From positions 62,001 through 126,000 of the IMG/VR virus record IMGVR_UViG_3300027759_004177: a stretch of 64,000 nucleotides of DNA. One strand, 5' to 3'. This document shows positions 1 to 64,000 of the stretch, piece after piece (within the stretch, counting starts at the first letter, position 1; each line of letters begins with the position of its first letter). The translations under genes and the position numbers were made by a program. The notes beneath the pieces are model-generated. The model was not told where the DNA came from. It ran no database searches and saw only the letters and a list, made by a program, of their open reading frames with translations. This DNA is from a virus.

Positions 1-15
1 GATATTGTTGGCTAT

Positions 16-390
16 TTAGTTTGGGAGATCAAAATAGCGACGAGTTGTCAACAACCATCCAATTTGGTTAAAGTCCGACTCTACTTCTTCTGTCACATAG
101 CTTTCTTCAACAAAGCCGGTAAAGTCTGTGCCTTGAAATCCGGTGCCTGAGCAGTACCAATCTATGTAACTGTCGTCTTCTCGGATGTCAGCTACAATGC
201 TGGCCGCATAACGCCAGGTGCAGTCCCAATGTATATTTTTAAGTATACCCCAGACATCTTCAGGAACATATTCATTGTTGCAAAGTGCGGCATATAAATT
301 TTGGGCATAGATTTCTTGCTGTCGTACTTTGGATATGATCCAATCTGTACTACGGATATCACGCTCAAGATTAAAAACTCTGCGACCCAT
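16..390 (-). CDS. conserved phage hypothetical protein, paralogue of 2407-2811
   Basis: Protein of 124 aa, function not recognised. It shares a clear framework with the protein at 2407-2811: both have a YAQN-YAALCN block near residue 30, a W-C-WR block near residue 57 and a DWYCSG motif near residue 77, so the two are diverged copies. Rich in Trp, Tyr and acidic residues, with no signal peptide or membrane segment. A bidirectional terminator lies between it and the next gene. Confident as a gene; function unknown. Confidence 0.75.
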   Translation of the reverse strand: MGRRVFNLERDIRSTDWIISKVRQQEIYAQNLYAALCNNEYVPEDVWGILKNIHWDCTWRYAASIVADIREDDSYIDWYCSGTGFQGTDFTGFVEESYVTEEVESDFNQIGWLLTTRRYFDLPN

Positions 391-416
391 AAAGTATTTA
401 ATTGGCTCATAAAAAA

Positions 417-434
417 AGCACCGCGAACGGTGCT
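417..434 (-). terminator. rho-independent terminator (bidirectional)
   Basis: Perfect 7-bp hairpin AGCACCG/CGGTGCT with a 4-base loop, flanked by an A-run and a T-run. It ends the gene at 459-725 and would also work on the plus strand. Confidence 0.85.
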
Positions 435-458
435 TTTTTTGACAGTTTTGTTACAGTA

Positions 459-725
459 TTACACTAAACCAGCTGCCAATGCTTTGTAACCAGCAGCAAC
501 CAAACGACGGCTTGGTTTGCCATGACGATATTCAGTTACAGCAACACCGTTGCCTGCCACACGCTTGTTGCCATAGATAGCAAAACCAGCATGACGAATG
601 TCGCTGATTGTAGCGGTTGGGTTCTTGATGGAGAAACGCTTGGCGATTTGGCTCGCTGTCAAAGTTTCACCCTTTAATACTAGTGCGTTAAACAACTTAC
701 CTTGTTTTGTTGAAAGATCAAACAT
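459..725 (-). CDS. small winged-helix/HTH-like phage protein
   Basis: Protein of 88 aa. Residues 1-60 look like a helix-turn-helix unit (TASQIAKRF followed by a second helix with ATISDIRHAGF) and then a basic beta-wing (YGNKRVAG), ending in RLVAAGYKAL. It probably binds nucleic acid; target unknown. Start supported by an AAGGAA ribosome site 9 bases upstream. It has its own sigma70-like promoter at 773-801 and its own terminator, so it is a one-gene unit. Confidence 0.8.
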   Translation of the reverse strand: MFDLSTKQGKLFNALVLKGETLTASQIAKRFSIKNPTATISDIRHAGFAIYGNKRVAGNGVAVTEYRHGKPSRRLVAAGYKALAAGLV

Positions 726-772
726 GTTAATTTCCTTTTAAGTTAAACGCTGTTAATCAACAGCATGAATGT

Positions 773-801
773 ATTATGCACTATTTTTTTGGATCTTGCA
801 A
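773..801 (-). promoter_or_regulatory. sigma70-like promoter for 459-725
   Basis: Minus strand: TTGCAA, 17-base spacer, CATAAT. The same geometry recurs at about 19 sites in the window. Confidence 0.7.
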
Positions 802-936
802 CAACTAATTTTACCAAACTGTCAATTTTACCATTGTTTGGCGTATTTGTAAACCAAGTGTACCGGGCCAGCGTTAAATACATTATCCAGGGTCATAACC
901 TTGGGTATTTCAATTAACCTTATGAGGAAATATAAA

Positions 937-1077
937 ATGAAATCATTAATCACTTTAATCGCAACCGCTTTTGCTGTAACCGCTTTTGCTCAGGCACCAG
1001 CCAAAAAAGAAGAGCCAAAGAAAGATGCCCCAAAAGCTGAAGCTAAGAAAGAAGAGAAAAAAGACGCTAAGAAGTAA
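937..1077 (+). CDS. small secreted Lys/Glu/Ala-rich protein
   Basis: Protein of 46 aa on the plus strand. Residues 1-19 form a typical signal peptide (MKSLITLIATAF.. ending TAFAQA). The mature part is only Lys, Glu, Ala, Pro and Asp in repeated PKKDAPKAEAKKEEKK-like runs, so it is probably a disordered, charged periplasmic peptide. Start chosen by the ATGAGGAAAT ribosome site. Directly followed by a strong terminator. It resembles small Lys-rich exported proteins of Burkholderiales; function unknown. Confidence 0.7.
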   Translation: MKSLITLIATAFAVTAFAQAPAKKEEPKKDAPKAEAKKEEKKDAKK

Positions 1078-1097
1078 TTCTTGCTGTCTTAAAAAAA

Positions 1098-1117
1098 CCG
1101 CCTTCGGGCGGTTTTTT
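1098..1117 (+). terminator. rho-independent terminator (bidirectional)
   Basis: CCGCC-TTCG-GGCGG hairpin with a UUCG-type loop, an A-run before and six T after. It serves the plus-strand gene 937-1077 and the minus-strand gene ending at 1130. Confidence 0.9.
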
Positions 1118-1129
1118 ATTGTCTGCTGT

Positions 1130-1930
1130 TTATTTGTAAAGTATTTCGTCTGGTACCGAATTAATAAAAGATACTTGAAAGTTGGTTCTGGTATCCGTCA
1201 TATGATCAATGCCATGAAGAATTCTAGTATTGACCAGGCACCAACAACGTTTGAGTTCTTCGTCTGTGCTACGGTAAGCATCAACCACAGTCAATTTGGA
1301 GTTATCAAAACGTCTAACTCCGCGGTCACGGATCAGCGGCTCTCCATGCTCTTGCCAGTAGTATAAAGTGGTATCGGGGCCACCTTTTCTAAAACAGTAA
1401 ATCAACACAAAATCTCTTGTTAGATCAGCATGTGCTCCAACTGTGGGCTGTTCCGGTGTTCCTTTGGCAAAAAACAAACCTGTGTTTAAAAAGTTATCGG
1501 TTAGATTTTCTTTGACCCAAACACTAAATTCATCCTCGGCTGGCAGATCTTCCTTGGCCATGCCAGGATTTACCAATTGGCTAAAACTCACTCGAGCTTG
1601 ATGTGCGGCTCTAAAAGTACGCCCGTCCCAACTTAGTTCGTCTGTGTCTTTGCCAATAACACGGCCATTTATACCGCTGAATAGCCCGCTCCATTCGGGA
1701 TTGGGTGCCGCCAATGCACGATCAATCATGTGTTGTGGGGGAATAGGCAAATGATCCAGCAGTTTGTAACCCCAAGTTGGTATTACAGCGTTGGGATCGG
1801 TAGTTGCACCATAAGCATACACGCCACGCTTGGTACTTTTTTTACTTTCTTCTACCTGGGTATCAAGGTACAGTATTTCCGTGTTTTTGTAGTCTTCTGC
1901 GGTGACAACTTCTGTGTCTTTGTATTCCAT
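1130..1930 (-). CDS. putative 2-oxoglutarate/Fe(II) oxygenase-like double-stranded beta-helix protein
   Basis: Protein of 266 aa. An H-x-D pair (GAHADLTRDF, about residue 168) followed by a beta-rich stretch, a distal His (LHGIDH, about 240) and an Arg (TRTNFQVSF, about 250) fit the facial triad and 2OG-binding Arg of the DSBH fold. The N-terminal 120 residues are unassigned. It may hydroxylate a protein or small molecule. Several other proteins here have the same fold but little other similarity. Family moderately sure, substrate unknown. Confidence 0.6.
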   Translation of the reverse strand: MEYKDTEVVTAEDYKNTEILYLDTQVEESKKSTKRGVYAYGATTDPNAVIPTWGYKLLDHLPIPPQHMIDRALAAPNPEWSGLFSGINGRVIGKDTDELSWDGRTFRAAHQARVSFSQLVNPGMAKEDLPAEDEFSVWVKENLTDNFLNTGLFFAKGTPEQPTVGAHADLTRDFVLIYCFRKGGPDTTLYYWQEHGEPLIRDRGVRRFDNSKLTVVDAYRSTDEELKRCWCLVNTRILHGIDHMTDTRTNFQVSFINSVPDEILYK

Positions 1931-2002
1931 GTTTTACTCCTGAAAATATATAGAACTATATATATTTACTTATGCAATCTGAAGTAAAATGCAAATACAA
2001 TC

Positions 2003-2164
2003 TCAATCTGAATTTTTGCTTCTAGTGGACCTGGTTTTGCCAATGTTTTCTTCGGCTTTGACATAACCACGGATAAAATCGCGGCGGCGAGCTGGATCAG
2101 TTATGGTTGCGGCCACTCGTTTTACTGATTTTGATACTTTTACTGCACGTGGATCGTATGACAT
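2003..2164 (-). CDS. small basic phage protein
   Basis: Protein of 53 aa with a basic C-terminal half (DPARRRDFIRGYVKAEE). Start one base after the stop of 2166-2402 and preceded by AAAGGAAATTAAA, a good ribosome site. No recognised function. Confidence 0.65.
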   Translation of the reverse strand: MSYDPRAVKVSKSVKRVAATITDPARRRDFIRGYVKAEENIGKTRSTRSKNSD

Positions 2165-2165
2165 T

Positions 2166-2402
2166 TTAATTTCCTTTGAGGTTGTCTAATACCAATTGTT
2201 TACTGCGTTCTACATCATCCAGGGCCATAGCCAACAGCATTCTGGATCCTAAAATATTAACTGTTTCAAGTATAACACTATTGCCCACTGCTGTCAAATG
2301 GCAATAATCTGGACCCACAGTTGACTGATAAAAGTATTTTGGGTCTTGTAATACTTCCTTGATACTGCCAATCAACAGTTTTTCTATGTCTTGTGTTTTC
2401 AT
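2166..2402 (-). CDS. small phage hypothetical protein
   Basis: Protein of 78 aa, mostly helical, no recognised domain. Four bases after the stop of 2407-2811 and one base before the next start, so co-translated in a chain of short genes. AAGGATTGATCAA precedes the ATG. Confidence 0.65.
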   Translation of the reverse strand: MKTQDIEKLLIGSIKEVLQDPKYFYQSTVGPDYCHLTAVGNSVILETVNILGSRMLLAMALDDVERSKQLVLDNLKGN

Positions 2403-2406
2403 TTGA

Positions 2407-2811
2407 TCAATCCTTGTCTTTGGGCCATTCGCTTGGATGCCAACCTAACGTCGCAAGATCTGCACGTATCTCATCTGTAACAGTTCCTTCGGGCACATAA
2501 CTTTTTGGTCGTTCAATCCAACGTCCGGTGTCGGGAGTCTCATCACCCATTCCCGAACAATACCAATCCATGTAATCACCACCACGTGCCTCCAGTGTGG
2601 CCACGATACCACCGGCACCACGCCAACTACATGACCAGTATTCGTCTTTGAGAATCGGAACAACATCAGCAGGTTGCCAACGCATGTTGCATAGTGCAGC
2701 ATATACGTTTTGGGCATAGACCTTGTCAGACCGGACCTTGTCTTTGAACCACTGTGAGTCCTGCATGTCTCGTTGTAAATCTCTATCCAAGGATTCGCAC
2801 CTCTCGGACAT
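2407..2811 (-). CDS. conserved phage hypothetical protein, paralogue of 16-390
   Basis: Protein of 134 aa when begun at MSERCESL, where similarity to the 16-390 product starts. Upstream codons run inside the preceding gene and look non-coding. Shared blocks: YAQNVYAALCN, SCSWRGAG, DWYCSG. Overlaps the end of 2783-3085 by 29 bases. Function unknown. Confidence 0.7.
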   Translation of the reverse strand: MSERCESLDRDLQRDMQDSQWFKDKVRSDKVYAQNVYAALCNMRWQPADVVPILKDEYWSCSWRGAGGIVATLEARGGDYMDWYCSGMGDETPDTGRWIERPKSYVPEGTVTDEIRADLATLGWHPSEWPKDKD

Positions 2812-3085
2812 TGGCGGTTTTAAAAGCCCGCCACTCATTTTTATCCAAACACCAAACTGTAATGGTCTCGGGTTTATATAGTCGGGTTTCATGCAACTTG
2901 TCAGCATCACGTTTGGGCATGGACTCTTTACGCAAAGTACAGGGCATAGTACGGACAGTACCATCCTTCTTGACAAAGGTCACTTCGCAATCGTGTTCGT
3001 ACAGCAAGTGAGTGATCTCACGCTCACGATCTCTGATATCTAAATCTTCTACTACGACATTTTCGTACACAATATGATATGTCAT
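2783..3085 (-). CDS. WYL_2/Sm-like SH3 beta-barrel phage protein
   Basis: Protein of 100 aa when begun at MTYHIVY. Residues 30-100 carry the pattern of the small phage family DUF2693/WYL_2: VTFVKKDGTVR near residue 34, MPCTLRKE, then ITVWCLDKNEWRAFK and a final V-R-I-L strand. Members are thought to be Sm-like barrels that may bind nucleic acid; biochemical role unknown. ATGA overlap with the gene before. Family assignment from memory of the motif. Confidence 0.65.
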   Translation of the reverse strand: MTYHIVYENVVVEDLDIRDREREITHLLYEHDCEVTFVKKDGTVRTMPCTLRKESMPKRDADKLHETRLYKPETITVWCLDKNEWRAFKTANVREVRILG

Positions 3086-3255
3086 TTTGTTTCTTTTCTT
3101 TTTAGTGTCCAAGTGCCATCCTTGTTGTCAATCCACTCAATGGCATCACCTTCTGCCCAGCCCAGCTCTTTGCAAGCCTCGCCGATATCCAACAACATTT
3201 CACCTGGGTGATCAGGATCTTCTACTATGGTTGTAATCCAGCTGAGTCTTGTCAT
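3082..3255 (-). CDS. small AbrB-like phage protein
   Basis: Protein of 57 aa begun at MTRLSWI. The core ELGWAEGDAIEWIDNKDGTWTL resembles short swapped-hairpin AbrB-type beta proteins frequent in T4-like and cyanophage genomes. The gene at 39041-39235 has the same pattern (GWRGGDYFKV). ATGA overlaps on both sides indicate translational coupling. Role unknown. Confidence 0.7.
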   Translation of the reverse strand: MTRLSWITTIVEDPDHPGEMLLDIGEACKELGWAEGDAIEWIDNKDGTWTLKRKETK

Positions 3256-3632
3256 TGGGTGTTTTCCTTTTCTATACCAGAGTTGATCCATTGTTGTAAC
3301 GGATCGTAGTCTAGGTTGGCCCAGTCCGTTGACCCAGGCATGATTTCCATTCGGGCACCTTGGCTGGGCATCTTGTCAATGAAACCTTGTAGCACACGGC
3401 CACCATACCCATTGGTGCCATAGGATCCCTTATGGCAACTGTACACAGATCCTGAGTAGCCTTTAAACTCCCAACGGTTGTCAACAAGTGTGGCTTGAGT
3501 GATACCCGAGTTCATCTGCCAACTGTCTGATCCAGTATAACCACCGTGCCAACAAGCAAACACTTTATACAAGTGTTCTTTGGCGGTGACTATCTTTACA
3601 ACAACCCAACGGTCTGGTATGTGCTCGCTCAT
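3252..3632 (-). CDS. conserved phage hypothetical protein
   Basis: Protein of 126 aa. Gly/Ser/Tyr-rich middle (GYSGSVYSCHKGSYG), then a C-terminal part rich in Trp and Pro. No membrane segment or signal peptide. ATGA overlaps with the flanking genes. No function recognised. Confidence 0.65.
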   Translation of the reverse strand: MSEHIPDRWVVVKIVTAKEHLYKVFACWHGGYTGSDSWQMNSGITQATLVDNRWEFKGYSGSVYSCHKGSYGTNGYGGRVLQGFIDKMPSQGARMEIMPGSTDWANLDYDPLQQWINSGIEKENTQ

Positions 3633-4552
3633 TCAATCTCCAAGTACTGTAGTTTAAACCAGTCTGCACTGGCTTCATGTCCAATATAACCACGTGGGTT
3701 ACATACCACCCTAGTTTCGCCAATCCAGTAGTTGAAGTTATAATGCGTATGACCATGCAACCAATAACGAATCTGTGGGCGAGCTTCAATAAACGCATCC
3801 AGGCTACTACGGAATGCGGCATTCAACAGGTTACCTTTGTATTGTTCCGCCACACTCGACTCACTGGGACAATGATGTCCTACCACAACATAGCTACCCG
3901 GGTCACGAGTCGCATGATCAACATAATCTAACATTTTCCTGTGATCGATAACACTATCTTCCGGAGTCCAACGTGCTGGTTCTTCTTTGCTCTTGTAGCC
4001 TGTACGAATCATGGCACCTTTATTATCAAGTTGATACTGTCCACCATTTAGACCATCACCGGTCCATAGCGGATTCCGTTCGTAAATGGGAACTTGACGA
4101 ACTACCATCCTATTACTGTTTAACACTTCGCGGAAGTCGTTCATGGCACTTTGAGCATAGCTCATAGCCTCTCCATCTTCCTGGTTCATATCAGTCCACA
4201 GGGTGCCACCAACAAAGGTGTGCCCTTGATACCGCCATGTTTCTTTTTCAAGAATGTGTAAGTTGCCGTAGTCTAAATGTTCTCGAAGAATGTTTTCAGT
4301 ATAAGCCACATCACCTGAGTAGTGTTCATGATTGCCCATGATGTAAACTACCTCAGGAAATTCCCGACACACATGATCAAAAAACTGCCTGTACTCTCGG
4401 GCCAGGTGCTGAACGTAGGTGGGATTACGATCAGTAAAGTGTTTGGCCACACAGATGTCGCCGGCCAACACCAATACATCAGCACCTTCTGTGTTGTCTA
4501 ACACAATAGGTCCAAACTCTAAATGTATATCACTGCCTAGTGCTATTTTCAA
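3629..4552 (-). CDS. calcineurin-like metallophosphoesterase
   Basis: Protein of 307 aa with the full motif set: D-x-H (GSDIHLEF, residues 8-10), GD (LAGDIC), GNHE (MGNHEHYSG), GHH (VVGHHCPSES) and GHTH (LHGHTHYNFN). These residues hold the two metal ions that hydrolyse phosphoesters. Cytoplasmic, substrate unknown. It sits directly downstream of the DNA ligase (2 bases), so a role in nucleic-acid metabolism is plausible but not shown. Confidence 0.85.
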   Translation of the reverse strand: MKIALGSDIHLEFGPIVLDNTEGADVLVLAGDICVAKHFTDRNPTYVQHLAREYRQFFDHVCREFPEVVYIMGNHEHYSGDVAYTENILREHLDYGNLHILEKETWRYQGHTFVGGTLWTDMNQEDGEAMSYAQSAMNDFREVLNSNRMVVRQVPIYERNPLWTGDGLNGGQYQLDNKGAMIRTGYKSKEEPARWTPEDSVIDHRKMLDYVDHATRDPGSYVVVGHHCPSESSVAEQYKGNLLNAAFRSSLDAFIEARPQIRYWLHGHTHYNFNYWIGETRVVCNPRGYIGHEASADWFKLQYLEIE

Positions 4553-4554
4553 TT

Positions 4555-5865
4555 TTATATTTTCTCTCCGGCTTCAAACCCTCTAAATCCCTTGAATCTA
4601 GGAAATCTCAACGAGTACGATCCATCTTGATTTTGCGTAACAGCGTCGGCACGTACTTCAACAATATTGCCAATGATACTGTCAGCGTTGTCCCAATAAG
4701 TAACACGATCAGCATCTGTAAGTCCGCTTCCAACATTGGTCCTAATAAGTTTACCATCATCTTCTCCTTCTACTATTATAGCACCTAACTTGCCTTGATT
4801 GCGACCAGTTCCTTCTTCAACTCCAATCACAGTCAAACTAACTTCAATATAGGGTTTTTGTTTTAACCAAGCGGTACTGCGTTTACATTCATATCCTGCG
4901 TTGGGGTCTTTGATCATAATACCTTCATATCCACCAGTGATAGCATCGGCGTTAATACGTCCAAATCTACGACGACCGCCCTGCGAATCTAAATCTACCA
5001 GTTCATGTCCCAAAATAGCCACGTTAGGCATATGGTCCGCAATAGGAGCATACCAAGCACGTAACGAATTGCTACGATCCACTTGTGGTACTGAACTGGA
5101 GCCAGCTTGGAAATCTTTTAATGTTAAAATATCAAACAGGTGTAACACCGCATCTGATGCGGCCACATCCGTTTTACGATGCACTTGACGCATTAGGTCT
5201 TGGAAACTGCTACTCATTACTTCGCCATCAAACACCATTGGCTCTCGCAATAGTCGGGCATGCTTGGCAAACTGACGCTTGATGTGCTCAAAGTTTACCA
5301 GTTCCTTGCCATTACGACTATACTGATCAACATGCCCACTTGGATAGACGATAGTAATAACACGCACTCCGTCCAGCTTAACTTCCACCAATTTTGAGCC
5401 TGACACTTTGCTTTCATGATTAGCACCATCGTGAGCAAGTTGGCAACTAAAAACAGGTACAATATATTTTCCATATTTCTTTCCTACTACAGAGTTGACG
5501 GTTTTTTCTGAGACACCACAGCGTAAATCCTTGATCAAGATTCTTCTATACCAATGATTCCATTCGGCTTCTGTTGCATTCAAACGCATGTGATTGACTG
5601 CGGTAATGGCTGCATTGCCAGTGAGCTCTCTGCGTGACAACTGTTCAGCTGTGGCCCAAAACGTTTCTGGTTTTAATCCCCGACCATCACCGGATTTTTC
5701 TTCTACCTTGCGTATTCCAAATGTGACCATTGAGTCCAACGCCCACCGAGCACCTTTAAAGAACTCGTCATTACCGGCCTCTGCTTCACGCTCAACTACA
5801 CCTTCCTTGAACAAGCGACTGTTATCGCTTTCAAGTTCTTGTACCACCTGCCAGGGTTTAAGCAT
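4555..5865 (-). CDS. ATP-dependent DNA ligase
   Basis: Protein of 436 aa. Motif I KLDG with the AMP-accepting lysine at about residue 163, motif III VFDGEV near 212, motif IV EGIMIKDP and motif V AWLKQKP near 335-360, then an OB-fold with GKLGAIIVEG and a terminal RFPRFKGFR. An N-terminal all-helical domain precedes the nucleotidyltransferase core, as in T4-type ligases. It seals nicks during phage replication. Overlaps the upstream YubB-like gene by 8 bases. Confidence 0.92.
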   Translation of the reverse strand: MLKPWQVVQELESDNSRLFKEGVVEREAEAGNDEFFKGARWALDSMVTFGIRKVEEKSGDGRGLKPETFWATAEQLSRRELTGNAAITAVNHMRLNATEAEWNHWYRRILIKDLRCGVSEKTVNSVVGKKYGKYIVPVFSCQLAHDGANHESKVSGSKLVEVKLDGVRVITIVYPSGHVDQYSRNGKELVNFEHIKRQFAKHARLLREPMVFDGEVMSSSFQDLMRQVHRKTDVAASDAVLHLFDILTLKDFQAGSSSVPQVDRSNSLRAWYAPIADHMPNVAILGHELVDLDSQGGRRRFGRINADAITGGYEGIMIKDPNAGYECKRSTAWLKQKPYIEVSLTVIGVEEGTGRNQGKLGAIIVEGEDDGKLIRTNVGSGLTDADRVTYWDNADSIIGNIVEVRADAVTQNQDGSYSLRFPRFKGFRGFEAGEKI

Positions 5866-6496
5866 CTTTCTTTACCTCATGTGGGACAAGCCCGGTTTGT
5901 TCTACTCCATCCTTGTACCAAGTGGTAACTTCATCTTCGTTTTCAGCTTCGTATTCGGCCATGCTTTCACTGATACCAAACGCATCATCCAGTTCTGGTG
6001 GCAACTGCTGTTGTACATCGCCCGAATCCATCTCAGACAAATCATAGTAATCATCTGAGCCATCTTCAAAAATACCAGCAAAGGCGCATCCAGATTCGTA
6101 ATAGGTTGCGTAGACAGTAAAACCCAGGTCTAGCAACTTCTCGTAAGCCGCAATAGGTGGGCTCCAGGCCGAATCAAAGTAAACGATGAGTTCGTGATCG
6201 TCCCAGGTTTGGATACCTTGTCCGTCGCCCACGTCCCACTTGGTGCCCCATTCGTTTACACAGAAGTCGTACCAGTTACCATAACCATGTTTTTCTATAT
6301 TGGCCTGGGTCTGTGTTACCAAACGGTCCTGTTGTTCTGGATCGTTGTGACTACCGGCCACGGTTTCGTTGAGGTCCTGGGGCACAGGAATAAACTCACT
6401 CAAGAAACGACCTTCAGCAAAGGCTGCTTTGGCACGAACAATCATTTCGGGATCTTCGTGAGTGATAGTTAGGGTATTACCACACCAATTAGGCAT
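5858..6496 (-). CDS. Api92/YubB-like ferredoxin-fold protein
   Basis: Protein of 212 aa. The N-terminus MPNWCGNTL and the later W-G-T-KWD and SAWSPP blocks are hallmarks of the DUF1281/Api92-like family found on plasmids and large phages. Strongly acidic C-terminal tail (DGSDDYYDLSEMD). Function unknown. Ribosome site AAAGGAGTC lies inside the end of the preceding small gene. Confidence 0.75.
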   Translation of the reverse strand: MPNWCGNTLTITHEDPEMIVRAKAAFAEGRFLSEFIPVPQDLNETVAGSHNDPEQQDRLVTQTQANIEKHGYGNWYDFCVNEWGTKWDVGDGQGIQTWDDHELIVYFDSAWSPPIAAYEKLLDLGFTVYATYYESGCAFAGIFEDGSDDYYDLSEMDSGDVQQQLPPELDDAFGISESMAEYEAENEDEVTTWYKDGVEQTGLVPHEVKKDA

Positions 6497-6656
6497 TTTG
6501 ACTCCTTTGATATTTGAATTCTCGTTTCAACCAATACTTGTACATTTGAAAATACTGTTCTTGTGTATAACGCATTTCGCCATACTCTGCACGTTCATCA
6601 CAATTACGCAACCACAACTCGTGCAACCATCTGCGGAAATCTGTAGTCTTAGACAT
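6489..6656 (-). CDS. small Trp/Tyr-rich phage protein
   Basis: Protein of 55 aa, MSKTTDFRRW.. ending KYQRSQNA, helical and basic. It ends 8 bases inside the next gene and its start overlaps the stop of 6656-7093. No recognised function. Confidence 0.6.
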   Translation of the reverse strand: MSKTTDFRRWLHELWLRNCDERAEYGEMRYTQEQYFQMYKYWLKREFKYQRSQNA

Positions 6657-7093
6657 TATGCTGTCTCCGGGCTCAAAACTTCGTGCAAGGGTTTAAAATT
6701 GTTTCGATGATTCTGGCTCACATACCAAACACCGTGGTCATACAGATAATAGTATTCAGCACCACAACCGTCGTAGTATTCAAGAAAATCTGTTTCGGTG
6801 GCAAAAGATTTAAAATCTGTATTGTCCTCGCCGCGATCACGACCGTAAAAGGTACATTGAGTAGCGATCCACTCATCAATATATTCACAGCGATCATTGA
6901 ATGGGTGTTTTTCACCAATGTCAGCACCTATGCAACTCATATCTCCCTGGGCAATCAATCGATTAACCTTGGGCGAACTTTGATAGTAGGTGTGTAATGC
7001 ACGACCCAGGTGTTCGACGTAACCATCGTAGTGGCAATAGACAGCTTTGATTCTATCACCGTGTTTGATACCAATTGCTGAACGTGTAGCCAT
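6656..7093 (-). CDS. conserved phage/plasmid protein (MATRSxIG family)
   Basis: Protein of 145 aa. Opens with MATRSAIGI and then YCHYDGYVEHLG, a pattern shared by a family widespread in phages and mobile elements with no known activity. C-terminus contains YYYLYDHGVWYV. Start codon shares one base with the stop of 7093-7443. Confidence 0.7.
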   Translation of the reverse strand: MATRSAIGIKHGDRIKAVYCHYDGYVEHLGRALHTYYQSSPKVNRLIAQGDMSCIGADIGEKHPFNDRCEYIDEWIATQCTFYGRDRGEDNTDFKSFATETDFLEYYDGCGAEYYYLYDHGVWYVSQNHRNNFKPLHEVLSPETA

Positions 7094-7443
7094 TACGCCT
7101 GCTCCTCTACTTGTTTGACATGTTTACAGTCGCCGCGATATGTATATCCAGGACATGTACATTTTAACATATTATCTATTTTCTGGACAACATATTCGTT
7201 GCCTTTACTGCCCATAAATTTCCAAGTTTCTGCTTTTACCGGGTCCAAATCAATTTCACCCAGCTCTTTGACTTCTACAAACTGACGACCACGAGTATCA
7301 AAACGATATGGCTTTTTAAATGTTTCAGCAACATCAGTACCACGTCGGATGTAACCGTACATCTTGCTTTTATCTGTGCTCAACAAATAAACATGGTTTG
7401 GGACGTTGCCATCCCAAACTGTAGTTTCACGATAAAATTTCAT
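7093..7443 (-). CDS. SWIM zinc-finger protein
   Basis: Protein of 116 aa. The C-terminal residues form a SWIM motif C-x-C-x8-C-x-H (CTCPGYTYRGDCKH), a zinc site used for DNA or protein binding. The N-terminal 90 residues are beta-rich and unassigned. Its start shares a base with the stop of 7443-7790. Confidence 0.8.
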   Translation of the reverse strand: MKFYRETTVWDGNVPNHVYLLSTDKSKMYGYIRRGTDVAETFKKPYRFDTRGRQFVEVKELGEIDLDPVKAETWKFMGSKGNEYVVQKIDNMLKCTCPGYTYRGDCKHVKQVEEQA

Positions 7444-7790
7444 TAGTCTAATCGGCTACCTGCGTATGCACGGAAACCATACTTCTCAAAAACCTTTGCG
7501 GCCGCTTCGGCACCTGCTTCAAGGGTGTCGATATTTTGCACACCCATTTCCGACGGATTCCAGATCTGGTAACTGCCGGTATAGCTCTTGCGGATACCTG
7601 CGGCCTTGAATGCCTTGCCAAGACGGGTGTTGCCTTTGACACCGTAGATGTCAACCCAGGCAAAACCGCACGAGTATTGATCTTTGCCACCCAGCTTCTC
7701 CTGGAAGTATTTTTCGGCAGCTTCGCGGGCGGCCTGCTTGGCTTCGTTTACGATGGTGTTCACTTGGATGATGTTGTTGATTTCAGTCAT
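7443..7790 (-). CDS. conserved phage hypothetical protein
   Basis: Protein of 115 aa. Helical N-terminus (NEAKQAAREAAEKYF), then a beta core with SCGFAWVDIYGVKG and a C-terminal helix. This architecture is common in T4-like freshwater phages, function unknown. First gene of an operon driven by the promoter at 7820-7848. AAGGAGCTAGA ribosome site. Confidence 0.7.
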   Translation of the reverse strand: MTEINNIIQVNTIVNEAKQAAREAAEKYFQEKLGGKDQYSCGFAWVDIYGVKGNTRLGKAFKAAGIRKSYTGSYQIWNPSEMGVQNIDTLEAGAEAAAKVFEKYGFRAYAGSRLD

Positions 7791-7819
7791 TCTAGCTCCT
7801 TATTAGTTAATATACAAGT

Positions 7820-7848
7820 ATTATACATTTAATTGAATTTTGGGTCAA
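7820..7848 (-). promoter_or_regulatory. sigma70-like promoter for the 7790-to-2003 operon
   Basis: TTGACC, 17 bases, TATAAT on the minus strand. The spacer begins CAAAA, shared with promoters at 8097, 19131, 19225, 30625 and 30982. Confidence 0.8.
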
Positions 7849-7850
7849 CC

Positions 7851-7866
7851 GGGCAGGTTAGTGCCC
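7851..7866 (-). repeat. hairpin GGGCA/TGCCC abutting a promoter, copy 1
   Basis: 16-base inverted repeat, 5-bp stem and 6-base loop, two bases upstream of the -35 box. An identical copy sits in the identical position at 30656-30671. Confidence 0.75.
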
Positions 7867-8067
7867 ACTGACATACTGCACTTTCATCTGTTTAAGATAA
7901 CTATCAGTGGCACAAAGACGGGTGATACTGCGACCAGCACTGGCAATGTCAATCCAAGGAATCACTTTTCCAGCGGCATTTAGGTTTAAAACAATGTTGA
8001 CTATTTCACCGTCGAGTTCACCAGCACGGCTAACCCAGGTAATTCTATTTCCGATTTCTAGTTTCAT
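7858..8067 (-). CDS. small beta-barrel-like phage protein
   Basis: Protein of 69 aa, MKLEIGNRITWVSRAGELDGEIVNIV.., predicted all-beta with an SH3/KOW-like opening. Related short proteins occur in large phages and plasmids. Its last codons run through the promoter-proximal hairpin at 7851-7866. Own promoter at 8097-8125. Function unknown. Confidence 0.7.
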   Translation of the reverse strand: MKLEIGNRITWVSRAGELDGEIVNIVLNLNAAGKVIPWIDIASAGRSITRLCATDSYLKQMKVQYVSGH

Positions 8068-8096
8068 TTTGACTCCTTTTTATTGACTATACAAGT

Positions 8097-8125
8097 ATTA
8101 TACTATTTTGGTATTTTTGAGTCAA
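8097..8125 (-). promoter_or_regulatory. sigma70-like promoter for 7858-8067
   Basis: TTGACT, 17 bases, TATAAT on the minus strand. Confidence 0.8.
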
Positions 8126-8132
8126 CCAAAAA

Positions 8133-8157
8133 AAAACCCTACAAACTGTAGGGTTTT
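8133..8157 (-). terminator. rho-independent terminator
   Basis: ACCCTACA/TGTAGGGT stem with A- and T-runs on the two sides. It ends the gene 8184-8891 just before the next promoter. Confidence 0.85.
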
Positions 8158-8183
8158 TGGTGTTGTTTTTAGGCAACATCACA

Positions 8184-8891
8184 CTATTTGTCAAATGAAT
8201 TATAATCAATTTCAAATGGTGTATCTGCGTCAATAAACTGCGTCAAACGATCTGTTTTGAATCCGCTCAATCGCAACAATGCTCTAGTCCAGTAACCAAA
8301 ATTCATGGTGGCGTGTATGCCAGATTCTTTGTAGTGTTCCCAATAGGCAACTTCTCCGGCTTTCCAACGAGCCCACCATTGGTCTTGGTTGGTTTTTTCA
8401 TCATAAAACCAGATCAACTGTCCAGGCTTCCAATCTTCCAGCATGATCAACACACGACCCACTGAATTTTGATTGTCGTAAAATCTTTGGATTTCTTCGT
8501 CGGTAAAATCGTTTTTGCTCAAGGCTTGATCGCCAGAAGTAATATAACCCAGTTCGAGATTATCATTGTGTATGGGAATCATACAACCAGGTTGCAATAC
8601 CTGCACACGCCCGCCGGGTTTATGAAACCCCAGTATGTCACCTATACGATGCATCACTGACAAATCGGTCACAGTCCATTTGGTAGGATCTGGTGGGTCA
8701 GAAATTGTAACATCAACCTTGGGGTATCCATATTTTTCTACTAGATAATCCACTGGCCATTGGCGTGCTGCGATCTTGGCTTTTCTTAAAAAATCTGGTG
8801 AATTGGCCAAGGTGTTGGCACCCACAGTTTCTTTGGTCCAGGTCGTGAAATCTGGTATGTTTTTGATATGACCGATTATTTTATAACTCAT
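8184..8891 (-). CDS. putative 2OG/Fe(II) oxygenase-like protein
   Basis: Protein of 235 aa. H-x-D at about residue 112 (IPIHNDN), a beta-strand block (RVLIMLEDWKPGQLIW), a distal His (GIHATMNFGYWTR) and an Arg at the expected places of a jelly-roll oxygenase. The W-PGQ/SGH block is shared with the protein at 35762-36268, so the two are related. No ribosome site is seen, and the late promoter word at 8897-8904 lies only 5 bases upstream, so the message may be almost leaderless. Confidence 0.6.
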   Translation of the reverse strand: MSYKIIGHIKNIPDFTTWTKETVGANTLANSPDFLRKAKIAARQWPVDYLVEKYGYPKVDVTISDPPDPTKWTVTDLSVMHRIGDILGFHKPGGRVQVLQPGCMIPIHNDNLELGYITSGDQALSKNDFTDEEIQRFYDNQNSVGRVLIMLEDWKPGQLIWFYDEKTNQDQWWARWKAGEVAYWEHYKESGIHATMNFGYWTRALLRLSGFKTDRLTQFIDADTPFEIDYNSFDK

Positions 8892-8896
8892 ATAAT

Positions 8897-8904
8897 TATT
8901 TATC
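8897..8904 (-). promoter_or_regulatory. late promoter word GATAAATA
   Basis: Matches the T4 late consensus TATAAATA at 7 of 8 bases and lies immediately upstream of a start codon, as at many other genes here. Confidence 0.55.
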
Positions 8905-8908
8905 TTGT

Positions 8909-9871
8909 TTATTTCTTCACAATAGATTGCATGGTGTTGAAAACTTTTTGTTGATTTTCCAACAGCATTTCTCTTGTGCCACCAAATGGTGCTGATGCCA
9001 ATGGTCCTAATCTTTTTTGGATTTCTGGATCGCTAAAACCTTTGGCCAACACCAGATATAAATCTCTGACTATGTGGTCAGGTGTTCCGGCTGGTGCCCA
9101 AACTCCAAAAATCGAAGATAACACAAAATTTGGATGATTTTTATTCAACCACACGGCCTTGGTTGCTGGAGGATTGAATTTATTGGCCATGTCTACCCCT
9201 GCTGGGTCAAATGCTCCAATGATTTTTAATTTTCCTGCTTTGACATGTGATTCCGGAACAGAAATGCTGTCAACTGCTATTTTGACATGGCCTCCCAGCA
9301 CATCGGTCAACACTGGACCAGATCCTTTGTAAACTATAAAATTGGGTTCTGGTAGTTTTTCTAGTTCTGCCCATTTTTTGTAGATTGGGGCCATGATGGC
9401 ACTGAATATGCCAATGTCAAACTTTTTGGGGTTTTGTTTTGCCCATGCAACAAATTCTGCATAGTTGTTGAAAGGTGCATCAGCACTGGCATATAAAACC
9501 TGGATACTTGGCACCACTGGAAAAACTGGTACGACACTTTTTGCGGTGTAAGTGGCAGTGGAATCATTTACTAGTCCTGTGTTAAAACTGGCAGTGGCCA
9601 CTACCATGAGATTGTGCCCGTCGGGTTCGGCTTTGGCAAAGTGGTTCATGCCAATCACACCACCAGCACCAGCCATGTTGGTCGTCACTGATTTCCAACC
9701 GTGTTTTTCAAGTATTTCGCTGGTCAGCCGTGCAATAACATCGTTGCTACCGCCCACGGGCCATGGAGTCATGACATCAATGGTTTTGGTAGGTTTGAAA
9801 TTTTGAGCAGATGCTAGGCCGACTGTTAAACCCAGTATCAGAGCGGCAAAGATTTTTGTGATTTTTTTCAT
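8909..9871 (-). CDS. Bug-family (tripartite tricarboxylate) substrate-binding protein
   Basis: Protein of 320 aa, normal for the family. Signal peptide 1-22 (MKKITKIFAALILG.. ASA), then the Bug/TctC pattern: PWPVGGSNDVIAR near residue 35, AGAGGVIGMNHFAKAEPDGH near 65-85, and a C-terminal AGTPDHIVRDL. Such proteins bind carboxylates or aromatics in the periplasm. None of the membrane partners (TctA/TctB) is in the window. Start chosen at the AAGGATC ribosome site, giving a clean signal peptide. Very common in Burkholderiales, unusual for a phage; probably acquired from the host. Confidence 0.9.
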   Translation of the reverse strand: MKKITKIFAALILGLTVGLASAQNFKPTKTIDVMTPWPVGGSNDVIARLTSEILEKHGWKSVTTNMAGAGGVIGMNHFAKAEPDGHNLMVVATASFNTGLVNDSTATYTAKSVVPVFPVVPSIQVLYASADAPFNNYAEFVAWAKQNPKKFDIGIFSAIMAPIYKKWAELEKLPEPNFIVYKGSGPVLTDVLGGHVKIAVDSISVPESHVKAGKLKIIGAFDPAGVDMANKFNPPATKAVWLNKNHPNFVLSSIFGVWAPAGTPDHIVRDLYLVLAKGFSDPEIQKRLGPLASAPFGGTREMLLENQQKVFNTMQSIVKK

Positions 9872-9911
9872 AGAAAGATCCTTTGATTTAGAAAATGTGT
9901 AACTAGATATA

Positions 9912-9940
9912 AGTTTACACTGAGCTAATAAAAAATGCAA
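9912..9940 (-). promoter_or_regulatory. sigma70-like promoter for the Bug receptor gene
   Basis: TTGCAT, 17 bases, TAAACT with a TG extension. Two near-identical 15-base direct repeats lie just upstream at about 9943-9979 (AGCAGAACTTTGGTG and AGCGGAACTTTGCTG). Confidence 0.55.
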
Positions 9941-10011
9941 GTGGAAAAGCAGAACTTTGGTGAAGTTTCAGCGGAACTTTGCTGTAACTAATTTTATTTA
10001 GCTTTTGGCAA

Positions 10012-10033
10012 TAAAAAAGCCCCCGGAGGGGCT
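10012..10033 (-). terminator. terminator of the tmRNA gene
   Basis: AGCCCC/GGGGCT 6-bp hairpin followed by a T-run on the minus strand. It begins right at the 3' end of the tmRNA coding piece. Confidence 0.9.
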
Positions 10034-10351
10034 GGTGGTTTCTGTTACGAGGTATTTCCTACCCTAGGCGCTGTTAGGCGGCCAATGCGAACTGTTCGTC
10101 GTTTGCGTTTACGTTGTTTGCTTTTTACGAGTACTCCTCTCGTGTTGCCATCTCTTCTAGCTCACCATGTCGAAACTGTTTCATCCCCATCAAAAAGGCT
10201 CTTGACAATCCAGAATAGATAGTTGGCAACAACTGCTATGCCCCAGAGATAAATCCAATGCCAGTCGTTAAACATAAAAGTCCTTTTGGTGGAGATGCTG
10301 GGTTCTGCCCCCAGGTCCACAGCGCCTTCGATTTGAAGGAATTACAACAAT
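10034..10351 (-). ncRNA. ssrA: circularly permuted two-piece tmRNA
   Basis: On the minus strand the acceptor piece comes first and ends with CATCTCC-A-CCA at 10297-10287; its T-arm has stem CTGGG/CCCAG (10314-10298) and a 7-base loop GGCAGAA. The coding piece starts GGGGATG at 10188. GGGGATG and CATCTCC form a full 7-bp acceptor stem with a G-U pair at position 3, the alanine identity element. The tag frame at 10106-10074 reads ANDEQFALAA then TAA. Right after the stop, CAGCGCC (10073-10067) is a perfect complement of GGCGCTG in the acceptor piece (10326-10320), so the two pieces would be held together. A 98-base intervening segment (10286-10189) should be removed. Own promoter and terminator. 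It rescues stalled ribosomes by adding the tag. The exact 5' end is estimated. Confidence 0.95.
10162..10275 (-). CDS. putative 37-aa membrane miniprotein nested in the tmRNA gene
   Basis: An ATG with a good ribosome site (AAGGA, 5-base spacing) lies 12 bases after the acceptor CCA, inside the intervening segment. The 37-aa product has one predicted membrane helix (WIYLWGIAVVANYLFWIV) and ends inside the tmRNA coding piece. tmRNA processing would destroy the message. It resembles the other tiny single-helix proteins here, but could be chance. Confidence 0.4.
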   Translation of the reverse strand: MFNDWHWIYLWGIAVVANYLFWIVKSLFDGDETVSTW

Positions 10352-10357
10352 ATCGTT

Positions 10358-10386
10358 ATTATATACTTATTAAGTTTCTGCGTCAA
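10358..10386 (-). promoter_or_regulatory. sigma70-like promoter of the tmRNA gene
   Basis: TTGACG, 17 bases, TATAAT inside the 3' end of 10370-11167. Transcription would start near 10351, just before the acceptor piece. Confidence 0.8.
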
Positions 10387-11167
10387 CCTTGGGTTTGGTA
10401 CGCCATTTTGCCAATTCGGATTCAAACTTTTGTTCTAGATCTGCGGTGATAACGGCCTGATCAACCTGTTGTCTTAGTTCATTAGCAAACGTTTCCAATT
10501 GGCCAATGTCGCCCATGTACTTGAACGTGTCTGTGACACGTCTAGTATCGTACGCATCCATGATTATGTGATAGCGGTCCTGATTTGAATCATTGCGAAT
10601 TTGATGCCAGACATTTACCCAAACCATGTAGGCCGTACCAGGTTCCATATACAACGTTTCTCCTTCGGCTGTGAAGGTACATGCAGGATTTGTAATCAGG
10701 GGTATGTGGATACGTGCCATATATTGGTTTTCACCACAATCTCTATGCACCAGACTCTTGCTACCAGCCTTCAGACAAGTTACCCTGGCTCGACGTGGTG
10801 TCAACCCAAATGCCTCAATTTGATCGATGGTCCGAGCAATCTCACCGCAATAGCCCTGTGTGGGTTTCTTGTATTCTAACGAATGTGCAATGTTAAAATA
10901 TTTCAAGGTAGTGTAATTGTTGGCATTTTTAGGAAAGAATACTTCTTCGATAGTGGTGCCTTCTTCGTTTTGAAAAAATTCCCAACCGTCTTGCCAGGCA
11001 CCAGTTTGACTCTGCAAACTCCATCCGCCAAATCCTTTATAGGCATCGGTTTCATATTCTTCGCCTTGCACGACTTGATTGCCCAAAGTAAACACATGAT
11101 TTTTTACATCGGCTACTAACCGGTCATGATCGTATTTGATAAAATTTAATTTTTCATAGAATGACAT
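10370..11167 (-). CDS. aspartyl/asparaginyl beta-hydroxylase-like protein
   Basis: Protein of 265 aa. H-x-D at about residue 142 (LVHRDCGENQ), strands ARIHIPLITN and GTAYMVWVN, distal His (VWHQIRN) and the 2OG Arg (DRYHIIMD) match the AspH-type jelly roll, which hydroxylates Asp/Asn side chains. C-terminal 50 residues are a charged helical extension. Last gene of the oxygenase block. Substrate unknown; virion or host proteins are possible. Confidence 0.75.
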   Translation of the reverse strand: MSFYEKLNFIKYDHDRLVADVKNHVFTLGNQVVQGEEYETDAYKGFGGWSLQSQTGAWQDGWEFFQNEEGTTIEEVFFPKNANNYTTLKYFNIAHSLEYKKPTQGYCGEIARTIDQIEAFGLTPRRARVTCLKAGSKSLVHRDCGENQYMARIHIPLITNPACTFTAEGETLYMEPGTAYMVWVNVWHQIRNDSNQDRYHIIMDAYDTRRVTDTFKYMGDIGQLETFANELRQQVDQAVITADLEQKFESELAKWRTKPKVDAET

Positions 11168-11176
11168 CGTACATCC

Positions 11177-11776
11177 TTATAGTGTATTTTTAAATGCTTG
11201 AGCAGCACTTTTATCAAATGTGCCCATGTTACTGGTTACGGATATCCTGGCCTGGCTGGAACAATTGGGTTCTACCATGTGTAATACAAACCCTGGAAAG
11301 AATACCAGTTTACCTTCTGCAGGCTGAATGCGACTAAACTTTGTGCCGTTAACGCCATCATTTCCTGAATCCCAGTCGCATCCATTGCGAGGATCTATTA
11401 GCAATAAGTCACCACAGTTTTCAGGAGCCTTAACATAATAGGTCATTGCAATCTTGGGGCTACCATGTCCATGTATGGGCATACCTTGACCAGGTCGGTG
11501 ATAGTTTATCCAGCCACGAGCATGCCAGAATTCAAATTCCTTGACAGTTGGTGCTATGTAATCGTATGTCTGTGCTTTGACTATTTTGATAGTGTAGTTT
11601 TTTAGTTCTTGTACTCGGGGACTATCGCAGTTCCAAATATTAGAGTTGCCAGCGTCGGCTTCAGGATCACAATATTGGCCAATTTCGTCAAGTAGTTCGT
11701 TGTTGAATTGTTCGTCAAAGTCGGTTTGTATTTCCCACACAGGGGTCACCCACATGTCTGTTTTAGTTATTTTCAT
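11177..11776 (-). CDS. putative 2OG-Fe(II) oxygenase (PF13759-like)
   Basis: Protein of 199 aa. Pattern of the phage 2OG-FeII_Oxy_5 family: H-G-H (MPIHGHGSP), YYVKAPENCGDL, then GKLVFFPGFVLHMVEPN with the distal His and ARISVTSN with the Arg. The same family is represented at 13931-14569. ATGA overlap with the upstream desaturase gene ties it to the block. Target unknown. Confidence 0.78.
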   Translation of the reverse strand: MKITKTDMWVTPVWEIQTDFDEQFNNELLDEIGQYCDPEADAGNSNIWNCDSPRVQELKNYTIKIVKAQTYDYIAPTVKEFEFWHARGWINYHRPGQGMPIHGHGSPKIAMTYYVKAPENCGDLLLIDPRNGCDWDSGNDGVNGTKFSRIQPAEGKLVFFPGFVLHMVEPNCSSQARISVTSNMGTFDKSAAQAFKNTL

Positions 11777-12471
11777 TTGAATTGAACCAAGTTGAGTCGA
11801 TTTAAAATCTGCAGATAGTAGAATCCCAAATCAAATTCATTTTTATTTACAGCCATGTTACACAGCCTGCTGTCTCTATGGTGATTGTTGTGTAGTTCTT
11901 CACCAACACACAGTATGCCTACAGGAACAACATTACGAGTATAGTCGCCTAGGTCAAAATTTTTGTAACCGATGCTATGACCAAATACTGTTATTGTTGC
12001 GATTGTTAAAAAATTTACCACAAACAAATGTACAATCCATACGAGAATTCCCAACCAACCAAACAACAGCATGTTGATTAACAATAACAATACAACTCCC
12101 AGTCTTGGATGCCGATCAATAACGGTGTCGGTAGATGCTTCCGCACAGTATCTATGATATTCTTGATCAGAAACTGTTATTTTATACGATCGAAAGAAAC
12201 TTGGAACTAGACAGCACCGCAACAAAGACCAAAAACCAAATCTAGGAGTATGAGGATCATTGTATGAATCCGAGAACTCGTGATGCTTTCTATGTTGTAC
12301 CACAAACTCTCGAGTAACCACATCAAACAAGATCCAATACATGATCTTCATTGCGGTTTCTACTCGCGGAGTCAGGTTGTATTGTCTGTGTATCATATAT
12401 CGATGCATGTACAGGGAAGCCAGCACACAGCCCAGGTGTATGGTCACAATGGTATAGATCAACATCAACAT
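11773..12471 (-). CDS. membrane fatty-acid desaturase (copy A)
   Basis: Protein of 232 aa with the three histidine boxes of acyl-CoA/lipid desaturases: HRYMIH near residue 23, HRKHH near 61 and HNNHH near 199, and hydrophobic helices between. It would insert a double bond in acyl chains using a di-iron centre. Shorter than bacterial DesA types. A second, more canonical copy is at 40538-41272. It overlaps the oxygenase genes on both sides, so is expressed with them. Confidence 0.85.
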   Translation of the reverse strand: MLMLIYTIVTIHLGCVLASLYMHRYMIHRQYNLTPRVETAMKIMYWILFDVVTREFVVQHRKHHEFSDSYNDPHTPRFGFWSLLRCCLVPSFFRSYKITVSDQEYHRYCAEASTDTVIDRHPRLGVVLLLLINMLLFGWLGILVWIVHLFVVNFLTIATITVFGHSIGYKNFDLGDYTRNVVPVGILCVGEELHNNHHRDSRLCNMAVNKNEFDLGFYYLQILNRLNLVQFK

Positions 12472-13022
12472 AGATTCAATATTTCTAAAACTTGATCATA
12501 CCCTAAATCGTTGGCAGAAACTTGTAAAAACTTTCTTGGCAAACAATTTGTAGAATCAACTCCATGGATGACCTTGCCGTTTAAAATGTACACATCTCCT
12601 GGATAGGCAACAAAACTATCTATTGGTTCTAATTCTTCTATGCGATATGCATGTCCATCACCGTGATCTGCGTAGGTAAACTTTGAAGCATTTTCCGTGC
12701 TTTTGTAAAATGTGGTTCGGTAGTCACCTGTTTCTATGTAGAAATTAATATTGACTTGGTCAACAATATCTGTATGTGGCGGCACTGAGGTTTCTATGTT
12801 AACAAAACTTGTGTAAAAATGTCGACTGTATTCACCAAGTGAAGCGATAAAACGGTCTACGTAATTGGAAGTGACATTAAAGTACTGTATTTTGTTGCCA
12901 TGCGTATCTAATTCAAATTCTATCCGTTTATCTAGAATTTCAAAATCAATGTCGGCAGACGCAGAAAGTTTTTTAAATCGAGAATGAACCATATTGTCGT
13001 AAAGATTCGTATACTGTTTCAT
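12465..13022 (-). CDS. 2OG/Fe(II) oxygenase-like protein
   Basis: Protein of 185 aa. H-x-D (VPPHTDIVDQ, about residue 83), VNINFYIE strand, GDVYILNGKVIHGV with the distal His, and RKFLQVSA with the Arg. Start uncertain: MKQYTNL at 13022 overlaps the previous gene by 50 bases, and an internal ATG at 12992 is the alternative; neither has a clear ribosome site. Same fold and layout as the next gene upstream. Confidence 0.65.
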   Translation of the reverse strand: MKQYTNLYDNMVHSRFKKLSASADIDFEILDKRIEFELDTHGNKIQYFNVTSNYVDRFIASLGEYSRHFYTSFVNIETSVPPHTDIVDQVNINFYIETGDYRTTFYKSTENASKFTYADHGDGHAYRIEELEPIDSFVAYPGDVYILNGKVIHGVDSTNCLPRKFLQVSANDLGYDQVLEILNLC

Positions 13023-13539
13023 AAGAAAGATCTGTAGTAAACGACAGGGCTTCTCTGTAGTTGGTTTTACTGAGTCCTTCTACGCTGTGTATCTTGCGAA
13101 TATTTAAAAGATATATGTCATGCTTGCGGGCCACAAATTGATCTTCTAACGCCAGATTATCGAGTTTGTAACTGCACTGACATTCTCCAGCACAAAACTT
13201 CTCTACTGTACACTCTGCACATGAAACTGGTTTGGGCTTGGTAAACTCTTCAGACTTTACAGAGAAGAACCGAGTCGGGCAGTTGTTTTCGCTCAGGTAT
13301 ATGTTTATTCTACAACCTATGTCTAGATCCACATGTGGATGTGCATTGTCACCAATGAATGTCATGTAGCTGAGATTAAAATTCTGCTTCAAGTGATCTG
13401 GCAACAGGATATTTCTGCTCAGGTTGGTACGGTAGTATCTGGTCCATCCGCCACCGCAAACGTGTTGTTCGCCCAGGTTTTCAAAGTTGTTGTACAGGCT
13501 TGGACTAATACTATCTAACTTAGTATAGTACCGATTCAT
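12973..13539 (-). CDS. 2OG/Fe(II) oxygenase-like protein with cysteine insertion
   Basis: Protein of 188 aa begun at MNRYYTKL, whose ATG overlaps the stop of 13536-13934 (ATGA). H-x-D (HPHVDLDIG), then a Cys-rich insertion C-x2-C-x6-C-x3-C-x-C near residues 110-125, then DIYLLNIRKIHSV and REALSFTT with the distal His and Arg. The cysteines could bind zinc or an iron-sulfur cluster, or the inserted segment could itself be modified. Not expected for a simple jelly-roll oxygenase. Confidence 0.6.
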   Translation of the reverse strand: MNRYYTKLDSISPSLYNNFENLGEQHVCGGGWTRYYRTNLSRNILLPDHLKQNFNLSYMTFIGDNAHPHVDLDIGCRINIYLSENNCPTRFFSVKSEEFTKPKPVSCAECTVEKFCAGECQCSYKLDNLALEDQFVARKHDIYLLNIRKIHSVEGLSKTNYREALSFTTDLSYETVYESLRQYGSFSI

Positions 13540-13934
13540 AGACGTGATTGGAACTCCACCATGGGTGTGGTATCTATGCCTTCTGCCACTACCTGGTCCA
13601 CAGGCTCGGGTATGTTGCGTGCCTGGGCCCACTCTCGGTATTGTGCCACGATAGGACTGGGAGTGTAGTCTATTCCGTCATGCGGATTCTTTAGTGCGTC
13701 ATAAAATTCGTTGCCATACACGATGTAGTTTATCAAAGGATCGCCGGGTAGCAAAAACACTTTGTCTAATATGACCGGGTATTGGTGACACATCTCAAAG
13801 AAACTGTTTCGTTCATCCTCAGTGAGATTGAACACAATGGCGCCAACTTCGGTGTCTAAAAAATACTTGACATACCGGTTGTAATCTTCAGCATCAAAGT
13901 TAACTGGTTGTTTGCCTACAATAATATCGCTCAT
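13536..13934 (-). CDS. phage hypothetical protein in the oxygenase block
   Basis: Protein of 132 aa, acidic, begins MSDIIVGKQPVNF. No motif recognised. ATGA overlaps on both sides with oxygenase-like genes indicate a shared job, perhaps as a partner or structural protein. Function unknown. Confidence 0.65.
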   Translation of the reverse strand: MSDIIVGKQPVNFDAEDYNRYVKYFLDTEVGAIVFNLTEDERNSFFEMCHQYPVILDKVFLLPGDPLINYIVYGNEFYDALKNPHDGIDYTPSPIVAQYREWAQARNIPEPVDQVVAEGIDTTPMVEFQSRL

Positions 13935-14569
13935 AAGTCCTTAATCCTTAACATACTGTTTATAAAACTTTTCAACACCAACCGATCTTTGCTGTCCTTG
14001 GTAAGGTCATGTTTAAAATCTGTAGTCAGGTTTACTCTACATCTCCCCAGGTTCATCTTGACTCCGTGTAGTACATATGATGGCAAAAATATCATGTCGC
14101 CATTTTTAGGGGTTATTGTTTTAATTTCAGTTCGGTGTTCACCGACTCGGCCGGTATCAACATAATAAAATTCACCACCAACATCTGGGCCCTGTATGTA
14201 GTAGCTACAGGCAATAGACGAATCAGGGTGTGCATGGAGTTCTATACGTTCTCCAGCTGTGTTTACATTAAGCCAGGCTCCCGACACAACAAATTCAGCT
14301 CGTTGTGTTGTTGGCATGTATTGATTGACAACCTCAGTGATTACCTCGGTCTTAAAATCAATCAATTCTTGTATACAGGGACTATCATAATCTAATAGAG
14401 ATTCTTTCCCTGAGGCTTCGTCAAACGTGCTGGCAATTTCGTAAAGTTCTCGTAACAACTCTTGATTAAATGATTCTGTAAACGGAGTCTTTTGGTGCCA
14501 CACCGGGCACTCCCACAACGAAGATTTCACACTACTGGCGAAAATACTTTCGTCAATGACCGTGGTCAT
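13931..14569 (-). CDS. putative 2OG-Fe(II) oxygenase (PF13759-like)
   Basis: Protein of 212 aa. H-x-H (IELHAHPDSS), CSYYIQGPDVGGEFYYVD, then GDMIFLPSYVLHGVKMN and CRVNLTTDF. Clearly the same family as 11177-11776. Its start overlaps the stop of the cysteine-rich virion-like gene by 4 bases, making that protein a natural candidate substrate. Confidence 0.78.
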   Translation of the reverse strand: MTTVIDESIFASSVKSSLWECPVWHQKTPFTESFNQELLRELYEIASTFDEASGKESLLDYDSPCIQELIDFKTEVITEVVNQYMPTTQRAEFVVSGAWLNVNTAGERIELHAHPDSSIACSYYIQGPDVGGEFYYVDTGRVGEHRTEIKTITPKNGDMIFLPSYVLHGVKMNLGRCRVNLTTDFKHDLTKDSKDRLVLKSFINSMLRIKDL

Positions 14570-15474
14570 TTTGCAGCCCTTTGTCCCACACGTTTAAAAC
14601 CAAAGCCTTTAAAGAACGAATAGATTCCAGCACCCGCCAAGGAGGTGTAATAGCTTAGATAAAACAACGCCCACATGGTGTACAAGGTTGGCAAACGATG
14701 GCGGCGTGACTTTTTGCCAACACGTGGCAAGCTGTCAACAAATCGACAAATAGGTTTACCAATCTCCATCAAGATACGACCTTGAACATTGTCTTCGGGC
14801 AATGCACCCATCAAGTAGGCCATGTGTTCTGACCATGGCGTACCAATCTTGATGGCCATGTCCGTGATACGATCTTTTTGTCGTGCCGCACGTTTTTCTG
14901 GGTCAGTGATCCAGGGCATGTACACCGGTCCTTTGCCGTCCATCCAGGCAGTTACAATTCTTGCCCAACGCACATAGCCGCGATACACTCGGCGATCTTT
15001 TTTGCGTAGCCATTGCCCGTACATTTGATCCGCGGCCCAGATGTTTTGATTCATTAGACCAAAGTCGTATAACTTGGCACAAATAATCTTGGAGCAGTTG
15101 CAGGCACAGTTACAGGCATAAGATGTGGTTGTACTGGTACAGTTATATGTGCAGGCACAGTTACAGTTGTTCTGTAACCAACTCTGTGTGTCACAGTTGC
15201 CACAATTGATTTGACCAGTTATGAGACAATTTGTGCAATTTATGTTACCGCAGTTGCAATTTGCAGTACAGTTACCATTGGCACAGTTGGCGCCATCGGC
15301 AGTATTTTGGAAATAGGCTTTGTTATAAAATGCCGTCATACTGGGATTGGCCGGACGCTGGTCGCTACGAATTAATCCATTGAGGAAATTTAAATCTGTA
15401 GAGAAAGTGGCAGCCTGCCCAATTTCGGTGCTGACGTCGCCAACTGCAATTTGTCCGGATGCTGGTAGTGTCAT
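14566..15474 (-). CDS. virion-like protein with 17-cysteine segment, candidate radical SAM substrate
   Basis: Protein of 302 aa. Residues 1-50 (MTLPASGQIAVGDVSTEIG) match the opening of many T4-like tail/virion proteins. Residues 64-132 hold 17 cysteines in short C-N-C, C-x2-C and C-A-C steps set in Asn, Gly and Thr. The remaining 170 residues are basic and aromatic, with a likely membrane helix near 265-290 (LYTMWALFYLSYYTSLAG). The gene lies directly downstream of a radical SAM/SPASM enzyme and overlaps an oxygenase, so the Cys segment may be cross-linked or metal-loaded. Late promoter word at 15495-15502. Confidence 0.75.
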   Translation of the reverse strand: MTLPASGQIAVGDVSTEIGQAATFSTDLNFLNGLIRSDQRPANPSMTAFYNKAYFQNTADGANCANGNCTANCNCGNINCTNCLITGQINCGNCDTQSWLQNNCNCACTYNCTSTTTSYACNCACNCSKIICAKLYDFGLMNQNIWAADQMYGQWLRKKDRRVYRGYVRWARIVTAWMDGKGPVYMPWITDPEKRAARQKDRITDMAIKIGTPWSEHMAYLMGALPEDNVQGRILMEIGKPICRFVDSLPRVGKKSRRHRLPTLYTMWALFYLSYYTSLAGAGIYSFFKGFGFKRVGQRAAK

Positions 15475-15486
15475 GGTAAATTCTCT

Positions 15487-16941
15487 TTATTGAGTATTTA
15501 TGACTGATTCCACCCGACTTTGACCATACACTTCAATTCCTTCGATCTCGCCAACTACTTCACTGACAATTTTGATAGGTATGACTCGTTTCTTTTCAGT
15601 TTCTGTGTGTTCATATATGGTACCAAACACGTCTTGCCGTTCCAAGGGCAACTCGTCCTGTTTGATCAGGGTGGGAATATAACCCGTTATTTTCTCTACA
15701 GCCAGGGCAAACAAGGCCACATTGTCCGAATAGCTGTTGGCACAGCTGACATCCCAGAATTCTTTGTCCAAGAACATGCAGGCACCTTTGCAAAGGTGTA
15801 GTACCGGGCACTTGGGACATTCAGCACGATTTGACCAGTGTGTTGATGTTTTGATAGCCACGTTGTCATAATCGTCTAAATTACCGCCCAAATGGCTTTC
15901 TCCGTTTTTGCCGGTTTCTAGACTGCTGACGTTTTGACAAGTCATCACATTACCACGCAGGTCGATTGCCAACACATGCTCGTCGTCCATGCCGCACTTT
16001 TGTCCTAAGAATTTGGATTCGTCGTGCGCCAGCACGTTTCTAATGAATCCATCGATCTTGTCCAACTGCATCTTGAATCCAATTTGTCCTTGTGTACTAA
16101 AAATATCAGCAAAGGCTGTGCGACGAAATTCAAAATGTTGCTGTTTGGTTTGCAGGCTGTTTTGCATGCCATCAGCATCGTAACTGTCTACAATGCCGCC
16201 TTCGCCCAGAGACACATTGGGGTCTCCTGTGAATTCCACAAACCAGTCATAAATCCGTTTTCTGCTGATGTTTTGTGCATTGAGCATGGGATTAAAGCTA
16301 AAGCCTTTTTTGAGTCTGCTCATCTGACGATAAAATCCCAGGATCTGTTTTTTCTTTTCGGGATCCGCAAACGGATCAGGTCCACGCACATGTTGTCCAG
16401 GACCATCGTGGCTGATTGATACTGTAAAGTTCAATTTCATTAGCCAATCAATTATTTCCTCATTGAGTATGCTGCCATTGGTAATCACACTGAACTGTGG
16501 TTTATGTTTCCAGCCACTAAATTTTTCCAAGATAGCTTCAGCCAAAGGTTTGAGTGTTTTCCAGTAAACAAATGGTTCTCCACCCCAGAACTCAATCTTG
16601 AGGCCTTGGGTTTCATCAAACTCTAGCACTTTGAATTTTTCTAAAAAAACGTCAATGTCTTTCTTTGAAGTTTCTGGAGCACGTTCCACGAACTTCTGTG
16701 AGCAGTAATCGCAAGAGTAATTACAGCTGAGTCCCAACTGTATCTTTAATAGCTGTATCGCACGGCTTTTCTTCAATGGACGATCGCGATCAAAAGCAAC
16801 ATATGGCTTCAAATTGTGTTTGTGTATCTGTGGATATTCAAATACCGTACCATCCTCACTTTTTAAAGTGTTGGTTTCGTTATCGTAATAAAAGATTTTT
16901 TTGTCTGCGGCTGAACGCTCAGCATGAATTTCAAATAGCAT
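15487..16941 (-). CDS. radical SAM/SPASM protein-modifying enzyme
   Basis: Protein of 484 aa. The radical SAM cluster motif C-x3-C-x2-C is at residues 73, 77 and 80 (CNYSCDYC), followed by KIEFWGGEP (SAM-binding GGE). The C-terminal third has a SPASM cysteine set (CGMDDE, CQNVSS, CPKCPVLHLCKGAC, SCANSY) for auxiliary iron-sulfur clusters. Closest in style to anaerobic sulfatase-maturating enzymes and to peptide maturases that make thioether or C-C links. Twelve bases before the cysteine-rich virion-like gene. AAGGAAG ribosome site. Confidence 0.9.
   Translation of the reverse strand: MLFEIHAERSAADKKIFYYDNETNTLKSEDGTVFEYPQIHKHNLKPYVAFDRDRPLKKSRAIQLLKIQLGLSCNYSCDYCSQKFVERAPETSKKDIDVFLEKFKVLEFDETQGLKIEFWGGEPFVYWKTLKPLAEAILEKFSGWKHKPQFSVITNGSILNEEIIDWLMKLNFTVSISHDGPGQHVRGPDPFADPEKKKQILGFYRQMSRLKKGFSFNPMLNAQNISRKRIYDWFVEFTGDPNVSLGEGGIVDSYDADGMQNSLQTKQQHFEFRRTAFADIFSTQGQIGFKMQLDKIDGFIRNVLAHDESKFLGQKCGMDDEHVLAIDLRGNVMTCQNVSSLETGKNGESHLGGNLDDYDNVAIKTSTHWSNRAECPKCPVLHLCKGACMFLDKEFWDVSCANSYSDNVALFALAVEKITGYIPTLIKQDELPLERQDVFGTIYEHTETEKKRVIPIKIVSEVVGEIEGIEVYGQSRVESVINTQ
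15495..15502 (-). promoter_or_regulatory. late promoter word CATAAATA
   Basis: Seven of eight bases of TATAAATA, 20 bases upstream of the cysteine-rich protein start and inside the end of the radical SAM gene, so the substrate candidate can be transcribed separately. Confidence 0.55.
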
Positions 16942-16993
16942 AAACTTCCTTGAATGTACTAGTACTTATCGCTTGCTGTACGGCAAAGATGTT

Positions 16994-17074
16994 TTATTGA
17001 TCAATCCAGTCGTCGACCGAGATTAAGAGATAAATTATAATGGCTACAAAGATACCAAATGCTATCATACCCAT
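16994..17074 (-). CDS. 26-aa single-helix membrane miniprotein
   Basis: MGMIAFGIFVAIIIYLL then an acidic tail SVDDWIDQ. One base after the stop of the upstream small gene. Function unknown. Confidence 0.5.
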   Translation of the reverse strand: MGMIAFGIFVAIIIYLLISVDDWIDQ

Positions 17075-17075
17075 C

Positions 17076-17246
17076 TTAATTGTACCCTTTCACTACTTTG
17101 CCATCAGTTTTGGGATTTCCTCGTGACATAACATCTTCTAATTTTTTGGCACGATCACGTTCGGGCGGTAATGGACCACAACCCAAACGATCCCACTCGT
17201 CTTTGGAGTAGTAATATTGTTCGACTGGTTTTTTAGATTGTTCCAT
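17076..17246 (-). CDS. small charged phage protein
   Basis: Protein of 56 aa (MEQSKKPVEQYYYSKDEW.. ending KVVKGYN), very hydrophilic. It follows the structured RNA segment at 17247-17562 without a visible ribosome site. Small proteins of this composition are frequent in large phages. Confidence 0.5.
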   Translation of the reverse strand: MEQSKKPVEQYYYSKDEWDRLGCGPLPPERDRAKKLEDVMSRGNPKTDGKVVKGYN

Positions 17247-17562
17247 AATGGTATTTAGTAATGCTCTGCGAACCCCGGTGGTAATTATACCGTATTGCTA
17301 CGGCCTCCACCCACTCCACGACGGGTTCCGTTAACGCATTGCCAGCGGCCTTTTGGTTTAAAGACTACCACCCACGGGGCACGACCACCGTTTCTCCTTC
17401 GTGCGGGTCACACTAGCCCAGCGTTACCCGGGCGGGTCCTTTAAAACTATATTTTAGCACACTTACCGGCTTTCGCCTTGCTACCAGAATAATCGGTTCG
17501 GGTAAATGCACTAAAGTATAGTAAGGGGCTAACACGTCTCCCGACGATGCCCTTACGGATTA
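17247..17562 (-). ncRNA. candidate structured non-coding RNA, unidentified
   Basis: 316 bases without a plausible gene. Minus strand: a 13-bp helix (TAGTGCATTTACC with GGTAAGTGTGCTA, counting G-U pairs) encloses a GGC-GAAA-GCC hairpin; TTTAAAGGAC pairs with GTCTTTAAA and encloses GCACGA/TCGTGC and CCCGG/CTGGG stems; CCGTA-GCAA-TACGG sits inside a GGTGG/CCACC helix; and CGTC-GGGA-GACG lies inside GTAAGGGC/GCCCCTTAC. The several GNRA loops are typical of compact functional RNA. It does not show the RNase P, 4.5S, 6S or group I signatures I know. Boundaries uncertain. Confidence 0.6.
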
Positions 17563-17880
17563 TTACTCAGCTACAGCTTCTGCACGAGCCTTGATTGCTT
17601 CAAGACTTGGCTTGACTTTGGTTGCCTTGGCACTCACAGAGCCATTGTACTTGGCATCAGCTGCATCGATAGCGGCACGATAGTCAGCATTGGCATACAA
17701 ATCCGTGGTCTTCAAGAAAGTGACCAATGCTGGCTTAGACATTGCCTTAGGCAATTCCATAAGATTGATATCGCTATCAGTCTTGGCCAAGATCTTGATA
17801 CGGGTCATGTCGCCGGCAAAACGCACCTTGTACTGACCTTTAGTCTTGCTAACACCACCAACTTTGAACAATTTATCCAT
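17563..17880 (-). CDS. conserved phage hypothetical protein
   Basis: Protein of 105 aa. Residues 1-45 form a beta-rich unit (LFKVGGVSKTKGQYKVRFAGD), the rest helical and rich in Ala and Lys, ending IKARAEAVAE. Own sigma70-like promoter at 17949-17977. The structured RNA candidate follows directly, so the two may share a transcript. Function unknown. Confidence 0.7.
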   Translation of the reverse strand: MDKLFKVGGVSKTKGQYKVRFAGDMTRIKILAKTDSDINLMELPKAMSKPALVTFLKTTDLYANADYRAAIDAADAKYNGSVSAKATKVKPSLEAIKARAEAVAE

Positions 17881-17948
17881 TTGTAAAACTCCATTTTTAA
17901 GTTAAAAAATACTACAATTTATGCTGGACACACTCCAACATATTTCAT

Positions 17949-17977
17949 ATTATAGATTATTTCGAAACGAAAGTCAA
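17949..17977 (-). promoter_or_regulatory. sigma70-like promoter for 17563-17880 and probably the RNA candidate
   Basis: TTGACT, 17 bases, TATAAT on the minus strand. Confidence 0.8.
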
Positions 17978-18004
17978 CCATAATATGAAATTCCTTTTAC
18001 CAAA

Positions 18005-18145
18005 TTACTTGGTAGAATCCGATTTGGTACTAGACATCTTGTCTCGGGTCCATTCTGCGGACTTTTGGATGTCGCTACCAATACCAGCCACAGTACCGCA
18101 AGCGGTCAGCATACTGACCAAAATAACGATAGCAACGGTTTTCAT
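18005..18145 (-). CDS. entericidin-like lipoprotein
   Basis: Protein of 46 aa. Signal peptide with lipobox LTAC (Cys16), then GTVAGIGSDIQKSAEW, close to the entericidin A/B pattern N/G-T-V-x-G-x-G-x-D-I-x-x-x-G/A. Entericidins are small outer-membrane-linked lipoproteins of a bacterial toxin/antidote pair. ATGA overlap with the membrane protein upstream, so the two are co-translated. A phage copy may affect the host envelope or lysis. Family call is by motif only. Confidence 0.65.
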   Translation of the reverse strand: MKTVAIVILVSMLTACGTVAGIGSDIQKSAEWTRDKMSSTKSDSTK

Positions 18146-18270
18146 TTGGCCAACTCCTGGCTTTGAGTCTTAACGGTCTGCACACCTTTGTCTAAAATGT
18201 TAGCAATACCACTAAAACCCACAGTAGCCAAAATCAAACCAAAAATGGTACCTAAAATAAATGATTTCAT
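18142..18270 (-). CDS. 42-aa membrane protein
   Basis: One N-terminal helix (FILGTIFGLILATVGFSGIA) then a short polar tail. Overlaps the entericidin-like gene (ATGA) and the gene upstream. It could be a partner of the lipoprotein. Function unknown. Confidence 0.55.
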   Translation of the reverse strand: MKSFILGTIFGLILATVGFSGIANILDKGVQTVKTQSQELAK

Positions 18271-18422
18271 GATGCATACTCCTCGGGGTTAATTAAATCT
18301 GCTTCTAGCACCGCATCTTGGTAAGTGTTGCCACTCAACAGGATGTTTTGCCCATTAGCATAGCAGGCCATGTAAGATCCGCTAACAGGATCGTAATCTA
18401 CTTCAATTAAAAAATTATCCAC
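18267..18422 (-). CDS. 51-aa phage hypothetical protein
   Basis: Starts at GTG after GGTGGAAC; an in-frame stop lies just upstream. Acidic, with YDPVSGSYMACY and TYQDAVLEADL suggesting a small alpha/beta unit that modifies or binds nothing recognisable. Overlaps its neighbours by 4-8 bases. Confidence 0.5.
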   Translation of the reverse strand: MDNFLIEVDYDPVSGSYMACYANGQNILLSGNTYQDAVLEADLINPEEYAS

Positions 18423-18507
18423 GTAAGTTCCACCATATCAAAAGACTTGCAATTAGACCAAAACCACCCACAGCCATCAGGACCAGGCCAATGTCAATGA
18501 TTATCAT
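18415..18507 (-). CDS. 30-aa single-helix membrane miniprotein
   Basis: MIIIDIGLVLMAVGGFGLIA.. ending LRG. ATGA overlap with the upstream gene. Function unknown. Confidence 0.5.
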   Translation of the reverse strand: MIIIDIGLVLMAVGGFGLIASLLIWWNLRG

Positions 18508-18668
18508 ACCGCCTCCACTTGATCAATGCCAAAATTATCACCGTCTACTGGATCACCGAGATCTACTGCACCACTGGCTACTAACTCTTCGGCCTGTTCG
18601 GCAGACTCAGCTTCAACCTCAACCATATAGGTTACAGTTTCGCTACAGTACACACGGAATTTAGACAT
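18504..18668 (-). CDS. 54-aa small phage protein (DpnD/PcfM-like pattern)
   Basis: MSKFRVYCSETVTYMVEVEAESAE.. resembles the short family in which a V-E-V-E-A strand is followed by a SAEQAEELV helix. Acidic. One-base overlap with 18668-18943. Function unknown. Confidence 0.55.
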   Translation of the reverse strand: MSKFRVYCSETVTYMVEVEAESAEQAEELVASGAVDLGDPVDGDNFGIDQVEAV

Positions 18669-18943
18669 TACACACTCTCCAACATATTGGCCGGAACACG
18701 ATATAGACCCACAGCGGTACGAACTGTGATGTTCTTGATACCTACTTTTTCCACGGTACCAACATAAAACTGTCCATTTCGGTTGCTGGTAAACTTGACC
18801 ATGGCACCTCGGTTAAACGAACGAATCTTGGTTTTGGCAAGTTGACTACGAGCAAAAGTCATGGCCGTTTGTATAGTATCCAATTCAGCATTGGTAAAAC
18901 GACCTGAAACAATAGCGGTACGAATGTCTACAATGTCAATCAT
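18668..18943 (-). CDS. conserved small phage protein
   Basis: Protein of 91 aa when begun at MIDIVDIRTA, preceded by GTGGAG 7 bases upstream (a GTG 12 bases earlier is the alternative). N-terminal helices, then a beta-rich C-terminus (RGAMVKFTSNRNGQFYVGTVEKV) like an SH3/KOW barrel. Function unknown. Confidence 0.65.
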   Translation of the reverse strand: MIDIVDIRTAIVSGRFTNAELDTIQTAMTFARSQLAKTKIRSFNRGAMVKFTSNRNGQFYVGTVEKVGIKNITVRTAVGLYRVPANMLESV

Positions 18944-18944
18944 A

Positions 18945-19100
18945 TTAAACTCCACAGGCTTCTAAGAAACGGGCTTGGTCAAATCTTGGGTTGGCCGTTT
19001 GTGCAACCCGACAAAATGCAATCGCTGTGGCTAGTGCTTCTGCCTTGTTAGGCATCAAACTGATCTCTTTAGCCATTGCTACAAAGTGTTTTTTGCTCAT
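18945..19100 (-). CDS. 51-aa conserved phage protein
   Basis: MSKKHFVAMAKEISLMPNKAEALA.. ending RFLEACGV, a helical family seen across large phages. AAAAGGAGTTCAAA ribosome site. First gene after the promoter at 19131-19159. Function unknown. Confidence 0.65.
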   Translation of the reverse strand: MSKKHFVAMAKEISLMPNKAEALATAIAFCRVAQTANPRFDQARFLEACGV

Positions 19101-19130
19101 TTTGAACTCCTTTTAATTAACTATACAACT

Positions 19131-19159
19131 ATTATACATTAAATGGGTTTTTGGGTCAA
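19131..19159 (-). promoter_or_regulatory. sigma70-like promoter for the 19100-to-18005 operon
   Basis: TTGACC, 17 bases, TATAAT on the minus strand. Confidence 0.8.
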
Positions 19160-19224
19160 CCATTTTAAACAAAACACGGCTTTCTAAACCCATTTTCCAC
19201 TCCTTGCGTATCACTATAAATACT

Positions 19225-19253
19225 ATTATAGATTAAATGGATTTTTTGGGCAA
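19225..19253 (-). promoter_or_regulatory. second sigma70-like promoter upstream of the same operon
   Basis: TTGCCC, 17 bases, TATAAT, 94 bases upstream of the previous promoter. Between them a 26-codon frame (19193-19113) with an AAGGAGT site runs through the downstream promoter; it may be a leader peptide. Confidence 0.65.
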
Positions 19254-19301
19254 CCGAAAAGTGTTGCTTTTTCACAACAGATCAACTGTTAGCGTTTGAC
19301 G

Positions 19302-19309
19302 CATAAATA
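19302..19309 (+). promoter_or_regulatory. late promoter word CATAAATA
   Basis: Seven of eight bases of the T4 late consensus, 22 bases upstream of the plus-strand gene 19332-19943. Confidence 0.55.
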
Positions 19310-19331
19310 CAGTATCACAAGGAATTTAGAC

Positions 19332-19943
19332 ATGGCAATCGTAGAAACAAAAATTATTAGTAGACCCGATCCCAGCATCCCGTTTTTTAATCATATCAAT
19401 GCTCCGATTGTGTTGGCATTCAAAGCAGAACTGGGTCTAGTCAAAACAATATCTGATACAGACACATATTATAAAAACATCAATGATTCAGAATCAATTG
19501 TTCTAGAACGTACTTATTCCATCAATTCATTGACACAAACAAGCAGAATGACCTTTGATTCGTTGGCCACTTGGTCTACTGTTGATTCAGCGACTAGCAT
19601 TGCAATTGACAAGGCGTACATTGATTATGCTGAAGCCAATGAACTAACTCACCCCACTGGTCAATATAGCTTGGCAGGTATTGACGCTCCGTTTACTTGC
19701 ACCACAACTTATAATTATAATTCCAATACTACAACTGGCTATCCATTGTTTGAAAGTTTCATTGACGTAATTGAATCATCTGATAAATTAACAAGTTTTA
19801 CCAACACAGGCACACAATTAATCGCTGTTCACACATACACTAATGCTACTGATTTCACTGAAAATCATTGGAAAGATTATAATTTTATAACGTCACTGCA
19901 TAACGGTGGAGTCACAAGAACTATTGCATACGCAATGGTCTAA
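19332..19943 (+). CDS. phage hypothetical protein, probably virion-associated
   Basis: Protein of 203 aa begun at MAIVETKII after AAGGAATTTAGAC. Rich in Ser, Thr, Asn and Tyr with little charge, like many virion surface proteins; no domain recognised. Single plus-strand gene between minus-strand operons, with its own late promoter word and terminator, so a self-contained late unit. Confidence 0.65.
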   Translation: MAIVETKIISRPDPSIPFFNHINAPIVLAFKAELGLVKTISDTDTYYKNINDSESIVLERTYSINSLTQTSRMTFDSLATWSTVDSATSIAIDKAYIDYAEANELTHPTGQYSLAGIDAPFTCTTTYNYNSNTTTGYPLFESFIDVIESSDKLTSFTNTGTQLIAVHTYTNATDFTENHWKDYNFITSLHNGGVTRTIAYAMV

Positions 19944-19982
19944 TCAAATTCAATGTAAATAAAAACAATAATATATCAATTA

Positions 19983-20005
19983 AAAACCCGCCTAGTGCGG
20001 GTTTT
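19983..20005 (+). terminator. rho-independent terminator (bidirectional)
   Basis: AAAACCCGC/GCGGGTTTT stem with a 5-base loop between convergent genes 19332-19943 and 20011-20412. Confidence 0.85.
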
Positions 20006-20010
20006 GTGTT

Positions 20011-20412
20011 TTATGCAGGCGTCCAGGCTTTTATCTTATCACGTCCCAGCAATTCTGCTGCGGCCCAGGCTCTGTGATTGCCATCTAAAATATAGCCACG
20101 AGCATCTATCACAATGGGATTTGTGTCTACATGGTGTTGACTGTGTTCACCAGCATGTGCAGGGTCTACAAACATGGCACGATTGTAAGGATCATCAGTT
20201 TTGTTATCTTGTTGTTCGTCGTCATATTCTTGATCAGGTATGCGTAAGGTACTCAATGGTACAGTACGCAATTGGTACCGTGGATATTGTTTGATTAGTT
20301 TTTCTAAAAAGCCGCCACCCTGTTGATCCTCTGGGTGTATGCCTTTGACATATTGCCAAACCTGTTCGCTGGACACGGTCGGAGACTCAGTGACAAATTC
20401 CCGGGCTCTCAT
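20011..20412 (-). CDS. ParB/Srx-like domain protein with capsid-targeting-like N-terminus
   Basis: Protein of 133 aa. Opens MRAREFVTES, similar to the T4 capsid-targeting peptide (MKTYQEFIxE type). The C-terminal half has NPIVIDARGYILDGNHRAWAA, the core of the ParB/sulfiredoxin-like fold with its D-G-N-H-R nucleotide-handling motif. Overlaps the stop of 20409-21707 by 4 bases. Likely an internal head protein delivered to the host; activity (nuclease or CTPase-like) not shown. Confidence 0.65.
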   Translation of the reverse strand: MRAREFVTESPTVSSEQVWQYVKGIHPEDQQGGGFLEKLIKQYPRYQLRTVPLSTLRIPDQEYDDEQQDNKTDDPYNRAMFVDPAHAGEHSQHHVDTNPIVIDARGYILDGNHRAWAAAELLGRDKIKAWTPA

Positions 20413-21707
20413 CGGGCACTGGCTACAAAACGTAGATCTCTACTGATTGTGGCCAACTCTTTTTTGCCTTGTGGTCCAGCTTTATGAACTGTGTCTTGAT
20501 CCACATAGGTATCAGGCTCATCAGCTGATGTTGGTTTTACATTCACTGGCTTGTCTGTGCGGGTGTCAAATCCGTGTATGTTTATGCTACGACCATAGCG
20601 ACGCTGTAGTTCTTGCCAAACACGTTGGCCACCTTCACTTTGTTTTTTGTCACTGACCAGGGTGATACCAAGTTGTAAAATTAAAAACGCATACAAGTCA
20701 GCGGCACGGTAGGTGTTCTTGGGTCCGGAGTATGTGCCCATTACCACAAAGCTATCTCGATTTTCAGAATATGAACGACCAGTGGTGGCCAACTGACTAA
20801 TGCGTGTTTCAGGATTGTACACATAGTATGTTGTTGTCCCGCGATCTTTCCAACTCCATAGCTCATATCCGCCGGGCATTTTGCTGACAAAGTCTGTTAA
20901 ATAGTCGGCTTCTTGACCGCGTGGAATAGGTCGACCATCATTGGGCATGACATCCAAGTGTTGGCGCTTGCTTTTGGCCACAGTGGGTACAGCAGTGATC
21001 TCATTGAGATTGTTGGTTAATTCGTACACAGTGGAACCTGCATAATCAGAAACGTCAACACTATATCCCCAGGTGGCGGCGTAACGCCGAACTAGTCGAT
21101 CATACAATTTAGCTCGGCTTTGATTGTTGTCGTCGTCGTCTTTGGTAGCACTGAAACGAATATGCTCTGGATGTTGCTTTTTAATAAACTGTTGTATTGC
21201 ACCTAATACGGTGGCAAACACTCGCTGTGCATCACCTTCGCCAGTTACGTCTTGGCTATTGTTTCTGTGGAACTCAATTTGATATTCGCCATCTTCTTCG
21301 CGGTTAAACATGATACTGAGATACGTGCCATCTGCTAAGGTAGCTAAAGCATCGTAGTCACCAAACTCACCCTTTTCCCATTTGACCGGGTAAGGTTGAT
21401 CAAACGCTTCCATTATGCCAGTGGCTCTGCGTAGTTGTAGATCAAAGTCCACATCGGACTCGTAACGGTTAATAAACCGTTCATAGTACTGTCGTGCTAG
21501 TGCAGGAGTATCAGCTTCAAAGCGATCTACTATCTGTGCGGATCCAGCAGGACGATCTGCGTGATAGATTTCATAACCTTTGTTGAGACGATCACGCACA
21601 CGAGCCATGTGATCCATACGGCGATCAACATGCTTGCCGGCGCCTTGTAGATAGCGTTGTAATGCTTCATCACTAATTTCGTCTAGGAATAATTCTGTAA
21701 TAAACAT
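20409..21707 (-). CDS. large phage protein with capsid-targeting-like N-terminus
   Basis: Protein of 432 aa begun at MFITELFLDE; its ATG overlaps the TAA of the upstream gene (TAATG), and earlier codons belong to another frame. Two similar halves: HIRFSATKDDDDNN-RAKLYDRLVRRYA near residue 200 and VSDKKQSEGGQRVWQELQRRY near 360. Both recall the acceptor and CoA parts of GNAT-like domains in phage proteins, but catalytic residues are not clear. Likely packaged in the head. Confidence 0.6.
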   Translation of the reverse strand: MFITELFLDEISDEALQRYLQGAGKHVDRRMDHMARVRDRLNKGYEIYHADRPAGSAQIVDRFEADTPALARQYYERFINRYESDVDFDLQLRRATGIMEAFDQPYPVKWEKGEFGDYDALATLADGTYLSIMFNREEDGEYQIEFHRNNSQDVTGEGDAQRVFATVLGAIQQFIKKQHPEHIRFSATKDDDDNNQSRAKLYDRLVRRYAATWGYSVDVSDYAGSTVYELTNNLNEITAVPTVAKSKRQHLDVMPNDGRPIPRGQEADYLTDFVSKMPGGYELWSWKDRGTTTYYVYNPETRISQLATTGRSYSENRDSFVVMGTYSGPKNTYRAADLYAFLILQLGITLVSDKKQSEGGQRVWQELQRRYGRSINIHGFDTRTDKPVNVKPTSADEPDTYVDQDTVHKAGPQGKKELATISRDLRFVASAR

Positions 21708-24541
21708 TATGTACTCATCTTGGGTCTGCAACTGAATGCACTTGGATCTTCTGCGCCAATGTTGCGTAACCAACCTTGAGCCTGTGTCCAAGCACTGGTT
21801 TGGTCATGGTCAGCAAATTCGTGGACCACATGTCCTGAATCACGTTCATATATTTGCCACATAGGAACACCATTTGGTGCAGTTACCTGTACAGGATCGC
21901 CTGCACGGTATACCAAAGTAGCATCATCTCGACCAGTCAATTGTTCTATGTAGCGTTTTACTTCAATGGCAATACTTCTGTTATTGTCAGAGGCCGCCGC
22001 TGTTGATACATATCCGTAGATCCTATCGCCGGATTTAACTTCATAATAGTCGCCGGTTGCAGGACGTTGTGTTGAGAATCCTGCAGGGGGCTGATCACCT
22101 GTCTGTGGATTGATGTGGTTTGCCAACTGATCTCGCCAAGGAGGCGTATCTGTAAAGTTCTGAGCAACGTCAGGTTCGGCATCCTTGTCTGCCTGTTGTG
22201 CTCGTATTTCTAAATTGTCAGCATTTTCAAAATCGTGTAGTGTGGCCACTTGCTTTAATAGTTTTTCGGCTTGTTCTCGATCAACTCGTTTAATAGTATC
22301 AATCACACGACCTGTTGGTGTGTAAACAACGTCCCAGTCTTGTTTTTGCTTGTTGGGATCCTTAGGTATCTCTTCAATAGCAAGACGACCTTGTGGTAGT
22401 TTTTGCTCACGTTCAAATTTACGCATAGCTTGTACTAAACCACTCTTACGACCTTCTTGTTCGTAGTGTACTTCGCCAGTCTTGGTATCGTATACTTTCC
22501 AGTTTTTAATTTCTTCGGCTGGGGCTGCTTTGATATTTTTAGCAAGACGCTCACGCTTGGTCAACTCTGGTTCTGGTGCTTCTGGATCTGCTGGACGTAA
22601 GTTAAACCCAATACCTTGATCAGCATATTTGTCGTATACACTATCAGCGGCTGCACCTTTGGTTTCAAACCCATTCAAGATTTCCAATGTTTCTCCGGTG
22701 TTAACATTGTATACTTCCCAGTCACCTGACTCAGAATTTGATGGCAAGAATTTATACTCCTGTTGGAAACCTTCCATACTGCCGCCAGGACTTATCTTTT
22801 GCTTGGCTCGTTCCCATGCTTCTGTTTTGGTATAGCCATTATAGGTCTGTCCCGGTACACGTTTGCCGTAGCTGTCGTACAAGACCCAGTCACCTTTGGG
22901 TTCTTTTTCCAACTGTTTTTCTGCCCAACTCTTTTTAAGATCCGTACTTGAAATTTCGCCGGCAGCAAAACGACTGAACAAATCCAACGCAGGATCACCT
23001 TCAGGTGGGCTGATCAATTTGTATAACTTCTTGTAGTATTCTTTGCGTTCAGCAGCAGGATTGGCTGCCACTGTCATGGCCTTGGCATAACGCATCAAGG
23101 TATTCTTCAGTCGGTTGATATCTTCAAAATAGTTTGAACCGCCAGCTGAGCGAAACTCAATGTACTTGGCGCCGCGTTCCAAGTGTGGCTTGGTACTGTC
23201 GTTGCCACCTTGTGGGTTGATACTGGTGTACTTGCCAAAGCCGTGATTGTTGATCTCTAAAGCCTTTTGTGCCAGCTCCAGTAAATTGTGACGCATTAAC
23301 TCTAATGCACCACCAATGGCTTCTTTGTTACCTCGCACACGTTGACGTATTTTTTTAATAGCAGCTTCGCAGAAGTGATTACCACTGCGACCAAAATCTT
23401 TTAGTACGTGTTCGTCACCCAAGAACAGGGCCAGCTTGACATAATCAACTTGCCCACCTGTGACCGGTAAACTGACACCCATATGGAATCCGGTTGAACT
23501 ATTACTGTAAGCACCGTTTGATTCAGCCCACTCAAAGAAGTTTTCCATTTGACGCAAACATTCTTCCAATGGCATAGGCGGACTCACAATCTCCACTGGC
23601 ATGTTGTCTGAATCGTCGGCATCTAAACTCATGTCTGGTTCAAAGATCCAAGTTTCATCATCACGACGAGCAGAGTGATATCCGCCCGACACCTTGGTCT
23701 TGACACCCAGTTCCTCACTCAAACTCTTTGCCAACTCTCTAGCATTGTCTTCGCTGAAGCCGCCTTCACTGCTTTGACCAGTGTAAGTTATTACCGGCCA
23801 CATCAATTGGAATTCACTGGCGATGTCACTCATCCAACGCAGGCCAACATCACTAAAGAAACCTGAGTCATCGTCCACATAAAAATCATCGCGGAACTCA
23901 TCTAGTGCTTGATCGTAGTACCCGTCTTGATCCTTGATACTTTGTTCAACATCTTCTTCAAGTATTTCTTCCGCCCCTTCTACTGCTTCAACGTAAAGTT
24001 TGTAGTCAGGATTTGATTTAATATAAGCATCAGCTTCGGCACTGGTATCAAACTTTGGTGCTGCCTCGCCAACTGCTTGTATGCGGTCGGCTTCTCTATC
24101 GTCCATGTCCATGCCTTCGACCAAATAGTCGTGTATACGTTCGGTCATTGGGCGTTCGTCTACCCAAATTTTACGTACAAGATCTTCAGCTTCGTCACGG
24201 AATGCACGGTACATTTGATCATCGTGCCATTCCATGTACTTTTCATCTAGGCCATCTTGCAAGCTGTCTAGGTCACGACCGTATGTAGCATAGCCATATT
24301 CATCGTTACTGAAAAAGTCTATGACTTGTTGTACGCTGTTGGCACGTTCGTCGGCATCGTAGTCGGGTTCTGGATCTTCGTCGTACTCGGCTTCACCGCC
24401 TAAGCCTGTAAACACCAGTTCGGCTTCAAAGCCAGCACGTATGCCTTCGGCTTCGGGACTGGCGGCAAAAGCACGAAGACTGCCCGGGCTCATGCGTAGT
24501 TCGTCTAGTTGTTGTTCAGAAAGTAGCTCTTTGTATCGCAT
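21707..24541 (-). CDS. amidoligase-like protein, putative internal head protein
   Basis: Protein of 944 aa. N-terminus MRYKELLSEQQLDEL resembles a capsid-targeting peptide with a possible cleavage after LSE. Residues 30-480 fit the Amidoligase_2 (glutamine-synthetase-like ATP-dependent ligase) layout: FEAELVF near 40, WIFEPDMSL near 300, VEIVSPPMP near 320, TGFHMGVSLP near 355, then KYIEFRSAGG near 460. Residues 540-950 hold about five repeats of a small unit starting W-x-V-Y-x-x-x-T-G. It may form amide bonds on host or virion peptides. Late promoter word and hairpin leader upstream. Confidence 0.7.
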   Translation of the reverse strand: MRYKELLSEQQLDELRMSPGSLRAFAASPEAEGIRAGFEAELVFTGLGGEAEYDEDPEPDYDADERANSVQQVIDFFSNDEYGYATYGRDLDSLQDGLDEKYMEWHDDQMYRAFRDEAEDLVRKIWVDERPMTERIHDYLVEGMDMDDREADRIQAVGEAAPKFDTSAEADAYIKSNPDYKLYVEAVEGAEEILEEDVEQSIKDQDGYYDQALDEFRDDFYVDDDSGFFSDVGLRWMSDIASEFQLMWPVITYTGQSSEGGFSEDNARELAKSLSEELGVKTKVSGGYHSARRDDETWIFEPDMSLDADDSDNMPVEIVSPPMPLEECLRQMENFFEWAESNGAYSNSSTGFHMGVSLPVTGGQVDYVKLALFLGDEHVLKDFGRSGNHFCEAAIKKIRQRVRGNKEAIGGALELMRHNLLELAQKALEINNHGFGKYTSINPQGGNDSTKPHLERGAKYIEFRSAGGSNYFEDINRLKNTLMRYAKAMTVAANPAAERKEYYKKLYKLISPPEGDPALDLFSRFAAGEISSTDLKKSWAEKQLEKEPKGDWVLYDSYGKRVPGQTYNGYTKTEAWERAKQKISPGGSMEGFQQEYKFLPSNSESGDWEVYNVNTGETLEILNGFETKGAAADSVYDKYADQGIGFNLRPADPEAPEPELTKRERLAKNIKAAPAEEIKNWKVYDTKTGEVHYEQEGRKSGLVQAMRKFEREQKLPQGRLAIEEIPKDPNKQKQDWDVVYTPTGRVIDTIKRVDREQAEKLLKQVATLHDFENADNLEIRAQQADKDAEPDVAQNFTDTPPWRDQLANHINPQTGDQPPAGFSTQRPATGDYYEVKSGDRIYGYVSTAAASDNNRSIAIEVKRYIEQLTGRDDATLVYRAGDPVQVTAPNGVPMWQIYERDSGHVVHEFADHDQTSAWTQAQGWLRNIGAEDPSAFSCRPKMST

Positions 24542-24556
24542 AATCAGTCATAAAAA

Positions 24557-24579
24557 TAGGGTAATTTTTAGTTACCCTA
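24557..24579 (-). promoter_or_regulatory. 5' leader hairpin
   Basis: Perfect 8-bp TAGGGTAA/TTACCCTA stem with a 7-base loop starting one base after the late promoter word, so at the extreme 5' end of the message. Such hairpins can protect an mRNA from decay. Confidence 0.55.
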
Positions 24580-24580
24580 G

Positions 24581-24588
24581 TATTTATC
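24581..24588 (-). promoter_or_regulatory. late promoter word GATAAATA
   Basis: Seven of eight bases of TATAAATA upstream of the amidoligase-like gene. Confidence 0.6.
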
Positions 24589-24607
24589 AATGGTTGAGTT
24601 TGACTGG

Positions 24608-25426
24608 CTAGTCTGCTGATTTGCACTTGGCACGTTTAGCATTGGTTAGGGCACCGTAGTCTACACGCCATTCTTCGCCAGGTACCAGTTCTACAGCATT
24701 TGCTGGAAATTTAAACTGCACACCCGACTGCGTGGCTATCTGTGAAACAGGCACACGGAATTTGCTGAGATCATTGCCTAGATTGACATAAGGTTTTGTG
24801 TGAGGGAAAACCCAGCCGGCCACTTGCCCACTGCGTTGATTGATTACTATTTTGTAAAATCCGTGCGGCACAACCACCCCAGAACCAATACGAGGATTTT
24901 TTTGATCATATATGGCTCCCACATAGATTGTAAACGGTTGATTCAGCTGTACAGTCCATCCACGTATGCTGGTTTCTAGCAATTTCCAAATGCCGCGATT
25001 TAGGCTACCGTGTTGTGGGTACATGTTGGTCATCAAGAAACTTTCGTATTCTACGATTTCACTCCAACTCAAATCGCCGTCGGGAGCGGCATGTCCTTTG
25101 TCGTAGCCGGTACCGGCATAGTCATCGGGCCTGGCTCCACCCTGTATGCTTTGATCAGCAACAAACGCATTGGTGCGTGGCCAGCATCCTAGAGCATTTT
25201 GTGGTAATAAGGTGTAAGCCACATAGCGTGGAATCATGGCTGGCGCATCATAGGCCACCAAATAAGCTTCTCTGCAGATGGCCTGTGGTTTGACCGCTCC
25301 GCCAACTGTGGCCCAGCCATATGGACTATGGACTTTACAAGCGTCTACTGGTAATGGGGCACGTTGTTCCCAAGCAAAAGTCGACGTGGATAGTGTGAAG
25401 GCTAAAACAGCCAATAACTTCTTCAT
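24608..25426 (-). CDS. secreted DNA/RNA non-specific endonuclease (NUC1 family)
   Basis: Protein of 272 aa. Signal peptide 1-18 (MKKLLAVLAFTLSTSTFA). The beta-beta-alpha-metal motif is YDKGHAAPDGDLSW near residue 115 (DKGH in place of DRGH), followed by the metal-binding Asn region MTNMYPQHGSLNRGIW near 140. It would cut DNA and RNA in the periplasm or outside the cell, for nucleotide scavenging or exclusion of rival DNA. GCTAAATA, a weak late word, lies at 25448-25455. Confidence 0.88.
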   Translation of the reverse strand: MKKLLAVLAFTLSTSTFAWEQRAPLPVDACKVHSPYGWATVGGAVKPQAICREAYLVAYDAPAMIPRYVAYTLLPQNALGCWPRTNAFVADQSIQGGARPDDYAGTGYDKGHAAPDGDLSWSEIVEYESFLMTNMYPQHGSLNRGIWKLLETSIRGWTVQLNQPFTIYVGAIYDQKNPRIGSGVVVPHGFYKIVINQRSGQVAGWVFPHTKPYVNLGNDLSKFRVPVSQIATQSGVQFKFPANAVELVPGEEWRVDYGALTNAKRAKCKSAD

Positions 25427-25450
25427 TGAAAATCTCCTATTATGGAGTAT

Positions 25451-26008
25451 TTAGCCGTAGATCTCTTGAAACAGGAATTGGCTGTCTTGTAAAAAAGTAT
25501 GCCAAAGATTTCGATTTTTGTAGTTTATTTCTTTTTGTACTGTGATCCAAGTGGGCGGATTCAGATGAATCTGAACTTCAGAATCTGTATCTATGGTACG
25601 CACCTTTAAACCGTGTTTGACACACAAATGTTTGACAGCCAAATTCCAAGTCAAGCAATGCATGTACAACTCAGTGTATCCACGATTACGTGCCCAGGTG
25701 ATACCTTCTTCAATCAGTTGACTGCCTATACCTTCTCCACGCAGTTCTTTTTTGACTATGATACCAAATTCAATTGATTTGTCACTGAGTTCAGCGATGT
25801 GCAATGTTCCTAACCAGCCATCACAGTTTTTAATTATTAAAAAGTGATGTTTGTTGGGTTCTTGCTCTATGCGATCTATCAGATTTTCTATCAAACCCAG
25901 TCCGCCAGATGTACCAAAGTACATTTGACGTGTTTCATCATCCTGCTGTACTAACCAATCACCATAGCGATAATATTCCTTGGCGTTTAGAAATTCAGTT
26001 ATCAGCAT
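25451..26008 (-). CDS. GNAT N-acetyltransferase
   Basis: Protein of 185 aa begun at MLITEFLNAKEYYRYG, another N-terminus like the capsid-targeting set. GNAT core: GTLHIAELSDKSIEFGIIVKKELRGEGIG (strand 4 with the R-x-x-G-x-G acetyl-CoA loop near residue 105) and LIEEGITWARNRGYTELYMHCLTWN. It would acetylate an amine on a protein or small molecule. Two bases after the stop of the small gene upstream. Confidence 0.8.
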   Translation of the reverse strand: MLITEFLNAKEYYRYGDWLVQQDDETRQMYFGTSGGLGLIENLIDRIEQEPNKHHFLIIKNCDGWLGTLHIAELSDKSIEFGIIVKKELRGEGIGSQLIEEGITWARNRGYTELYMHCLTWNLAVKHLCVKHGLKVRTIDTDSEVQIHLNPPTWITVQKEINYKNRNLWHTFLQDSQFLFQEIYG

Positions 26009-26010
26009 TT

Positions 26011-26127
26011 TTATTTTCTGTACAAGTCCTGTGCTTCCGTATACTTGTGATTGCGAGCCAGTTCGGCTGCATATTTGGCTTGACCGATGGCGCACATGAT
26101 GCACCAGAATTTTTTAAGAAATTTCAT
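26011..26127 (-). CDS. 38-aa small protein
   Basis: MKFLKKFWCIMCAIGQAKYAAELARNHKY.. amphipathic N-terminus with two cysteines, then helical. TGGAGAACAACA ribosome site; late promoter word and a 9-bp leader hairpin (26142-26165) upstream. Function unknown. Confidence 0.6.
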   Translation of the reverse strand: MKFLKKFWCIMCAIGQAKYAAELARNHKYTEAQDLYRK

Positions 26128-26141
26128 TGTTGTTCTCCAGT

Positions 26142-26165
26142 TATATCAGTGTTTCTACTGATATA
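26142..26165 (-). promoter_or_regulatory. 5' leader hairpin
   Basis: Perfect TATATCAGT/ACTGATATA stem (9 bp, 6-base loop), two bases after the late promoter word, same arrangement as at 24557. Confidence 0.55.
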
Positions 26166-26167
26166 AT

Positions 26168-26175
26168 TATTTATT
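26168..26175 (-). promoter_or_regulatory. late promoter word AATAAATA
   Basis: Seven of eight bases of TATAAATA, upstream of 26011-26127 and the GNAT gene. Confidence 0.55.
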
Positions 26176-26203
26176 GCAGAGCAACAATGATTAACATATT
26201 CTA

Positions 26204-26794
26204 TTATCTTTTTGTGATGATCTGGTCAATCAATCCGTATGCCAGTGCTTCTTCTGCACTCATGAAAAAATCTCGTTCCATGTCCACACTGAACTCTTCA
26301 AAAGTTTTGCCCGCAGAGTTGTGTTTGACATAAATCTCGGTGAGATACCGTTTCATTTTGAGAATTTCTTGTGCTTGGATTTGGATATCTGTGGCCTGAC
26401 CACGTGCTCCGCCCGATGGTTGGTGAATCATGTGTCGAGCATATGGTAACATCATGCGTTTGCCTGGGGCTCCTGCGGTTGATAACAAGCTACCCATGGA
26501 GCAAGCCTGCCCCAATACAATAGTGCTAACGTCGGGTTTGATAAACTGCATTGTATCGTAGATGGCCATACCTGCTGTAACGCTACCGCCGGGGCTATTA
26601 ATGTAGAATAATATGTCTGCATTTGGATCTTCGCTTTCTAAAAACAACATTTGTGCTACAATTAAACTGGCACTATGCTCGTTGACATCTGTGTCTAACA
26701 TCACAATACGATCCCGGAGCAAGCGACTGTAAATGTCGTAAGCACGTTCACCGTTGCTTGTTTTTTCTAATACTGTTGGCACAAAATTTGGCAT
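26204..26794 (-). CDS. clpP: ATP-dependent Clp protease proteolytic subunit ClpP
   Basis: Protein of 196 aa, normal length. Catalytic triad visible: Ser99 in GQACSMGS, His124 in MIHQPSGG and Asp about 171 in [16 protein letters not shown] forms the oxyanion region. Close to bacterial housekeeping ClpP, so it could assemble with host ClpX/ClpA, or act as a phage processing protease. With the phage tmRNA and ClpS it completes a tag-and-degrade set. In an operon with 26803-27651. Confidence 0.93.
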
Positions 26795-26802
26795 AATATT
26801 CC

Positions 26803-27651
26803 TTATGTAAATAACACTGACTTGACTGATTGCCTTGCTTCTATTTCTTCAAATGGCACTGACCCCACGATGTCAGCTAGTGGTACACTACCGCTGACAA
26901 AACAACTTTGCCAAGGTCCAAATATCAATTGATTCTTGTCATAGTATTCTTGTATTATAGCACGTTTTTCCTCGGCTTGCAACTGTGATTGTTCGTAGAA
27001 TCTTACCACAAAGTCGGCTGAGTAGTGTCTAAACGGCTGGAATGCGTTGTTACTGATATATAGATCATTGTCCCAAGCCAAGTGTTCTATGGTTTTGCCA
27101 ATTTCTGAATAGTTTAAAAATATTGTACCTGGCGCCCATACATCTGTGAAATGGGTGTAGTCGGACTCTTCTAATACTGTGTCTTTGGGCAGTCCGTACC
27201 AGGTGACCACATGCCTGGGTTCTGCACCACGGGCGACACTTTCGCATCTGTGTACACAAATGTTTAAATCAGCCAATACCGGTCTAAGTGCGGTGTTGCT
27301 AGCCTGTTGTTTGTCGAGCAGTCCGTGATATGTTTCAAATATAAAATGCCAATAATTAAGCAGATCTTGATCTGCTACGTCTGCCACATACTGCCCTGTC
27401 ACTTCGGGGTAGTATAATTTAATTGTAGTTATACAGCGATTGATTTTTTCTAGAGCATTGTGCTGTTGATCCTTGATGCTACCAAACCCGTAAAATCTTG
27501 CCGGGTCATCTATTTCGTATTGTTGCTGGGCCAGCATGACCTTTTTGACCCAACGGGCAACCACAGGATTATCTCGCAGATGATATTGCACCATGATGGA
27601 GTCATGCAGGTCAGCAGGGTTAGCATATTCAATATGCAACTTGGTAAACAT
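26803..27651 (-). CDS. phage hypothetical protein
   Basis: Protein of 282 aa. Helical N-terminal half, then [44 protein letters not shown] and a conserved-looking [20 protein letters not shown]. Similar proteins are common in T4-like aquatic phages; no activity known. Promoter at 27658-27686. Confidence 0.65.
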
Positions 27652-27657
27652 AGGATT

Positions 27658-27686
27658 ATTATAACAGAAAACTACAGATTAGTCTA
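27658..27686 (-). promoter_or_regulatory. sigma70-like promoter for the 27651/clpP operon
   Basis: TAGACT, 17 bases, TATAAT on the minus strand, running into the end of the SprT-like gene. Confidence 0.65.
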
Positions 27687-28172
27687 GCACTTAGTGAAGT
27701 CTTGATGTCGGAACCAACGTTTTTGACCGTGGGCCGTTTTTAAATTCAAACCATAATGGCCAAAGCGTTCACGCCACATAAAAAAGTCTGGACCGTGGGC
27801 TCCGCCTCTTTTTTCCATTTTACCGTTGTAGTGTTCCCAACGATGTATGTCCCATTGATACTGATGTACCATTTCATGTGCTAGGGTCTGTATGAACCAC
27901 TGTGGACAAAACCATTTATCTACAATATTAATACTACAATAGCTACCATTGTAATATTCCTCATCTTCCCATTGGCAAAAACCCCAGACTCCCTTGAGCT
28001 GACGTTGCACTATTTCGGGCTTGCGTAATTGATTATCAAAACAGTATCTGTTGATTATATTATATGCGTAGTTAATGTCTGCATATCCGGGGCGAAATAA
28101 CTTACGACGTTGGTAAGTGATGCTGGGAAGCTCAGCCTCCATAATTGCTCTGATGGGATTGGGTCTAGCCAT
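27684..28172 (-). CDS. SprT-like zinc metalloprotease
   Basis: Protein of 162 aa. HEMVH (H-E-x-x-H) near residue 95 in QTLAHEMVHQYQW, then a Gly-His element (GGAHGPDF) that can give the third ligand, as in SprT/Spartan proteins that digest DNA-protein crosslinks. N-terminal AYNIINRYCFDNQLRKPEI matches the family opening. TATAAATA at 28192-28199 and a GAGGG ribosome site. Confidence 0.85.
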   Translation of the reverse strand: MARPNPIRAIMEAELPSITYQRRKLFRPGYADINYAYNIINRYCFDNQLRKPEIVQRQLKGVWGFCQWEDEEYYNGSYCSINIVDKWFCPQWFIQTLAHEMVHQYQWDIHRWEHYNGKMEKRGGAHGPDFFMWRERFGHYGLNLKTAHGQKRWFRHQDFTKC

Positions 28173-28191
28173 GAAAATGCCCTCGCTAAGG

Positions 28192-28199
28192 TATTTATA
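28192..28199 (-). promoter_or_regulatory. late promoter TATAAATA (exact)
   Basis: Perfect match to the T4 late promoter consensus, 19 bases upstream of the SprT-like start. Confidence 0.65.
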
Positions 28200-28248
28200 A
28201 CGTACCCCACGAGAGCATTAACTACCACTTTATTACATCATTAACGGC

Positions 28249-28965
28249 TTAGTTAATGGTAACTTGTCCCACCACAGCACCAGGTTTTTTGATAGCTTCT
28301 GCACGACGAGCTTTATACTCTTCGTTTTCTACCTGCAACAAGTTCAGTGTACCGGTGCTACCATCGGGCCGGACTACACTGATTTCTTGGCCTTTTGGCG
28401 TTGTTGCGGGCTCGGCTTTGGAATTACCAGTGATTTCGTCCAGTTCTTGAAAAGCTTCTTTGCTATTGCGAACCGCTTCTTTGGCTGTTTTCATGGTATT
28501 GGCTGAGCCAATCGGTAAAGCTACCAGCACATAGGTACGGATACGATTACCGTCGGCCACGTGTTTCATTTCCACAGTTTCTACACCGGTGATGTCAACG
28601 TCTGGGCAAATACTACGGATAGCCATTTCACTCATTTCTGTGGTAGTGGTACCATTGTCTTGTGTGAACACTTTGACCTGGCTACGAACCTTGCCTCCAG
28701 CGGCTGTGCAAATCTTGGCATAGGCAATGGCTTTGGCTTTCATATCTGCCATGGCAAAGTCACCCGACGTTGCAGTAGCACTTTCGTACACAGCATTGGC
28801 ACTCTTGGGCAATTTGGTCATCCACTCGGGTGCCTGGCTGATTGCATTGGATTGTTGACCCGGGGTTGGGCCTGTTGGATACAAGTCTGCACGAGTCTGG
28901 TGCTTGGTGGATCCACAGGCACTAAGCAAACCTGCTACTGCTACAACAATTAAAAGCTTCTTCAT
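28249..28965 (-). CDS. LPP20-like outer-membrane lipoprotein
   Basis: Protein of 238 aa. Signal peptide with lipobox LSAC (Cys17). Residues 45-150 (PEWMTKLPKSANAVYESATATSGDFAMADMKAKAIAYAKIC and later RTYVLVALP) match LPP20-type lipoproteins, which span the N-terminal domain and a flavodoxin-like repeat. Charged C-terminal tail. Function in phage unknown; superinfection or envelope roles possible. Own sigma70-like promoter. Confidence 0.75.
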   Translation of the reverse strand: MKKLLIVVAVAGLLSACGSTKHQTRADLYPTGPTPGQQSNAISQAPEWMTKLPKSANAVYESATATSGDFAMADMKAKAIAYAKICTAAGGKVRSQVKVFTQDNGTTTTEMSEMAIRSICPDVDITGVETVEMKHVADGNRIRTYVLVALPIGSANTMKTAKEAVRNSKEAFQELDEITGNSKAEPATTPKGQEISVVRPDGSTGTLNLLQVENEEYKARRAEAIKKPGAVVGQVTIN

Positions 28966-28997
28966 TTTATACCTTTCGGTTTGGTTACTATAACAAC

Positions 28998-29026
28998 ATT
29001 ATACAATTACGGTTAATATTTGTCAA
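28998..29026 (-). promoter_or_regulatory. sigma70-like promoter for the LPP20-like gene
   Basis: TTGACA (full consensus), 17 bases, TATAAT on the minus strand. Confidence 0.85.
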
Positions 29027-29582
29027 GCACCAACCACTTTGAATTTGCAGTTGTGGTCGATTGGCACATGACACCTTGATAAATGATTAGATTTTGGTCC
29101 TGGCTGGTGCGTTCAATAAATTTACGACACCGGGCCTGTTTCCAAAAGAAATACGGCTGTTTTCTTTCTAAAGCATGGCTATGCAAGTCTGCTTCACTTT
29201 CCCAGATCAATTCGCCCTTGCGTACTGGACGCACACGAATGTCCGGTAAATCCGAACATACCATTTGGGTATCAGCACGTACACGATTGGGTTCAACTTC
29301 TTCTAAAATTGATCCACGGGTGAGTTGTAATGCCTGGGCACATGCTTCAGTTTCGGTTCTCCCGATTCCTGTGCCTTCTACCGTTTTCCATTCGTTGCCC
29401 ACGTGCAAGCGATATCTCAATACACATTTTTGGCCTTTGTCATCCGGTACCACCAGGCGTTGTATGTCTGTGGGTTCGGCATTTATGGGTTGTTTCCACA
29501 AGGTAATGTTTGATCTCATATAGCAATCTGCCACCGCGGTTGATGTGGCCACGCATAACGTCAGTGCTATTGCCAGTTTCAT
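29013..29582 (-). CDS. secreted protein of unknown function
   Basis: Protein of 189 aa begun at MKLAIALTLC, which gives a signal peptide (1-19, ending AVA) and an ATGA overlap with the lipoprotein gene upstream. Mature part has several Cys (ADCYMRS, KCVLRYR, EACAQA, RCRKF) that may form disulfides, and basic residues. Periplasmic. No family recognised. Confidence 0.65.
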   Translation of the reverse strand: MKLAIALTLCVATSTAVADCYMRSNITLWKQPINAEPTDIQRLVVPDDKGQKCVLRYRLHVGNEWKTVEGTGIGRTETEACAQALQLTRGSILEEVEPNRVRADTQMVCSDLPDIRVRPVRKGELIWESEADLHSHALERKQPYFFWKQARCRKFIERTSQDQNLIIYQGVMCQSTTTANSKWLVLDKY

Positions 29583-29878
29583 TTGTTGCCGAACCTGGTG
29601 GGGTTGGTACAACCAATACGCAAATTCCATATCAGTATGCGAGCTGTGGCATTATATACCCGATCCGGTTCATCTAGCGTGGTTGGATCCACGTTGAGCA
29701 GGCCCTTAAGGCGTAATTGTGTTTCGATAAATTTTATGTGGCGATCCAACTGCGGGCAGTCTGCATTGGTATATCGCAAGGCATCCAATTGGTCATAAGT
29801 GAGTGCTTGACCGGACCTGTGGTTTGTAGCACAACCAACCAACGATAGTGCAACCAACAGGACAGCCGTCAGTTTCAC
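29579..29878 (-). CDS. small lipoprotein
   Basis: Protein of 99 aa starting at GTG, lipobox LVGC (Cys16). Mature part helical (DQLDALRYTNADCPQLDRHIKFIETQL). GTGA overlap with the gene upstream. Together with the next gene it may form an envelope pair; the size and layout recall, but do not prove, an i-/o-spanin-like set. Confidence 0.65.
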   Translation of the reverse strand: MKLTAVLLVALSLVGCATNHRSGQALTYDQLDALRYTNADCPQLDRHIKFIETQLRLKGLLNVDPTTLDEPDRVYNATARILIWNLRIGCTNPTRFGNK

Positions 29879-30108
29879 GCCCGTGCCTGTTTTATTAATC
29901 CGGCAATATGATGCTTTACAATCTTGTGTTTGATCAAATCAGTCACAGTCAAGTACGGCCATTCGATCACAAAAGGACATCCATTTTTCCAACGGCTGTT
30001 TAATAAAAAGTCCTGGTACACACGCAGGTCCTCGGCGCTGGCAGGGTCAAATGCTCGTTTGTGCCATACATGATGGCTGAGTTTAAAATTGTTTCGATCT
30101 AGTTTCAT
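29875..30108 (-). CDS. small phage hypothetical protein
   Basis: Protein of 77 aa, basic, His-rich (LSHHVWHKR, KHKIVKHHIAG). First gene of the lipoprotein operon, promoter 30115-30143. Function unknown. Confidence 0.6.
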   Translation of the reverse strand: MKLDRNNFKLSHHVWHKRAFDPASAEDLRVYQDFLLNSRWKNGCPFVIEWPYLTVTDLIKHKIVKHHIAGLIKQARA

Positions 30109-30114
30109 AATAGT

Positions 30115-30143
30115 ATTATATGACAGTTTGAATTATTGGTCAA
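30115..30143 (-). promoter_or_regulatory. sigma70-like promoter
   Basis: TTGACC, 17 bases, TATAAT on the minus strand, within the end of 30133-30291. Confidence 0.8.
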
Positions 30144-30291
30144 CTGGATCCGAATCATATTCTTGATTGGCCATGGCCAGCACCTGTTCCATGGTCACAT
30201 AGTCTTTGAAGTAGATATAAGTTTCTTCTACTGAACGGCCTCGGGCCAACCATTCAATGATTTCGATATGGATATCTTTGAAAAATCCCAT
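30133..30291 (-). CDS. 52-aa small phage protein
   Basis: MGFFKDIHIEIIEWLARGRSVEETYIYF.. acidic C-terminus. TAATG overlap with the gene upstream. Function unknown. Confidence 0.6.
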   Translation of the reverse strand: MGFFKDIHIEIIEWLARGRSVEETYIYFKDYVTMEQVLAMANQEYDSDPVDQ

Positions 30292-30596
30292 TATAGCTTC
30301 TCCCCATAAGATTCAGAATCGGCATCAGCAGACTGTTCGGCCTGCTCCAACACATCAAAATCTGACTCTTCCACTACCCAACCCTGACGGCGCAATTCGG
30401 CACGACCAGATGGGGTCTCTTTCATTTTGTCTAAGGTGTTGTGGATAGCATTGATAGCAGCCTCTAACCACTCACGGCTACGCCATTGCTCAGGAGTGGC
30501 ATAACGTGGACGAAAACCAAAAAAATCCTTGTGGAAATCGCTAAAATAACTCTGCAATTCTTCTACATCGTACTGGGCTAAATGGTTCTGTGTCAT
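30291..30596 (-). CDS. small phage hypothetical protein
   Basis: Protein of 101 aa, helical, with RPRYATPEQWRSREWLEAAINAIH and an acidic tail. Promoter and duplicated hairpin upstream (30625-30671), AAGGAGCAGAT ribosome site. Function unknown. Confidence 0.65.
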   Translation of the reverse strand: MTQNHLAQYDVEELQSYFSDFHKDFFGFRPRYATPEQWRSREWLEAAINAIHNTLDKMKETPSGRAELRRQGWVVEESDFDVLEQAEQSADADSESYGEKL

Positions 30597-30624
30597 ATCT
30601 GCTCCTTATTAACTTAATATAACT

Positions 30625-30653
30625 ATTATACTATTTTGGGAATTTTGGGTCAA
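30625..30653 (-). promoter_or_regulatory. sigma70-like promoter for 30291-30596
   Basis: TTGACC, 17 bases, TATAAT; near-duplicate of the promoter at 7820-7848. Confidence 0.8.
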
Positions 30654-30655
30654 CC

Positions 30656-30671
30656 GGGCAGGTTAGTGCCC
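30656..30671 (-). repeat. hairpin GGGCA/TGCCC abutting a promoter, copy 2
   Basis: Identical 16 bases to 7851-7866, again two bases upstream of the -35 box. Together with the promoter this is a roughly 50-base duplicated module. Confidence 0.75.
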
Positions 30672-30677
30672 GCTAAC

Positions 30678-30950
30678 TTACATGCTCCAGTATGATTCTG
30701 AAGCAGGACTGCAATAATGCGGAGTATCATACCGCTCAGTGAACTCTTTGCCACCCATGAGGTTTTTCTTGGTCACAAAGGTTTCGTGAACTTCTGCAAT
30801 AAAGCCGCGAGCTTTAAATCCTCCAACCACGCTGTTGATATAATCTTGGGTTACTGGATCAAAGTCACGTTTTTCAACCAATCTGCGACCCGCTTTGATA
30901 CGACGATCAGCTTTGTAAATTTCTACTGTGTATGCTGTAAGTTTGCTCAT
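30678..30950 (-). CDS. small phage hypothetical protein
   Basis: Protein of 90 aa begun at MSKLTAYTVEIYK after GGAGCGAAAA. Basic N-terminal half, likely alpha/beta. Promoter at 30982-31010. Function unknown. Confidence 0.65.
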   Translation of the reverse strand: MSKLTAYTVEIYKADRRIKAGRRLVEKRDFDPVTQDYINSVVGGFKARGFIAEVHETFVTKKNLMGGKEFTERYDTPHYCSPASESYWSM

Positions 30951-30981
30951 TTTTCGCTCCTTGTTTATCACTATAACTACT

Positions 30982-31010
30982 ATTATAGATTAAATGGATT
31001 TTTGGGTCTA
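30982..31010 (-). promoter_or_regulatory. sigma70-like promoter for 30678-30950
   Basis: TAGACC, 17 bases, TATAAT on the minus strand. Confidence 0.7.
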
Positions 31011-31029
31011 CCAAAATTTGAGCCGTAAA

Positions 31030-31055
31030 AAAACCCCATTTTTCAGGGGTTTTAG
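31030..31055 (-). terminator. rho-independent terminator of the phasin gene
   Basis: ACCCC/GGGGT hairpin with A- and T-runs, between the phasin stop and the next promoter. Confidence 0.8.
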
Positions 31056-31077
31056 GGTGTTGTATTTCTACAACAGA

Positions 31078-31308
31078 TCACTTGGTGGCTGTAAACTTTT
31101 CAAAAGCCTTGGTAAAATCAACAGATTTTGTGCTTTCTACTACTTGTTTTGCCAACTCTAAATTGGTGTCGTAAACAGTTTTGGTAAAACCGGCATAAGA
31201 ATCCACTAGAGTTTCTAGGTTTGCACGGATTGCCTTGTCTTCAACAAATGTCAAAGGTTGCTTGCTTGCTGTTGCTACTTGGTCTACTACTGATTTGAAA
31301 TTAAACAT
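31078..31308 (-). CDS. short phasin-family protein
   Basis: Protein of 76 aa. Helical amphipathic pattern of the Phasin_2 family: NLETLVDSYAGFTKTVYDTNLELAKQVVEST. Phasins coat polyhydroxyalkanoate granules in Burkholderiales and other storage-forming bacteria. Bacterial members are usually about twice as long, so this is a trimmed form. It may alter carbon-storage granules during infection. AAAAGGAAAATAAA ribosome site, own promoter and terminator. Confidence 0.75.
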   Translation of the reverse strand: MFNFKSVVDQVATASKQPLTFVEDKAIRANLETLVDSYAGFTKTVYDTNLELAKQVVESTKSVDFTKAFEKFTATK

Positions 31309-31387
31309 TTTATTTTCCTTTTAAGCGAAATGTTATGAACAAGACCCAAACCATTCGGCATCTTGTGTACCACTACTTTATTTAGCA

Positions 31388-31416
31388 ATTATATATTGCA
31401 ACGCAACAAAATGCAA
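31388..31416 (-). promoter_or_regulatory. sigma70-like promoter of the phasin gene
   Basis: TTGCAT, 17 bases, TATAAT on the minus strand. Confidence 0.7.
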
Positions 31417-31491
31417 CCTTTTTGGGCAAAAATATTAATATCATAAAACACCTACTAAATAATACTATCCATCAATTAAGGAGATCTAAAA

Positions 31492-31734
31492 ATGGAATTA
31501 GTCATCATTCTAGTAGGAGTAGTAATAGTTGCATATTTTGGTTATCAAGCATTTGCTAAAAAAGCCGATTCCAACAAAGACGGACATGTTAGCCAAGCTG
31601 AAGCAAAGGCTGTGGTTGAAGAAGCCAAAGTTGAAGTTAAAAAGGTTGCAACCAAGGCCAAAGCCGCAGCTAAAACCACAGCAACCCGAGCCAAGACTGC
31701 CGTTAAAAAAGCAACCACAACTGCTAAAAAATAA
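31492..31734 (+). CDS. membrane-anchored protein with EF-hand loop and histone-H1-like tail
   Basis: Protein of 80 aa. N-terminal membrane helix 1-20 (MELVIILVGVVIVAYFGY), then a canonical 12-residue EF-hand loop DSNKDGHVSQAE (D1, N3, D5, G6, V8, E12), then a 45-residue Lys/Ala/Thr tail like bacterial H1-type proteins. The tail would face the cytoplasm and bind DNA or acidic partners, the loop may bind calcium. AAGGAGATCT ribosome site. The stop codon is followed without a gap, in the same frame, by the next gene. Confidence 0.75.
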   Translation: MELVIILVGVVIVAYFGYQAFAKKADSNKDGHVSQAEAKAVVEEAKVEVKKVATKAKAAAKTTATRAKTAVKKATTTAKK

Positions 31735-32847
31735 TTGGTAACAAATCAGGATGTTGGGATTTATTTCCCAGAGCGTTCCAATCCTATTTTTAGGTTTCAT
31801 TTTAAAGAACTAGGCGGCCGCCCTGCCGATGACTGGAGTTATTACAACGATGTAGATCGTTTTGTTAATTCTGATCACAGCCGGCGAGTCGCTTGTTTTC
31901 AAGTACCGTACCCCTACGGTGATCCAAATTTTCCAAAAAACAATCAAATTGATCAAGAGATAGCCGACATCTACGAACACGTAGACATTATAATTCTTCT
32001 CTGCAGTGAGTTACACGCATCCACAGTGGAATTTGTACGGCGTCATGACCTGCCCAAGATGCGTTGGTTCCTTTGTGGAAGATTAACTCCTCCTTTAAAC
32101 AATGGCCGAACATACACATTCTTGGATTGGTTTACGACTACCATACATTTTTATAAAAATGTGCGTCCCACAACTCTATACCAATTGAATCCCTACGCAC
32201 CTAAACCGTTAATGTTTGATGCTTTACTTGGACGTAGGAAACGTCATCGCAGTCGTGCATACGATTTTATACACGAACAGGGACTGGCAGATAAGGGTAT
32301 AGTAACTTATATAAACACTTTTGATATTGATTTTCAAACTGCAACTGATAGTCAATGGTTATGGGAAGAAGAAGGTTTAACTGAACGTGAAAATGTACAA
32401 TGGACAGTAGAGCCTGTCAAGTATTACGGACACACTATGAGCCTAAGTCAAGTCATGCCGCTGAATATCTATAATCAAACAGCCTACAGTCTTGTGTGTG
32501 AAACCAACTGCGATAATGACTGTGTGTTCTTTACAGAAAAAATAGTTAAACCAATCCTGGCACGTAGATTATTTGTTATGGTTGCTAATAGATACAGTCT
32601 GGCCATGTTACGTGACTTGGGATTTCGAACATTCAACAGCATAATTGACGAAAGCTATGACGAAATAGAACACTACCCTATACGTCAGTATGCTGCATTA
32701 GAGCAACTAAAATGGCTGTGTAAACAACCACAAGAACGGATCTTGGCCGAATGCAGAGATATTGTAGATCATAATTACAATGTGATGATGGGTCGCGACT
32801 GGTATCGGGAATTTAGTGGCACATTAGGCCACGTGTTGTTTGATTAA
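31735..32847 (+). CDS. fucosyltransferase-like glycosyltransferase (copy 1)
   Basis: Protein of 370 aa. The C-terminal third has FFTEKIVKPILARRLFVMVAN and LGFRTFNSIIDESYDE, the sugar-nucleotide-binding layout of GT10/exostosin-like enzymes; the same block occurs at 37492-38709 and 57867-58847. It begins at TTG immediately after an in-frame TAA, without a ribosome site, so it depends on re-initiation or stop readthrough from the previous gene. Probably glycosylates a phage or host surface structure. Its end overlaps the convergent tail-fibre gene by 4 bases. Confidence 0.65.
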   Translation: MVTNQDVGIYFPERSNPIFRFHFKELGGRPADDWSYYNDVDRFVNSDHSRRVACFQVPYPYGDPNFPKNNQIDQEIADIYEHVDIIILLCSELHASTVEFVRRHDLPKMRWFLCGRLTPPLNNGRTYTFLDWFTTTIHFYKNVRPTTLYQLNPYAPKPLMFDALLGRRKRHRSRAYDFIHEQGLADKGIVTYINTFDIDFQTATDSQWLWEEEGLTERENVQWTVEPVKYYGHTMSLSQVMPLNIYNQTAYSLVCETNCDNDCVFFTEKIVKPILARRLFVMVANRYSLAMLRDLGFRTFNSIIDESYDEIEHYPIRQYAALEQLKWLCKQPQERILAECRDIVDHNYNVMMGRDWYREFSGTLGHVLFD

Positions 32848-34109
32848 TCAATAAAACCAAAGTTGGCCCAACGGGCACCACCCAAACTTACCCAACCCAA
32901 TGGCCCACCAATTGTGGGACTTGAATTAAACACAACAGCACCGTGTGGTGCATCATAGTTTGGAGGTATACTGGCACTGGACAATGTTGTGGTTCCAATG
33001 GTAATTTTATCTACAACCACTCCGCCCTCGGGCATTAATACCAAATTGTTTTTACCATTGGTGCCGATAACTAATCGTTGGTTACGAGGTGTTTCAAACA
33101 CAGCCACATTGGTTTCACGTTTGCTAAATCCAAATTCAATTTCTTGATCCCATATACTCAAAGCATGTGCTGGCTCAATGGTGTTAATTCCCACACGCTT
33201 GTTGGTGGTATACAGGGTTTGACTTAACAAACTTTCGCCACCAACACGTAGTTCTGCCAAAGTACCCACACGTTGTAGATTACTAAATGTGATATTGTTA
33301 CTTAGGTTTCCGCCACTGACAACTTCAGTACCGTTTAAAGTAATTTTGTTAAGGTCCAGGCCGTTTTCACGAATCTGTTTAAATACCAAGTCTGAAAATC
33401 CGCTGAACACATCGTGGTTTAATCCGCCTTTGACTTCTAGAGCTACCGAATCTACTAGACTAACAAACATGGCAGAATCCCGTGGTACTGTGCCAGTTAC
33501 AACTAAATCGCCTTCGATTGTGGCTGAACCTTTGACTGTGAGGTCTCTAGTTAATAAATTATTTTCTACCACTGTGGTTTCGTCAAAGATGCTCAGTTGA
33601 CAAGCTGTGGCCTTGTCATCGATGCCGGTACTACCAAAATTTTTAACTATACCGCCTGTGATATTTTCGCCGGATAATCGTAAGGTGCTGACATCAACTG
33701 CAACACCTGGTACACTGGCTTCAGGAAAAGAAAACCTGTTGGATTGTATAGCAGATATCAGTGCAGATTGGCAAAGCTCTTGAAAGTTAATGGCATTGAC
33801 TTGCTGTTGAATTGTGTCGTTGGCTATTTGTATAGATTTACTTTGAACTTGGGTAGCTAAATCTGTAACCAAATCATTGACTCTATTGGTCAACTCTGAT
33901 TCAATTGTTTTAGAATCAATTGGTAACTTTGCTAACCGCTCATCAATTTTTTGTCCGAGTCGTTCGCCAAGCATGGTGCCGGTGTCAATAGCCGCAAGCA
34001 CTTCAGAAATTTTAGCCTCAACAGCCGCCGCAGCTTGTTGTTGGACTTTTGTTGTTATTTCTGCTACTAGGTTTTGTACTATTTGATTTACGTGTTGGTC
34101 AATATCCAT
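32844..34109 (-). CDS. tail-fibre-like protein
   Basis: Protein of 421 aa. N-terminal 110 residues form a coiled coil (VQQQAAAAVEAKISEVLAAI and similar), the middle has repeated short beta units such as LTVKGSATIEGDLVVTGT, and the end is Gly-rich (GWVSLGGARWANFGF). This is the layout of trimeric phage fibres or fibritin-like proteins. Expected on the virion surface. Confidence 0.75.
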   Translation of the reverse strand: MDIDQHVNQIVQNLVAEITTKVQQQAAAAVEAKISEVLAAIDTGTMLGERLGQKIDERLAKLPIDSKTIESELTNRVNDLVTDLATQVQSKSIQIANDTIQQQVNAINFQELCQSALISAIQSNRFSFPEASVPGVAVDVSTLRLSGENITGGIVKNFGSTGIDDKATACQLSIFDETTVVENNLLTRDLTVKGSATIEGDLVVTGTVPRDSAMFVSLVDSVALEVKGGLNHDVFSGFSDLVFKQIRENGLDLNKITLNGTEVVSGGNLSNNITFSNLQRVGTLAELRVGGESLLSQTLYTTNKRVGINTIEPAHALSIWDQEIEFGFSKRETNVAVFETPRNQRLVIGTNGKNNLVLMPEGGVVVDKITIGTTTLSSASIPPNYDAPHGAVVFNSSPTIGGPLGWVSLGGARWANFGFID

Positions 34110-34111
34110 TT

Positions 34112-34840
34112 TTACTCGAATTGTATGCTAACTACATGCTCGTAGTTCTTTTTGATTAGACTCTTGTACATCAGGTTTTTATGCACGAGGAAATTCACGG
34201 CTCCAGCGTCCATACTAAACTTTGCTAACTGTTTAAAAAACATAGTACGACGATCAAACGTGCCGTATGTCTTTAAACTGCTTCCTTCAATTTCGTAAAT
34301 CATGGTATCCCATAGTGTACGATCTTTTAAATCCCAGTCGTGATTTTCTAAAAAAATTCTAGTGTCTTTGCCATTTCTAACTGACACTGGCTGACTAAAT
34401 TCACGATCTTTGTAATCCTGATTTTTATAATCACGTATAGTACTTACCACAAATGCTGTGGCCAAATTACAAATTTTAGCTATTTTGTCTTGCTGTGCTT
34501 GATCGCTATCAGCAAAGGTAAAATACTCGTCCATTGCTACCACACATTGAAATTGCTTTTGATGCTTTGGTAAATCCACAGGATTGATATAGGTAAACTT
34601 TACATTCTTGGATTTAACAAATGCCTGTGCAGAGTCGCTGATTTCTGTCACTGCAATAGTCTTGGCTTGACAACTTAGTATTGCTGGATTGAATCCAACA
34701 AATAAAATCGTGGTTGGCTCAAGATTTTCGGTGCGATAAACACCGTCAAGGATTTCCTGCTTGCGAGCAACCACATCGTCAAAGCGGGGATTAAAAGTCA
34801 AAGCGGATAGGACCGCATCTGTATAGTCTGCAAAAGTCAT
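34112..34840 (-). CDS. putative methyltransferase-like phage protein
   Basis: Protein of 242 aa. PTTILFVGFNPAI near residue 44 resembles the first strand and glycine loop of a Rossmann SAM-binding fold, with a following acidic CVVAMDEYFTF. The family occurs in cyanophage-type genomes; catalytic function unproven. Two bases from the tail-fibre gene, late promoter word at 34846-34853. Confidence 0.5.
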   Translation of the reverse strand: MTFADYTDAVLSALTFNPRFDDVVARKQEILDGVYRTENLEPTTILFVGFNPAILSCQAKTIAVTEISDSAQAFVKSKNVKFTYINPVDLPKHQKQFQCVVAMDEYFTFADSDQAQQDKIAKICNLATAFVVSTIRDYKNQDYKDREFSQPVSVRNGKDTRIFLENHDWDLKDRTLWDTMIYEIEGSSLKTYGTFDRRTMFFKQLAKFSMDAGAVNFLVHKNLMYKSLIKKNYEHVVSIQFE

Positions 34841-34844
34841 ACTA

Positions 34845-35765
34845 CTATTTATTGCTGGAACGCAATAAATCTAGTGTCACACAATGAAATCCACCACCCA
34901 AAGTGCGACTATGACGCAATTCTAAGGGTATAACTGTGAATCGATAACTTTCTAGGGTCTTTATCAGTTCAACTTGATGTCGATCTACTATGACTGTCGT
35001 GGGATCAATGACTAGCATATTCATCGCGATCCATTTGCTGGCATAAGGATACTCATAGAATCCTTGTGCTACTACATCGTGTACCCAAATTTTTTCCCAA
35101 CTTTGCAAACATTTGGGAACTGTTGCGTCTGACACACGACTGGCATTTAACATAACAAGTCCTTCACGTAAGGGAACAATAGTACTGTCAATGTGTACGC
35201 CCGAGTAAAAGTTAACAAGTTCTATAGTGACATCTGGAAATTGATCACACAACCATTCGTATGCTTTCTTATTTCCGCTGTCACTTTCAAGATATAGCCA
35301 AGTATCATTTAGTCTACAAACATTGGCAGCATCAAACACCATGCCCGCATCTCTGGGCATTACTCTGATGTCGTGTGATTTATGTGTTACTTCGTCTAAT
35401 GTAATGATTTCTTGATCTCTGCACGGATACATCATTGCAGGATCTACAATGGTATTACCGTAGATTAACAATCTATCTCTAGGACAATAGTTGTACATAC
35501 CGCCAGTGACCGGATAGTTACGTGGAGCAGGGCGTATTACATGTATGCCAAGATTGTATAAGGTGCAGGCCAATTCGTTTAAATCTTCATTGGCCTCATT
35601 GACAATATGATCTGGCACTGGCCCGCTGGGAACTGGTGTTTCTTTCCAGGTTGTTTTTTCCGACTCGCGAGCAAATACAGGATCCGTACTGGGCCAGTTT
35701 GCGTATTTTGCACTACCTACTACCACTGAACGTAATGGATCCCATTCATTGTAGCTGGATATCAT
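34845..35765 (-). CDS. glycine amidinotransferase-like enzyme
   Basis: Protein of 306 aa of the pentein fold. Catalytic Cys about 295 in GGGFHCVTLDL, His in SGVHIDSTIVPL, acidic residue in GMVFDAANVCR. Starts YNEWDPLRSVVVGSA, typical of arginine:glycine amidinotransferases. It would move an amidino group from arginine to an amine (glycine, lysine or a sugar/peptide amine). Related genes are known in cyanophages. Confidence 0.85.
   Translation of the reverse strand: MISSYNEWDPLRSVVVGSAKYANWPSTDPVFARESEKTTWKETPVPSGPVPDHIVNEANEDLNELACTLYNLGIHVIRPAPRNYPVTGGMYNYCPRDRLLIYGNTIVDPAMMYPCRDQEIITLDEVTHKSHDIRVMPRDAGMVFDAANVCRLNDTWLYLESDSGNKKAYEWLCDQFPDVTIELVNFYSGVHIDSTIVPLREGLVMLNASRVSDATVPKCLQSWEKIWVHDVVAQGFYEYPYASKWIAMNMLVIDPTTVIVDRHQVELIKTLESYRFTVIPLELRHSRTLGGGFHCVTLDLLRSSNK
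34846..34853 (-). promoter_or_regulatory. late promoter word AATAAATA
   Basis: Seven of eight bases of TATAAATA, 5 bases upstream of the 34112-34840 start. Confidence 0.5.
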
Positions 35766-36268
35766 TTATGCCCTGTTATTTGTAAAGTGTATCTTGGTGT
35801 TGGACCAATATTAGCAGCCATGTGTGGTACGTCGTAACACCATTCGGCCACAAAACCTGCTCGCCAGCCAGTGATTGGACTACCGGGTCCTTCAAAATAA
35901 TGTCCACTGGCCCAGTCTTCCATAAACACAATAGCTCTATGAATAGTATGTTCCTTGCCTTCTAAGTTAAAAACACTTACATATTTTTTATAATGATCTT
36001 GGTGTGTGGGCATTACTGTGCCACAATCCATGCGATAGTAGGCTGTACCAATATTTTTCCAGCCCATGCTTTCATACAGTTCAATAAACTTGTGATTCCA
36101 CGAAGGTTGGGGTTGACGCATATCGCATAGATGTCCAGCGATCCTGGACTCATATCCCATTGCCTGCCACCGAGTCACGCTGTCTGCATCGTTATACGGT
36201 TCATCAATATAATTCAGATGCTTGTATTCATCGTCCCAAAACTTGTCTATGTGATATGTTATTATCAT
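35762..36268 (-). CDS. 2OG/Fe(II) oxygenase-like protein
   Basis: Protein of 168 aa begun at MIITYHIDKF (ATGA overlap with the upstream dehydrogenase gene). H-x-D in VMPTHQDHYKK, HRAIVFMEDWASGHYFEG, distal His VPHMAAN and Arg PRYTLQITG. Related to 8184-8891. It lies with amidinotransferase and dehydrogenase genes, so may act on a small molecule. Confidence 0.65.
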   Translation of the reverse strand: MIITYHIDKFWDDEYKHLNYIDEPYNDADSVTRWQAMGYESRIAGHLCDMRQPQPSWNHKFIELYESMGWKNIGTAYYRMDCGTVMPTHQDHYKKYVSVFNLEGKEHTIHRAIVFMEDWASGHYFEGPGSPITGWRAGFVAEWCYDVPHMAANIGPTPRYTLQITGHK

Positions 36269-37488
36269 TGTGGTCGTGTGTTTCCGTAATGTATAACACA
36301 AATTTCTTTGCTGTCTGTGGTATACTTGCGCCACGGATCAATGACAATGCTACCACTGAGTATTTCACAATACAGTGGTTGCTTGTCAGTAACACCAGCA
36401 TAACCGTAGGTTACTTGTTGGTTGTGTGCCAACAATACGCAACCTACAACACTGGCTGGTACTGTGTCTGGATCTGTTAAGGGATCAATATAATAAGGAT
36501 CAATACCCATTTGTTTTAAATAGCTACCCACTAGCAAACTATAACTGCCTTCTAGGTAAGCCACACCAGGTTTGTATGCTTTGCCGTGTATGTAAACAGG
36601 AAGTCCTGTACGGTTGTCATAAATGTAACGTGCCATGTTCTTGGCCTGGACCTCACGTGCTTTCATGATGGTATCAAAGATATCGTATCCAAGATCCAAG
36701 TTTTCTGCAAGATAACGCAAGGCTATGTTATCTCTAGGATGACATGGCCCTGCATCTCCCATTCCTGCCGTCATGTACTTGGGTCCCATGATCCGCATGG
36801 TTGAATTGGCCAGGGCATCAGTGACCACGTCCACATTGATGTTGCCTTGCTTGACAGCTACGTCTTGGATCATGTTTACCAGGCCAATCTTTGCTGAGAT
36901 GAATGTGTTGTAAAATACCTTGATACATTCAGCCTCGTCCCACGTGCCCACTACGTAACGTGGATTGTTCTCCATTAATGTATTATAGAAGTCAGTCAAT
37001 AAGCGAGCATCGCCTGTCTCGCTACCGTCTTCAGTACCAATGATAACCATCTCTGGGTTAACCATGTCCCATTCAACTGATCCCATTGCGATCAAGTATG
37101 GGTTATAAATGAAACGTGCCTTGGTAATGTGTGTCTTCAGTTCTCTACGTGTAGTGCCGGGAAGAACTGTGGAGATAAGAACTACTAACTGCTCGGGTGT
37201 TGCAAATTCATTGACTTGCCGTAATACATCATTGACAATGGTATAGTCAAAGTCTTTGTTCTTCAAATGAGTGATAGGTTGATCGCCACCGTAGATAGGA
37301 TCATGCGGAGTTTGCACAGCAATAAACACCAGTTCCTTGCCTTCTACCGCTTGTTGCAAAGTGGATGCAATAATTATTTTATCACTTTTCACTGGATAAA
37401 TATCATAACCAGTTACATTATGTTGGCTTGCCATGGTTTCAGCACAAGCCATTCCTAATTTTCCACAACCTATAAAGCCTACGTTCAT
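36265..37488 (-). CDS. UDP-glucose/GDP-mannose 6-dehydrogenase family protein
   Basis: Protein of 407 aa. Rossmann start MNVGFIGCGKLGMACA (G-x-G-x-x-G), Thr/Pro loop IAVQTPHDP, catalytic Cys in GPCHPRDNIALRY, second domain with HGKAYKPGVAYLEGS. Oxidises a nucleotide sugar to the uronic acid with two NAD+. Precursor supply for glycosylation is the likely role, next to sugar-transferase genes. Start codon is only 3 bases from the divergent gene 37492. Confidence 0.88.
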   Translation of the reverse strand: MNVGFIGCGKLGMACAETMASQHNVTGYDIYPVKSDKIIIASTLQQAVEGKELVFIAVQTPHDPIYGGDQPITHLKNKDFDYTIVNDVLRQVNEFATPEQLVVLISTVLPGTTRRELKTHITKARFIYNPYLIAMGSVEWDMVNPEMVIIGTEDGSETGDARLLTDFYNTLMENNPRYVVGTWDEAECIKVFYNTFISAKIGLVNMIQDVAVKQGNINVDVVTDALANSTMRIMGPKYMTAGMGDAGPCHPRDNIALRYLAENLDLGYDIFDTIMKAREVQAKNMARYIYDNRTGLPVYIHGKAYKPGVAYLEGSYSLLVGSYLKQMGIDPYYIDPLTDPDTVPASVVGCVLLAHNQQVTYGYAGVTDKQPLYCEILSGSIVIDPWRKYTTDSKEICVIHYGNTRPQ

Positions 37489-37491
37489 TTA

Positions 37492-38709
37492 ATGTTTTCC
37501 TTAGACAGATTTTACAATATTCTTCATGATAACTTAATATCAAAATTTACCAACGGTAAAAGTGTTTACTTCTACCCCTTTGGCACGTATCAGCAACAAA
37601 ATTTCCTAAATACTAAAATTGATTCAGTTGACCCGGGATTCGGTACCTACAGTCAACAATGGCATATTCAAAACTCCTGGATACATTGTTACTTTTTTGA
37701 TCAAGAGCCTTACTACGATTATACACTACCAATTATACGAAAATCTCAATTGCAACCAGGACATTTTACAGGACCATCACGCATCAATCTTTTGGCTAAC
37801 AGCGAACATTCAAAATTAAAAAATAATTTTGTTAAATCCAATGGATACTACGACTGGTATTATTTTTATCACGGCTTTGCTGCATTGGATTGGTACAGAG
37901 ATTTTCAGTATATTGAACCTGGATCATTTAATCGATTTGATAAAGTATTTATATGTTACAATCATTTGACGTCAAAATATCGTTCCTATCGATTACATCT
38001 TGTTAGTAGTTTGTTAGAACAAGATTTGGTCAAATCGGGGTCAGTCAGTCTATTCCATGAGGGTTGGAAAAAGACAATTGAAGATCCCAACAATCCGTTA
38101 GACAATCGTGCTCGAGTAAAGATATATAAACAATTACGGAATATTAGCGATCCATTGATCATTGACACAGCGACGCCCGATGGTACGTTAAGTGCCAGTG
38201 TCAATTTTGATAGTCTAACCAGCGCCTTGTTTCATGTAGTTACAGAAACTGTATATTTTCAAGACAAGTTACACTTGACAGAAAAAGTGTTTAAGCCCAT
38301 TGTGGCTCAACGACCTTTCTTTTTGGTTAGTACTCCTGGCAGTCTTGCCTACTTAAAACGCTACGGGTTTCGTACATTTGATCGTTGGATAGATGAAAGT
38401 TACGACCAAGAGCAGGATCATTATGTACGCATAGAAAAAATCACATTTGAGCTTGCCAAACTGTGTGCTATGTCTCCGGCAGTACTTAGACAAATGTACT
38501 TGGAAATGCAAGAGGTACTAGAATATAACTTCACGCATTTTTATACCGGATTTAAGGATCTTATTGTTGACGAATTAGTGGATAACTTTGAACACGTACT
38601 ATGTCAAATCAACAACGGAAGACAACCTGGTAATCACAGTCGTTATCATCAACGGTTTGAATTGACCCCAGAGTATCTACTAGAAGTAAAAACCCGCCTC
38701 AAACAATAA
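37492..38709 (+). CDS. fucosyltransferase-like glycosyltransferase (copy 2)
   Basis: Protein of 405 aa. HLTEKVFKPIVAQRPFFLVSTPGSLAYLKRYGFRTFDRWIDESYD near residues 260-310 is the family block also present in copies 1 and 3. N-terminal half diverged. Divergent from the dehydrogenase with a 3-base gap, so its promoter lies inside that gene. Substrate unknown. Confidence 0.65.
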   Translation: MFSLDRFYNILHDNLISKFTNGKSVYFYPFGTYQQQNFLNTKIDSVDPGFGTYSQQWHIQNSWIHCYFFDQEPYYDYTLPIIRKSQLQPGHFTGPSRINLLANSEHSKLKNNFVKSNGYYDWYYFYHGFAALDWYRDFQYIEPGSFNRFDKVFICYNHLTSKYRSYRLHLVSSLLEQDLVKSGSVSLFHEGWKKTIEDPNNPLDNRARVKIYKQLRNISDPLIIDTATPDGTLSASVNFDSLTSALFHVVTETVYFQDKLHLTEKVFKPIVAQRPFFLVSTPGSLAYLKRYGFRTFDRWIDESYDQEQDHYVRIEKITFELAKLCAMSPAVLRQMYLEMQEVLEYNFTHFYTGFKDLIVDELVDNFEHVLCQINNGRQPGNHSRYHQRFELTPEYLLEVKTRLKQ

Positions 38710-38712
38710 ATA
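38705..38712 (+). promoter_or_regulatory. late promoter word AATAAATA with leader hairpin
   Basis: Seven of eight bases of TATAAATA. Followed at once by ACAGCT-AA-AGCTGT inside an imperfect CTTGTACA/TGTATCAAG helix. Confidence 0.55.
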
Positions 38713-38759
38713 CTTGTACATTAAGAACAGCTAAAGCTGTCGTGTATCAAGGAGCTAGT

Positions 38760-39041
38760 ATGAATGAAGCATTTAAGATCATCGGAGATCTAGGTTTTCC
38801 GATTGCTGCCGCACTCGCTGGTGGTTACTTTGTATATCTCACAATCAAACTGTTATTAGCTGGAGTATTGTCCGCTATCAAAGGCATGGCCGGCATTATC
38901 ACAGCCTTAGACAATCGTGTAAAAACTATGAATCACGATGTTATCCGCATTGATACCATTGTTAGTAATGCACTAGGTCTCAAACCTGATACTGATCGTA
39001 TTGCCCGTGCAGACGGCAAGAACGATGCAAGGAGAGACTAA
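38760..39041 (+). CDS. small membrane protein, holin-like candidate A
   Basis: Protein of 93 aa begun at MNEAFKII after AAGGAGCTAGT. One membrane helix (GFPIAAALAGGYFVYLTIKLLLAGVL, residues 12-36), then a helical, charged cytoplasmic part with TALDNRVKTMNHDVIRID. Same plan as 39341-39661 (GFPI, GGY, ALxxRI-MxxDxIR), so the two are diverged copies. Size and topology suit a holin/antiholin pair; not proven. Confidence 0.55.
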   Translation: MNEAFKIIGDLGFPIAAALAGGYFVYLTIKLLLAGVLSAIKGMAGIITALDNRVKTMNHDVIRIDTIVSNALGLKPDTDRIARADGKNDARRD

Positions 39042-39235
39042 TGAGATACTACGACTACGAATGGGACCTGGAGCCCAATAGAATCCTGTTAGACGCTGAA
39101 CTCAATGTAGATGCATTAGGCTGGCGCGGCGGCGACTATTTTAAAGTTATTAATCATAATGGTCGTGTTATGTTGGTCAAAGTTGACCCGCTGGAAAAAT
39201 TTCTAAGAGACGGAGTTGGCGATGAAAAAATATGA
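39041..39235 (+). CDS. small AbrB-like phage protein
   Basis: Protein of 64 aa, LGWRGGDYFKVINHNGRVMLVKV, same pattern as 3082-3255. TAATG overlap with the gene before. Function unknown. Confidence 0.6.
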   Translation: MRYYDYEWDLEPNRILLDAELNVDALGWRGGDYFKVINHNGRVMLVKVDPLEKFLRDGVGDEKI

Positions 39236-39338
39236 TCCTTATGCATTACCACTTAAACAGATTTGGACCGATGGTGATCTAGCCAAGTTTGCACTTATCG
39301 CATTTATAGCAGGTGTAATTACAGGGATATTATTTTAA
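39222..39338 (+). CDS. 38-aa single-helix membrane miniprotein
   Basis: MKKYDPYALPLKQIWTDGD then a helix KFALIAFIAGVITGILF at the C-terminus. GGAG ribosome site. Between the two holin-like genes. Function unknown. Confidence 0.55.
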   Translation: MKKYDPYALPLKQIWTDGDLAKFALIAFIAGVITGILF

Positions 39339-39340
39339 TC

Positions 39341-39661
39341 ATGGACATTGTAAATTTAATAAACAAATATGGCTTTCCCATTGTGATGGCAGTGGGCATG
39401 GGCTACATCATCAAGTATGTGTGGGAATGGGCCACAAAAGAAGTCAAGCCTGTTATTTCGGATGCCAATACAGTTCTTATTGCTCTTATCGATCGCATCC
39501 GTATGCTAGACAATGACTTGATTCGTTTGAATCAAAAAGTCAATACTGTGTTACATCTACGCGGTAAGACCATTGAGTATGAACGTGTAGAAGCAGAAAA
39601 AGCCATCAATAAAATAGAAAAAACAGTCAACGACAAAGAAGCCACCGGCGGTAACGGATAA
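39341..39661 (+). CDS. small membrane protein, holin-like candidate B
   Basis: Protein of 106 aa. Helix GFPIVMAVGMGYIIKYVW near 10-28, then a long charged coiled coil (RIRMLDNDLIRLNQKVN, KAINKIEKTVND). Paralogue of 38760-39041. BhlA/UviB-like holins share this layout, but the family is not certain. Confidence 0.55.
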   Translation: MDIVNLINKYGFPIVMAVGMGYIIKYVWEWATKEVKPVISDANTVLIALIDRIRMLDNDLIRLNQKVNTVLHLRGKTIEYERVEAEKAINKIEKTVNDKEATGGNG

Positions 39662-39681
39662 TCCAATGGCTTATCAATAAA

Positions 39682-39703
39682 AGCCCCATAAGGGGCTTTT
39701 TTT
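39682..39703 (+). terminator. rho-independent terminator (bidirectional)
   Basis: AGCCCC/GGGGCT hairpin with A- and T-runs between convergent genes 39341-39661 and TerC. Confidence 0.9.
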
Positions 39704-40391
39704 ATGACTTGAACAAATATCGTTTATGTAAATGTAATCTTGCCTTGTTGTATTGAATGGCAGTAATAACTAGTGCTACTGCCCACGGTACAATGGCGGC
39801 GGCCCATGGAACAAGTCCTGCCCACCAACTAGCCATCAATGGTTCTTTCATTAACATCAACATGGCAACAGCAAACAATACAAATGATCCTACAAATACT
39901 GTATCTGGCCAACGCGATAGAATCTTACTGACCATAGTAGCACCAAACAGAATGATTGGTACACTAATTAACAAGCCAGCAATAACTAGAACAAAACTTC
40001 CGTTAGCGGCTGCGGCAATACCTAATGCGTTGTCTATGCCCATAACAGCATCGGCAACTACAATAGTACCAATTGCACCCCAGAATGTATCCTTAGCGTC
40101 AATGTTGTGTTCGCCGTGATCAAATACTAACTTCCACCCAATCCATATCAATGCCGCGGCACATATGGCACGCAGGCCTGGAATCATTAGTAGGTAGGTT
40201 AATGCTGCTACTGATACAAAGCGTATAGCAATAGCACCAAAGGTTCCCCAAAAGATTGCTTTTTTGCGTAAGTGGTCTGGTAATTTGTTAGCCGCCATTC
40301 CAATAACAAGAGCGTTATCACCGGCTAATACAATGTCTATCAAAATGATAGCGAGAAATGCCCAAAGGGCTTGAAGTGTAAAGAGTTCCAT
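39702..40391 (-). CDS. TerC/YjbE-family metal exporter
   Basis: Protein of 229 aa with seven predicted helices. Two acidic motifs in helices, DIVLAGDNALVIG near residue 19 and VMGIDNALGIA near 118, form the metal path in TerC proteins. Members export manganese. The yybP-ykoY riboswitch in its leader supports manganese control. Presumably inserted in the host inner membrane during infection, perhaps to load or clear Mn2+ for metalloenzymes. Confidence 0.9.
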   Translation of the reverse strand: MELFTLQALWAFLAIILIDIVLAGDNALVIGMAANKLPDHLRKKAIFWGTFGAIAIRFVSVAALTYLLMIPGLRAICAAALIWIGWKLVFDHGEHNIDAKDTFWGAIGTIVVADAVMGIDNALGIAAAANGSFVLVIAGLLISVPIILFGATMVSKILSRWPDTVFVGSFVLFAVAMLMLMKEPLMASWWAGLVPWAAAIVPWAVALVITAIQYNKARLHLHKRYLFKS

Positions 40392-40407
40392 AATCTTCCT
40401 TAAAAGT

Positions 40408-40500
40408 TATGGTCTCACCTCTTTGTCTATGCGCCGGATATTGTATATCGTGTTGACGACACTTAGAACCAGCACCTGCTGGTTGGTTACTCCCCACATG
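40408..40500 (-). promoter_or_regulatory. yybP-ykoY manganese riboswitch
   Basis: Minus-strand leader of TerC holds the family landmarks in order: GGGGAGTA (40495-40488), a strong CCAGCA/TGCTGG hairpin, CGTCAACA, CCGGCGCATAGACA and the closing GGTGAGACC (40419-40411). These are the conserved parts of yybP-ykoY, which binds Mn2+ and turns on exporter genes. The closing part is 20 bases from the TerC ATG, so control of translation or early termination are both possible. Confidence 0.85.
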
Positions 40501-40508
40501 TATTTATA
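40501..40508 (-). promoter_or_regulatory. late promoter TATAAATA (exact) for the TerC riboswitch
   Basis: Perfect match. Transcription would start about 6 bases on, at the first base of the riboswitch core. Confidence 0.65.
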
Positions 40509-40525
40509 TACAAATTTTCATTTAC

Positions 40526-40533
40526 AATAAATA
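40526..40533 (+). promoter_or_regulatory. late promoter word AATAAATA
   Basis: Four bases upstream of the desaturase B start codon. Confidence 0.5.
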
Positions 40534-40537
40534 TTAG

Positions 40538-41272
40538 ATGGGCTTATTAATATACATTCTGGTGATGACTCACATCACCATTGCTTGCGTTACTCTATAT
40601 CTACATAGAAGTCAAGCACACCGCGGCGTTAAATTTGATTCACGTGTTGAACACTTTATGCGTTTTTGGCTGTGGCTAACCACAGGCATGGTCACAAAAC
40701 AATGGGTAGCAACACATCGCAAGCATCACAGATTCACTGATGCCGACGGTGATCCACACAGCCCACATGTGTTTGGAATCTGGCAAGTATTCCTGTGTGG
40801 TGCATTTTACTATGCTGACGCTGCCAAAGACAAACAAATGGTTGAACAATACGGAGTAGGTACACCCGACGATTGGGTTGAAAAGAATATCTACACACCA
40901 TTTAACTTTGTGGGCATAGTGTTAATGTTTTTTATCAACTGTGCTATATTTGGTTGGGCATGGGGATGGTTACCTTGGTTATGGCAAATGATTTGGATTC
41001 CCTTATGGGCCGCAGGTGTCATCAACGGTTTTGGGCACTGGTGGGGATATCGCAACACACAGACCAAAGATTACTCAACCAACATTGTGCCGTGGGCATT
41101 CTTCATTGGCGGAGAAGAACTGCACAACAATCATCACGCAGATCCTGCTAGTGCTAAACTTAGTATGAAGCGGTGGGAATGGGATCTAGGCTGGACCTAT
41201 ATTAAACTTCTAAATCGATTTGGTCTTGCCACTGTCAAAAACCCTCAAATCGACAACGTGCCGGCCAATTAA
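40538..41272 (+). CDS. membrane fatty-acid desaturase (copy B)
   Basis: Protein of 244 aa. Histidine boxes HRSQAH, HRKHH and HNNHH, with FVGIVLMFFINCAIFGWAW and WIPLWAAGVINGFGHWWGYRN helices, as in bacterial delta-9 acyl desaturases. Paralogue of 11773-12471 but with longer HxxxxH-flanking matches to bacterial enzymes. Expected to desaturate membrane lipid acyl chains. Its last 63 bases overlap the convergent radical SAM gene. Confidence 0.88.
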   Translation: MGLLIYILVMTHITIACVTLYLHRSQAHRGVKFDSRVEHFMRFWLWLTTGMVTKQWVATHRKHHRFTDADGDPHSPHVFGIWQVFLCGAFYYADAAKDKQMVEQYGVGTPDDWVEKNIYTPFNFVGIVLMFFINCAIFGWAWGWLPWLWQMIWIPLWAAGVINGFGHWWGYRNTQTKDYSTNIVPWAFFIGGEELHNNHHADPASAKLSMKRWEWDLGWTYIKLLNRFGLATVKNPQIDNVPAN

Positions 41273-42328
41273 GTTTAAAAACTCCAGTTGTGATTCTGCC
41301 TTAGGCGCACAATATCCACAAGCACAAGTATCTTTAACACAACGTATTACAGGCATGCCTGTGGTAAACTGTTGTCGAACTGTGTCAATAATTGCTCGAT
41401 AGTTGTTGATGGTGCCAAGAGGCTCAACTCGTCCTGTGGTACTTGTTTTACAATCCTTGTTGGTGTACACCAGTCCAGTCAGTTGTTCTACAAATAAAAA
41501 ATACCAGTTGACACCGCACGACCAATCACGAAATCCTTGCCTTGGAACAAACGTAATAGCTTCTCGTAAGTTACCATTGGTACTTAACTTACGTCCACCA
41601 CAGCAGGCACGACCTTGTTCAATCATGTTTTTACTAGCATCAAAATCTGACTTACTCACCCAAAACATTTTCATGTAATCAACTTGTTGATCGTTGTACT
41701 TCCACTCTTTGCCCGCAGGGGTGTCTACTACTTTTGCCAAATAGTTGATATTGTGTTCTTTACAAAACTCAATTGCCTGTTCACTGTCTGACCATTTGGT
41801 GTTGTGCATCATAATGATTGCTTTACAAGGCTTGTTGGCCGACTTTAAGATCAACAAGTTATTGAAATATAGTTGTTGTTGCTTGGGCAAGCCTTCAGCA
41901 TGATAGCTCATTGAAAAATAATCCACTAACGGAACTATTTTACCAAACTGATTTTCGCCTACTACTCCGTTGGTTGTGCATGTAACAGTCAAGTGCCATT
42001 GATCCTCATAGGGTCGGTATTTGATTCTGACCTGCTCGAGTATTTCTACAATATCAGGATGGAACAGACTTTCGCCACCATACACATTTAAGATAACTTT
42101 ACGTTGACTGGGTTTGATATGTCGCATGTATTCGCTTACATACGCAAACATAAAATCTATACTTTGCAAACATTCTGCAAGTGGAGGGTGTTCTGTTGTG
42201 TTGTCGTGTTCAGTTGGACCACAATACGTGCAATCAAGATTACAGCGTTTGGTAACTTCCCAATCTAATAGAAAACTAGGGGTGTTGGTGGGATCCAAGG
42301 CAAAGGATATAGAACATACGTCAGACAT
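41210..42328 (-). CDS. radical SAM/SPASM enzyme (second)
   Basis: Protein of 372 aa. C-x3-C-x2-C cluster motif CNLDCTYC near residue 32, NVYGGESLFHP (GGE SAM motif) near 105, and a C-terminal SPASM-like Cys group (CKTSTT, CVKDTCACGYC). Not closely similar to 15487-16941. No cysteine-rich partner gene is adjacent; neighbours are a desaturase and a cyclase. Target unknown. Confidence 0.82.
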   Translation of the reverse strand: MSDVCSISFALDPTNTPSFLLDWEVTKRCNLDCTYCGPTEHDNTTEHPPLAECLQSIDFMFAYVSEYMRHIKPSQRKVILNVYGGESLFHPDIVEILEQVRIKYRPYEDQWHLTVTCTTNGVVGENQFGKIVPLVDYFSMSYHAEGLPKQQQLYFNNLLILKSANKPCKAIIMMHNTKWSDSEQAIEFCKEHNINYLAKVVDTPAGKEWKYNDQQVDYMKMFWVSKSDFDASKNMIEQGRACCGGRKLSTNGNLREAITFVPRQGFRDWSCGVNWYFLFVEQLTGLVYTNKDCKTSTTGRVEPLGTINNYRAIIDTVRQQFTTGMPVIRCVKDTCACGYCAPKAESQLEFLNLIGRHVVDLRVFDSGKTKSI

Positions 42329-42334
42329 AAGTTA

Positions 42335-42363
42335 AGTATAACAGAAAAAGGTTAAGGAATCAA
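42335..42363 (-). promoter_or_regulatory. sigma70-like promoter for the second SPASM gene
   Basis: TTGATT, 17 bases, TATACT on the minus strand. Confidence 0.55.
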
Positions 42364-42524
42364 CCGGGGCGACACAAATTGGATTTGGCACCGTTTAAAC
42401 TATACATACTGATCCACTTGTCGACTTCGCTGCCATATTCGGGCATACGGTACGGCAAGAAATACAACTGTAAAAACCACCATACATAATTATCAATATA
42501 AAAATCAATTAGGTTATTTCTCAT
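42360..42524 (-). CDS. 54-aa aromatic-rich small protein
   Basis: MRNNLIDFYIDNYVWWFLQLYFLPYRM.. amphipathic and aromatic N-terminus, polar C-terminus with one Cys. Overlaps the cyclase stop by 11 bases; ribosome site weak. It may bind the membrane. Function unknown. Confidence 0.5.
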   Translation of the reverse strand: MRNNLIDFYIDNYVWWFLQLYFLPYRMPEYGSEVDKWISMYSLNGAKSNLCRPG

Positions 42525-44565
42525 GAGCTATGAATTCCCCATTCCAGTTTGCTGGTAGGTCTTGTTGCTTCATAAAGTCGCAACGTTCAATCCATATCTT
42601 ATAGTACTTGTCCATTTGTCCACCAAAGTTGCCTGTTAACTTTTTGCACATGGCGGCCGCTTCATTGAATTTTTTCTGACGGTACAGGTCATGCATTACA
42701 TCGTGTGCTTCCTTGTCTTTGCTGTAATCTTCACCTCGAGTACGTAATACTGTATAGATTAAGTCTGCTACTGTCTTGCCTTTTGGTTGTAAGTTATCCA
42801 ACAGCAAGTAGAAGAAATCATCTTTAGTTCTGTTGTATGTTTCAGCACCGATAATGGCCAACACACCGTAAGCCTTACAACGTGCTTCTAGTCGGGCGGC
42901 TGTACTAACCATGTCACCCAAGATATCATAACTGTGTCGGTCGGTTGAACCCATCTCACCAATGAACCCAACACCTGTGTTACAGCCCCAGCCCATTGCA
43001 GCTGGCGGCAAGCCTTGTGCTTCCATTTCTTTGGTATAAGCATCTACAGCGTCTAACATTTCTAAACCTACTTTGACAATAGTTCTAGCATGATCAGGAT
43101 CGTCTATAGGCGCACCATGAATGTGCATACTTGCATCACCCACATACTTGATAACCATACCCCGGTTGTCCATGATAGGTTTTGAAATAGCATCCATGTA
43201 ACCGTTCATGTATTTGCCTAATCCGCCTACATCATCGCCATAGTGTTCGCCAATTGGTGTAAAGCCACGTAAGTCACTAAACATAACACTTACGTCTTTA
43301 CGCACACCACGTTTGATCAAGTCAGGATCTTTCTGTAACATCTCCACAACTTCTTTTGAACAGTAACCAGCAAACTGTTTCTTTATGGCTTGCTTTTGTA
43401 AGAACTCGCTTACAAACTTAACACCGTAAGCATGAAGGAGAATAACAGTGAGGCCGCCAGCAAGGGCAGTAATGTCAAATAGCCAAGCATTAGCCGTGTA
43501 AACGTACTGAGATACAGGATACAAAATACCAAGAGCGATAACACCAGTAGCAAGTCCAACATATACATACCTCGTTAAAAATAATAATACGATACCTAAA
43601 ACCACAATAGCAATGATCTCAGCACCATCGGCCCAGTCGGGTCTTGATATTGCTGGACGATCTTTGTTGGCAATAACTGTGCCTAATACTGCGGCCTGTA
43701 AATCTTGTGGTAACATTTCGCCCAGGCTTGTGGCTACAGGGTTTGCTAGACCTTGCGCCGACACACCAACAATAACGATTTCACCATCAAAGTCTCGGGG
43801 CAAGTTGGTTAGGCTATAACGCTCTGGTGTCAAGCTCCAGTCAATCCATATACGACTCAAGCTGTCTGTGGTCACAGGACCAAATGCTGGAATTCGCATT
43901 TTCTCAACACCCTGCTCATTGATTTTAACTTGGAAGGTTGAGTCGCCTGCAGCCACACGCATGACTTCCATGGCCAGGCTTGGATACAATCGACCGTTGT
44001 AAGCAACTACCAGTGGCATACGACGCACAACACCGTCAACTTCCGGAAACGTGTTAACAACACCAACTCCGGCAGCGGCCGTTTCTACACTGGGAATGTT
44101 AGCGATAAGCCCCGGATAGGTCACAAACGCATCTAAACCAAATGGTCCAATTACTGCTGATCCTGGAGCTCGTGGTTGATTTCTTGTCGTTGTTGATCCA
44201 ATGCTAGGAAGTACCGTTGGGTATTGTTTTAACGCTTGCACATACGCAGTATCTTGCCCCATACGGTCTTTATCTGGAGTAAGAATATTAAACACAACAA
44301 GACCAGCATTACGTCTGTAAAGGTCTCGAATAATGGCACCGTATGTATCACGGGAAAAAGGAAATTGCCCATATCGTTCTAATGCTTTCTCATCTATGTT
44401 TACTACACTGACCCCGATCGTTTCGGCAGGTCGGCTAGTAACAAGTGTATCGAAATAGCGTAGCCTTACGCTTTCAACAAACATAGGATCTGCAACACGC
44501 AAGCCCACAATGATTGCTAGTGTTAATAGAGCAGTCCAAGGACTGATTAAGATTTTTTTGAACAT
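42514..44565 (-). CDS. CHASE2-domain membrane adenylate cyclase
   Basis: Protein of 683 aa. N-terminal membrane helix, extracytoplasmic CHASE2 sensor (about 30-305), three membrane helices (about 316-380), then a class III cyclase domain (about 420-610). Metal Asp in MFSDLRGF (432) and YVGDAS (478); adenine-selecting Lys474 and Asp548 are present; Arg559 is in AARLE. The transition-state Asn normally in V-N-x-A-x-R is Ser (MVSTAARLE), so activity may be lowered. A tail of 70 residues looks TPR-like. Would make cAMP in response to a periplasmic signal. Confidence 0.88.
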   Translation of the reverse strand: MFKKILISPWTALLTLAIIVGLRVADPMFVESVRLRYFDTLVTSRPAETIGVSVVNIDEKALERYGQFPFSRDTYGAIIRDLYRRNAGLVVFNILTPDKDRMGQDTAYVQALKQYPTVLPSIGSTTTRNQPRAPGSAVIGPFGLDAFVTYPGLIANIPSVETAAAGVGVVNTFPEVDGVVRRMPLVVAYNGRLYPSLAMEVMRVAAGDSTFQVKINEQGVEKMRIPAFGPVTTDSLSRIWIDWSLTPERYSLTNLPRDFDGEIVIVGVSAQGLANPVATSLGEMLPQDLQAAVLGTVIANKDRPAISRPDWADGAEIIAIVVLGIVLLFLTRYVYVGLATGVIALGILYPVSQYVYTANAWLFDITALAGGLTVILLHAYGVKFVSEFLQKQAIKKQFAGYCSKEVVEMLQKDPDLIKRGVRKDVSVMFSDLRGFTPIGEHYGDDVGGLGKYMNGYMDAISKPIMDNRGMVIKYVGDASMHIHGAPIDDPDHARTIVKVGLEMLDAVDAYTKEMEAQGLPPAAMGWGCNTGVGFIGEMGSTDRHSYDILGDMVSTAARLEARCKAYGVLAIIGAETYNRTKDDFFYLLLDNLQPKGKTVADLIYTVLRTRGEDYSKDKEAHDVMHDLYRQKKFNEAAAMCKKLTGNFGGQMDKYYKIWIERCDFMKQQDLPANWNGEFIAHEK

Positions 44566-44569
44566 CAAG

Positions 44570-44577
44570 TATTTATT
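44570..44577 (-). promoter_or_regulatory. late promoter word AATAAATA inside a palindrome
   Basis: CAAGTA/TACTTG flank the ATAAA core, making a 17-base inverted repeat right at the cyclase start; could also bind a regulator. Confidence 0.5.
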
Positions 44578-45571
44578 ACTTGATCACTGCTAGATTGTCT
44601 TTGAAAATACGCCAGCATTCATCCCAGGTCCAACGTTGACTGGACTGTTTAACCACGCGACCGCTTAGTTTTAAACACTTTTCAACTGCTACCGCTAGGT
44701 CGTTGTCCATATAGCCGTTTATGCCATTTTCAATGATGTCTACGGGACCTTGTACAGGAAAGGCTGCTACAGGAGTACCTTGTGCCATGGCTTCAATCAT
44801 CACTAGACCAAAGGTGTCTGCTCGGCTGGGAAACACAAACACATCAGCTTGATTGTAATAATCAACCAGCTCCTGTCCTTGTTTGTAGCCCACAAACTTA
44901 GCAGAAGGTAGCAACCGACGTGCTTCAGACATGTACGGTCCGTCGCCTACTATAACTAGTGTGTACGCATCTTGTAAAGGAATTAAATCTATCAGACCTT
45001 TTTCAGCACTGACCCGACCCACATTGAGAACCATTGGCTTAGAACGATCATCACACCATTCCGCTGTGGGCTTGATATCTCTGCGTACACCCCGAGTCCA
45101 GATAACCATGCGTCCAAATCCGTGTGATTTTAAATCCGCTTCTATGGTCTTTGTTGTGACCAGCACACGATGACTGTTTTTGTGGAACCAACGCAAATAC
45201 CAGTAAGTTAAACTTTTAGGCACATGATACATTGTTTTTAAGAACTTGGGAAAGTCTGTGTGATAGCTGGTATTGTAAGGAATACTGTTACGTTCACACC
45301 ACCAACGAGCAAAAAAGCCTACAGGCCCTTCTGTAGCGATGTGTATATAATCTGGCTGTATCGCTTTAATTTTCTTACTGATACCGTGCGGCCAGCACAA
45401 GCGAACTTCAGGATAACCAGGGCAAGCAAAATTAGGGAACTGCCCGGGATCAAGATAAACAACACTATACCCGTCACGCCTAGCATGATCTTCCAAGTTT
45501 TTGAAAGTTGTGACCACGCCGTTGATTTGATCTGGGACATTGTCTGTTATGATCAAGATTGTTTTTGACAT
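44576..45571 (-). CDS. GT4-family glycosyltransferase
   Basis: Protein of 331 aa. N-terminal INGVVTTFKNL donor-loop region, then LNVGRVSAEKGL, VGDGPYMSEARRLLP and the E-x7-E nucleotide-sugar motif DTFGLVMIEAMAQGTPVAAF. Close in layout to alpha-mannosyl/glucosyl transferases acting on lipids. In bacteria this gene type often sits beside an LpxH-like phosphatase as here (45689-46480), so the pair was probably acquired together. Confidence 0.88.
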   Translation of the reverse strand: MSKTILIITDNVPDQINGVVTTFKNLEDHARRDGYSVVYLDPGQFPNFACPGYPEVRLCWPHGISKKIKAIQPDYIHIATEGPVGFFARWWCERNSIPYNTSYHTDFPKFLKTMYHVPKSLTYWYLRWFHKNSHRVLVTTKTIEADLKSHGFGRMVIWTRGVRRDIKPTAEWCDDRSKPMVLNVGRVSAEKGLIDLIPLQDAYTLVIVGDGPYMSEARRLLPSAKFVGYKQGQELVDYYNQADVFVFPSRADTFGLVMIEAMAQGTPVAAFPVQGPVDIIENGINGYMDNDLAVAVEKCLKLSGRVVKQSSQRWTWDECWRIFKDNLAVIK

Positions 45572-45726
45572 CGTGTACTTATTTTAAAATTATCAAATTT
45601 AAGCCAATATTGTACGGTGCTTTGAGCTCGCAAACATTCGGATTCGGTAGCAAATTCGATCGTTATTCGTCCTGGTATGTCTTGCGGATTATTCGTGTGA
45701 ACTGCCAGTAGTATCAGTATCCACAT
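45553..45726 (-). CDS. 57-aa small secreted or membrane protein
   Basis: MWILILLAVHTNNPQDIPGRITIEFATES.. short hydrophobic N-terminus, then a beta/helix unit with two Cys. AAGGCACATGAC ribosome site. Overlaps both neighbours (38 and 19 bases), filling the gap between the LpxH-like and GT4 genes. Function unknown. Confidence 0.55.
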   Translation of the reverse strand: MWILILLAVHTNNPQDIPGRITIEFATESECLRAQSTVQYWLKFDNFKISTRCQKQS

Positions 45727-46480
45727 TGTCATGTGCCTTTGTCCAAGTTACTATTTCCCACCTACCCGAGTGATGCTCAACCAGAGCAGTCATTGATTCG
45801 ACCCAGTCGCCATCATTCATATACACAATGCCATCTATCATCTTTATTTCTGCGTGATGTATGTGTCCACAGATCACACCATCAAAGCCACGTTTCTTAC
45901 AATATGTAGCTAGATTGGTTTCAAACTGAAACATAAAGTCTGCGGCTTTTTTGACACGGTGTTTGAGATACTTGCTTAAACTCCAGTAGCCAAATCCCAA
46001 CTTGTGTCTGATCCAATTAAATCTGCTGTTCCAATCTAATACCAGGTCGTACAGTTTATCGCCCAGGAAACTCAGCCAAGGGGCCAAACGTGTGATTCCA
46101 TCAAACAGGTCTCCGTGGGTGACCAAATATGTTTTGCCATCCGCCCCAATGTGTTCTGTTTGATTTGTTATTTCAACACGTCCAAATCCCATGCCATAAG
46201 GTATGAGTGGTCTCAGAAACTCGTCGTGGTTGCCGGCCACATAGATCACACGTGTGCCACGTTTGGCGTGTCCTAGGATTCTTCTGATTGCATTGGTGTG
46301 GCTTTGTTTCCATCGCCACTTGTTTTGTTGAATCTTCCAGGCGTCAATGATGTCGCCCACTAGATAAAGTGTTTCACAGGTGTTGTGTTTGAGAAAGTTG
46401 TTGAGTTGTTCGGCTTTGCAATCTCTGGTGCCAAAGTGTATGTCACTAATAAAAATTGAGCGATAAGTTTTGGCTGTCAT
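45689..46480 (-). CDS. UDP-2,3-diacylglucosamine diphosphatase-like phosphoesterase
   Basis: Protein of 263 aa. Metal motifs DIHFG near residue 12, GDIIDAW near 41, GNHDE near 75, THGD near 115 and CGHIHHAEIK near 195. The GDIIDAW and GHTH-like ends plus a basic helical insert (RFNWIRHKLGFGYWSLSKYLKHRVKK) match LpxH-type lipid A pathway enzymes. Expected at the inner membrane. Start at the second ATG, because the first overlaps the late promoter word. Confidence 0.82.
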   Translation of the reverse strand: MTAKTYRSIFISDIHFGTRDCKAEQLNNFLKHNTCETLYLVGDIIDAWKIQQNKWRWKQSHTNAIRRILGHAKRGTRVIYVAGNHDEFLRPLIPYGMGFGRVEITNQTEHIGADGKTYLVTHGDLFDGITRLAPWLSFLGDKLYDLVLDWNSRFNWIRHKLGFGYWSLSKYLKHRVKKAADFMFQFETNLATYCKKRGFDGVICGHIHHAEIKMIDGIVYMNDGDWVESMTALVEHHSGRWEIVTWTKAHDNVDTDTTGSSHE

Positions 46481-46485
46481 AACCA

Positions 46486-46493
46486 TATTTATC
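46486..46493 (-). promoter_or_regulatory. late promoter word GATAAATA
   Basis: Seven of eight bases of TATAAATA, 5 bases upstream of the chosen LpxH-like start. Confidence 0.5.
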
Positions 46494-46603
46494 GCTCAAT
46501 GTGTTGCAAAGATATTACAGAATTATTACTGGTTACGGGTTCCAGTGACACCCCATCTTTGTGTCCGCTAAGATTATTTAAGTCTTAGAATATTACGGTT
46601 GTG

Positions 46604-48637
46604 TTAAAAACTAAAACGAGCCTCTATCATAGCACTTTGTACTATGTAATCATATTGTTTGCCATAACCATAACGTAGGCGCACAACACTCTTTGGATCA
46701 ATTGCATATCCAACACTGGCGTAGGCTGTGTTAAAGTTTTGACTGTTGTAAGCATACTCACCTGTTACACGCCAGTCTGTAGCAACCGTGGCGTCATAAC
46801 GTACACCAATGTCTGTGCTGGTCTTGTTTGTGTTGACTGCGTCATATGTCATAGCAGTTAAACTACTACCAGATTCTGCGACCCCGTTGCGACGATTGGT
46901 TTCGTTACGCACACCAACAAAGGGACGTATGTCATTCCACTCTGGTGTGTAAACACGAGCAGTTGCCCACAAGTCTTGACCTTTGGTTGAACTTGTATTT
47001 GCCATGCCCAGTTCAGGTAAACTGTGATTGGTATCAAATGTGTTGGCAGCATAACCAATGTCGTTTTTAAAGATCCAGTCATTGACTGTGTAAGCACTAT
47101 AAATGCCTACGTGGTCTTTGTTTAAACTACCACCTGCATTTGTGCCTGCGGCACCATTTAGGTTAGCCTGACCACGATTGTATTGACCGCCAATGATCCA
47201 GTTTGGAGCAACTTGCCAGTCGTAACCCAGGCCGTATGTCATGCTCTTGTACGAGTAACCACCCACAGAGTTTGATTGGCCGGCGCTGCCTGTCACATAA
47301 AAGGTGTTGCGTTCTGATACATTGAAGTCACCACCCAGCACACGATTGCGATCTAACACATTGCTGTCTAACATGTAGTTCATTGCCTGATTGACATTGC
47401 TCAACTGACTGTATTGATCCACGCGAGTTGAATAGTCATTGGTTTGAATTGCCTGACTGATTTCATTGCCCGATGCACTATTAGAACTGACTGAGTCGGT
47501 TGTGCTCACGGTAACTACAGGAGTTCCATTTGTCACTGTTTGAGTGCCATCGCTGTAAGTTGTGGTAGTCACAGGAGTTGTGGTTGTTGTGACAGTCACA
47601 GGAGTTGTGGTTGTTTGTGTAACTGTAAATGGTGTTGTTACAGTGGTTGTTTTTGTTTGTGTAACTGTCAATGTCTTGGCAGTTTGAGCACCTCTTGCGT
47701 TGTCAATGGCCAAGGCCGCTGCCGCTGTACCGTAAGCAATACTGTTGGTAACTGCGGCGGTCCCGGTTGTGGTTGTTGTGGTAACCGAGTCGACTGTTGT
47801 TGTGCCGGTCACTGTTGGGGCCGAAGGTGGAGGAGTTGGATCTACTGAGGGTGCAACACTACCTGGGTTAGGTGCCACAGCACCAAATGTCTCGCCATTT
47901 TTTGTTACTGTGCCGATTGCATCATTGACCTGTAGCACCGGACTCAGTGCAGTATCACCCTGATTGAATACACCAAAGCCCACTTTGTATGTGCCTGCTG
48001 TTAAAATGTCAAACTGTGCCAACTGCCAACCTGTTGAGCCATAACTGCCAGTTGAGTAGTTGCCTGTGTTGGGGTTGGTAGCACCCAGTAGGGCGTACTG
48101 TCCCAGTACGTTATTGACCTTACCGAATGTGTCGGCTGATCCTGTGTTGACCAAAGTGGCAATACTGCCATCGTTAAACGGCACATAGTCTGTGCTGGTA
48201 TATACCCAGGCCATTTTAAATGTGGCTGGTGCTGTGAATGTGAAATCTTTACTGATCCAAGCAGAACTGGTGATGCCGCCGCCCTGTGACGCTACCAAAG
48301 AATTTAAACTACTAATACTTGAACTGCTCAAACCCAATGCGGTAGTCATTGCAGAATAGTTTTGTTGGCCGCCCGGTTGCATGCCAACCATGTAACTGCC
48401 TGTGTATGGATTGATATTCCATGTGTTAGGACCACAGCAACTAATAGTTTGTGTTCCACTGGTAGTGCTCACACCAATACCGCTTTGCATGTATGGGCCT
48501 GTTTGTGTGCCTGTTCCGCCACCTGCGGTCCAACCGTTGAGGTTGCCGGTGCCAAAACTGTAATCTTGTGTTTGTGCCTGTGCTGAAAAAGCCAGGCATG
48601 CTGCAAAAGCCGCTAGGGCTGTTGTGAAAAACTTCAT
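46604..48637 (-). CDS. outer-membrane beta-barrel surface protein (autotransporter-like)
   Basis: Protein of 677 aa. Signal peptide 1-21 (MKFFTTALAAFAACLAFSAQA). Residues 22-245 form a beta-sandwich like exported lectin/PEP-CTERM domains (GWTAGGGTG, TFKMAWVYTST). Residues 255-390 are a Thr/Val-rich low-complexity stalk. Residues 420-677 form a barrel with alternating strands (WIIGGQYNRGQANL, WRVTGEYAYNSQNF) ending in Phe, the outer-membrane insertion signal. It lies at the end of the curli-like locus. A hairpin covers its ribosome site. Confidence 0.8.
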   Translation of the reverse strand: MKFFTTALAAFAACLAFSAQAQTQDYSFGTGNLNGWTAGGGTGTQTGPYMQSGIGVSTTSGTQTISCCGPNTWNINPYTGSYMVGMQPGGQQNYSAMTTALGLSSSSISSLNSLVASQGGGITSSAWISKDFTFTAPATFKMAWVYTSTDYVPFNDGSIATLVNTGSADTFGKVNNVLGQYALLGATNPNTGNYSTGSYGSTGWQLAQFDILTAGTYKVGFGVFNQGDTALSPVLQVNDAIGTVTKNGETFGAVAPNPGSVAPSVDPTPPPSAPTVTGTTTVDSVTTTTTTGTAAVTNSIAYGTAAAALAIDNARGAQTAKTLTVTQTKTTTVTTPFTVTQTTTTPVTVTTTTTPVTTTTYSDGTQTVTNGTPVVTVSTTDSVSSNSASGNEISQAIQTNDYSTRVDQYSQLSNVNQAMNYMLDSNVLDRNRVLGGDFNVSERNTFYVTGSAGQSNSVGGYSYKSMTYGLGYDWQVAPNWIIGGQYNRGQANLNGAAGTNAGGSLNKDHVGIYSAYTVNDWIFKNDIGYAANTFDTNHSLPELGMANTSSTKGQDLWATARVYTPEWNDIRPFVGVRNETNRRNGVAESGSSLTAMTYDAVNTNKTSTDIGVRYDATVATDWRVTGEYAYNSQNFNTAYASVGYAIDPKSVVRLRYGYGKQYDYIVQSAMIEARFSF

Positions 48638-48640
48638 TTT

Positions 48641-48672
48641 CGAGATCCTTTTTATTATTTTTCTTGATCTCG
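48641..48672 (-). promoter_or_regulatory. hairpin masking the ribosome site of 46604-48637
   Basis: CGAGATC/GATCTCG (7 bp, extendable) encloses an A/T-rich loop; the 3' arm contains the AAGGATC ribosome site 4 bases before the ATG. Likely a translational switch, for example temperature or RNA-binding controlled. Confidence 0.5.
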
Positions 48673-48729
48673 ATACTCATACATCATTGATCCCGTACTG
48701 GGTGTTCAGCAAATCTCAAATTTACAAAA

Positions 48730-48888
48730 TTATTTATTGGGTTTTTGTTCTCGGTTTTGTGGTATTAGATCGGCCCAGTGTCGATAACAGGTCTTGAGAT
48801 ATTGAGTGTTATCGCCTACCTTGCTGTAGACTTGTGCGCCGTGTTCACAACCTGGTACCTGGCATACTGGTGGGATTCCTGTGATCAT
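48730..48888 (-). CDS. 52-aa Cys/His small phage protein
   Basis: CQVPGCEHG near residue 9 and CYRHWADL near 34 form a C-x4-C ... C-x2-H set that can bind zinc. Common shape in T4-like phages. Four-base overlap with 48885-49076. Function unknown. Confidence 0.6.
   Translation of the reverse strand: MITGIPPVCQVPGCEHGAQVYSKVGDNTQYLKTCYRHWADLIPQNREQKPNK
48731..48738 (-). promoter_or_regulatory. late promoter word AATAAATA
   Basis: Overlaps the stop of 48730-48888, about 95 bases upstream of the beta-barrel gene, whose leader would then include the hairpin at 48641-48672. Confidence 0.5.
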
Positions 48889-49076
48889 ATGTAGACTACC
48901 TCCCGTAAAAATGGATATTTCATAACAACAAAATCTCTGTATTCTTCGGGTACAAAAAATTCAACCACGTAACCGCGATGCGTTTCAAAATATCCGCCTG
49001 CCTGTTGAACGTACAGGCTCACATCATCCAACACGTTTCTACCGTGATGAAAATATCTTGCTGTAAATGATATCAT
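48885..49076 (-). CDS. small phage hypothetical protein
   Basis: Protein of 63 aa, MISFTARYFHHGRNVLDDVSLYV.., aromatic and alpha/beta. Between the curlin-repeat gene and the Cys/His gene. No function recognised. Confidence 0.55.
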   Translation of the reverse strand: MISFTARYFHHGRNVLDDVSLYVQQAGGYFETHRGYVVEFFVPEEYRDFVVMKYPFLREVVYI

Positions 49077-49088
49077 TGATTGTCTCCA

Positions 49089-50531
49089 TTATTGTCTTAC
49101 GGTTATTACCCCGCATCCGCCGGCTGTCACACAGGTTGTTGTTATGTTATATACTGCTCCACCCGATTGTATCAGATCTACTGACCCCGGACCGCCTGAG
49201 TTGTTGATTGTGATTGAAGCACGATTAGCCGTGGCTCCTTCTTGTACTGCTGTTATGGTATTGCCATTGCCAGTTAGAGTACTTTCCAGATAGTGTTGTC
49301 CGCCATCTTTTTGTACAACCGACACAGTATTGTTGTTGCCTGTGACTGTGTTGAACAAGGTTTTGTTGGCATTATTGGTCTGCGTGGCATTTACTGTGTT
49401 GGTATTACCGTTGATAGTGGTTTCCATATAGTGTCCACCCACACCGCCAGTGTTGTTTTGTTGCGTGGTCACAGAATTGTAATAACCAGTAACATCCACA
49501 CGCTGATAGTGATTGTTAGAACTGTTGGTTGATGTTCCTGTGGCAGTTACACTTTGATTCAAATTTAAAACGTTGTTGCCGCCTACCACACGCATTTCTA
49601 TTGTGTTTTTACCTGCGGTATCTAGGTCGCCTTGGCGTACAGTAATGCTATTACTACTGCCTTGTATCTGTACAGCCTGTTGCCCTATGCCCTTGAGTTC
49701 GTTGGCACGACCTGATTGCGTGACATTAACGGTATTGTTATCACCCACTTGATCTATGTATATGGTGTTGTTGACCACGCTTTTGGTTTGAAACGCTGTA
49801 ACTCTGGACTGTTGTTCGGTTGTAATATTGGCTGTGTATGTGGGTGCTGGAGGTGGCGCACTATATCCTCCAGCGGATCCACTGGTAGAACCGCCTGTGA
49901 CCGAGTAGTTACCGCCATTGACTGGTGCTCCGTTGTTTATAACGCAGGTTTGTGTTCCGCTGTATAGGGCACAACTTTGCCAGCCATTGCTACTGGTCCA
50001 GCCTTGAGCATAGCCGTTGGTTCCGTACACACCAAATCCTGGGTTATATAAAATGTTAGGGCCGCCGTTAAAACTCAAACTTGGGTCGATAATATACGGT
50101 CCATAGTTGCCGGCCCAGTAGCCGCCGTCTTTGCCATAGAACTCTACCTTAACATACGCAACTGAGGCACAGCTTCCACCACAGTTGGTAGTTGTTAGTG
50201 TATATGTTGTGGGGGCGGTAGCTCCGTAGACCAAGGTGTTGGCCTGCTGTACTGTGTTAACGATTTGGTTGCTGCTATTATAAAAAACCAGTCTTATGGT
50301 AAACGGATCGCCCGGAGCACGACCACCACCATCCATTGCCTGCACAGAAAGAGTTAGTGTTCCGCCGGTCTGCATGGCACTATCGAAAACCACAGTCTGA
50401 CTGACTGTTGCAAAGTTGTAGCCCATCTTAAGGGCATTAGACGTTGTTTGTGCTTTTACCAAACCCAAACAGGACAGCTCTAACAAGGCCACAGCAAAAA
50501 TTATCAACAGGTATGTAAACAATCTTTTCAT
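49089..50531 (-). CDS. curlin-repeat surface protein
   Basis: Protein of 480 aa. Signal peptide about 1-27. Residues 28-230 form a beta-sandwich with a Cys pair (CGGSCA). Residues 245-480 contain curlin-type repeats of the form x-x-G-N-x-N-x-V-x-x-x-Q (QVGDNNTVNVTQSG, TGNNNTVSVVQKD, LTGNGNTITAVQEG). Such repeats stack into amyloid. May be a minor or nucleating fibre subunit (CsgB-like role, inferred). TAATG overlap with the FecR-domain gene. Confidence 0.8.
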   Translation of the reverse strand: MKRLFTYLLIIFAVALLELSCLGLVKAQTTSNALKMGYNFATVSQTVVFDSAMQTGGTLTLSVQAMDGGGRAPGDPFTIRLVFYNSSNQIVNTVQQANTLVYGATAPTTYTLTTTNCGGSCASVAYVKVEFYGKDGGYWAGNYGPYIIDPSLSFNGGPNILYNPGFGVYGTNGYAQGWTSSNGWQSCALYSGTQTCVINNGAPVNGGNYSVTGGSTSGSAGGYSAPPPAPTYTANITTEQQSRVTAFQTKSVVNNTIYIDQVGDNNTVNVTQSGRANELKGIGQQAVQIQGSSNSITVRQGDLDTAGKNTIEMRVVGGNNVLNLNQSVTATGTSTNSSNNHYQRVDVTGYYNSVTTQQNNTGGVGGHYMETTINGNTNTVNATQTNNANKTLFNTVTGNNNTVSVVQKDGGQHYLESTLTGNGNTITAVQEGATANRASITINNSGGPGSVDLIQSGGAVYNITTTCVTAGGCGVITVRQ

Positions 50532-51649
50532 TAGTTCTGCCTTAGTGTTATTGTAGTTCCACCGCCTGAGTTTACACGATTTTTAATTTCTATACTGCCT
50601 TGTATCTGATAAATTGTGGTGTTTTGATTTTTAGGCACAGTCACACTTTGTACATTGCTTCCATCGTCTCTGGTCAAGTTCACTGAGTAGTCATCCACTG
50701 ATGCTACAACACCCGTGGTGGCCACATAGTCCGGTAACAATCCACTTTTAGCTGTGTTTAAAAAATCCAATTGAGCAGCCATCTGTGCGTTGATGATATC
50801 TAAGATATTGGCTAAGAGATTCTGATCTAGCAAACTGGTACTAAGAAAATCTTTAAAATGTGTTTCTTGGGCTGTCAACATGTTGACCAAGCCATTTTCA
50901 CGTAAAAAATCTACATCCAAGGCTCCTTTAGCAACGGCTCGTTGTGTAGTTTGAACTTCATTGAGTTCTTTGGGCGGTGCCACAATCAACATGTTGTTGA
51001 TGGCATCAGGGGAGAGATTGACTATGACCGGACGTGTGGGGAAACTTGAGCGTGTTTCTATCTTGGTGGCTTGAAATGGTTTATTTAATATTACACTACC
51101 AGCATCGTTGCTGACTGATATTTCTCCAGTTTTACAATCACGTTCCACATTGACCCAACCACGTGGACAACTGGGCAACAAGATTATAGTTGATGCACCC
51201 AGCTCGTCTACTGTAGCAGTAAAGTCTGTACCGCGTACACCAACAGTAGCGGTAGGAGTATTAAGGGCAACATTTTGAGGACTGTTTTTAGCGATCTGTC
51301 CTGACGCATATCTCACTGTTCCTGCGGCCACATTGACTGCTAACTTGCCGCCTTTGGTTGACTTGGGATCGTATACAAAATCGTCAATGACCAACCTGCT
51401 GTTTTCATTGACCTGTACTTTGGTATCATCGGCAAAAGTTATGCCAACTTTACCCGCTGTGGTTTTTACCGCGTCCTGCATCTCCACTCGAGTTCCCTTG
51501 GTCCCAGTGAGCGTCGTCTTCTGTCGTTGTATCGAAGGCGGGCTGTTCACTTGCTCCGTTATGGTACCAATCGCGGCTTCTAAGTTCATGGATGTACTCA
51601 GCAAGAGTACGCATAGTGTCAGGTTGCATAATTTGTTCCCCTTATACAT
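50531..51649 (-). CDS. FecR-domain secreted protein
   Basis: Protein of 372 aa. Signal peptide 1-25. Residues 60-165 are a FecR beta-domain: VGITFADDTKVQVNENSRLVIDDF, GTVRYASGQIA and TPTATVGVRGTDFTA. The C-terminus TTITLRQN resembles the end of a curlin repeat. FecR domains bind peptidoglycan or assemble at the envelope. Its place between curlin genes suggests a role in fibre anchoring or nucleation. Confidence 0.82.
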   Translation of the reverse strand: MYKGNKLCNLTLCVLLLSTSMNLEAAIGTITEQVNSPPSIQRQKTTLTGTKGTRVEMQDAVKTTAGKVGITFADDTKVQVNENSRLVIDDFVYDPKSTKGGKLAVNVAAGTVRYASGQIAKNSPQNVALNTPTATVGVRGTDFTATVDELGASTIILLPSCPRGWVNVERDCKTGEISVSNDAGSVILNKPFQATKIETRSSFPTRPVIVNLSPDAINNMLIVAPPKELNEVQTTQRAVAKGALDVDFLRENGLVNMLTAQETHFKDFLSTSLLDQNLLANILDIINAQMAAQLDFLNTAKSGLLPDYVATTGVVASVDDYSVNLTRDDGSNVQSVTVPKNQNTTIYQIQGSIEIKNRVNSGGGTTITLRQN

Positions 51650-51659
51650 TTATAATCGC

Positions 51660-52451
51660 TTATCTAGCAGTTTGGTTTATAGTTACGCTATTTCCATTTC
51701 CACTGCTACTGGTAAAATTAAACACATTAGCCGCAACACCACCAGACTGTGTCACAGTAAAAGTATTACTACTACCAGTCTGTGTTATACTTGCGGTATG
51801 TCCGCCATCAGCTTGACTTACAGTAAATGAGTTACTGGCCCCCACGGCTGTGATTGTGGCGCTGTTACTGTTACCAGTTTGTGTAACTGTAGCATTATTG
51901 CCACCGCCACCAGTTAGGCTGATGTTTTGTGTATTGGTGTTGCCTTCAACAACGCCAGTAAATGTATTGTTGGCACCACCTGCGGTATTTACAGTTACAC
52001 TATTATCATCGCCCTTGATGTTAAGATTGGCAGTGGCATTATTACCTGACTGTGTGATATTCACAGTATTTCCCGATGCTGTACTGTCATTGGCATTATT
52101 TAAATTAATAATACCTGCGGCGTTGTTACCCGTGACACTATAATTTACCGTGTTACCAGTGGTTCCTGTGCCTGTGCCACGATTGATTCCTAAACTCAAG
52201 GTATTACTACTACCAACCTGATTCACCGTCACTTCGTTACCGTCACCATAGATGCCGGATGGGGTAGTGTTGCTGGTTCCTGTGCCTTGTATGCCGCGTA
52301 CCACGTTGCCTGTTCCGTCTTGTGTAATAGAAATGGTGGCGTTGTCACCTGTTTGATCAATGTAGATACTGTTATCCACAGCATGCACACTCACACTCAT
52401 CACAATACCTAGCAGGATTGTTGTTACTTTTGTCGCTAGTTTGTGTTTCAT
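51660..52451 (-). CDS. curlin-repeat amyloid subunit (CsgA-like)
   Basis: Protein of 263 aa. Signal peptide about 1-24. From residue 27 nearly the whole protein is curlin repeats: YIDQTGDNATISITQDG, ISLTGGGGNNATVTQTGNSN, VSQADGGHTASITQTGSSN, ending SVTINQTAR. E. coli CsgA has five repeats in 151 aa; this has about nine. It is expected to be secreted through CsgG and to polymerise on the cell surface. Confidence 0.88.
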   Translation of the reverse strand: MKHKLATKVTTILLGIVMSVSVHAVDNSIYIDQTGDNATISITQDGTGNVVRGIQGTGTSNTTPSGIYGDGNEVTVNQVGSSNTLSLGINRGTGTGTTGNTVNYSVTGNNAAGIINLNNANDSTASGNTVNITQSGNNATANLNIKGDDNSVTVNTAGGANNTFTGVVEGNTNTQNISLTGGGGNNATVTQTGNSNSATITAVGASNSFTVSQADGGHTASITQTGSSNTFTVTQSGGVAANVFNFTSSSGNGNSVTINQTAR

Positions 52452-52472
52452 AATACTTCTTCCTTTTTGACC

Positions 52473-53807
52473 TTATTTGGTCTCTACTTTACCACTCTTG
52501 ACCTTTTGTTCGTTGACCCCAACAACCAACGGTGTTGCTGATACTACTTTTTGTAAAACATAACCACCCCTACCTTGATGATCCTTAACCCGTAGCCACT
52601 CACCTTCGATAGCAACTACTGTTAATTCTGTACCACGAAGAAATTGCCAAGTTCTTTGGCTGGTTTCTCGTGTTTCTTTATAAATGTATTCTGTTTCTCG
52701 TAACCAAACTCGATTGGCCACTGGTTCTTTTGTTTTTACTTCGGACTGTACTCGTTTCACGCTGTCAGCTAGATTTTCCCCAGGACGGCGTTCCAGACTG
52801 GTAGGAGCTGGTGCTGGTTTTGCTTCCGGTTGTGACGTTACAGGGGCTTGGACTGGTGCTTTGGTTTCTGTGACTGCGACTGGCCCTGGCTCTGGTTTTT
52901 TGGCTGGTTGTTCTGCGACTGGCGTAGGCGGTGTAACTGTTGTAACAGGTTTGACATCATTTCGTGTTTCCTCTCGCTTAAAGCTCCAAACGCCTTTGCG
53001 TTCACCTTCTTTGATCAATTCAACCACGGCAGCTTCCACTGTGGCTTTGACTGCCAAAGTGCCAGGCTCGTTAATTGTTAATCCAGTTTCAAATTCAAAC
53101 ATACTGGCAGTCGGGCTAAGTGCGTTGCTGGCACTACCAAAAACTTGACTAGCAATATTTTTATTTTCAATAAACTTTAGCACAGCCACACTATCTGATG
53201 TGCTGTAAACTATCTTGGTCACACTCACGGCGGCCAAGACCTTGCCGGTGTTCACACTCACGGCTCGTAGACTAATAGTTACAGTATCTTTGCTATACTG
53301 TGTCTGTGGGCCAATGCCCAAAAATCTATAAGCGGCACCACCAGACTCTGAGCTGGAGTCATAGCCAATGATACCACCTTCCATGATGATGCCGGCAAAT
53401 TGTAGGGGCATCAAGGGCTTGGCACCAGGTCCCTCGTAAGCTTCACGCATTTGTCGTATGATGGTACGTTCTTTGGTCAAGCTATCTATGCCCACACGTT
53501 CTACTACATCAAACCACTCACCACGACCCACGTCTTGTAAGGCCTTGATCAGGAACACTTCGGCACCTTGGGTCACTGCCGAGCTCAAGCTGGCTATGCC
53601 CGGGGTAGGTTTACGCTGACCAGTTTTATCAGCAAAACTGTAAACTGCCGCTGTGACTTTCTTGCCATTGGGTGGTGGTAATGTATCAAACTCTTTCTGC
53701 ATTTTGTTGGGCGTGGGTTCAGGACGATATTCAGTGATGCTAGTTTTTTGCGTGGCAGCACAACCAGTTAAGATAGCGACAAAGAGTAAGGTGAATAATG
53801 TACGCAT
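52473..53807 (-). CDS. csgG: CsgG-like curli secretion channel with C-terminal SH3 domain
   Basis: Protein of 444 aa. Lipobox LTGC (Cys16). CsgG core 40-290: KVTAAVYSFADKTGQRKPTP, FDVVERVGIDSLTKERTIIRQMRE, FAGIIMEGGIIGYDSSSESGGAAYRFLGIG and TGLTINEPGTLAVKATVEAAVVELI. E. coli CsgG is 277 aa; here a Pro/Ala linker and an SH3-like unit (TELTVVAIEGEWLRVKDHQGRGGYV) follow. It forms the nonameric outer-membrane export pore for curlin. Confidence 0.9.
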   Translation of the reverse strand: MRTLFTLLFVAILTGCAATQKTSITEYRPEPTPNKMQKEFDTLPPPNGKKVTAAVYSFADKTGQRKPTPGIASLSSAVTQGAEVFLIKALQDVGRGEWFDVVERVGIDSLTKERTIIRQMREAYEGPGAKPLMPLQFAGIIMEGGIIGYDSSSESGGAAYRFLGIGPQTQYSKDTVTISLRAVSVNTGKVLAAVSVTKIVYSTSDSVAVLKFIENKNIASQVFGSASNALSPTASMFEFETGLTINEPGTLAVKATVEAAVVELIKEGERKGVWSFKREETRNDVKPVTTVTPPTPVAEQPAKKPEPGPVAVTETKAPVQAPVTSQPEAKPAPAPTSLERRPGENLADSVKRVQSEVKTKEPVANRVWLRETEYIYKETRETSQRTWQFLRGTELTVVAIEGEWLRVKDHQGRGGYVLQKVVSATPLVVGVNEQKVKSGKVETK

Positions 53808-54287
53808 TTAACTTCCAAACTGAAATGTACCCAGCGGTACTGTAATTGTGGTTTGGTTGCCCACTGTGTCTGTGACCTGCAGATAAATGTTGCTACTGTC
53901 TTTGCTCCAGAAAATAGTATTGCCCTCAAAGTTCAAAGTACCTGAACAACCCACGCTGTTGCTGCCACTACAGTTGTTGTTGGCAAACATGGCAGTGGCC
54001 AAGTTTTGACTGATCTGAGCGTAGATACGCGACTCTAAGTTGTTTAAAAACTTTTGTATGTTGGTATTTTGTTTATCGGCTTTGGCCTTGTCAATGGCTG
54101 CTTGGATGTCTTTGGCCACCTGTGCTCTGCGTGAAAACTCTTGATTTTCGATAGTAAGGACGTGACTACTGTAACCTGAACCATTGAAACTTGGGCTTTT
54201 AAAACTGTAATCATTGAAAGGGGCGCCGTAGATAGTGGTCGACCACACAGCGATTAAGGTTAGAATAACCTGGTTAAACATACGCAT
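53808..54287 (-). CDS. csgF: CsgF-like curli assembly factor
   Basis: Protein of 159 aa begun at MRMFNQVIL, which follows AGAGGTAGC and gives a signal peptide ending YGA. Mature N-terminus FNDYSFKSPSFNGSGYSSHVL keeps the CsgF pattern (N-P-S-F-G-G), the segment that inserts in the CsgG pore. The C-terminal half has beta strands and a Cys pair (NNCSGSNSVGC). Its stop is one base from the CsgG start, matching csgF-csgG order in curli operons. Confidence 0.82.
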   Translation of the reverse strand: MRMFNQVILTLIAVWSTTIYGAPFNDYSFKSPSFNGSGYSSHVLTIENQEFSRRAQVAKDIQAAIDKAKADKQNTNIQKFLNNLESRIYAQISQNLATAMFANNNCSGSNSVGCSGTLNFEGNTIFWSKDSSNIYLQVTDTVGNQTTITVPLGTFQFGS

Positions 54288-54391
54288 ACTGCTACCTCTT
54301 TTTATTATTATTATCGGTAGTAGAATCGTCAAGACTCTAGCTCCTATTAGTATTTAACAGGATCTAGCACAAATTAAGTGGTGGTTTTAAT

Positions 54392-55558
54392 TTACTCTAA
54401 AGAATACAAACAAGAATGCATTATTTCTGCGCCAACAATGACATTGTCTTTGATTTTTAAATATTTTTGATCAATGTTGTTTATCCATTGGTTTGTGCCC
54501 CAGACCCAAGAGTCGTACAGTTGAGGATTATGTTTTTTTACCCAATATTCACTTTTGACAACCATTGGACCCAGCACTTTACCTGCCTGAAATGTGTTAT
54601 CGTCCCAATACGGATAGCAAGCGTCTCTATAAAATTCTCTATATTTTATATTCGTTGGCAACCTAATATCTAAAATGCGTTGTTTTAACATTCTCTGCAA
54701 TATTTTATAGTGTTTTGTTTTTTTATCGGGATTATTTTTAAAATTATCTATTACTTTAAACAAATTCATCACATGATGTGCCTGGGCTACAGGCAACAGT
54801 GGAAATTTTTTAGTCCAGTAAAACCATTCATTGTGTCTGCCGGGTATTGTTTCTTCGGCTGCACGATCTACAAAATGAGCATGATATTTTTCATCAACTT
54901 TTATAACCTGTATTTTGTCGTGTCCTTGCACAAACGCAATCCGTTTATTTAAACGCATTTGTTGTTCTATGGAGTCTGTGGTTCTATTCCACGTGGTATA
55001 AGTTCTAATGGCCTGATAATGATTGGCTGTGTCTGCTTGAAATCTACTTTCAGGTATGATTGATTGTTCATAACTGTCCGACGAATCATCAAAACTAATT
55101 TTTATATCAGGGTGGTGTTTTTCAACATACTCCAACATGGGCCTGGCAGCAAATTCCCATTCACTATCAACATTCTGTTCATCAAGATCTTGTGTGTTGG
55201 CTTCTACCCATTTTCTCTCTGCACGTAACGGAAATTTAGTATAAATTTCGTCTAACTTTATGTTGTTTTTTAAAAATGTTTGTAGTATATTATGGCTGTC
55301 GGCGCCGCCACTGAAACTGAGAACAATATAGTCGTATTCGTCTCTGATTTGCTGTGCCCGCTGGCAATACAATTCCAGCAAAGATTCTTTCGGAGGTTTA
55401 GTCCAATCTATTTTTTTATAAGTGTCATCGTTGAAGTGCCATGATACATCTTGTTTAGTTTGTGTAGCATCATATAGTGCTTGCATTTTGTTTGCATACA
55501 GTTTATTACCAACTTGGTAATAACCATTTTCGTAAGAATCCGTATGCAACTGTGTCAT
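54392..55558 (-). CDS. PP-loop ATPase of the adenine nucleotide alpha-hydrolase fold
   Basis: Protein of 388 aa. PP-loop SFSGGADSHNIL near residue 82, preceded by YDYIVLS and followed by Rossmann-like elements; the rest is helical with many Trp and Tyr. This fold adenylates carboxyl or carbonyl groups (asparagine-synthase, QueC or tRNA-modification types). No glutaminase domain. Target unknown; related phage genes exist. Confidence 0.75.
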   Translation of the reverse strand: MTQLHTDSYENGYYQVGNKLYANKMQALYDATQTKQDVSWHFNDDTYKKIDWTKPPKESLLELYCQRAQQIRDEYDYIVLSFSGGADSHNILQTFLKNNIKLDEIYTKFPLRAERKWVEANTQDLDEQNVDSEWEFAARPMLEYVEKHHPDIKISFDDSSDSYEQSIIPESRFQADTANHYQAIRTYTTWNRTTDSIEQQMRLNKRIAFVQGHDKIQVIKVDEKYHAHFVDRAAEETIPGRHNEWFYWTKKFPLLPVAQAHHVMNLFKVIDNFKNNPDKKTKHYKILQRMLKQRILDIRLPTNIKYREFYRDACYPYWDDNTFQAGKVLGPMVVKSEYWVKKHNPQLYDSWVWGTNQWINNIDQKYLKIKDNVIVGAEIMHSCLYSLE

Positions 55559-55578
55559 TTTTGTTTTAAGTAGAAAAA

Positions 55579-55884
55579 TTACAGGGATGAAATTTTATCT
55601 AGTATGGCTTGATAAAAGCTATCCAGTTCGCCAGCAAAAGCGCCAACAAGATTTGGTGCCAGGTCCTGACATAGTTGATAATTTTTGTTGTTGAATGCTG
55701 TTATAAATGCCTGGTGTAATTCTTTAAGATTTTCTAGACGTGCGATATCGGGAAATACTCGTTCAGCTGGCACCACACAATATGCTGTGATGGTTTGATC
55801 TCCAACTGGAAATGTTTCTAATTCTAGCACAGTTTGATTGGTGCGTAAACTTTCTGCTGCCGCTCGATTCCAAATGATTTGCAT
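55579..55884 (-). CDS. phage hypothetical protein
   Basis: Protein of 101 aa begun at MQIIWNRAA; its ATG overlaps the TAA of the exonuclease gene. Helical C-terminus. No domain recognised. Confidence 0.6.
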   Translation of the reverse strand: MQIIWNRAAAESLRTNQTVLELETFPVGDQTITAYCVVPAERVFPDIARLENLKELHQAFITAFNNKNYQLCQDLAPNLVGAFAGELDSFYQAILDKISSL

Positions 55885-56441
55885 TATGCTTGTTCCATTG
55901 CTCGTGCGTAGGTACGCTTTTCTAGTTTCAATGAGTGGTATATTGCTTGCACACCCTGTGCTTGGCTGACGCAATCTTCTAAGGCATTGTGTAGGCCTGT
56001 TTTGCCTTTTTCTCTAGGATCACCGTGTACTTGAAACAAGGTACGGCTATCACGTATTTGCCAGAACTGCCAAGGAGTGGGCCAACCCATCTGACGGTAA
56101 ATGTTTTCTAGGATAACAATGTCAAACGCAGGGCCTTGACACCAGATGGCATCAACACCAACTGTAAATTTATTTAATTGTCGATACATTGATTCCAGGC
56201 TAACACGGTTGCCTTCGCCCAAGGCTTCCTCGCGGACGTCTTCTGCTTGATTTGACCACCAGGCCAGTGTATCTTGTTGCACTTCTCGACCCAGGGCAAG
56301 CTGTTCATCCACGTCTATGCGTAAGTATAGGCTGTCGCTAAAACTATCGGGAGTGTAAGGATCGAACTTGACAGCACCCAGGGTGAGAATAGCACAGTCT
56401 GGGCGTGTTCCTAGTGATTCCAAATCTAACATTATGTCCAT
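55884..56441 (-). CDS. DEDDh 3'-5' exonuclease, DexA-like
   Basis: Protein of 185 aa. Exo I D-x-E (IMLDLESLG, residues 6-8), exo II region AIWCQGPAFDIVIL near 103, exo III HNALEDCVSQA near 155. Length and motif spacing fit T4 DexA-type exonucleases and the Rv2179c-like exoribonucleases. Likely trims DNA or RNA ends in phage replication. Promoter at 56448-56476. Confidence 0.85.
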   Translation of the reverse strand: MDIMLDLESLGTRPDCAILTLGAVKFDPYTPDSFSDSLYLRIDVDEQLALGREVQQDTLAWWSNQAEDVREEALGEGNRVSLESMYRQLNKFTVGVDAIWCQGPAFDIVILENIYRQMGWPTPWQFWQIRDSRTLFQVHGDPREKGKTGLHNALEDCVSQAQGVQAIYHSLKLEKRTYARAMEQA

Positions 56442-56447
56442 GTTAGT

Positions 56448-56476
56448 ATTATACTACATTAAGATTTTTTTGTCAA
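56448..56476 (-). promoter_or_regulatory. sigma70-like promoter for the exonuclease gene
   Basis: Full consensus TTGACA, 17 bases, TATAAT on the minus strand, inside the end of the cytidylyltransferase gene. Confidence 0.85.
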
Positions 56477-56938
56477 TAATTTCATGCTTTCGGCTTCCAC
56501 CACACGACTGCGTAGTCCCGAACTGGAAAATGAATGGTCACGACCGTTAAATATTGGCTGAATGTCACGGCGTTGACCCTCGTACTTACCGGTATACTCT
56601 TTGTCTTGGTATTCAACACCAAGTACTCGGATATCCAATGGAAGGATTAACAACAGGTCTACTAGATCCTGTTCTGTTTGATAAACCACCACTTCATCCA
56701 CATAACGGCAAGCAGCCAATTGAATTTGTCGTTCTACAATACTTTGTACAGGTTTATTCTTGGTGTCAGGTCGATCAATGGTGGGATCGGTTTGCAGGCC
56801 AGCGATCAAGTAGTCGCAATGATTCTTTGCTTCTGCCAACATGGCAATGTGTCCAGCGTGTAACATGTCGAAGGTGCTGAAGGTAATACCAATCTTCTTG
56901 CCATCGTCTTTGAGTTTACGAATGTGATTGAATATCAT
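56459..56938 (-). CDS. cytidylyltransferase-like nucleotidyltransferase
   Basis: Protein of 159 aa. GITFSTFDMLHAGHIAML contains the HxGH motif (HAGH, near residue 27), and SFSSSGLRSRV near 138 the second nucleotide-binding motif. Fits glycerol-phosphate or sugar-phosphate cytidylyltransferases (TagD/RfaE types). It would make a CDP- or ADP-activated precursor. ATGA overlap with ClpS. Confidence 0.85.
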   Translation of the reverse strand: MIFNHIRKLKDDGKKIGITFSTFDMLHAGHIAMLAEAKNHCDYLIAGLQTDPTIDRPDTKNKPVQSIVERQIQLAACRYVDEVVVYQTEQDLVDLLLILPLDIRVLGVEYQDKEYTGKYEGQRRDIQPIFNGRDHSFSSSGLRSRVVEAESMKLLTKKS

Positions 56939-57264
56939 CTGTCTTGTTCGATTTTGACTTGTAAAGGAAACCCGTTGTTGCGAGCCAGTAAGGTAACCTC
57001 AATGCCTTTTTGTTCGGCCATTTCGTAGGGTAATACTGCTACCACTGCTGAACCTTCTTCGTGTACCTTCATGGTCAATGACACAGCGGCGCCTTCATCA
57101 TAGTTGAATATGACCTTGAGTGTTTCTACTACAAATTCCTGCGTGGTCTGTTCATCGTTGATATAGATCACACGGAACTGTGGTGGCTCACCGATATTGA
57201 GCTTGGGTTCAATACGGGTACGCACTACCGACTGGGTTTTGGTTTTTGACATTGTTTCGCTCAT
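56935..57264 (-). CDS. clpS: ClpS adaptor protein
   Basis: Protein of 109 aa. Core PPQFRVIYINDEQTTQEFVVETLKVIF with the acidic N-degron pocket (N-D-E), then AVSLTMKVHEEGSAVVAVLPYEMAE. ClpS hands N-end-rule substrates to ClpA-ClpP and alters ClpAP choice. With phage ClpP and tmRNA it suggests redirected host proteolysis. Promoter at 57301-57329 and a leader hairpin. Confidence 0.9.
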   Translation of the reverse strand: MSETMSKTKTQSVVRTRIEPKLNIGEPPQFRVIYINDEQTTQEFVVETLKVIFNYDEGAAVSLTMKVHEEGSAVVAVLPYEMAEQKGIEVTLLARNNGFPLQVKIEQDR

Positions 57265-57275
57265 GATATTTTAAT

Positions 57276-57300
57276 AAGGGGAATAAGTTGCCTTCCCCTT
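57276..57300 (-). promoter_or_regulatory. 5' leader hairpin of the clpS transcript
   Basis: AAGGGGAA/TTCCCCTT (8 bp, 9-base loop) immediately after the -10 box, so at the transcript 5' end. Without a T-run it is unlikely to be a terminator. Confidence 0.55.
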
Positions 57301-57329
57301 ATTATACACACCTATTACTTATTTTGCAA
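57301..57329 (-). promoter_or_regulatory. sigma70-like promoter of clpS
   Basis: TTGCAA, 17 bases, TATAAT on the minus strand. Confidence 0.7.
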
Positions 57330-57771
57330 ACGTAATGGCAATTTTTTTAGGTTTTTGTTCTTCAGGAACAATGTGCTCTAAAGCAATGGCCAAGATACCG
57401 TTTTTGATTGTGGCACCTTTGACTTCGGTGTTGTCGGCCAAACGGAATGTGCGTTCAAAGTTACGAGTTGAAAGACCTTTGTGTAGGTATTCAATCTCTT
57501 CGTTTTTGGCAGCCTGTTCGCCACGAACAGTCAATACGCTGTCCTTTAGTTCAACATCAATTTCGCTTTCGGCAAAACCAGCAACTGCGATTTCAATCAC
57601 ATGGTGTTGGTCGTCCAAGCGAATAACATTGTGTGGGGGATAGTTATCACTTTTGCTGTTGGCAAATCCGCGATTTAGTTCATTGAACAAACTGTCAAAG
57701 CCAACGGTATGGCGATGAATTTGGTTAACGAATGTGGGTAAATCGAGTGTGTGAAGTGTAATGTTTGTCAT
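57319..57771 (-). CDS. Hsp20/alpha-crystallin small heat-shock protein
   Basis: Protein of 150 aa, IbpA-like: N-terminal FDSLFNELNRGF, alpha-crystallin domain 40-130 with DDQHHVIEIAVAGFAESEIDVEL, LHKGLSTRNFERTFRLAD and NGILAIALEHIVPEEQKPKKIAI (I-x-I-type end). ATP-independent holdase chaperone. T4-like aquatic phages often carry one. AAGGAGAAAACAA ribosome site. Confidence 0.93.
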   Translation of the reverse strand: MTNITLHTLDLPTFVNQIHRHTVGFDSLFNELNRGFANSKSDNYPPHNVIRLDDQHHVIEIAVAGFAESEIDVELKDSVLTVRGEQAAKNEEIEYLHKGLSTRNFERTFRLADNTEVKGATIKNGILAIALEHIVPEEQKPKKIAITFAK

Positions 57772-57837
57772 TTGTTTTCTCCTTAATTAAGCAAGTATGA
57801 CTTTAATGTAGACCCCACCCGGGCATCTACATAAGTA

Positions 57838-57866
57838 TTTATACAGGATTTTTCACCGATTGTCAA
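57838..57866 (-). promoter_or_regulatory. sigma70-like promoter of hsp20, merged with a late word
   Basis: TTGACA, 17 bases, TATAAA; the -10 box is part of an exact TATAAATA (57843-57836), so both promoter classes may use it. Confidence 0.7.
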
Positions 57867-58847
57867 ATGTATCCTTATAATTTATTCAACCCAAAAAAAC
57901 AAATATTACCCATAGTTGTCAATGGCTACGGGTTACCCGGTGATGACCAACGACCGGAAATCCTAGAACAAATTGCCACGAATCCCAGTGCTGAATTAAT
58001 CATATTTGATAAAAGTCTTGGGCCAGAAGATAACGAATTAGAATACCTGGATTGGATAGCAGGATTAAATTTACAACAGGAGTTTATTGTTGCAACATCA
58101 AACTATCGCTATCATTTCGATAAACATGCTAAAATTGTACATTTGCCCAGATACTATGCTAGTATGTTGCGAGATCCAAACAATCAACGGCCTGACATTA
58201 CAACTATTAGACCATATCCGATAAGTTGTTTGACCAAAAATCCTTGGACTCACAAAACATTAAATTTTGTGGCCATGAGCAAACAGCCATGGTTTGATCA
58301 GGTACAAAAAAGTTTTGGGTGGATCTATCCAGAAATATCTGAACAGTATGATTATCTCAGCACAGACGTTTTGAATATGATCACTGCACAAGACGCCGAC
58401 TATTTGCGTTCAATTTATCCGCTTAGACTAAATGCAGAAGACGACATGGACAAATTTGAAAGCAATGCCTGTCCTACATATCAAACCTGTTACATAGATT
58501 ACTTGCCCGAAAGTCGTACTGAAAATACATTCATCAGTGAAAAAACTTGGAAACCCATATTCTCTGGGCAGTTGTTTTTGATATTGGGATCAGTAGGAAC
58601 TATCGAGTATCTTAGAGCAATTGGTGTAGATGTGTTTGATGACATCGTCGATCATGCGTACGATCAAGAACCCAATTTAGAAACGAAGATTGCCATGCTA
58701 ATGACGGCAATTACCAATTTGTTAGCACAGGATTTAGATCAGATTTGGGCAGATACATACCACCGCCGTCAAAAAAATCTGGATCTTGTGTATAGTCCAG
58801 CGTTTCAACAATGTATGTTTGCTGATATTGCTAGTAGAGTTTCTTAG
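57867..58847 (+). CDS. fucosyltransferase-like glycosyltransferase (copy 3)
   Basis: Protein of 326 aa. TFISEKTWKPIFSGQLFLILGSVGTIEYLRAIGVDVFDDIVDHAYDQE near residues 225-270 is the same block as in copies 1 and 2. No ribosome site; the ATG lies next to the hsp20 promoter. Its 3' end overlaps the S21 gene by 17 bases. Plus-strand insert among minus-strand genes. Confidence 0.65.
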   Translation: MYPYNLFNPKKQILPIVVNGYGLPGDDQRPEILEQIATNPSAELIIFDKSLGPEDNELEYLDWIAGLNLQQEFIVATSNYRYHFDKHAKIVHLPRYYASMLRDPNNQRPDITTIRPYPISCLTKNPWTHKTLNFVAMSKQPWFDQVQKSFGWIYPEISEQYDYLSTDVLNMITAQDADYLRSIYPLRLNAEDDMDKFESNACPTYQTCYIDYLPESRTENTFISEKTWKPIFSGQLFLILGSVGTIEYLRAIGVDVFDDIVDHAYDQEPNLETKIAMLMTAITNLLAQDLDQIWADTYHRRQKNLDLVYSPAFQQCMFADIASRVS

Positions 58848-59082
58848 GAAGCGATTCGCTAGCTAGTTTTTTGCGCCAACGATTCTTGGCTGCTGCTTTG
58901 GCTTTCTTGCGACGTGTGGTAGGTTTTTCGTAAGTTTCACGCTCTTTGAGTTCACGAAGCAGGCCGGATTCCAGCACTTTCTTCTTGAATTTACGTAGAG
59001 CTTTTTCTACAGGTTCACCTTCACGCAATGTGACTGTGTTACCTCTACAAACGATTGGACCGCCTTTTGGTGTGTATGCCAT
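58831..59082 (-). CDS. rpsU: 30S ribosomal protein S21
   Basis: Protein of 83 aa. RGNTVTLREGEPVEKALRKFKKKVLESGLLRELKERE then Y-E-K-P-x-x-R-R-K-K, the S21 signature with a basic tail. In bacteria S21 helps the 30S subunit start translation; phage copies could replace the host protein and favour phage mRNAs. AATAAATA upstream and no obvious ribosome site. Confidence 0.95.
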   Translation of the reverse strand: MAYTPKGGPIVCRGNTVTLREGEPVEKALRKFKKKVLESGLLRELKERETYEKPTTRRKKAKAAAKNRWRKKLASESLPKKLY

Positions 59083-59088
59083 AGTTGT

Positions 59089-59379
59089 TTATTTATTGAA
59101 GTAGTCTTCAGGTTGAGTTAATTCTTGATCTGTGCCGAACTTGATGGTAGGACACAGTACAGGTACTTCTGCATCAGCCGCTTGTAAAATGGTTTCTGCA
59201 CGTTGGACTGCTTGGCCTAACCAATACACGTCTCGCATGTCTGTATGATAAAAGTAAACATTATAGGCACGACTGCTGTTTCTGCAAGCATCGGCACAGG
59301 ATTTGATTTGTTCTTCAGTGGCGTTGACCACTAGTACTGTTTCGATTAGGTCGGGCGGGGTAATAAAGTTACTATGCAT
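59089..59379 (-). CDS. small phage hypothetical protein
   Basis: Protein of 96 aa with SCADACRNSSRAYNVYFYHTDMRD in the middle, alpha/beta. Overlaps the membrane protein stop by 8 bases. Similar short proteins occur in T4-like aquatic phages. Function unknown. Confidence 0.6.
   Translation of the reverse strand: MHSNFITPPDLIETVLVVNATEEQIKSCADACRNSSRAYNVYFYHTDMRDVYWLGQAVQRAETILQAADAEVPVLCPTIKFGTDQELTQPEDYFNK
59090..59097 (-). promoter_or_regulatory. late promoter word AATAAATA
   Basis: Seven of eight bases of TATAAATA, 7 bases upstream of the S21 start. Confidence 0.5.
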
Positions 59380-61003
59380 TTTTCCTTAGGTATTCAGCAA
59401 TCTGTTCACGTTCTACATCTGTCAAGGTATCGGCGTCATATCTATTGGCTTCGATTTCTTCGATCAAATGACGAATATACGCTTCTTCATAAGCATACAC
59501 GTCTGTAGAGCTTTTGTCAACCTCGATCCACTTCTTTTCGTTGAACTTGTATAACCGATTTGGCAAATAATCAGTTCTCAAATAAACATCACCTTTTTGT
59601 GGGTTGGCAGGGAACTCATTGCCAAATCCGGTGTTGGCGGCCTTGCCCAATTGTGGTGCGTTGTCTGCCTGTATGGGTGCTGAATACATGGCACCACGGC
59701 CTGCGCCGGGTACGGCTTCAGCGGCTCTGGGGTTTGGTGTGTCAACAACCACTACCGGTTCTGTTTTAGGTTCTTCTTTGGCCATGACCAGGTCTTCCAT
59801 AAATGGATCTGTTTTTTCATCTAAATCGTAATATTCATCTTTGAGAAACGCTTTTGCTTGTTTCTCGCCTTCGTCGTCGACTTCAGCCTGTATATAAGGA
59901 GTACTTACCAACCCGGTAGGTGAAACACCGGTACCTTTAAATGGTTTGTGATCTTCATCAATCGGTGTGTCTTCTACAACCAGACTGCCTTCGGTATAGT
60001 CTGCTCGACTATCCTCAGCGGCTTCGGCCAACATGGCATTTACATCATTGATGTCGGTATATTCTTCTGGGGGTTCAGCAGTATTGAATGCTGGACCAGT
60101 TTGCACCCAGGTGCCGTCGGGCAACTTGACACCTTCAAAGTCCGGGGCATCATCTTTGATAAAGCGGCGTCGAATCTTTTCTGTGAATTGTGTAAATCGA
60201 TTTGGCTTTGCGTCTGTGGCAACAGGTTCATCTGCATCCTCTCCACGTGCCCAACGAATACTTTGTTGTGCAGCCAAGATCAGCACCAGGGCTAGTGGAT
60301 CAAACACAGCAACAATCATGATGATGACCCAGACCACTGCTTGTTCCAGCAGGTTGGCATCAGGATTGTCACCATAGATCAGTTTGGCAATATATTTGAT
60401 AGGACCCACTTCGGCTTCGACCTTGCGTACTTCAGCGGCAATCGGAGCACGTTGATCATTCAGTCGGACAATTTCCGTTTGTGCTCGAGCTATTTCATTT
60501 TGTAAGTTTGTGCGTTCACGTGCTTGACTGCGACGTATGGCAGTGGCTTTATCGGCACCAGATTCTGTGGTACTACGACTCATGGTTTGATCAACTGCGG
60601 CATCCATTTGTTGTAGAGCACGACGAGCCGAATCAATGTTGTCTCGCTGGATTTTTATTTTTTCATCGTAAATGGCAATCTTGCCCAGTACATCACCTGA
60701 AATCAAATTTTGATCGTTGTGTGCTTTGCTTAGGAAACCAAAGATACCCATTGAGGTAATAAACATTAGTAGTATAACAGCAGGCAGCAGATACAGTTTA
60801 AATGTAAGGCTGGCTCGTTCCCAGTTGTTCTTTAACCATACCGCGGCAACTACTTTGCCTAGTTCTAGGCTGCCGCCCATGATCAAGATGGGAATCACTG
60901 CTCCGGAGAATATGGCCGCCAGGCCGACTATGCTGTAGTATGCACCTACAACTTCAATCAGTAATGCAACAAATAGGGTGAAGTAACCAAATATCATAGT
61001 CAA
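59372..61003 (-). CDS. membrane protein with periplasmic-type coiled coil
   Basis: Protein of 543 aa. Helices near 5-25, 30-50, 70-90, then a coiled coil 115-200 (ARRALQQMDAAVDQ, EIVRLNDQRAPIAAEVRKVEAEV), a further helix near 222-245 (WVIIMIVAVFDPLALVLILAA) and a long acidic, disordered tail ending with an EREQIAEYLRK helix. The family occurs in large T4-like phages without known function; it may reorganise the host membrane. Promoter at 61028-61056. Confidence 0.7.
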   Translation of the reverse strand: MTMIFGYFTLFVALLIEVVGAYYSIVGLAAIFSGAVIPILIMGGSLELGKVVAAVWLKNNWERASLTFKLYLLPAVILLMFITSMGIFGFLSKAHNDQNLISGDVLGKIAIYDEKIKIQRDNIDSARRALQQMDAAVDQTMSRSTTESGADKATAIRRSQARERTNLQNEIARAQTEIVRLNDQRAPIAAEVRKVEAEVGPIKYIAKLIYGDNPDANLLEQAVVWVIIMIVAVFDPLALVLILAAQQSIRWARGEDADEPVATDAKPNRFTQFTEKIRRRFIKDDAPDFEGVKLPDGTWVQTGPAFNTAEPPEEYTDINDVNAMLAEAAEDSRADYTEGSLVVEDTPIDEDHKPFKGTGVSPTGLVSTPYIQAEVDDEGEKQAKAFLKDEYYDLDEKTDPFMEDLVMAKEEPKTEPVVVVDTPNPRAAEAVPGAGRGAMYSAPIQADNAPQLGKAANTGFGNEFPANPQKGDVYLRTDYLPNRLYKFNEKKWIEVDKSSTDVYAYEEAYIRHLIEEIEANRYDADTLTDVEREQIAEYLRKNA

Positions 61004-61027
61004 ATATTTAAGAGTTTTAGCTCAGTA

Positions 61028-61056
61028 ATAATACTACAATAAATGGTGTTTGTCAA
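61028..61056 (-). promoter_or_regulatory. sigma70-like promoter
   Basis: TTGACA, 17 bases, TATTAT on the minus strand. Confidence 0.7.
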
Positions 61057-61065
61057 TGAAAATGG

Positions 61066-62793
61066 TTAAGTAATCTCTTGCCAACCAATTTGTGCCAAGA
61101 CATCTGCGTTGTTTGATGTTGCTGCCATGGCCAGTGTGATTATATCGCTAACTCCTGCCAGTGTTCTACCTAATTGAAAGGCAAACGCATCTGCCCCCAG
61201 TTCGGAAAGTTCTCTACTGCTGACATAGCCGGCCTGTAGTTCCGTGCCGCCTGATAAGGCAGTTGCGGCTGTGTCATATTCTACTGTTCCCGAACTACTG
61301 GTTCCTGCCCAGTTGGCATTAGTTAGGGTAGGATTTAATACCAATTTCCAACGATAGTAGTTTACAGTAGGACTTAGTACATCCACTTGTCTGGGCAACA
61401 CAATAGCATCTAATCTTGTGCTGTCCAATCTGATACTAACTACGGGATAGTATGTTCCTGCCGAAGATAGTCTCAATACCGAAGTACCACGCCCGGCTGT
61501 TTCACTGTAAGTAAAAGCATTGTATCCACCTTCACTGATAACTGTGGAACAAATTTGTCGCATCATACTGTCACCACTGGTACCTGCTGTGTTTGTTATT
61601 TCATAACGCACTGGCAATATTGCAGTGGTCATATATGTAGTGGTATTGCCTGCTACGTTGGCATGATGGAACGTATGGCACAGCACATAGGCACCGTTGA
61701 CGACAAAACCACAACGAACAGAGCCCACGCCTAACCATTCTATATCTGTCCAAAATATCTGTGTTCTATCTACATTTAATGCGGCAAATGGATTGTCCCA
61801 AGCATCTTGTCTTATCCTATCCTCAACCAACGCACCACTACTGTAACTTCTTATTACCAAATAGTTATAGGCACCATCGTTTTCAAAGTAGATACCATTG
61901 TTGGTAGTAAAATACCCCACACGTTGACGTAGATTGGTCTTGGGTGTGTTCATACAGAAAGTTGTTAGCACCAACAGACTTTTACCTGGTTGATAAGGAA
62001 ATACTCTTTTTGTTTCTCTTATGACACTAGATCCACTGATGGCAGTTACGTTCAATAGGTATGTGGAACTATCAGCATCATATACTACTGTTCCACCAGT
62101 GGCATTGACATTACTAAAATCACTGTGATCGTAGTATCTTGCTTTGCTGTCGAACAATGTGTATGGTTCGCTGACACGCAGTCTACCAAACGCATCAGTT
62201 GATCCTGAGCCTAGGGTAAATGTACTGGTTCCTGTTAATGTAGCAGTTACATTGCCATCTACTGTAATACTGCCACCGCCATCAGCAATGTTTACATTAC
62301 CGGTAACACCGGGCATTTGTGTAATGCTCACATTGCCAGTGATACCTGGCAGTTGACCAATGTTTACATTACCACTCACTCCTACGGTGCCTGTGATGGC
62401 TGGTAGTGTTGTTATAGCAACTATGTTGCCCAAGATTGCAACGTTACCTGTGACGCTAACATTGCCTGTGATTGAGGGCAAGGTTGTTATACCAGTGATG
62501 TTGCCCGTAACAGTAACATTAGCGTTGCCGGTTGTTACCCAAGGTGTTGTACCTTGATTGACAACCAACACATTGCCAACAAGATACACCGGTATACGTT
62601 GTGCTTCGGTGTTGTTGACTCTAACAGCATCAAGTACATTGACATTACCACTTACTGTGATGTTGTCAGACCCAAGGGTCACACGTAGGTGTGGTTCACC
62701 TGATGTATCATAGGTTAATGCTTTGTGAACATTTAATAGGTTAGGTTCATTGGGATGAACGTAGTTGGTGCTGTTAGGATTCTGTACGCCCAT
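61066..62793 (-). CDS. tail-fibre/baseplate protein with TGNV repeats
   Basis: Protein of 575 aa. Residues 40-195 hold about ten short repeats of the type T-G-N-V-x-I/V (ITGNVSVTGNV, LPGITGNVSITQMPGV), a triple-beta-helix-like shaft. The rest (SDAFGRLRVSEPYTLFDSK.. onwards) is a conserved phage structural domain common in T4-like fibres. Virion surface. One-base overlap with 62793-63674. Confidence 0.8.
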   Translation of the reverse strand: MGVQNPNSTNYVHPNEPNLLNVHKALTYDTSGEPHLRVTLGSDNITVSGNVNVLDAVRVNNTEAQRIPVYLVGNVLVVNQGTTPWVTTGNANVTVTGNITGITTLPSITGNVSVTGNVAILGNIVAITTLPAITGTVGVSGNVNIGQLPGITGNVSITQMPGVTGNVNIADGGGSITVDGNVTATLTGTSTFTLGSGSTDAFGRLRVSEPYTLFDSKARYYDHSDFSNVNATGGTVVYDADSSTYLLNVTAISGSSVIRETKRVFPYQPGKSLLVLTTFCMNTPKTNLRQRVGYFTTNNGIYFENDGAYNYLVIRSYSSGALVEDRIRQDAWDNPFAALNVDRTQIFWTDIEWLGVGSVRCGFVVNGAYVLCHTFHHANVAGNTTTYMTTAILPVRYEITNTAGTSGDSMMRQICSTVISEGGYNAFTYSETAGRGTSVLRLSSAGTYYPVVSIRLDSTRLDAIVLPRQVDVLSPTVNYYRWKLVLNPTLTNANWAGTSSSGTVEYDTAATALSGGTELQAGYVSSRELSELGADAFAFQLGRTLAGVSDIITLAMAATSNNADVLAQIGWQEIT

Positions 62794-63674
62794 TACACTT
62801 TGATACCAATAAAGATTTGACTTTGTCTACCTGCCGCCCAGGTGTTGCTGTTAGTGGATCCGTATCCAGTGTTGATTGCTGAACGTGTACCAGCATCTAG
62901 GGCTGATGCATCGTATGTTACCAATACCACAATGCGGCCACTGGCCACACTGGTCAGTGCCGATGACAATGCTGTTAAATTGGCAGGACTAATGTATGTA
63001 TCATATTGAGTGGCTGCTGTGACAACATCACCATATGAATCTAACACTACCAAGTTGTGGCCACGGCCATATGGGTTTGGTGCATCACCTTGACGTAGTA
63101 CTTCAATGTCGTTGACCACTACTCTAGCAGGTTGAAAACTGGGAACATCATAGGTTGATGATTCTGCATAAATCTTGTTGCCACTCACATACTGTGTGGT
63201 TGATATTGCTGTGGTTGTGCCAAATGCTTCGTAGAATGTAAAAGCACTGACAGTAGAAATCCATGGACGACCCACGGTTAATCCGCTGGTGTTGGGATTG
63301 TTAACTATGGCATTGTTGTTGTATTGTGTTGGCAACGCAGAAAGATCATAAGTTGCTCTTGCTTCACCACTGGCAACTCGGTCCAGGGCGGCCAAATCCA
63401 GTTTGGCTTTTTGTTTGAGTTCTTTGGTGGCAAGACGACCAATTTTATTGTTTGTACGCAGTCTAGTTCCAGAGACGATACCAAGACTGGACAATGTTGC
63501 TGATCCACTGGCCACGGATCCATTTAATACTATATCATACCAGGTGCTGTCAAAACCACGTGCTGAATTAACGGCTGTTTTTAATTGGTTGATAGTTTGA
63601 GCATTGTCGATAGTGTAACTGTCGTACAAAGCTGTGTTTAATAAACTTTGAACTGTGATGGTGATGTTGGCCAT
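62793..63674 (-). CDS. tail protein with ubiquitin-like and ILEI/FAM3-like domains
   Basis: Protein of 293 aa. Residues 1-75 look ubiquitin-like (MANITITVQSLLNTAL, TINQLKTAVNSARGFDSTWYDIVLNG). Residues 185-293 fit the ILEI/FAM3 lectin-like domain: GRGHNLVVLDSYGDVVTAATQYDTY and GRIVVLVTYDASALDAGTRSAINTGYGS. Such domains occur on phage fibres and may bind glycans. Co-translated with the fibre gene. Confidence 0.7.
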   Translation of the reverse strand: MANITITVQSLLNTALYDSYTIDNAQTINQLKTAVNSARGFDSTWYDIVLNGSVASGSATLSSLGIVSGTRLRTNNKIGRLATKELKQKAKLDLAALDRVASGEARATYDLSALPTQYNNNAIVNNPNTSGLTVGRPWISTVSAFTFYEAFGTTTAISTTQYVSGNKIYAESSTYDVPSFQPARVVVNDIEVLRQGDAPNPYGRGHNLVVLDSYGDVVTAATQYDTYISPANLTALSSALTSVASGRIVVLVTYDASALDAGTRSAINTGYGSTNSNTWAAGRQSQIFIGIKV

Positions 63675-64000
63675 TAGCGGGCTCCTGCTTGGAATCCTGG
63701 ATACATGCTGGGAGCATTGGTACGAATGTCTGCGGGATTTTTACGACTGTGCATGTCATCACCACCTGGGAAAGCAGCACCAACGGGAGCGGTTACTTCG
63801 TTAGGCTCATTGGCATACTGTGTTTGTACACCGCAATCAGCTTCTGGCGCCTCTAATCCAGCCAACTGTTGGATCACTGCCAACAAGTCTGGTTCTGGTG
63901 ATTCTGGTTCCACGGCGATCTGCATCACAGGCTCATCTGGTGCAACAGCCAAGGCGGCAATGGCATCAGGAGCAGGTTGTGCAGGTGTATCTGTAGCATC
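63674..64000 (-). CDS. partial acidic, Pro/Ala-rich protein running off the window
   Basis: Open frame continues to the window edge; 108 codons visible, true start outside. Composition (PDEPVMQIAVEPESPEPD) suggests a disordered region; the C-terminus has HSRKNPADIRTNAPSMYPGF, typical of a phage structural protein tail. One-base overlap with the next tail gene. Confidence 0.6.
   Translation of the reverse strand, partial: DATDTPAQPAPDAIAALAVAPDEPVMQIAVEPESPEPDLLAVIQQLAGLEAPEADCGVQTQYANEPNEVTAPVGAAFPGGDDMHSRKNPADIRTNAPSMYPGFQAGAR

Follow-up and report, generated by a model that had tools for sequence, protein, structure and literature searches.

Why does a phage keep a radical SAM/SPASM enzyme, a cysteine-rich protein and a series of oxygenases in a single chain of genes? 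The question is raised by a 64,000-nucleotide stretch, here termed the window, of a 357-kb phage record. The answer favored here, at a probability of roughly 80%, is a RiPP-like tailoring cassette that works on a virion (tail or fibre) protein and not on a small secreted peptide. This reading builds on the specific pairing of an Asn-Cys repeat with the enzyme in a fixed gene order, the identity of the repeat's carriers as fibres and the conservation of their cysteines.

The gene chain and its cysteine-rich protein

The chain runs along the minus strand from 16941 to 10370. Profile searches and reading of open reading frames located every gene that had been proposed from the letters alone, namely the SPASM enzyme, a 17-Cys protein, oxygenases and a desaturase, and gave each its coordinates and profile matches. 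In full, the chain comprises a radical SAM/SPASM enzyme, the Cys-rich protein, two PF13759-type oxygenases, two jelly-roll proteins with an HxD...H motif, a desaturase and an AspH-like hydroxylase. Genes overlap by 4-50 bp, apart from two gaps of 12 and 9 bp, and the leader 5ʹ of the radical SAM gene gave no Rfam match.

The predicted substrate is a 302-aa protein (14566..15474, minus strand) with 18 cysteines. Seventeen lie at residues 64-132, exactly as originally counted, and the 18th lies near residue 244. An N-terminal SGxIxxxDvxxElG...FY motif is followed by an Asn-Cys module at residues ~60-128, which is predicted to be disordered (pLDDT <50), and by an all-helical domain at 127-290 that is shared with a phage DUF4815 tail protein. 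The DNA of the module (NCANGNCTANCNCGNINCTNC...NCNCACNCSKIIC; 15079..15288, minus strand) holds a local excess of AAYTGYRMYTGY matches. Between the window and locus L003, all 18 of 18 cysteines are retained with seven silent changes in Cys codons, and the module alone differs by 7 amino-acid changes versus 25 silent ones. Because every cysteine is kept despite the silent changes, selection on the Cys codons acts at the protein level, and chance or low-complexity DNA is ruled out as the source of the module.

Tail fibres carry the repeat, and the repeat is paired with the enzyme

Essential to the system is a portable Asn-Cys repeat with which tail fibres usually end. It commonly forms the last 8-40 residues, whereas in the window it is an internal module of ~70 residues before the helical domain. 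Across 101 tails, the residue preceding cysteine is Asn in 531 of ~695 cases; many tails strictly alternate Asn and Cys, whereas window-type modules space their cysteines irregularly. The carriers are tail fibres (collagen-like, gp36-like) with at least eight unrelated body families, found in uncultured phages, the cultured Achromobacter phages JWF and 2-1, and proteobacterial prophages. Most are virion proteins of 100-690 aa; a few, of 67-98 aa, have tail-protein-like sequence. Tail-fibre PHROGs are matched by L142, L132, L107, L179, L147 and L151; the L553 fibre has no such match, and the window protein is linked to annotated tail proteins through its C-terminal domain only. In the cultured phages, the repeat protein sits beside the tail protein Tal. 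These fibre matches of relatives, the DUF4815 domain and the placement beside Tal support the virion nature first proposed for the Cys-rich protein. In some carriers, a self-cleaving family follows the repeat, either Hint (in JWF, whose fibre is PJWF_00028, and in 2-1, L088 and L561) or Peptidase_S74 (L034), as though the repeat needed to end up as the mature C-terminus.

The pairing was measured by a pattern scan, independent of homology, for viral ORFs with NCNCNCNC near the C-terminus. A SPASM gene accompanies 75 of 93 such loci, always (75/75) downstream on the same strand and 9 bp to 5.4 kb away; 16 of the 18 loci lacking one offer <2.7 kb of downstream sequence. Control NGNGNGNG loci, matched by scan method rather than by phage type, have the gene in 0 of 116 cases (Fisher 7e-40, for loci that are not fully independent). 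Starting instead from the enzyme, a CxCxCxC protein lies upstream in 63 of 79 loci, or 63 of the 67 with sufficient upstream sequence, and 12 of the 16 remaining loci have <1.5 kb upstream. In nearly all of ~100 related viral loci, close relatives of both window proteins are encoded side by side, save where a contig end intervenes. The pair is present in 87 of 96 non-redundant loci; raw locus counts overstate the number of independent events because many come from similar phages. When the window-type C-terminal domain carries a Cys module, the enzyme is nearby in 36 of 38 cases, both exceptions being cut by contig ends, versus 0 of 7 when the module is missing (p = 8e-7). Gene order and strand are fixed and, as in RiPP clusters, the predicted Cys-rich target adjoins the putative maturase. 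The pair is thus conserved in relatives when approached from either direction and against a negative control. The original proposal, which a lack of such joint conservation would have refuted, passed that check and is supported as to a virion component, but it missed both the portable C-terminal repeat and the wide spread of the system.

In a 117-locus genome scan, no radical SAM gene was seen at first; L351 later proved a true case, with the enzyme just beyond the 8-kb stretch. In high-GC L554, a true NCNC fibre was missed by a simple gene caller and recovered by six-frame reading. The radical SAM genes of Campylobacter phages (CPt10, CP21) were rejected as members, being distant and having no CxC protein near. 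In bacterial genomes, most matches to the pattern are simple-repeat noise and lack the enzyme, and the bacterial relatives of the enzyme in L556-L558 have no CxC tail. The L557 enzyme adjoins a gene that reads as a C39-type peptide exporter.

Metal offers another account of the cysteines, in which the repeats, metallothionein-like or carrying Fe-S, stabilize trimeric tips and the radical SAM gene is an unrelated metabolic neighbor. CxC repeats could bind metal, since their spacing fits it, and fibre tips have a precedent in the iron held at HxH motifs of T4 gp37. Several phage 2OG and radical SAM genes have, moreover, been read as metabolic (PMC3037559, PMC7150976). A SPASM partner is not needed for metal binding, but repeat and enzyme are linked in 75/93 and 63/79 loci, module and enzyme are jointly missing in 7 of 7 module-less relatives, and order and strand do not vary, all of which makes this account unlikely. 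A still less probable view holds that the enzyme acts on another neighbor, such as the Ig-like protein F3, and that the Cys repeat, inherited alongside, serves just as a binding surface. F3 does adjoin in 39 of 96 non-redundant loci, but it appears in just 4 of 102 window-type loci and is not rich in Cys, and no sequence other than the repeat is shared by all loci.

Candidate chemistry at the fibre tip

The enzyme itself (484 aa; 15487..16941, minus strand) belongs to the radical SAM family (PF04055, 6.5e-10, 39.9 bits against a threshold of 29.5) and carries a SPASM domain (TIGR04085, 33.2 bits against a cut-off of 27); it also matches phrog_1802 (2.4e-66). The cysteines of its CX3CX2C motif (CNYSCDYC) and of its SPASM region (C316, C335, C375, C378, C384, C388 and C400, in CGM...TCQN...CPKCPVLHLCKGACM...SCANSYSDN) are invariant in an alignment of 12 relatives. 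The nearest families and solved structures of the phage enzymes are peptide or protein maturases, namely PapB, SCIFF/CteB, QhpD (TIGR03906, 6.7e-18) and anSME (structures at 1e-7). The window enzyme reaches none of the curated RiPP maturase cut-offs (PapB, SCIFF, CcpM, nif11 and others), the best being PapB at 79.8 versus 340 bits, and five other phage members likewise fall below every curated maturase-family cut-off. The chemistry therefore cannot be read from family membership. Cross-linking is plausible, given that the nearest families, all with scores far below their cut-offs, make peptide thioethers and cyclophanes.

Two other chemistries fit parts of this evidence. Formylglycine made from Cys, as by anaerobic sulfatase maturase, would give aldehyde tips that react with amines of the host surface. 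The JWF enzyme is indeed annotated as anaerobic sulfatase-maturating, in line with the anSME structural matches, but TIGR03942 scores 51.6 against a cut-off of 349. Furthermore, anSME needs a CxPxR or CxAxR site, of which the repeats have none, and it alters one Cys rather than an array, so that this chemistry is highly improbable. Epimerization would instead turn N-C-N-C into a beta-helix of alternating D and L residues, a fold already suggested for proteusins, polytheonamide among them. It would suit the strictly alternating tails, the epimerase YydG/EpeE (8ai3, 5e-5) is among the weaker structural relatives, and 2OG oxygenases are also found in proteusin clusters. It is nevertheless unlikely: cross-linking SPASM enzymes match more closely, window-type modules are irregular, and the near-constant Cys would be left unexplained.

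Under the tailoring reading, the Asn-Cys repeat would be the target of the SPASM enzyme encoded nearby, which most likely joins Cys sulphur to the backbone or beta carbon of neighboring residues, Asn being the commonest, to form thioether cross-links. Asn is a known thioether acceptor, as in the Asn35-Cys22 link of ruminococcin C (PMC8188230). Since repeat-ended tail fibres have a radical SAM gene of the peptide-cross-linking type a few genes away, their tips probably have a non-standard, enzyme-made chemistry. The same tip may then be oxidized or decorated by accessory enzymes: oxygenases, a desaturase or, in other phages, a flavin halogenase. This would yield a rigid, chemically unusual tip for host adsorption; we infer that it could be the hardened or adhesive virion part first envisaged. 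Against this reading, the window module is not C-terminal, and one operon joins oxygen-dependent and oxygen-sensitive enzymes.

The candidate accessories occupy the rest of the chain, all on the minus strand. Two 2OG-Fe(II) oxygenases of the PF13759 type (13931..14569, PF13759 1.7e-10, phrog_81 5.3e-22; and 11177..11776, 1.7e-14 and 9.1e-30) belong to a type that is enriched, with PF13759-like proteins in 36/120, 49/79 and 62/102 loci versus 1/120 controls. Between them lie a conserved 132-aa protein of unknown function, U132 (13536..13934; 25 of 96 non-redundant radical SAM loci versus 0 of 120 controls), and the jelly-roll proteins JR219 (12973..13539), with a Cys insert CAECTVEKFCAGECQC, and JR185 (12465..13022), a paralogue without that insert (alignment A3). 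JR219 most likely starts at ATG 13539 (MNRYYTKLD) rather than at an upstream GTG. Its H69-x-D71...H151 triad and R162 are invariant among 24 aligned sequences, and its predicted model (pLDDT 89.6) matches cupin, JmjC and 2OG oxygenase folds at a TM of only about 0.4. A facial triad and an Arg, set on a double-stranded beta-helix, make both proteins 2OG-Fe(II) oxygenase-like, and they may use 2OG. A DesA-like desaturase (11773..12471; PF00487 7.6e-11; NF049918 7e-48, under its cut-off) has three His boxes (HRYMIH, HRKHH, HNNHH), and the last gene encodes an AspH-like aspartyl/asparaginyl hydroxylase (10370..11167; PF05118 6.4e-13, 49.3 bits against a gathering score of 22.6) found in 26 of 96 non-redundant loci. 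L034 carries a tryptophan-halogenase-like protein (PF04820, 8.7e-93). Enzymes of the oxygenase, desaturase and halogenase types turn up repeatedly next to the SPASM/Cys pair, and their co-occurrence suggests hydroxylation of the Cys-rich protein. Because the set differs between phages and none is universal, they are taken as accessories and the pair as the core.

More broadly, it is fairly probable that a widespread class of phages builds receptor-binding tips from Asn-Cys repeats remodeled by radical SAM cross-links and by hydroxylation, desaturation or halogenation, and that part of the catalogued 'auxiliary metabolic genes' (radical SAM, 2OG oxygenases, desaturases, halogenases) are virion-tip chemistry. 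If so, phages would have a natural-product-like route to harden or functionalize the host-touching tip with chemistry that the 20 amino acids do not offer. Many phage genes now read as 'metabolic' would be reassigned to virion assembly, and Cys-rich phage proteins of unknown function would be explained. The system would also be a new source of peptide-modifying enzymes whose substrates are long folded proteins bearing a short, portable tag at the C-terminus. Phages JWF and 2-1, being cultured, make it directly testable.

Relation to known systems

The enzyme fold itself is already known. No short leader-bearing precursor with a released small core is present in the system, and a search confined to open-access PMC papers yielded neither a description of such a system nor a virus that modifies its virion proteins by enzymatic radical chemistry.

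Its closest parallels are the sactipeptide system RumMC2/ruminococcin C, the ranthipeptide enzyme PapB and SCIFF/CteB, which likewise place a SPASM enzyme with the same cluster motifs beside a Cys-rich target. Unlike these, the predicted target is phage-encoded and is the tail or a module of a large virion fibre, with no separate small precursor, and the phage enzymes fall far short of every NCBIfam maturase cut-off. QhpD, which makes thioethers, and anSME are similar in sequence and also act on proteins; however, their substrates differ, the phage scores are well below family cut-offs, and no sulfatase motif is present. Auto-processed phage tail fibres share the Hint or Peptidase_S74 domain found directly after the Cys repeat in some carriers, but lack the Asn-Cys repeat with its own SPASM enzyme, for which the open-access papers searched gave no description. 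Finally, the two PF13759 oxygenases of the window belong to the same family (phrog_81) as the 2OG-Fe(II) oxygenases of T4-like cyanophages. Those are mostly interpreted as genes for nitrogen stress or DNA repair (PMC3037559, PMC7150976), whereas the members of the family considered here are linked to putative fibre-modification operons.

Gene chain and Cys-rich protein

The window belongs to a viral record of 356,865 bp and carries on its minus strand, from 16941 to 10370, the tight chain of SPASM, Cys-rich, oxygenase, desaturase and AspH-like genes described in the original prediction. In order, these genes encode a radical SAM/SPASM enzyme (16941-15487; hereafter the enzyme), a 302-aa Cys-rich protein (15474-14566), a PF13759 oxygenase, a 132-aa unknown protein, two HxD...H jelly-roll proteins, a DesA-like desaturase, a second PF13759 oxygenase and an AspH-like hydroxylase. 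The Cys-rich protein, the predicted substrate, matched no Pfam, PHROG or NCBIfam model at E 0.5. From N- to C-terminus it comprises an SGxIxxxDvxxElG...FY segment, an Asn-Cys module with 17 Cys up to residue 132, and a helical C-terminal domain.

The jelly-roll protein, in which HxD...H and an Arg are invariant, gives a confident model (pLDDT 89.6) resembling cupin/JmjC/2OG folds at TM ~0.4. One paralogue, JR219 (12973-13539, minus strand), contains a SPASM-like insert, C-x2-C-x5-C-x3-C-x-C, that is possibly a zinc or Fe-S site; distant relatives (L017, L073) retain four of the five Cys, and the insert is absent from the clade of the other paralogue, JR185 (12465-13022).

The chain abuts a phage-borne tmRNA (10012-10400, minus strand; RF01850, 144.5 bits; tag ANDEQFALAA); the AspH-like gene runs at its stop region into the 5ʹ end of this RNA. 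Because this tmRNA is of betaproteobacterial type, it suggests a betaproteobacterial host. Adjoining it, the product of 8909-9940 (minus strand) reads like a Bug/TctC-type periplasmic receptor. A 235-aa protein with an HND...HATMN...R pattern (8184-8891, minus strand), found only in a near-identical strain (L002/L051), is possibly another AspH-like oxygenase. Elsewhere in the window, the minus strand encodes a CsgG-like curli secretion protein (52473-53807; PF03783, 8.7e-42) and a curlin-repeat protein (49089-50531), neighboured by a phrog_37870 match (50531-51649; 1.7e-145), as well as an autotransporter beta-domain protein (46604-48637; PF03797, 2e-14) and an adenylate/guanylate cyclase domain fused to a CHASE2 sensor (42514-44568; PF05226, 2.7e-38; PF00211, 3e-14), a fusion also present in phrog_35576.

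Association of the enzyme with the Asn-Cys module

The proposed SPASM/Cys-rich pair extends to relatives. Scans of IMG/VR gave 47 loci for the enzyme and 60 for the Cys-rich protein, and in nearly all of them the two genes adjoined; the loci lacking the pair either lay at contig ends or carried only a relative of the C-terminal domain. The loci are partly redundant: a threshold of 92% identity leaves 96 of 159 enzyme loci, and the Cys family is present in 87 of these. In the long layout, the enzyme gene comes first and the Cys-rich gene second, accompanied by jelly-roll and AspH genes (65 and 63 of 102 loci with the window-type protein). In the short layout (L035, L037-L045, L100-L103), the module is the protein end and the gene directly precedes the enzyme. 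A Peptidase_S74 chaperone domain follows the module in L034, and a Hint domain does so in L088.

Some proteins have the C-terminal domain of the window protein but no module; in Synechococcus phage SynMITS9220M01 (L105:4669-6519), for example, the module is replaced by polyglycine together with long runs of poly-Pro and poly-Arg. Across 45 distinct C-terminal domains, the enzyme was present in 36 of 38 cases with the module, both exceptions being contig ends, and absent from all seven without it (p = 8e-7). The presence of the enzyme thus tracks the module and not the remaining protein.

Accessory enzymes recur as well. PF13759-like oxygenases were found in 36/120, 49/79 and 62/102 loci versus 1/120 controls, and desaturases also recur. 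Single loci add a tryptophan-halogenase-like gene (L034; PF04820, 8.7e-93) and a further 2OG oxygenase (L184; PF13640). Family f26 (L045:12564-13700 and other loci), whose protein has an ATP-pyrophosphatase-like SGGIDST motif and no Pfam match, lies downstream of the enzyme in nine non-redundant loci.

Fibre carriers and their distribution

The carriers of the repeat are tail fibres, matching families that include collagen-like fibres, and with the tail removed their bodies fall into at least eight unrelated families. The Cys of the repeat are under selection, and Asn directly precedes 531 of approximately 695 Cys in 101 tails. The enzyme of Achromobacter phage JWF is 44% identical to that of the window; two genes upstream, JWF encodes a gp36-like fibre that reads ...NCNCDCNCNCS and passes directly into a Hint domain. 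Phage 2-1 of Achromobacter has the same arrangement, and these two were the only finds among 50,697 phage records (E 1e-15).

Given these Hint-ending fibres near the enzyme, viral contigs were scanned by the DNA pattern of NCNCNCNC alone, without homology. Among the matches listed, NCNCNCNC lay within 30 residues of the C-terminus in 93 of the 105 ORFs reading it; the enzyme gene accompanied 75 of these 93, always downstream and on the same strand. A control scan with NGNGNGNG found the enzyme at 0 of 116 loci among the matches listed, the control loci being unmatched to phage type and the median stretches 7.3 kb versus 10.4 kb. A search in the opposite direction, with 13 diverse enzymes as queries, returned at least 564 relatives in viral contigs; a CxCxCxC protein lay upstream in 63 of 79 new loci kept, and 12 of the other 16 were short of upstream sequence.

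The typical operon order is fibre, F3, 2OG oxygenase, SPASM enzyme. F3 has no family match, and its C-terminal segment reads as Ig-like. The same set occurs in two Burkholderiales prophages (L553, L554). With E at most 1e-60 required, the order around a Paraburkholderia genome yielded the enzyme in 6/399 genomes, three of them carrying more distant enzymes without the repeat (L556-L558); in one more the repeat was not seen (L555). The class around a Rhodospirillales MAG yielded 2/289, both with fibre and enzyme (L561, L562); the order around an Erwinia genome yielded 0/296 and the phylum around a Chitinophaga MAG 0/297. Separately, short proteins ending in HTHxFxDDYxTxCNCNCNC(T/S)RGxL occur in five loci (L112, L153, L118, L161, L177), the first two with three or four consecutive radical SAM genes nearby.

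Proposed modification and known systems

We infer that the SPASM enzyme modifies the Asn-Cys repeat. Asn is a known thioether acceptor, as in the Asn35-Cys22 link of ruminococcin C (PMC8188230), which makes Cys-Asn thioethers the leading guess for the bond, at roughly even odds. Since Hint and Peptidase_S74 domains stand right behind the repeat, the known behaviour of these families suggests that self-cleavage would leave the repeat as the mature C-terminus, that is, the fibre tip, where it may serve adsorption or tip stability.

Phage radical SAM and 2OG oxygenase genes have been described as metabolic genes (PMC3037559, PMC7150976); we found no description of a system of the present kind in the open-access PMC articles searched. 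By families and structures, the enzyme is nearest to PapB, QhpD, SCIFF/CteB and anSME, peptide or protein maturases that are mostly cross-linking, and it reaches the family cut-off of no known maturase. Although its predicted way of working is like that of RiPP cassettes, the system falls outside the known RiPP families by the tests that define them (short precursor, family cut-offs).

Follow-up and report, generated by a model that had tools for sequence, protein, structure and literature searches.

Putative T4-type capsid-targeting peptides at the starts of three neighboring enzyme genes in an environmental jumbo phage

Three adjacent genes of a T4-like jumbo phage, encoding a ParB-like protein, a 432-aa multidomain protein and an amidoligase-like protein, start with short peptides of the kind that directs proteins into the T4 head, and we consider it likely that the products are tagged virion cargo, that is, targeted to the prohead core, cut by the S77 prohead protease, injected and early-acting. 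Because these N-termini closely match the T4 head-loading label, it is probable that the three enzymes travel inside the particle and enter the host along with the DNA. The genes lie in a window of 64,000 nucleotides, the whole stretch of DNA analyzed here, which spans positions 62001-126000 within a virus record of 356,865 bp.

The three genes belong to a minus-strand run at whose start lies clpP (26204-26794). Directly downstream of clpP is a gene for a GNAT acetyltransferase (25451..26008; PF00583, 3.3e-11), followed by genes for an EndA-type DNA/RNA non-specific nuclease (24608..25426; PF01223, 1.5e-38), an Amidoligase_2-domain protein of 944 aa (21707..24541; PF12224, 5.4e-7, above the curated cut-off), the 432-aa protein (20409..21707; PF22028 at 3.3e-5, below the curated cut-off, and phrog_16075 at 1.3e-18) and the 133-aa ParB-like protein (20011..20412; a weak match to phrog_620, 5.7e-4), the last three being the putative cargo. 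These last three genes are coupled through overlapping stop and start codons, TAATG between the amidoligase and 432-aa genes and ATGA between the 432-aa and ParB-like genes, and the overlaps support the assigned starts of the 432-aa and ParB-like proteins. In the 432-aa protein, the N-terminal peptide is followed by a module at approximately aa 8-95, a DUF6934-like domain at approximately aa 96-235 and a C-terminal module. A fold search with the DUF6934-like domain gave numerous weak matches to the GNAT fold, with a TM of about 0.4, which we do not regard as an identification. The DNA surrounding the run has no close relative in phage records.

A sequence-only reading of this region had claimed a shared, capsid-targeting-like start in four neighboring genes. 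All four peptides are indeed present at minus-strand gene starts, namely MRAREFVTE in the ParB-like protein (20386..20412, with the cut predicted after E9), MFITELFLDE in the 432-aa protein (21678..21707, resembling MELITELFDE of T4 Alt), MRYKELLSE in the amidoligase-like protein (24515..24541) and the tag-like MLITEFLNAKE in GNAT (from 26008 down), but the literal pattern M-x3-E-F/L-x2-E fits only two of them, since the final E is preceded by one additional residue in the 432-aa peptide and by two in the GNAT peptide. The fifth gene within the run, that for the EndA-type nuclease, encodes a secretion-type N-terminus without a tag.

In T4, the first 10 residues of IPIII, MKTYQEFIAE, are sufficient; targeting rests mainly on residues 4 and 7 and processing on residues 8 and 10, and the gp21 protease cuts after L/I-x-E (PMC9026906). 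The sequence-only reading had likewise described T4 internal head proteins as carrying an MKTYQEF-type tag cut after L/I-x-E by the prohead protease. When one residue is removed near the IPIII start, IPIII positions 4, 7, 8 and 10 align with positions 3, 6, 7 and 9 of the tag in the window. Hydrophobic residues at the equivalents of IPIII positions 4 and 7 are found in the ParB-like (A3, F6), 432-aa and amidoligase-like proteins and, in part, in GNAT. At the end of the peptide, an [L/I]-x-E cut site is present in the 432-aa (F-L-D-E) and amidoligase-like (L-L-S-E) proteins, and more loosely in the ParB-like protein, where V stands for L/I (F-V-T-E); GNAT lacks such a site. The 38 distinct tagged N-termini of homologues from IMG/VR all have E at position 9, I, V or L at position 7 and E or D at position 5, and 32 of them have F at position 6; because these sequences were chosen as tagged, the counts describe the motif rather than test it.

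The gp21-family protease that T4-type tagged cargo calls for is encoded by the same phage. The record contains an S77 prohead protease of the T4 gp21 type at 266441-267073 (PF03420, 3.2e-25, above the cut-off), and its major capsid protein, encoded at 264107-265285, is of the gp23 type (5e-99); the reading frames around these two genes occupy the customary positions of gp22, gp67 and gp20. Since both the protease and the gp23-type capsid are encoded, the record represents a T4-like jumbo phage that has the protease on which capsid-targeting sequences depend. Judged on sequence, cut site and protease, the three peptides are very probably capsid-targeting sequences of the T4 type.

Some of the data would also fit chance resemblance, or helical N-termini such as unrelated enzymes commonly have, devoid of any targeting role. 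The bare DNA pattern M-x3-E-[FL] occurs 8 times in the window against 10.3 expected, with no excess, so that both gene starts and the cut-site part have to be taken into account for the signal to become visible. Loose regular expressions match about 10% of the genes of SPO1 and phage G, both of which lack S77; because these controls match too, such patterns were rejected as evidence in favor of a matrix derived from other phages and a motif mapped from T4 mutagenesis. The matrix was trained on the tags of T4 Alt and the T4 IPs, KVP40 Alt, Atu_ph07 and PA5oct, with the phage's own genome excluded, and was applied to 137 own ORFs, which cover the window and 56 kb of stretches from the record, and to 211 control genes from the phages SPO1, G, phiCbK and N4; the absence of S77 was confirmed in SPO1 and G. 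An initial form of the matrix, in which pseudocounts were low and starts were limited to 25 codons, missed the 432-aa start, and the settings were changed once after the results had been seen.

With this matrix, the amidoligase-like and 432-aa proteins ranked first and second of the 137 ORFs (10.7 each), and none of the 211 control genes reached a score of 9. A DUF6321 protein encoded elsewhere in the record ranked third, the ParB-like protein eighth (4.8) and GNAT 19th (2.4), and the EndA-type nuclease scored -0.1. T4 gp24, a known gp21 substrate (PMC5694885) that was outside the training set, scored 11.5, and T4 lysozyme e, which is not a head protein, reached 5.2. Genome-wide, a score of 5 was attained by 7 of the 137 own ORFs and 3 of the 211 controls, a marginal difference (p = 0.048). 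The motif mapped from IPIII mutagenesis was found in four own ORFs, those for the ParB-like, 432-aa, amidoligase-like and DUF6321 proteins, compared to two control genes, which is not significant genome-wide (p = 0.17); the notable part is that three of the four matches fall inside the run. In 60 kb of T4, the same motif detected only Alt, IPII, IPIII, gp2 and gp24, all of them head proteins. With counts this low, a genome-wide comparison has little power, and we place the weight on rank, clustering and conservation.

Outside the window, at 19385-27963 of the record (L036 5385-13963), a second cluster of tag-like starts was observed: MKSNEFITE (the DUF6321 protein), MIIQEILTA (a protein with a deaminase domain), MKINEVFSPLDE (metallopeptidase-like), MFVFDLFEKK, MDIYQILE, MKSSEFIK and MFLNELAER (cytidylyltransferase-like), along with a Dps/ferritin-like gene without a tag. 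By the matrix, MKSNEFITE alone stands out as strong, and the majority of the remaining starts have scores between 3.6 and 6.9.

Conservation across homologues speaks against a chance origin of the tags. Scores of 6 or above were obtained for 15 of the 26 distinct full-length N-termini of the ParB-like family (p = 3e-14) and 17 of the 51 of the DUF6934-like family (p = 5e-11), each against 3 of 211 controls, although these p-values overstate the independent evidence because the sequences within a family are related. E5 and E9 of the ParB-like tag are invariant in 9 aligned homologues. Codons 2-10 of the amidoligase tag show mostly synonymous changes, three synonymous and none non-synonymous in homologue locus L064, and three and one, respectively, in L075. 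In one contig, the ClpP, GNAT, EndA and ParB-like proteins are 95-100% identical to those of the window, the 432-aa protein 83% and the amidoligase-like protein 58%, with the first 28 residues of the latter unchanged.

Behind the constant tag, the modules move. Homologues of the ParB-like protein were found at 10 and 28 IMG/VR loci, and some are fused to additional domains; the ParB-like gene of the window itself encodes a single domain. In many homologues, the family's domain follows the tag immediately (MFINEVITE-AFDQPYPFKW, MRATEFITE-AFDKPYELL). About half of the homologues with the DUF6934 domain open with a different conserved N-terminal domain, which counts against the model of tagged cargo. 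The 432-aa protein's homologue in L064 keeps a tag without the aa 8-95 module; in that of L075, a ParB-like segment stands in place of the DUF6934-like domain; and multidomain ParB-like proteins of L065 and L066 contain the aa 8-95 module internally. Modules are thus inserted, deleted and shuffled in environmental homologues, whereas the tag M-[RK]-[A/L/I]-x-E-[F/V/I]-[I/V/L]-x-E persists, and the ParB-like, DUF6934-like and other modules recombine in the manner of polyvalent proteins, with effector domains combined in varying orders. S77 is present in all 6 named phages with homologues that were tested and in 10 of 12 large environmental contigs, the smaller contigs being fragments. Given the top matrix ranks unequaled by any control gene, the enrichment in homologue families, the invariant E9 and the retention of the tag where the following module is swapped, a purely fortuitous resemblance appears unlikely. 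By a modest margin, we favor the broader view that, in environmental T4-like jumbo phages, one nine-residue label fronts a large, fast-changing and shuffled set of enzymes, such that any effector domain joined behind it would be packed, trimmed by S77 and injected.

The GNAT protein behaves differently. Four homologues retain T4, F6 and L7, and none has E at position 9; an AlphaFold2 model (mean pLDDT 67) places residues 3-8 in a strand, and the longest reading of one homologue extends 26 residues upstream. By predicted structure and homologue reading, the N-terminal peptide is not separable from the folded domain, and MLITEFL is likely, on the model, the first strand of the GNAT fold. Because the homologues lack the cut site and the start is predicted as strand 1, GNAT was rejected as a tagged protein and probably stands outside the set; at most, it may be packaged uncut, by analogy to IPIII with D at position 10. 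Judging by its signal-peptide-like start, the EndA-type nuclease is probably no head cargo either. Accordingly, the proposal of the sequence-only reading that these enzymes are packed in the head by means of the tag is retained as probable for the ParB-like, 432-aa and amidoligase-like proteins, on the strength of the S77 and gp23 genes, the tag residues and their conservation, and relatives in virions or among virion-protein genes, but not for GNAT.

Relatives of the putative cargo have been linked to virions of other phages. PA5oct gp135, a homologue that matches the PHROG families found for the 432-aa protein, starts with MHLFELFDQ and carries the annotation of a structural protein based on ESI-MS/MS of virions. 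The product of a PA5oct head-module gene, gp333, is MS-positive, starts with MKINDIITEG and, by eye, resembles a 77-aa protein of our phage whose gene adjoins the portal gene. Across PA5oct, a looser form of the tag was found in 8 of 86 MS-detected proteins compared to 16 of 332 others, which is not significant (p = 0.095), and a broad tag pattern showed no enrichment at all among the MS-detected proteins.

In Atu_ph07, a homologue of the amidoligase-like protein was found near the portal gene, and gp053, a homologue with the DUF6934-like domain, starts with MKWNDLNEATG. The products of gp054-gp062 start with M-[RK]-W-x-Q-L-[TNI]-E (MRWEQLTE-type) and gp063 with MRLFQLLE. Overall, gp053-gp063 (L054 21485-32593) form an array of 11 consecutive genes with tag-like starts, 10 of them M-[RK]-W; gp053 contains a zeta-toxin-type kinase domain, and several proteins of the array share a YRGM stretch for which there is no Pfam match. 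This stretch is reminiscent of ADP-ribosyltransferases such as Alt. The array lies in a cluster (CDS 31-76) of which 29 products were detected in virions (PMC6102473), and by this position gp053-gp063 are putative virion proteins. In Vibrio phage D479 (L042 2495-5212), five tandem genes have T4 IP-like starts (MKFQQFLEN, MEFRTFLTEA, MNDFKQFMVEA, MKTLQTYMVEA and MGFMDFYSEA), and at least two of them are related to the domain of the 432-aa protein.

The tags could instead bring into the prohead core proteins that fill the core or scaffold the head during assembly rather than act as injected effectors. The structural T4 proteins gp22 and gp24 bear similar N-terminal cut sites, and loss of IPIII leads to aberrant head assembly in T4 (PMC9026906). 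Nevertheless, the cargo domains are of enzyme type (amidoligase, ParB-like), and one protein body diverged fast beside nearly identical neighbors, a pattern of host-conflict proteins over scaffolds, so that we regard a head-assembly role as improbable. Still less credible, at the level of a very small probability, is a tag that sends the proteins elsewhere, for instance into the assembling tail or baseplate, or exposes them to degradation by the phage's own ClpP, for which one could cite the location of clpP just upstream of the GNAT gene and the tagged MS-positive PA5oct proteins without known location, but against which stand the fit of the conserved E after a hydrophobic residue to the S77 cut rule (PMC9026906) and the fact that the T4 tagged proteins of known location are head proteins.

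Under the preferred model of tagged cargo, the first 9-10 residues of the ParB-like, 432-aa and amidoligase-like proteins would serve as a capsid-targeting sequence. During assembly of the prohead core, the hydrophobic residues of the tag near positions 3 and 6 would attach the proteins to the core, after which the phage's own S77 protease would cleave behind Glu 9 or 10, at [L/I/V]-x-E. The trimmed proteins would then remain with the packaged DNA, exit through the tail and, by analogy to T4 Alt and the IPs, enter the next host together with the DNA, where they would work ahead of phage gene expression.

The closest known systems are T4 IPI, IPII, IPIII and Alt, which likewise open with a short peptide whose hydrophobic residues occupy equivalent positions and which has Glu at the predicted cut, combine a gp21-family protease with a gp23-family capsid in one genome and place varied cargo behind a similar tag. 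The tag in the window is usually one residue shorter than that of the IPs (M-R-A-x-E-F-I-x-E compared to MKTYQEFIAE), the cargo is larger, multidomain and without recognized IP relatives, and cleavage and packaging are predictions here. The Atu_ph07 gp053-gp063 proteins and PA5oct gp135 share the tagged N-termini, the presence of S77 in the genome and, in gp053 and gp135, the DUF6934-like domain; Atu_ph07 differs in the tag variant, M-[RK]-W-x-[QD]-L-[TNI]-E, and in other cargo, including the zeta-toxin-type kinase domain.

Polyvalent proteins (PMC5512222) resemble the present set in the ParB-like, GNAT and metallopeptidase-type domains (ParB and GNAT being among the domain types of these injected proteins), in mosaic structure and in proposed entry into the host with the DNA. 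The passages on packaging in that paper name no T4-type N-terminal targeting peptide; in the window, moreover, several domains are encoded by individual genes that each bear a tag, and an amidoligase is part of the set. In phage P1, the N-terminal signal of DarB alone sends a reporter into the capsid, but BLAST revealed no N-terminal consensus among the Dar proteins (PMC9024508), in contrast to the recognizable motif of the tag in the window. The tag mechanism itself is known from T4, whereas the cargo set and the domain-shuffling architecture with a conserved tag appear to be new; in the open-access papers searched, we found no description of a constant nine-residue label that fronts shuffled multidomain cargo in many environmental jumbo phages.

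The window also encodes other proteins worth recording. These include a curli-type set at 49089-54332 (minus strand), with CsgG (8.7e-42), CsgF (4.8e-10), two curlin-repeat proteins and a FecR-domain protein; a phage-borne fusion of a CHASE2 sensor domain with an adenylate/guanylate cyclase domain (42514-44568, minus strand); a TctC-type tricarboxylate-binding receptor (8909-9940, minus strand; 1.1e-27), which is unusual in a phage; and two fatty-acid desaturase-like membrane proteins (11773-12471, minus strand, and 40538-41272, plus strand).

If the model of tagged cargo is correct, the tag alone would reveal from sequence what uncultivated T4-like jumbo phages inject. One could then predict, independently of function, which proteins work during the first minutes of infection, counter-defense enzymes without a recognizable domain among them, and the natural variants of the tag would be available for testing which residues are read by the prohead core.

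Follow-up and report, generated by a model that had tools for sequence, protein, structure and literature searches.

Phage-encoded curli modules

Curli-type export modules have been described in several marine phages. The arrangement CsgF-CsgG-curlin-FecR-curlin-adenylate cyclase is known from pelagiphages and from Melnitz, a phage of OM43 (PMC9599517, PMC9004378, PMC7029224); for pelagiphages, Wittmers et al. 2022 (PMC9599517) gave the genes in this order as CsgF, CsgG, CsgA/B, FecR, another CsgA/B and adenylate cyclase. These operons are widespread in the ocean and expressed in ocean metatranscriptomes, and in podovirus loci a histidine kinase gene lies directly upstream of the module (PMC9599517). 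Earlier papers also describe the FecR partner and the absence of CsgE, and they put forward superinfection exclusion as well as "sibling capture" (PMC9599517, PMC9004378, PMC7029224); fibre display, aggregation and exclusion of rivals were proposed earlier (PMC7029224, PMC9599517). Melnitz infections gave no clumping, and lysis timing was preferred as the role of CsgGF in a study that counts Melnitz as lacking csgA/B (PMC9004378); yet its GenBank annotation reads CsgF-CsgG-curlin-FecR-curlin-cyclase, curlin-repeat genes included. Phage HTVC008M shows the same module order. A first-pass annotation of the present locus held that a full pore with its substrates would be a first for a phage; the pelagiphage report (PMC9599517), the Melnitz annotation and HTVC008M contradict this. 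A literature search found no report of fibres on phage-infected cells.

Overall organization of the locus

The window analysed here is a 64,000-nt stretch of DNA, positions 62,001 to 126,000 of the virus record IMGVR_UViG_3300027759_004177, which measures 356,865 bp in total; searches of the whole record were made by protein family. Profile matches and coordinates place CsgF, CsgG, curlin 1, the FecR protein and curlin 2 in a tight minus-strand block (Table 1), with intergenic gaps of 0, 21, 10 and -1 bp from CsgF to curlin 2. The autotransporter barrel gene is separated from these five core genes by ~450 bp, and the block extends through a metallophosphoesterase, a GT4 glycosyltransferase and a CHASE2 cyclase to ~42514. 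All components named in the first-pass annotation (CsgF, CsgG, two curlins, FecR and a barrel) were recovered in place on the minus strand with Pfam matches, and the profile signal was strong, which removes its concern that CsgG and CsgF signal might be missing. Its curli core therefore stands; the extent it assigned, 46604-54287, is too short, and the PlcP-Agt pair, the cyclase and the curlin 2 head domain had been overlooked.

Table 1. Coordinates, strand and supporting matches of the features discussed
Feature	Coordinates	Strand	Match or basis
SGGADS-motif gene, PP-loop-like	54392..55558	-	motif read directly; upstream of csgF
CsgF homologue	53808..54332	-	PF10614 E 4.8e-10, over cut-off; phrog_35372 E 1.1e-63
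CsgG homologue	52473..53807	-	PF03783 E 8.7e-42
Curlin 1	51660..52451	-	PF07012 E 1e-16, 5 stretches
Periplasmic FecR-domain protein	50531..51649	-	PF04773 E 1.8e-9
Curlin 2	49089..50531	-	PF07012 E 2.7e-4, slightly over cut-off
Autotransporter-type protein	46604..48637	-	PF03797 E 2e-14, residues 446-636
PlcP-type metallophosphoesterase (putative lipid-remodelling phospholipase C)	45689..46486	-	PF00149 E 3.7e-11
Agt-type GT4 glycosyltransferase (putative diacylglycerol glycosyltransferase)	44576..45571	-	PF00534 E 3.9e-23
CHASE2-domain class III adenylate/guanylate cyclase	42514..44568	-	PF05226 E 2.7e-38; PF00211 E 3e-14
Cyanophage-like virion structural protein	61066-62793		same record

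A CsgG relative is present at 33 IMG/VR loci. All 27 viral loci that extend far enough to reveal gene order keep CsgF-CsgG-curlin-FecR; 20 of them also contain the cyclase, and most viral loci retain both curlins in a fixed order relative to the pore. The block is linked to phage genes, as the same record encodes a terminase in addition to the virion structural protein. A 104-kb contig (L003) is collinear with the window over 13 genes at 91-100% protein identity, and collinear neighbours in other assemblies include ClpS and an exonuclease gene upstream.

As the first-pass annotation had remarked of CsgB and CsgC, no dedicated CsgB-, CsgC- or CsgD-type gene was seen within the block. Its similar remark on CsgE extends to the whole 356,865-bp record, possibly an incomplete one, where PF10627 found no match, in a search that recovers E. 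coli CsgE. Since phage and alphaproteobacterial modules are reported to lack CsgE (PMC9599517), it is not a defining part of the phage kind.

Structure and phylogeny of the export pore

CsgF, which probably starts at an internal ATG, retains the motif FKSPSFNG where the mature region begins, and the corresponding pattern F.[SNT]P.F.G occurs in 33 of 39 distinct viral CsgFs. Its phmmer matches to flagellar P-ring and CBM chains, together with an NCBIfam ccoP match, were discarded as products of chance or composition. CsgG comprises a lipobox (LTGC, at Cys16), a pore domain (residues ~1-285) that matches E. coli CsgG structures with an E of 7e-42 across residues 1-285, a Pro-rich linker and an SH3-like tail (residues ~370-430). 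The lipobox is found in 38 of 40 distinct viral CsgGs. The tail matches SH3_4 weakly, at an E of 4.5e-5, slightly below the Pfam cut-off; singled out earlier as unusual, it is real but optional, a similar tail being recognisable in 13 of the 40. The constriction segment reads FKPYPASNF in the phage, compared to RKPTPGIASL in E. coli.

In a tree of 117 CsgGs, built by a quick method with no bootstrap, one fork holds all 37 phage rows plus six contigs filed as bacterial, and the window CsgG falls in a phage-only set of 29. The CsgG of a Hyphomonas contig (L132) sits on a long branch. The phage CsgGs, that of the window included, share a common ancestry.

The gene directly upstream of csgF encodes the SGGADS motif and has no Pfam match over the cut-off and no NCBIfam or PHROG match. 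It shows no kinase match, in contrast to the histidine kinase gene of the podovirus loci; it is missing or diverged in several relatives, and we are unsure whether it is a module member.

Two curlins, one with a head domain

Curlin 1 has a signal peptide followed by ~9-10 repeats, so that the nine repeats counted previously are correct to within one. It matches the curlin of PDB 8c50 with an E of 7e-13 and E. coli CsgA (8enq) with an E of 0.004, and is presumably the major fibre subunit.

The AF2 model of curlin 2 shows a β-sandwich head (residues ~28-156), a disordered linker and a curlin solenoid (residues ~255-480) with a conserved Cys pair at its C-terminal end. The head resembles the glycan-binding sandwiches Fbs1, CBM16 and CBM22 (Z 8-9), a structural match alone, from a model of middling confidence and at Z values close to the levels that unrelated folds reach. 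Of 15 curlin 2 heads, six are PA14 domains and one, in L018, is F5/8C; HTVC008M curlin 2 carries a PA14 head. The N-terminal head is swappable, being PA14, F5/8C or, in the window, a β-sandwich of glycan-binding type, for which a literature search gave no earlier description. From these head domains it is predicted that the fibres would bind particular glycans and that the operon would encode an adhesin.

FecR protein and CHASE2 cyclase

The FecR protein consists of a signal peptide, a FecR domain (residues ~27-221), a helical linker and a C-terminal β domain (residues 314-371) whose last strand is curlin-like. Its AF2 model (mean pLDDT 67.5) matches the FecR-type domains of PupR and anti-sigma proteins with Z of 13-15 (PupR Z 15.1). 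The fold search gave clear matches for the FecR domain only, the domain at 311-372 being barely tested, with rows at Z ~3. A match to the anchoring domain 5ix9 covers residues 24-120, away from the C-terminus. In both sequence and model the FecR domain is preceded only by an N-terminal helix resembling a signal peptide, with no transmembrane helix and no cytoplasmic anti-sigma domain.

A curlin-like strand motif at the FecR C-terminus, captured by a regular expression defined post hoc after the sequences had been inspected, occurs in 27 of 32 distinct viral FecRs. The Pfam curlin repeat was undetected at this end in each of 27 members scanned, and its assignment as a Pfam curlin repeat was dropped; the regular-expression test supports similarity to curlin, not homology. 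FecR proteins ending in a curlin-like strand had no earlier description in our literature search, and the strand gives an initial hint as to why the operon is accompanied by FecR and the cyclase. The FecR partner itself, previously called unusual, is so against E. coli only, and is constant in the phage module.

The cyclase matches phrog_35576 with an E of 7.7e-184. In the window protein, Ser replaces the usual transition-state Asn, as it does in 24 of the 32 sequences scored, which leaves its activity unsure. No cNMP-binding domain was found in the whole 356,865-bp record; a phage-encoded receptor was accordingly dropped, and any cyclase signal would have to act through a receptor of the host. 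A scan for CRP sites (TGTGA-N6-TCACA, ≤2 mismatches) gave 50 matches in the window against 49.5 expected and is uninformative, and a promoter scan (52 found, 39.5 expected, sd 6.9) was left out of the argument.

Autotransporter and PlcP-Agt pair

The autotransporter-type protein has an N-terminal passenger, a Thr-rich linker and a C-terminal β-barrel, with homologues at the corresponding site in six relatives (L003, L005, L007, L020, L038 and L048). Beyond it, the phosphoesterase directly adjoins the glycosyltransferase, as PlcP and Agt do. The former is 55% identical over 233 aa to a P. aeruginosa protein encoded upstream of an Agt1-type gene and equated with PlcP (PA3219) by gene order and annotation; the latter is 36% identical over 330 aa to the P. 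aeruginosa Agt1 adjoining PlcP. A literature search gave no earlier description of PlcP-Agt lying within a curli block next to an autotransporter and CHASE2 cyclase.

The pair might simply be independent phosphate-scavenging genes that adjoin the curli genes, a reading compatible with the curli core and one on which we are evenly divided. PlcP relatives are encoded on at least 598 viral stretches, and among the best 80 of these loci the glycosyltransferase occurs in 51 and curli genes within 10 kb in only 15. The PlcP-like gene of Pelagibacter phage Mosig likewise lies away from curli genes and adjoins a putative phosphate transporter gene. However, several relatives also have the pair placed between curlin 2 and the cyclase, and L022 and L034 carry it in inverted order. 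Together with PlcP on hundreds of viral contigs, the pair in the block suggests that viruses remodel the membrane lipids of their hosts, on which a literature search gave no earlier report.

Proposed mechanism and alternatives

The earlier proposal of a curli-type export pore with amyloid substrates in a phage is backed by profiles, synteny and phylogeny. We propose that the block is a phage type VIII (curli) secretion operon that would coat infected cells with lectin-tipped amyloid, a reading we consider probable. The operon is an enlarged version of the published pelagiphage-lineage module, with envelope-modifying genes added, and takes that module beyond the ~140-kb phages of SAR11 and OM43 to a 357-kb phage record.

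In such an operon, CsgG would form an outer-membrane pore in the infected cell with CsgF seated within it, and curlin 1 would be secreted and assemble into amyloid on the cell. Curlin 2 may join the fibre via its repeats with the glycan-binding-type head facing outward, turning the fibre into an adhesin. The FecR protein would stay periplasmic, engage curlin by its curlin-like C-terminal strand and signal the state of export or assembly to the cyclase through the latter's periplasmic CHASE2 domain; the cyclase would then raise intracellular cyclic nucleotide. Phospholipids may be replaced by glycolipids through PlcP and Agt, yielding phosphate for phage DNA and an altered membrane. That infected cells would display fibres, aggregate and exclude rivals is plausible, and the benefit is most likely physical, the infected cell being tethered to neighbours or surfaces or shielded from rival phages.

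Several observations count against this reading: no clumping with Melnitz, no CsgE gate, no cNMP regulator, Ser in the cyclase active site (24/32), a curlin 2 head match that is structural only, and a FecR C-terminal motif that is post hoc and Pfam-negative for the curlin repeat.

That the fibres are made mainly for superinfection exclusion, as a coat that masks receptors and repels rival phages and not for tethering, was put forward before (PMC9599517), and the envelope-modifying PlcP, Agt and autotransporter genes adjoin the operon; we think this unlikely, as the modelled glycan-binding-type heads of curlin 2 suggest binding over mere shielding. Also unlikely, and offered tentatively, is that the module as a whole is a self-monitoring, glycan-targeted amyloid adhesin, with exchangeable lectin-type curlin 2 heads that would select what the infected cell adheres to, FecR sensing of export or fibre assembly relayed to the CHASE2 cyclase and membrane remodelling of that cell by PlcP-Agt; if so, phages would build a regulated adhesive surface of tunable specificity. 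A third proposal, made for Melnitz and pelagimyophages (PMC9004378, PMC7029224), would repurpose CsgG and CsgF as a lysis-timing pore or uptake channel with fibre display secondary or absent. The lack of an encoded CsgE gate and the constriction residues unlike those of E. coli fit it, yet most loci retain two curlin substrates alongside the pore, a lysis pore would have no use for curlins, a FecR protein or exchangeable heads, and the count of Melnitz as lacking csgA/B disagrees with its annotation; we regard it as quite improbable. Misassembly of bacterial DNA onto a phage contig, a chimera already considered in the first-pass annotation, could draw on the bacterial type of all block genes and on the CsgF-CsgG-curlin-FecR-cyclase set of the 705-kb Hyphomonas MAG contig L132, but is extremely improbable and for practical purposes refuted, because collinear contigs recur in other assemblies, the window CsgG groups with phages only and the module is present in the complete genomes of the isolates Melnitz and HTVC008M.

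Comparison with known systems

The E. coli curli system (csgBAC, csgDEFG) shares CsgG and CsgF homologues and curlin-repeat subunits with the window, which differs in lacking CsgE, in the added FecR and cyclase, and in a second curlin with a head domain. The bacterial contig of Hyphomonas sp. TMED17 (L132) has CsgF-CsgG-curlin-FecR-CHASE2 cyclase, whereas its FecR lacks the curlin-like C-terminal strand and its cyclase retains the catalytic Asn. The PlcP-Agt genes of P. aeruginosa (PA3219-PA3218, PMC8528852) resemble the window pair as adjacent phosphoesterase and GT4 genes in the same order; the window pair, however, is phage-borne and within a curli block. Methylophilales phage Melnitz (MZ577098) has the same module order and a CsgG 40% identical over 63% of the query, but infects OM43, has a 141-kb genome and carries a block without PlcP-Agt or autotransporter. 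The pelagiphage module (HTVC008M, KC465899) also agrees in its CsgF-CsgG-curlin-FecR-curlin-adenylate cyclase order, in lacking CsgE and in CsgGs that group together. Compared to it, the window phage is much larger, has an SGGADS-motif protein where pelagiphages have a histidine kinase, a CsgG with an SH3-like tail and a curlin 2 with a different head, and has an autotransporter and the PlcP-Agt pair inserted before the cyclase.

Gene content and layout of the curli block

The first-pass annotation had described CsgF-like and CsgG-like proteins, two curlins, a FecR-domain protein and an outer-membrane barrel in one block, and Pfam matches confirmed that these components are present on the minus strand of the window. 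The transcription order is CsgF, CsgG, curlin, FecR, curlin 2 (the second curlin), autotransporter-type protein, metallophosphoesterase, GT4 glycosyltransferase and CHASE2 cyclase. The first five genes almost abut in an operon-like arrangement; curlin 2 and the barrel gene are ~450 bp apart, and two short open reading frames lie in this interval. A profile built from curlin 2 and its relatives matches the solved curlin 8c50 (E 2.3e-8). Immediately upstream of csgF lies a 388-residue protein with an SGGADS PP-loop-like motif, for which family searches (Pfam, NCBIfam, PHROG) returned no match. A ClpS-like protein was identified by reading the sequence, and many related viral loci also contain a match to this protein, again a few kb upstream of csgF.

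Features of the curli block and other genes of the window, in window positions
Feature	Position	Strand	Match (E)
CsgF	53808-54332	-	Pfam, 4.8e-10
CsgG	52473-53807	-	Pfam, 8.7e-42
Curlin (first)	51660-52451	-	Pfam, 1e-16
FecR-domain protein	50531-51649	-	Pfam, 1.8e-9
Curlin 2	49089-50531	-	Pfam, 2.7e-4, barely above cut-off
Autotransporter-type protein (barrel)	46604-48637	-	Pfam, 2e-14
Metallophosphoesterase	45689-46486	-	
GT4 glycosyltransferase	44576-45571	-	
CHASE2 class III cyclase	42514-44568	-	
Virion structural protein	61066-62793		phrog_1645, 4e-108
ClpS-like protein	56935-57264	-	
PP-loop-like protein	54392-55558	-	
UDP-glucose dehydrogenase-like protein	36265-37488	-	phrog_9148, 4e-96
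Radical-SAM protein	15487-16941	-	phrog_1802, 2.4e-66
2OG-Fe(II) oxygenase	13931-14569	-	
tmRNA	9983-10379	-	
TctC-type periplasmic protein	8909-9940	-	PF03401, 1.1e-27

The virus record of 356,865 bp, of which the window is 62001-126000, also carries a terminase gene (218879-219502). The virion structural protein lies ~7 kb from csgF, and its best named-phage matches are cyanophages (43-45% identity over ~65% of the query). An assembly chimera joining bacterial and phage DNA, the alternative raised at first pass, is ruled out for practical purposes: the same 13 genes, from ClpS through the cyclase, are repeated on contigs of 104 kb (L003) and 28 kb (L002).

Distribution and ancestry

An IMG/VR scan with CsgG as the query gave 33 loci, in all of which CsgF is directly upstream of CsgG; curlin and then FecR follow in every locus that extends far enough (27 loci), and the cyclase is visible in 20. 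The longest CsgG-carrying contigs measure 245 and 328 kb, and two more large contigs with the block (266 and 289 kb) came from an additional scan with the phosphoesterase. The only named phages to match are Melnitz and HTVC008M, besides a 1.5-kb record labelled Salmonella phage. The tmRNA gene of the window encodes the tag peptide ANDEQFALAA; in Melnitz, too, a tmRNA lies a few kb away from the curli genes.

In a tree of 117 CsgGs, built by a quick method with no bootstrap, all 37 phage rows sit behind one starred fork together with six contigs filed as bacterial, and the window CsgG falls within a starred phage-only set of 29. Five of these six contigs (L122, L124, L131, L146 and L182) are 3-10 kb long and belong to metagenome-assembled genomes (MAGs), and may be phage DNA binned with bacteria; they place phage-type curli genes in Flavobacteriaceae, Rhodobacteraceae, Pirellulales and Pelagibacter MAGs. 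The sixth (L132, Hyphomonas MAG) is 705 kb long, and its CsgF-CsgG-curlin-FecR-cyclase locus has ordinary bacterial genes as neighbours; the L132 CsgG is on a long branch of unsure exact placement. The tree and the Hyphomonas locus fit the alphaproteobacterial origin to which the module has been traced (Wittmers et al. 2022, PMC9599517).

The SH3-like tail of the window CsgG is found, by similarity, in 13 of 40 distinct viral CsgGs, and the tails of the remaining long ones are unrelated or more diverged. The segment of E. coli CsgG that forms the pore constriction, FKPYPASNFSTAV, corresponds to RKPTPGIASLSSAV in the window CsgG.

FecR protein, cyclase and curlin 2

The AlphaFold model of FecR (mean pLDDT 67.5) comprises a signal-peptide helix, a FecR domain similar to that of PupR (Z 15.1), a low-confidence helical stretch and a C-terminal β domain (pLDDT ~71-87). 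Neither a transmembrane helix nor an anti-sigma domain precedes the FecR domain, and the protein is therefore not a classical FecR regulator. Its last residues, NRVNSGGGTTITLRQN, are similar to the final strand of a curlin repeat. A C-terminal pattern, composed after inspecting the sequences, fits 27 of 32 distinct viral FecRs, compared with 0.74 per 32 shuffled sequences and none of the CsgF, CsgG, glycosyltransferase and cyclase C-termini; the Hyphomonas FecR ends differently. We infer that FecR would make contact with curlin, either within the periplasm or at the fibre, and would signal to the CHASE2 cyclase.

Class III cyclases carry metal-binding and base-recognition residues and a transition-state Asn. 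The window cyclase appears to retain the metal-binding and base-recognition residues, but Ser replaces the usual Asn in 24 of the 32 cyclases scored, the window's included. A search of the whole record for a cyclic-nucleotide-binding regulator gave none.

Relatives of curlin 2 share the C-terminal repeats and a terminal Cys pair, and the N-terminal part varies from phage to phage: the head is PA14 in 6 of 15 (L027, L030, L042, L048 and HTVC008M among them) and F5/8C in one (L018). The window head had no match in Pfam. AlphaFold (model mean pLDDT 64, mostly ~60-84 across the head) predicts a β-sandwich that matches, among others, the sugar-recognising domain of Fbs1, CBM16 and CBM22 (Z 8-9, rmsd ~2.5-3.5 over 107-122 residues). 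Some unrelated folds, such as birnavirus VP2, score equally, and sugar binding by the modelled head is therefore a lead and no proof. Curlin 2 looks like an adhesin.

Envelope and metabolic genes

The phosphoesterase, elsewhere annotated as UDP-2,3-diacylglucosamine diphosphatase, shares 55% identity over 233 residues with a P. aeruginosa protein encoded directly ahead of a GT4 glycosyltransferase, to which the window glycosyltransferase is 36% identical. This gene pair, taken from a plasmid record, was equated by annotation and order with PA3219-PA3218, described as PlcP and Agt1 (PMC8528852). Viral contigs often encode PlcP relatives (at least 598 stretches), usually with a GT4 gene close by and mostly with no curli genes; among the best 80 loci (L037-L116 in IMG/VR), 51 have a glycosyltransferase match and 15 have CsgF, CsgG or FecR relatives. 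No earlier report of a phage PlcP-Agt pair appeared in the literature searched, which included few of the subscription journals and preprints. The UDP-glucose dehydrogenase-like protein could be a source of UDP-glucuronate for an Agt-type enzyme.

The window further encodes a radical-SAM protein, a 2OG-Fe(II) oxygenase and a TctC-type solute-binding protein, a kind that normally belongs to tripartite tricarboxylate transporters.

Comparison with known phage curli modules

The first-pass interpretation stands in part; the kind of system is already known. CsgF and CsgG were reported in pelagimyophages, with sibling capture proposed (Zaragoza-Solas et al. 2020, PMC7029224); the pore genes of Melnitz were described, clumping was not seen and a lysis role was favoured (Buchholz et al. 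2022, PMC9004378); and the module in full, curlins, FecR and cyclase included and CsgE absent, was identified in pelagiphage podo- and myoviruses and found expressed in metatranscriptomes, with superinfection defence, sibling capture and import discussed as roles (Wittmers et al. 2022, PMC9599517). The central claim that a phage pore with its substrates would be new is therefore wrong. As far as our searches show, what is new is the carrier, the added genes for the envelope and the way in which the domains of curlin 2 and FecR are read, and a function of the block inside infected cells is presumed. In its core, the block resembles those of Melnitz and HTVC008M, both of which have CsgF-CsgG-curlin-FecR-curlin-cyclase.
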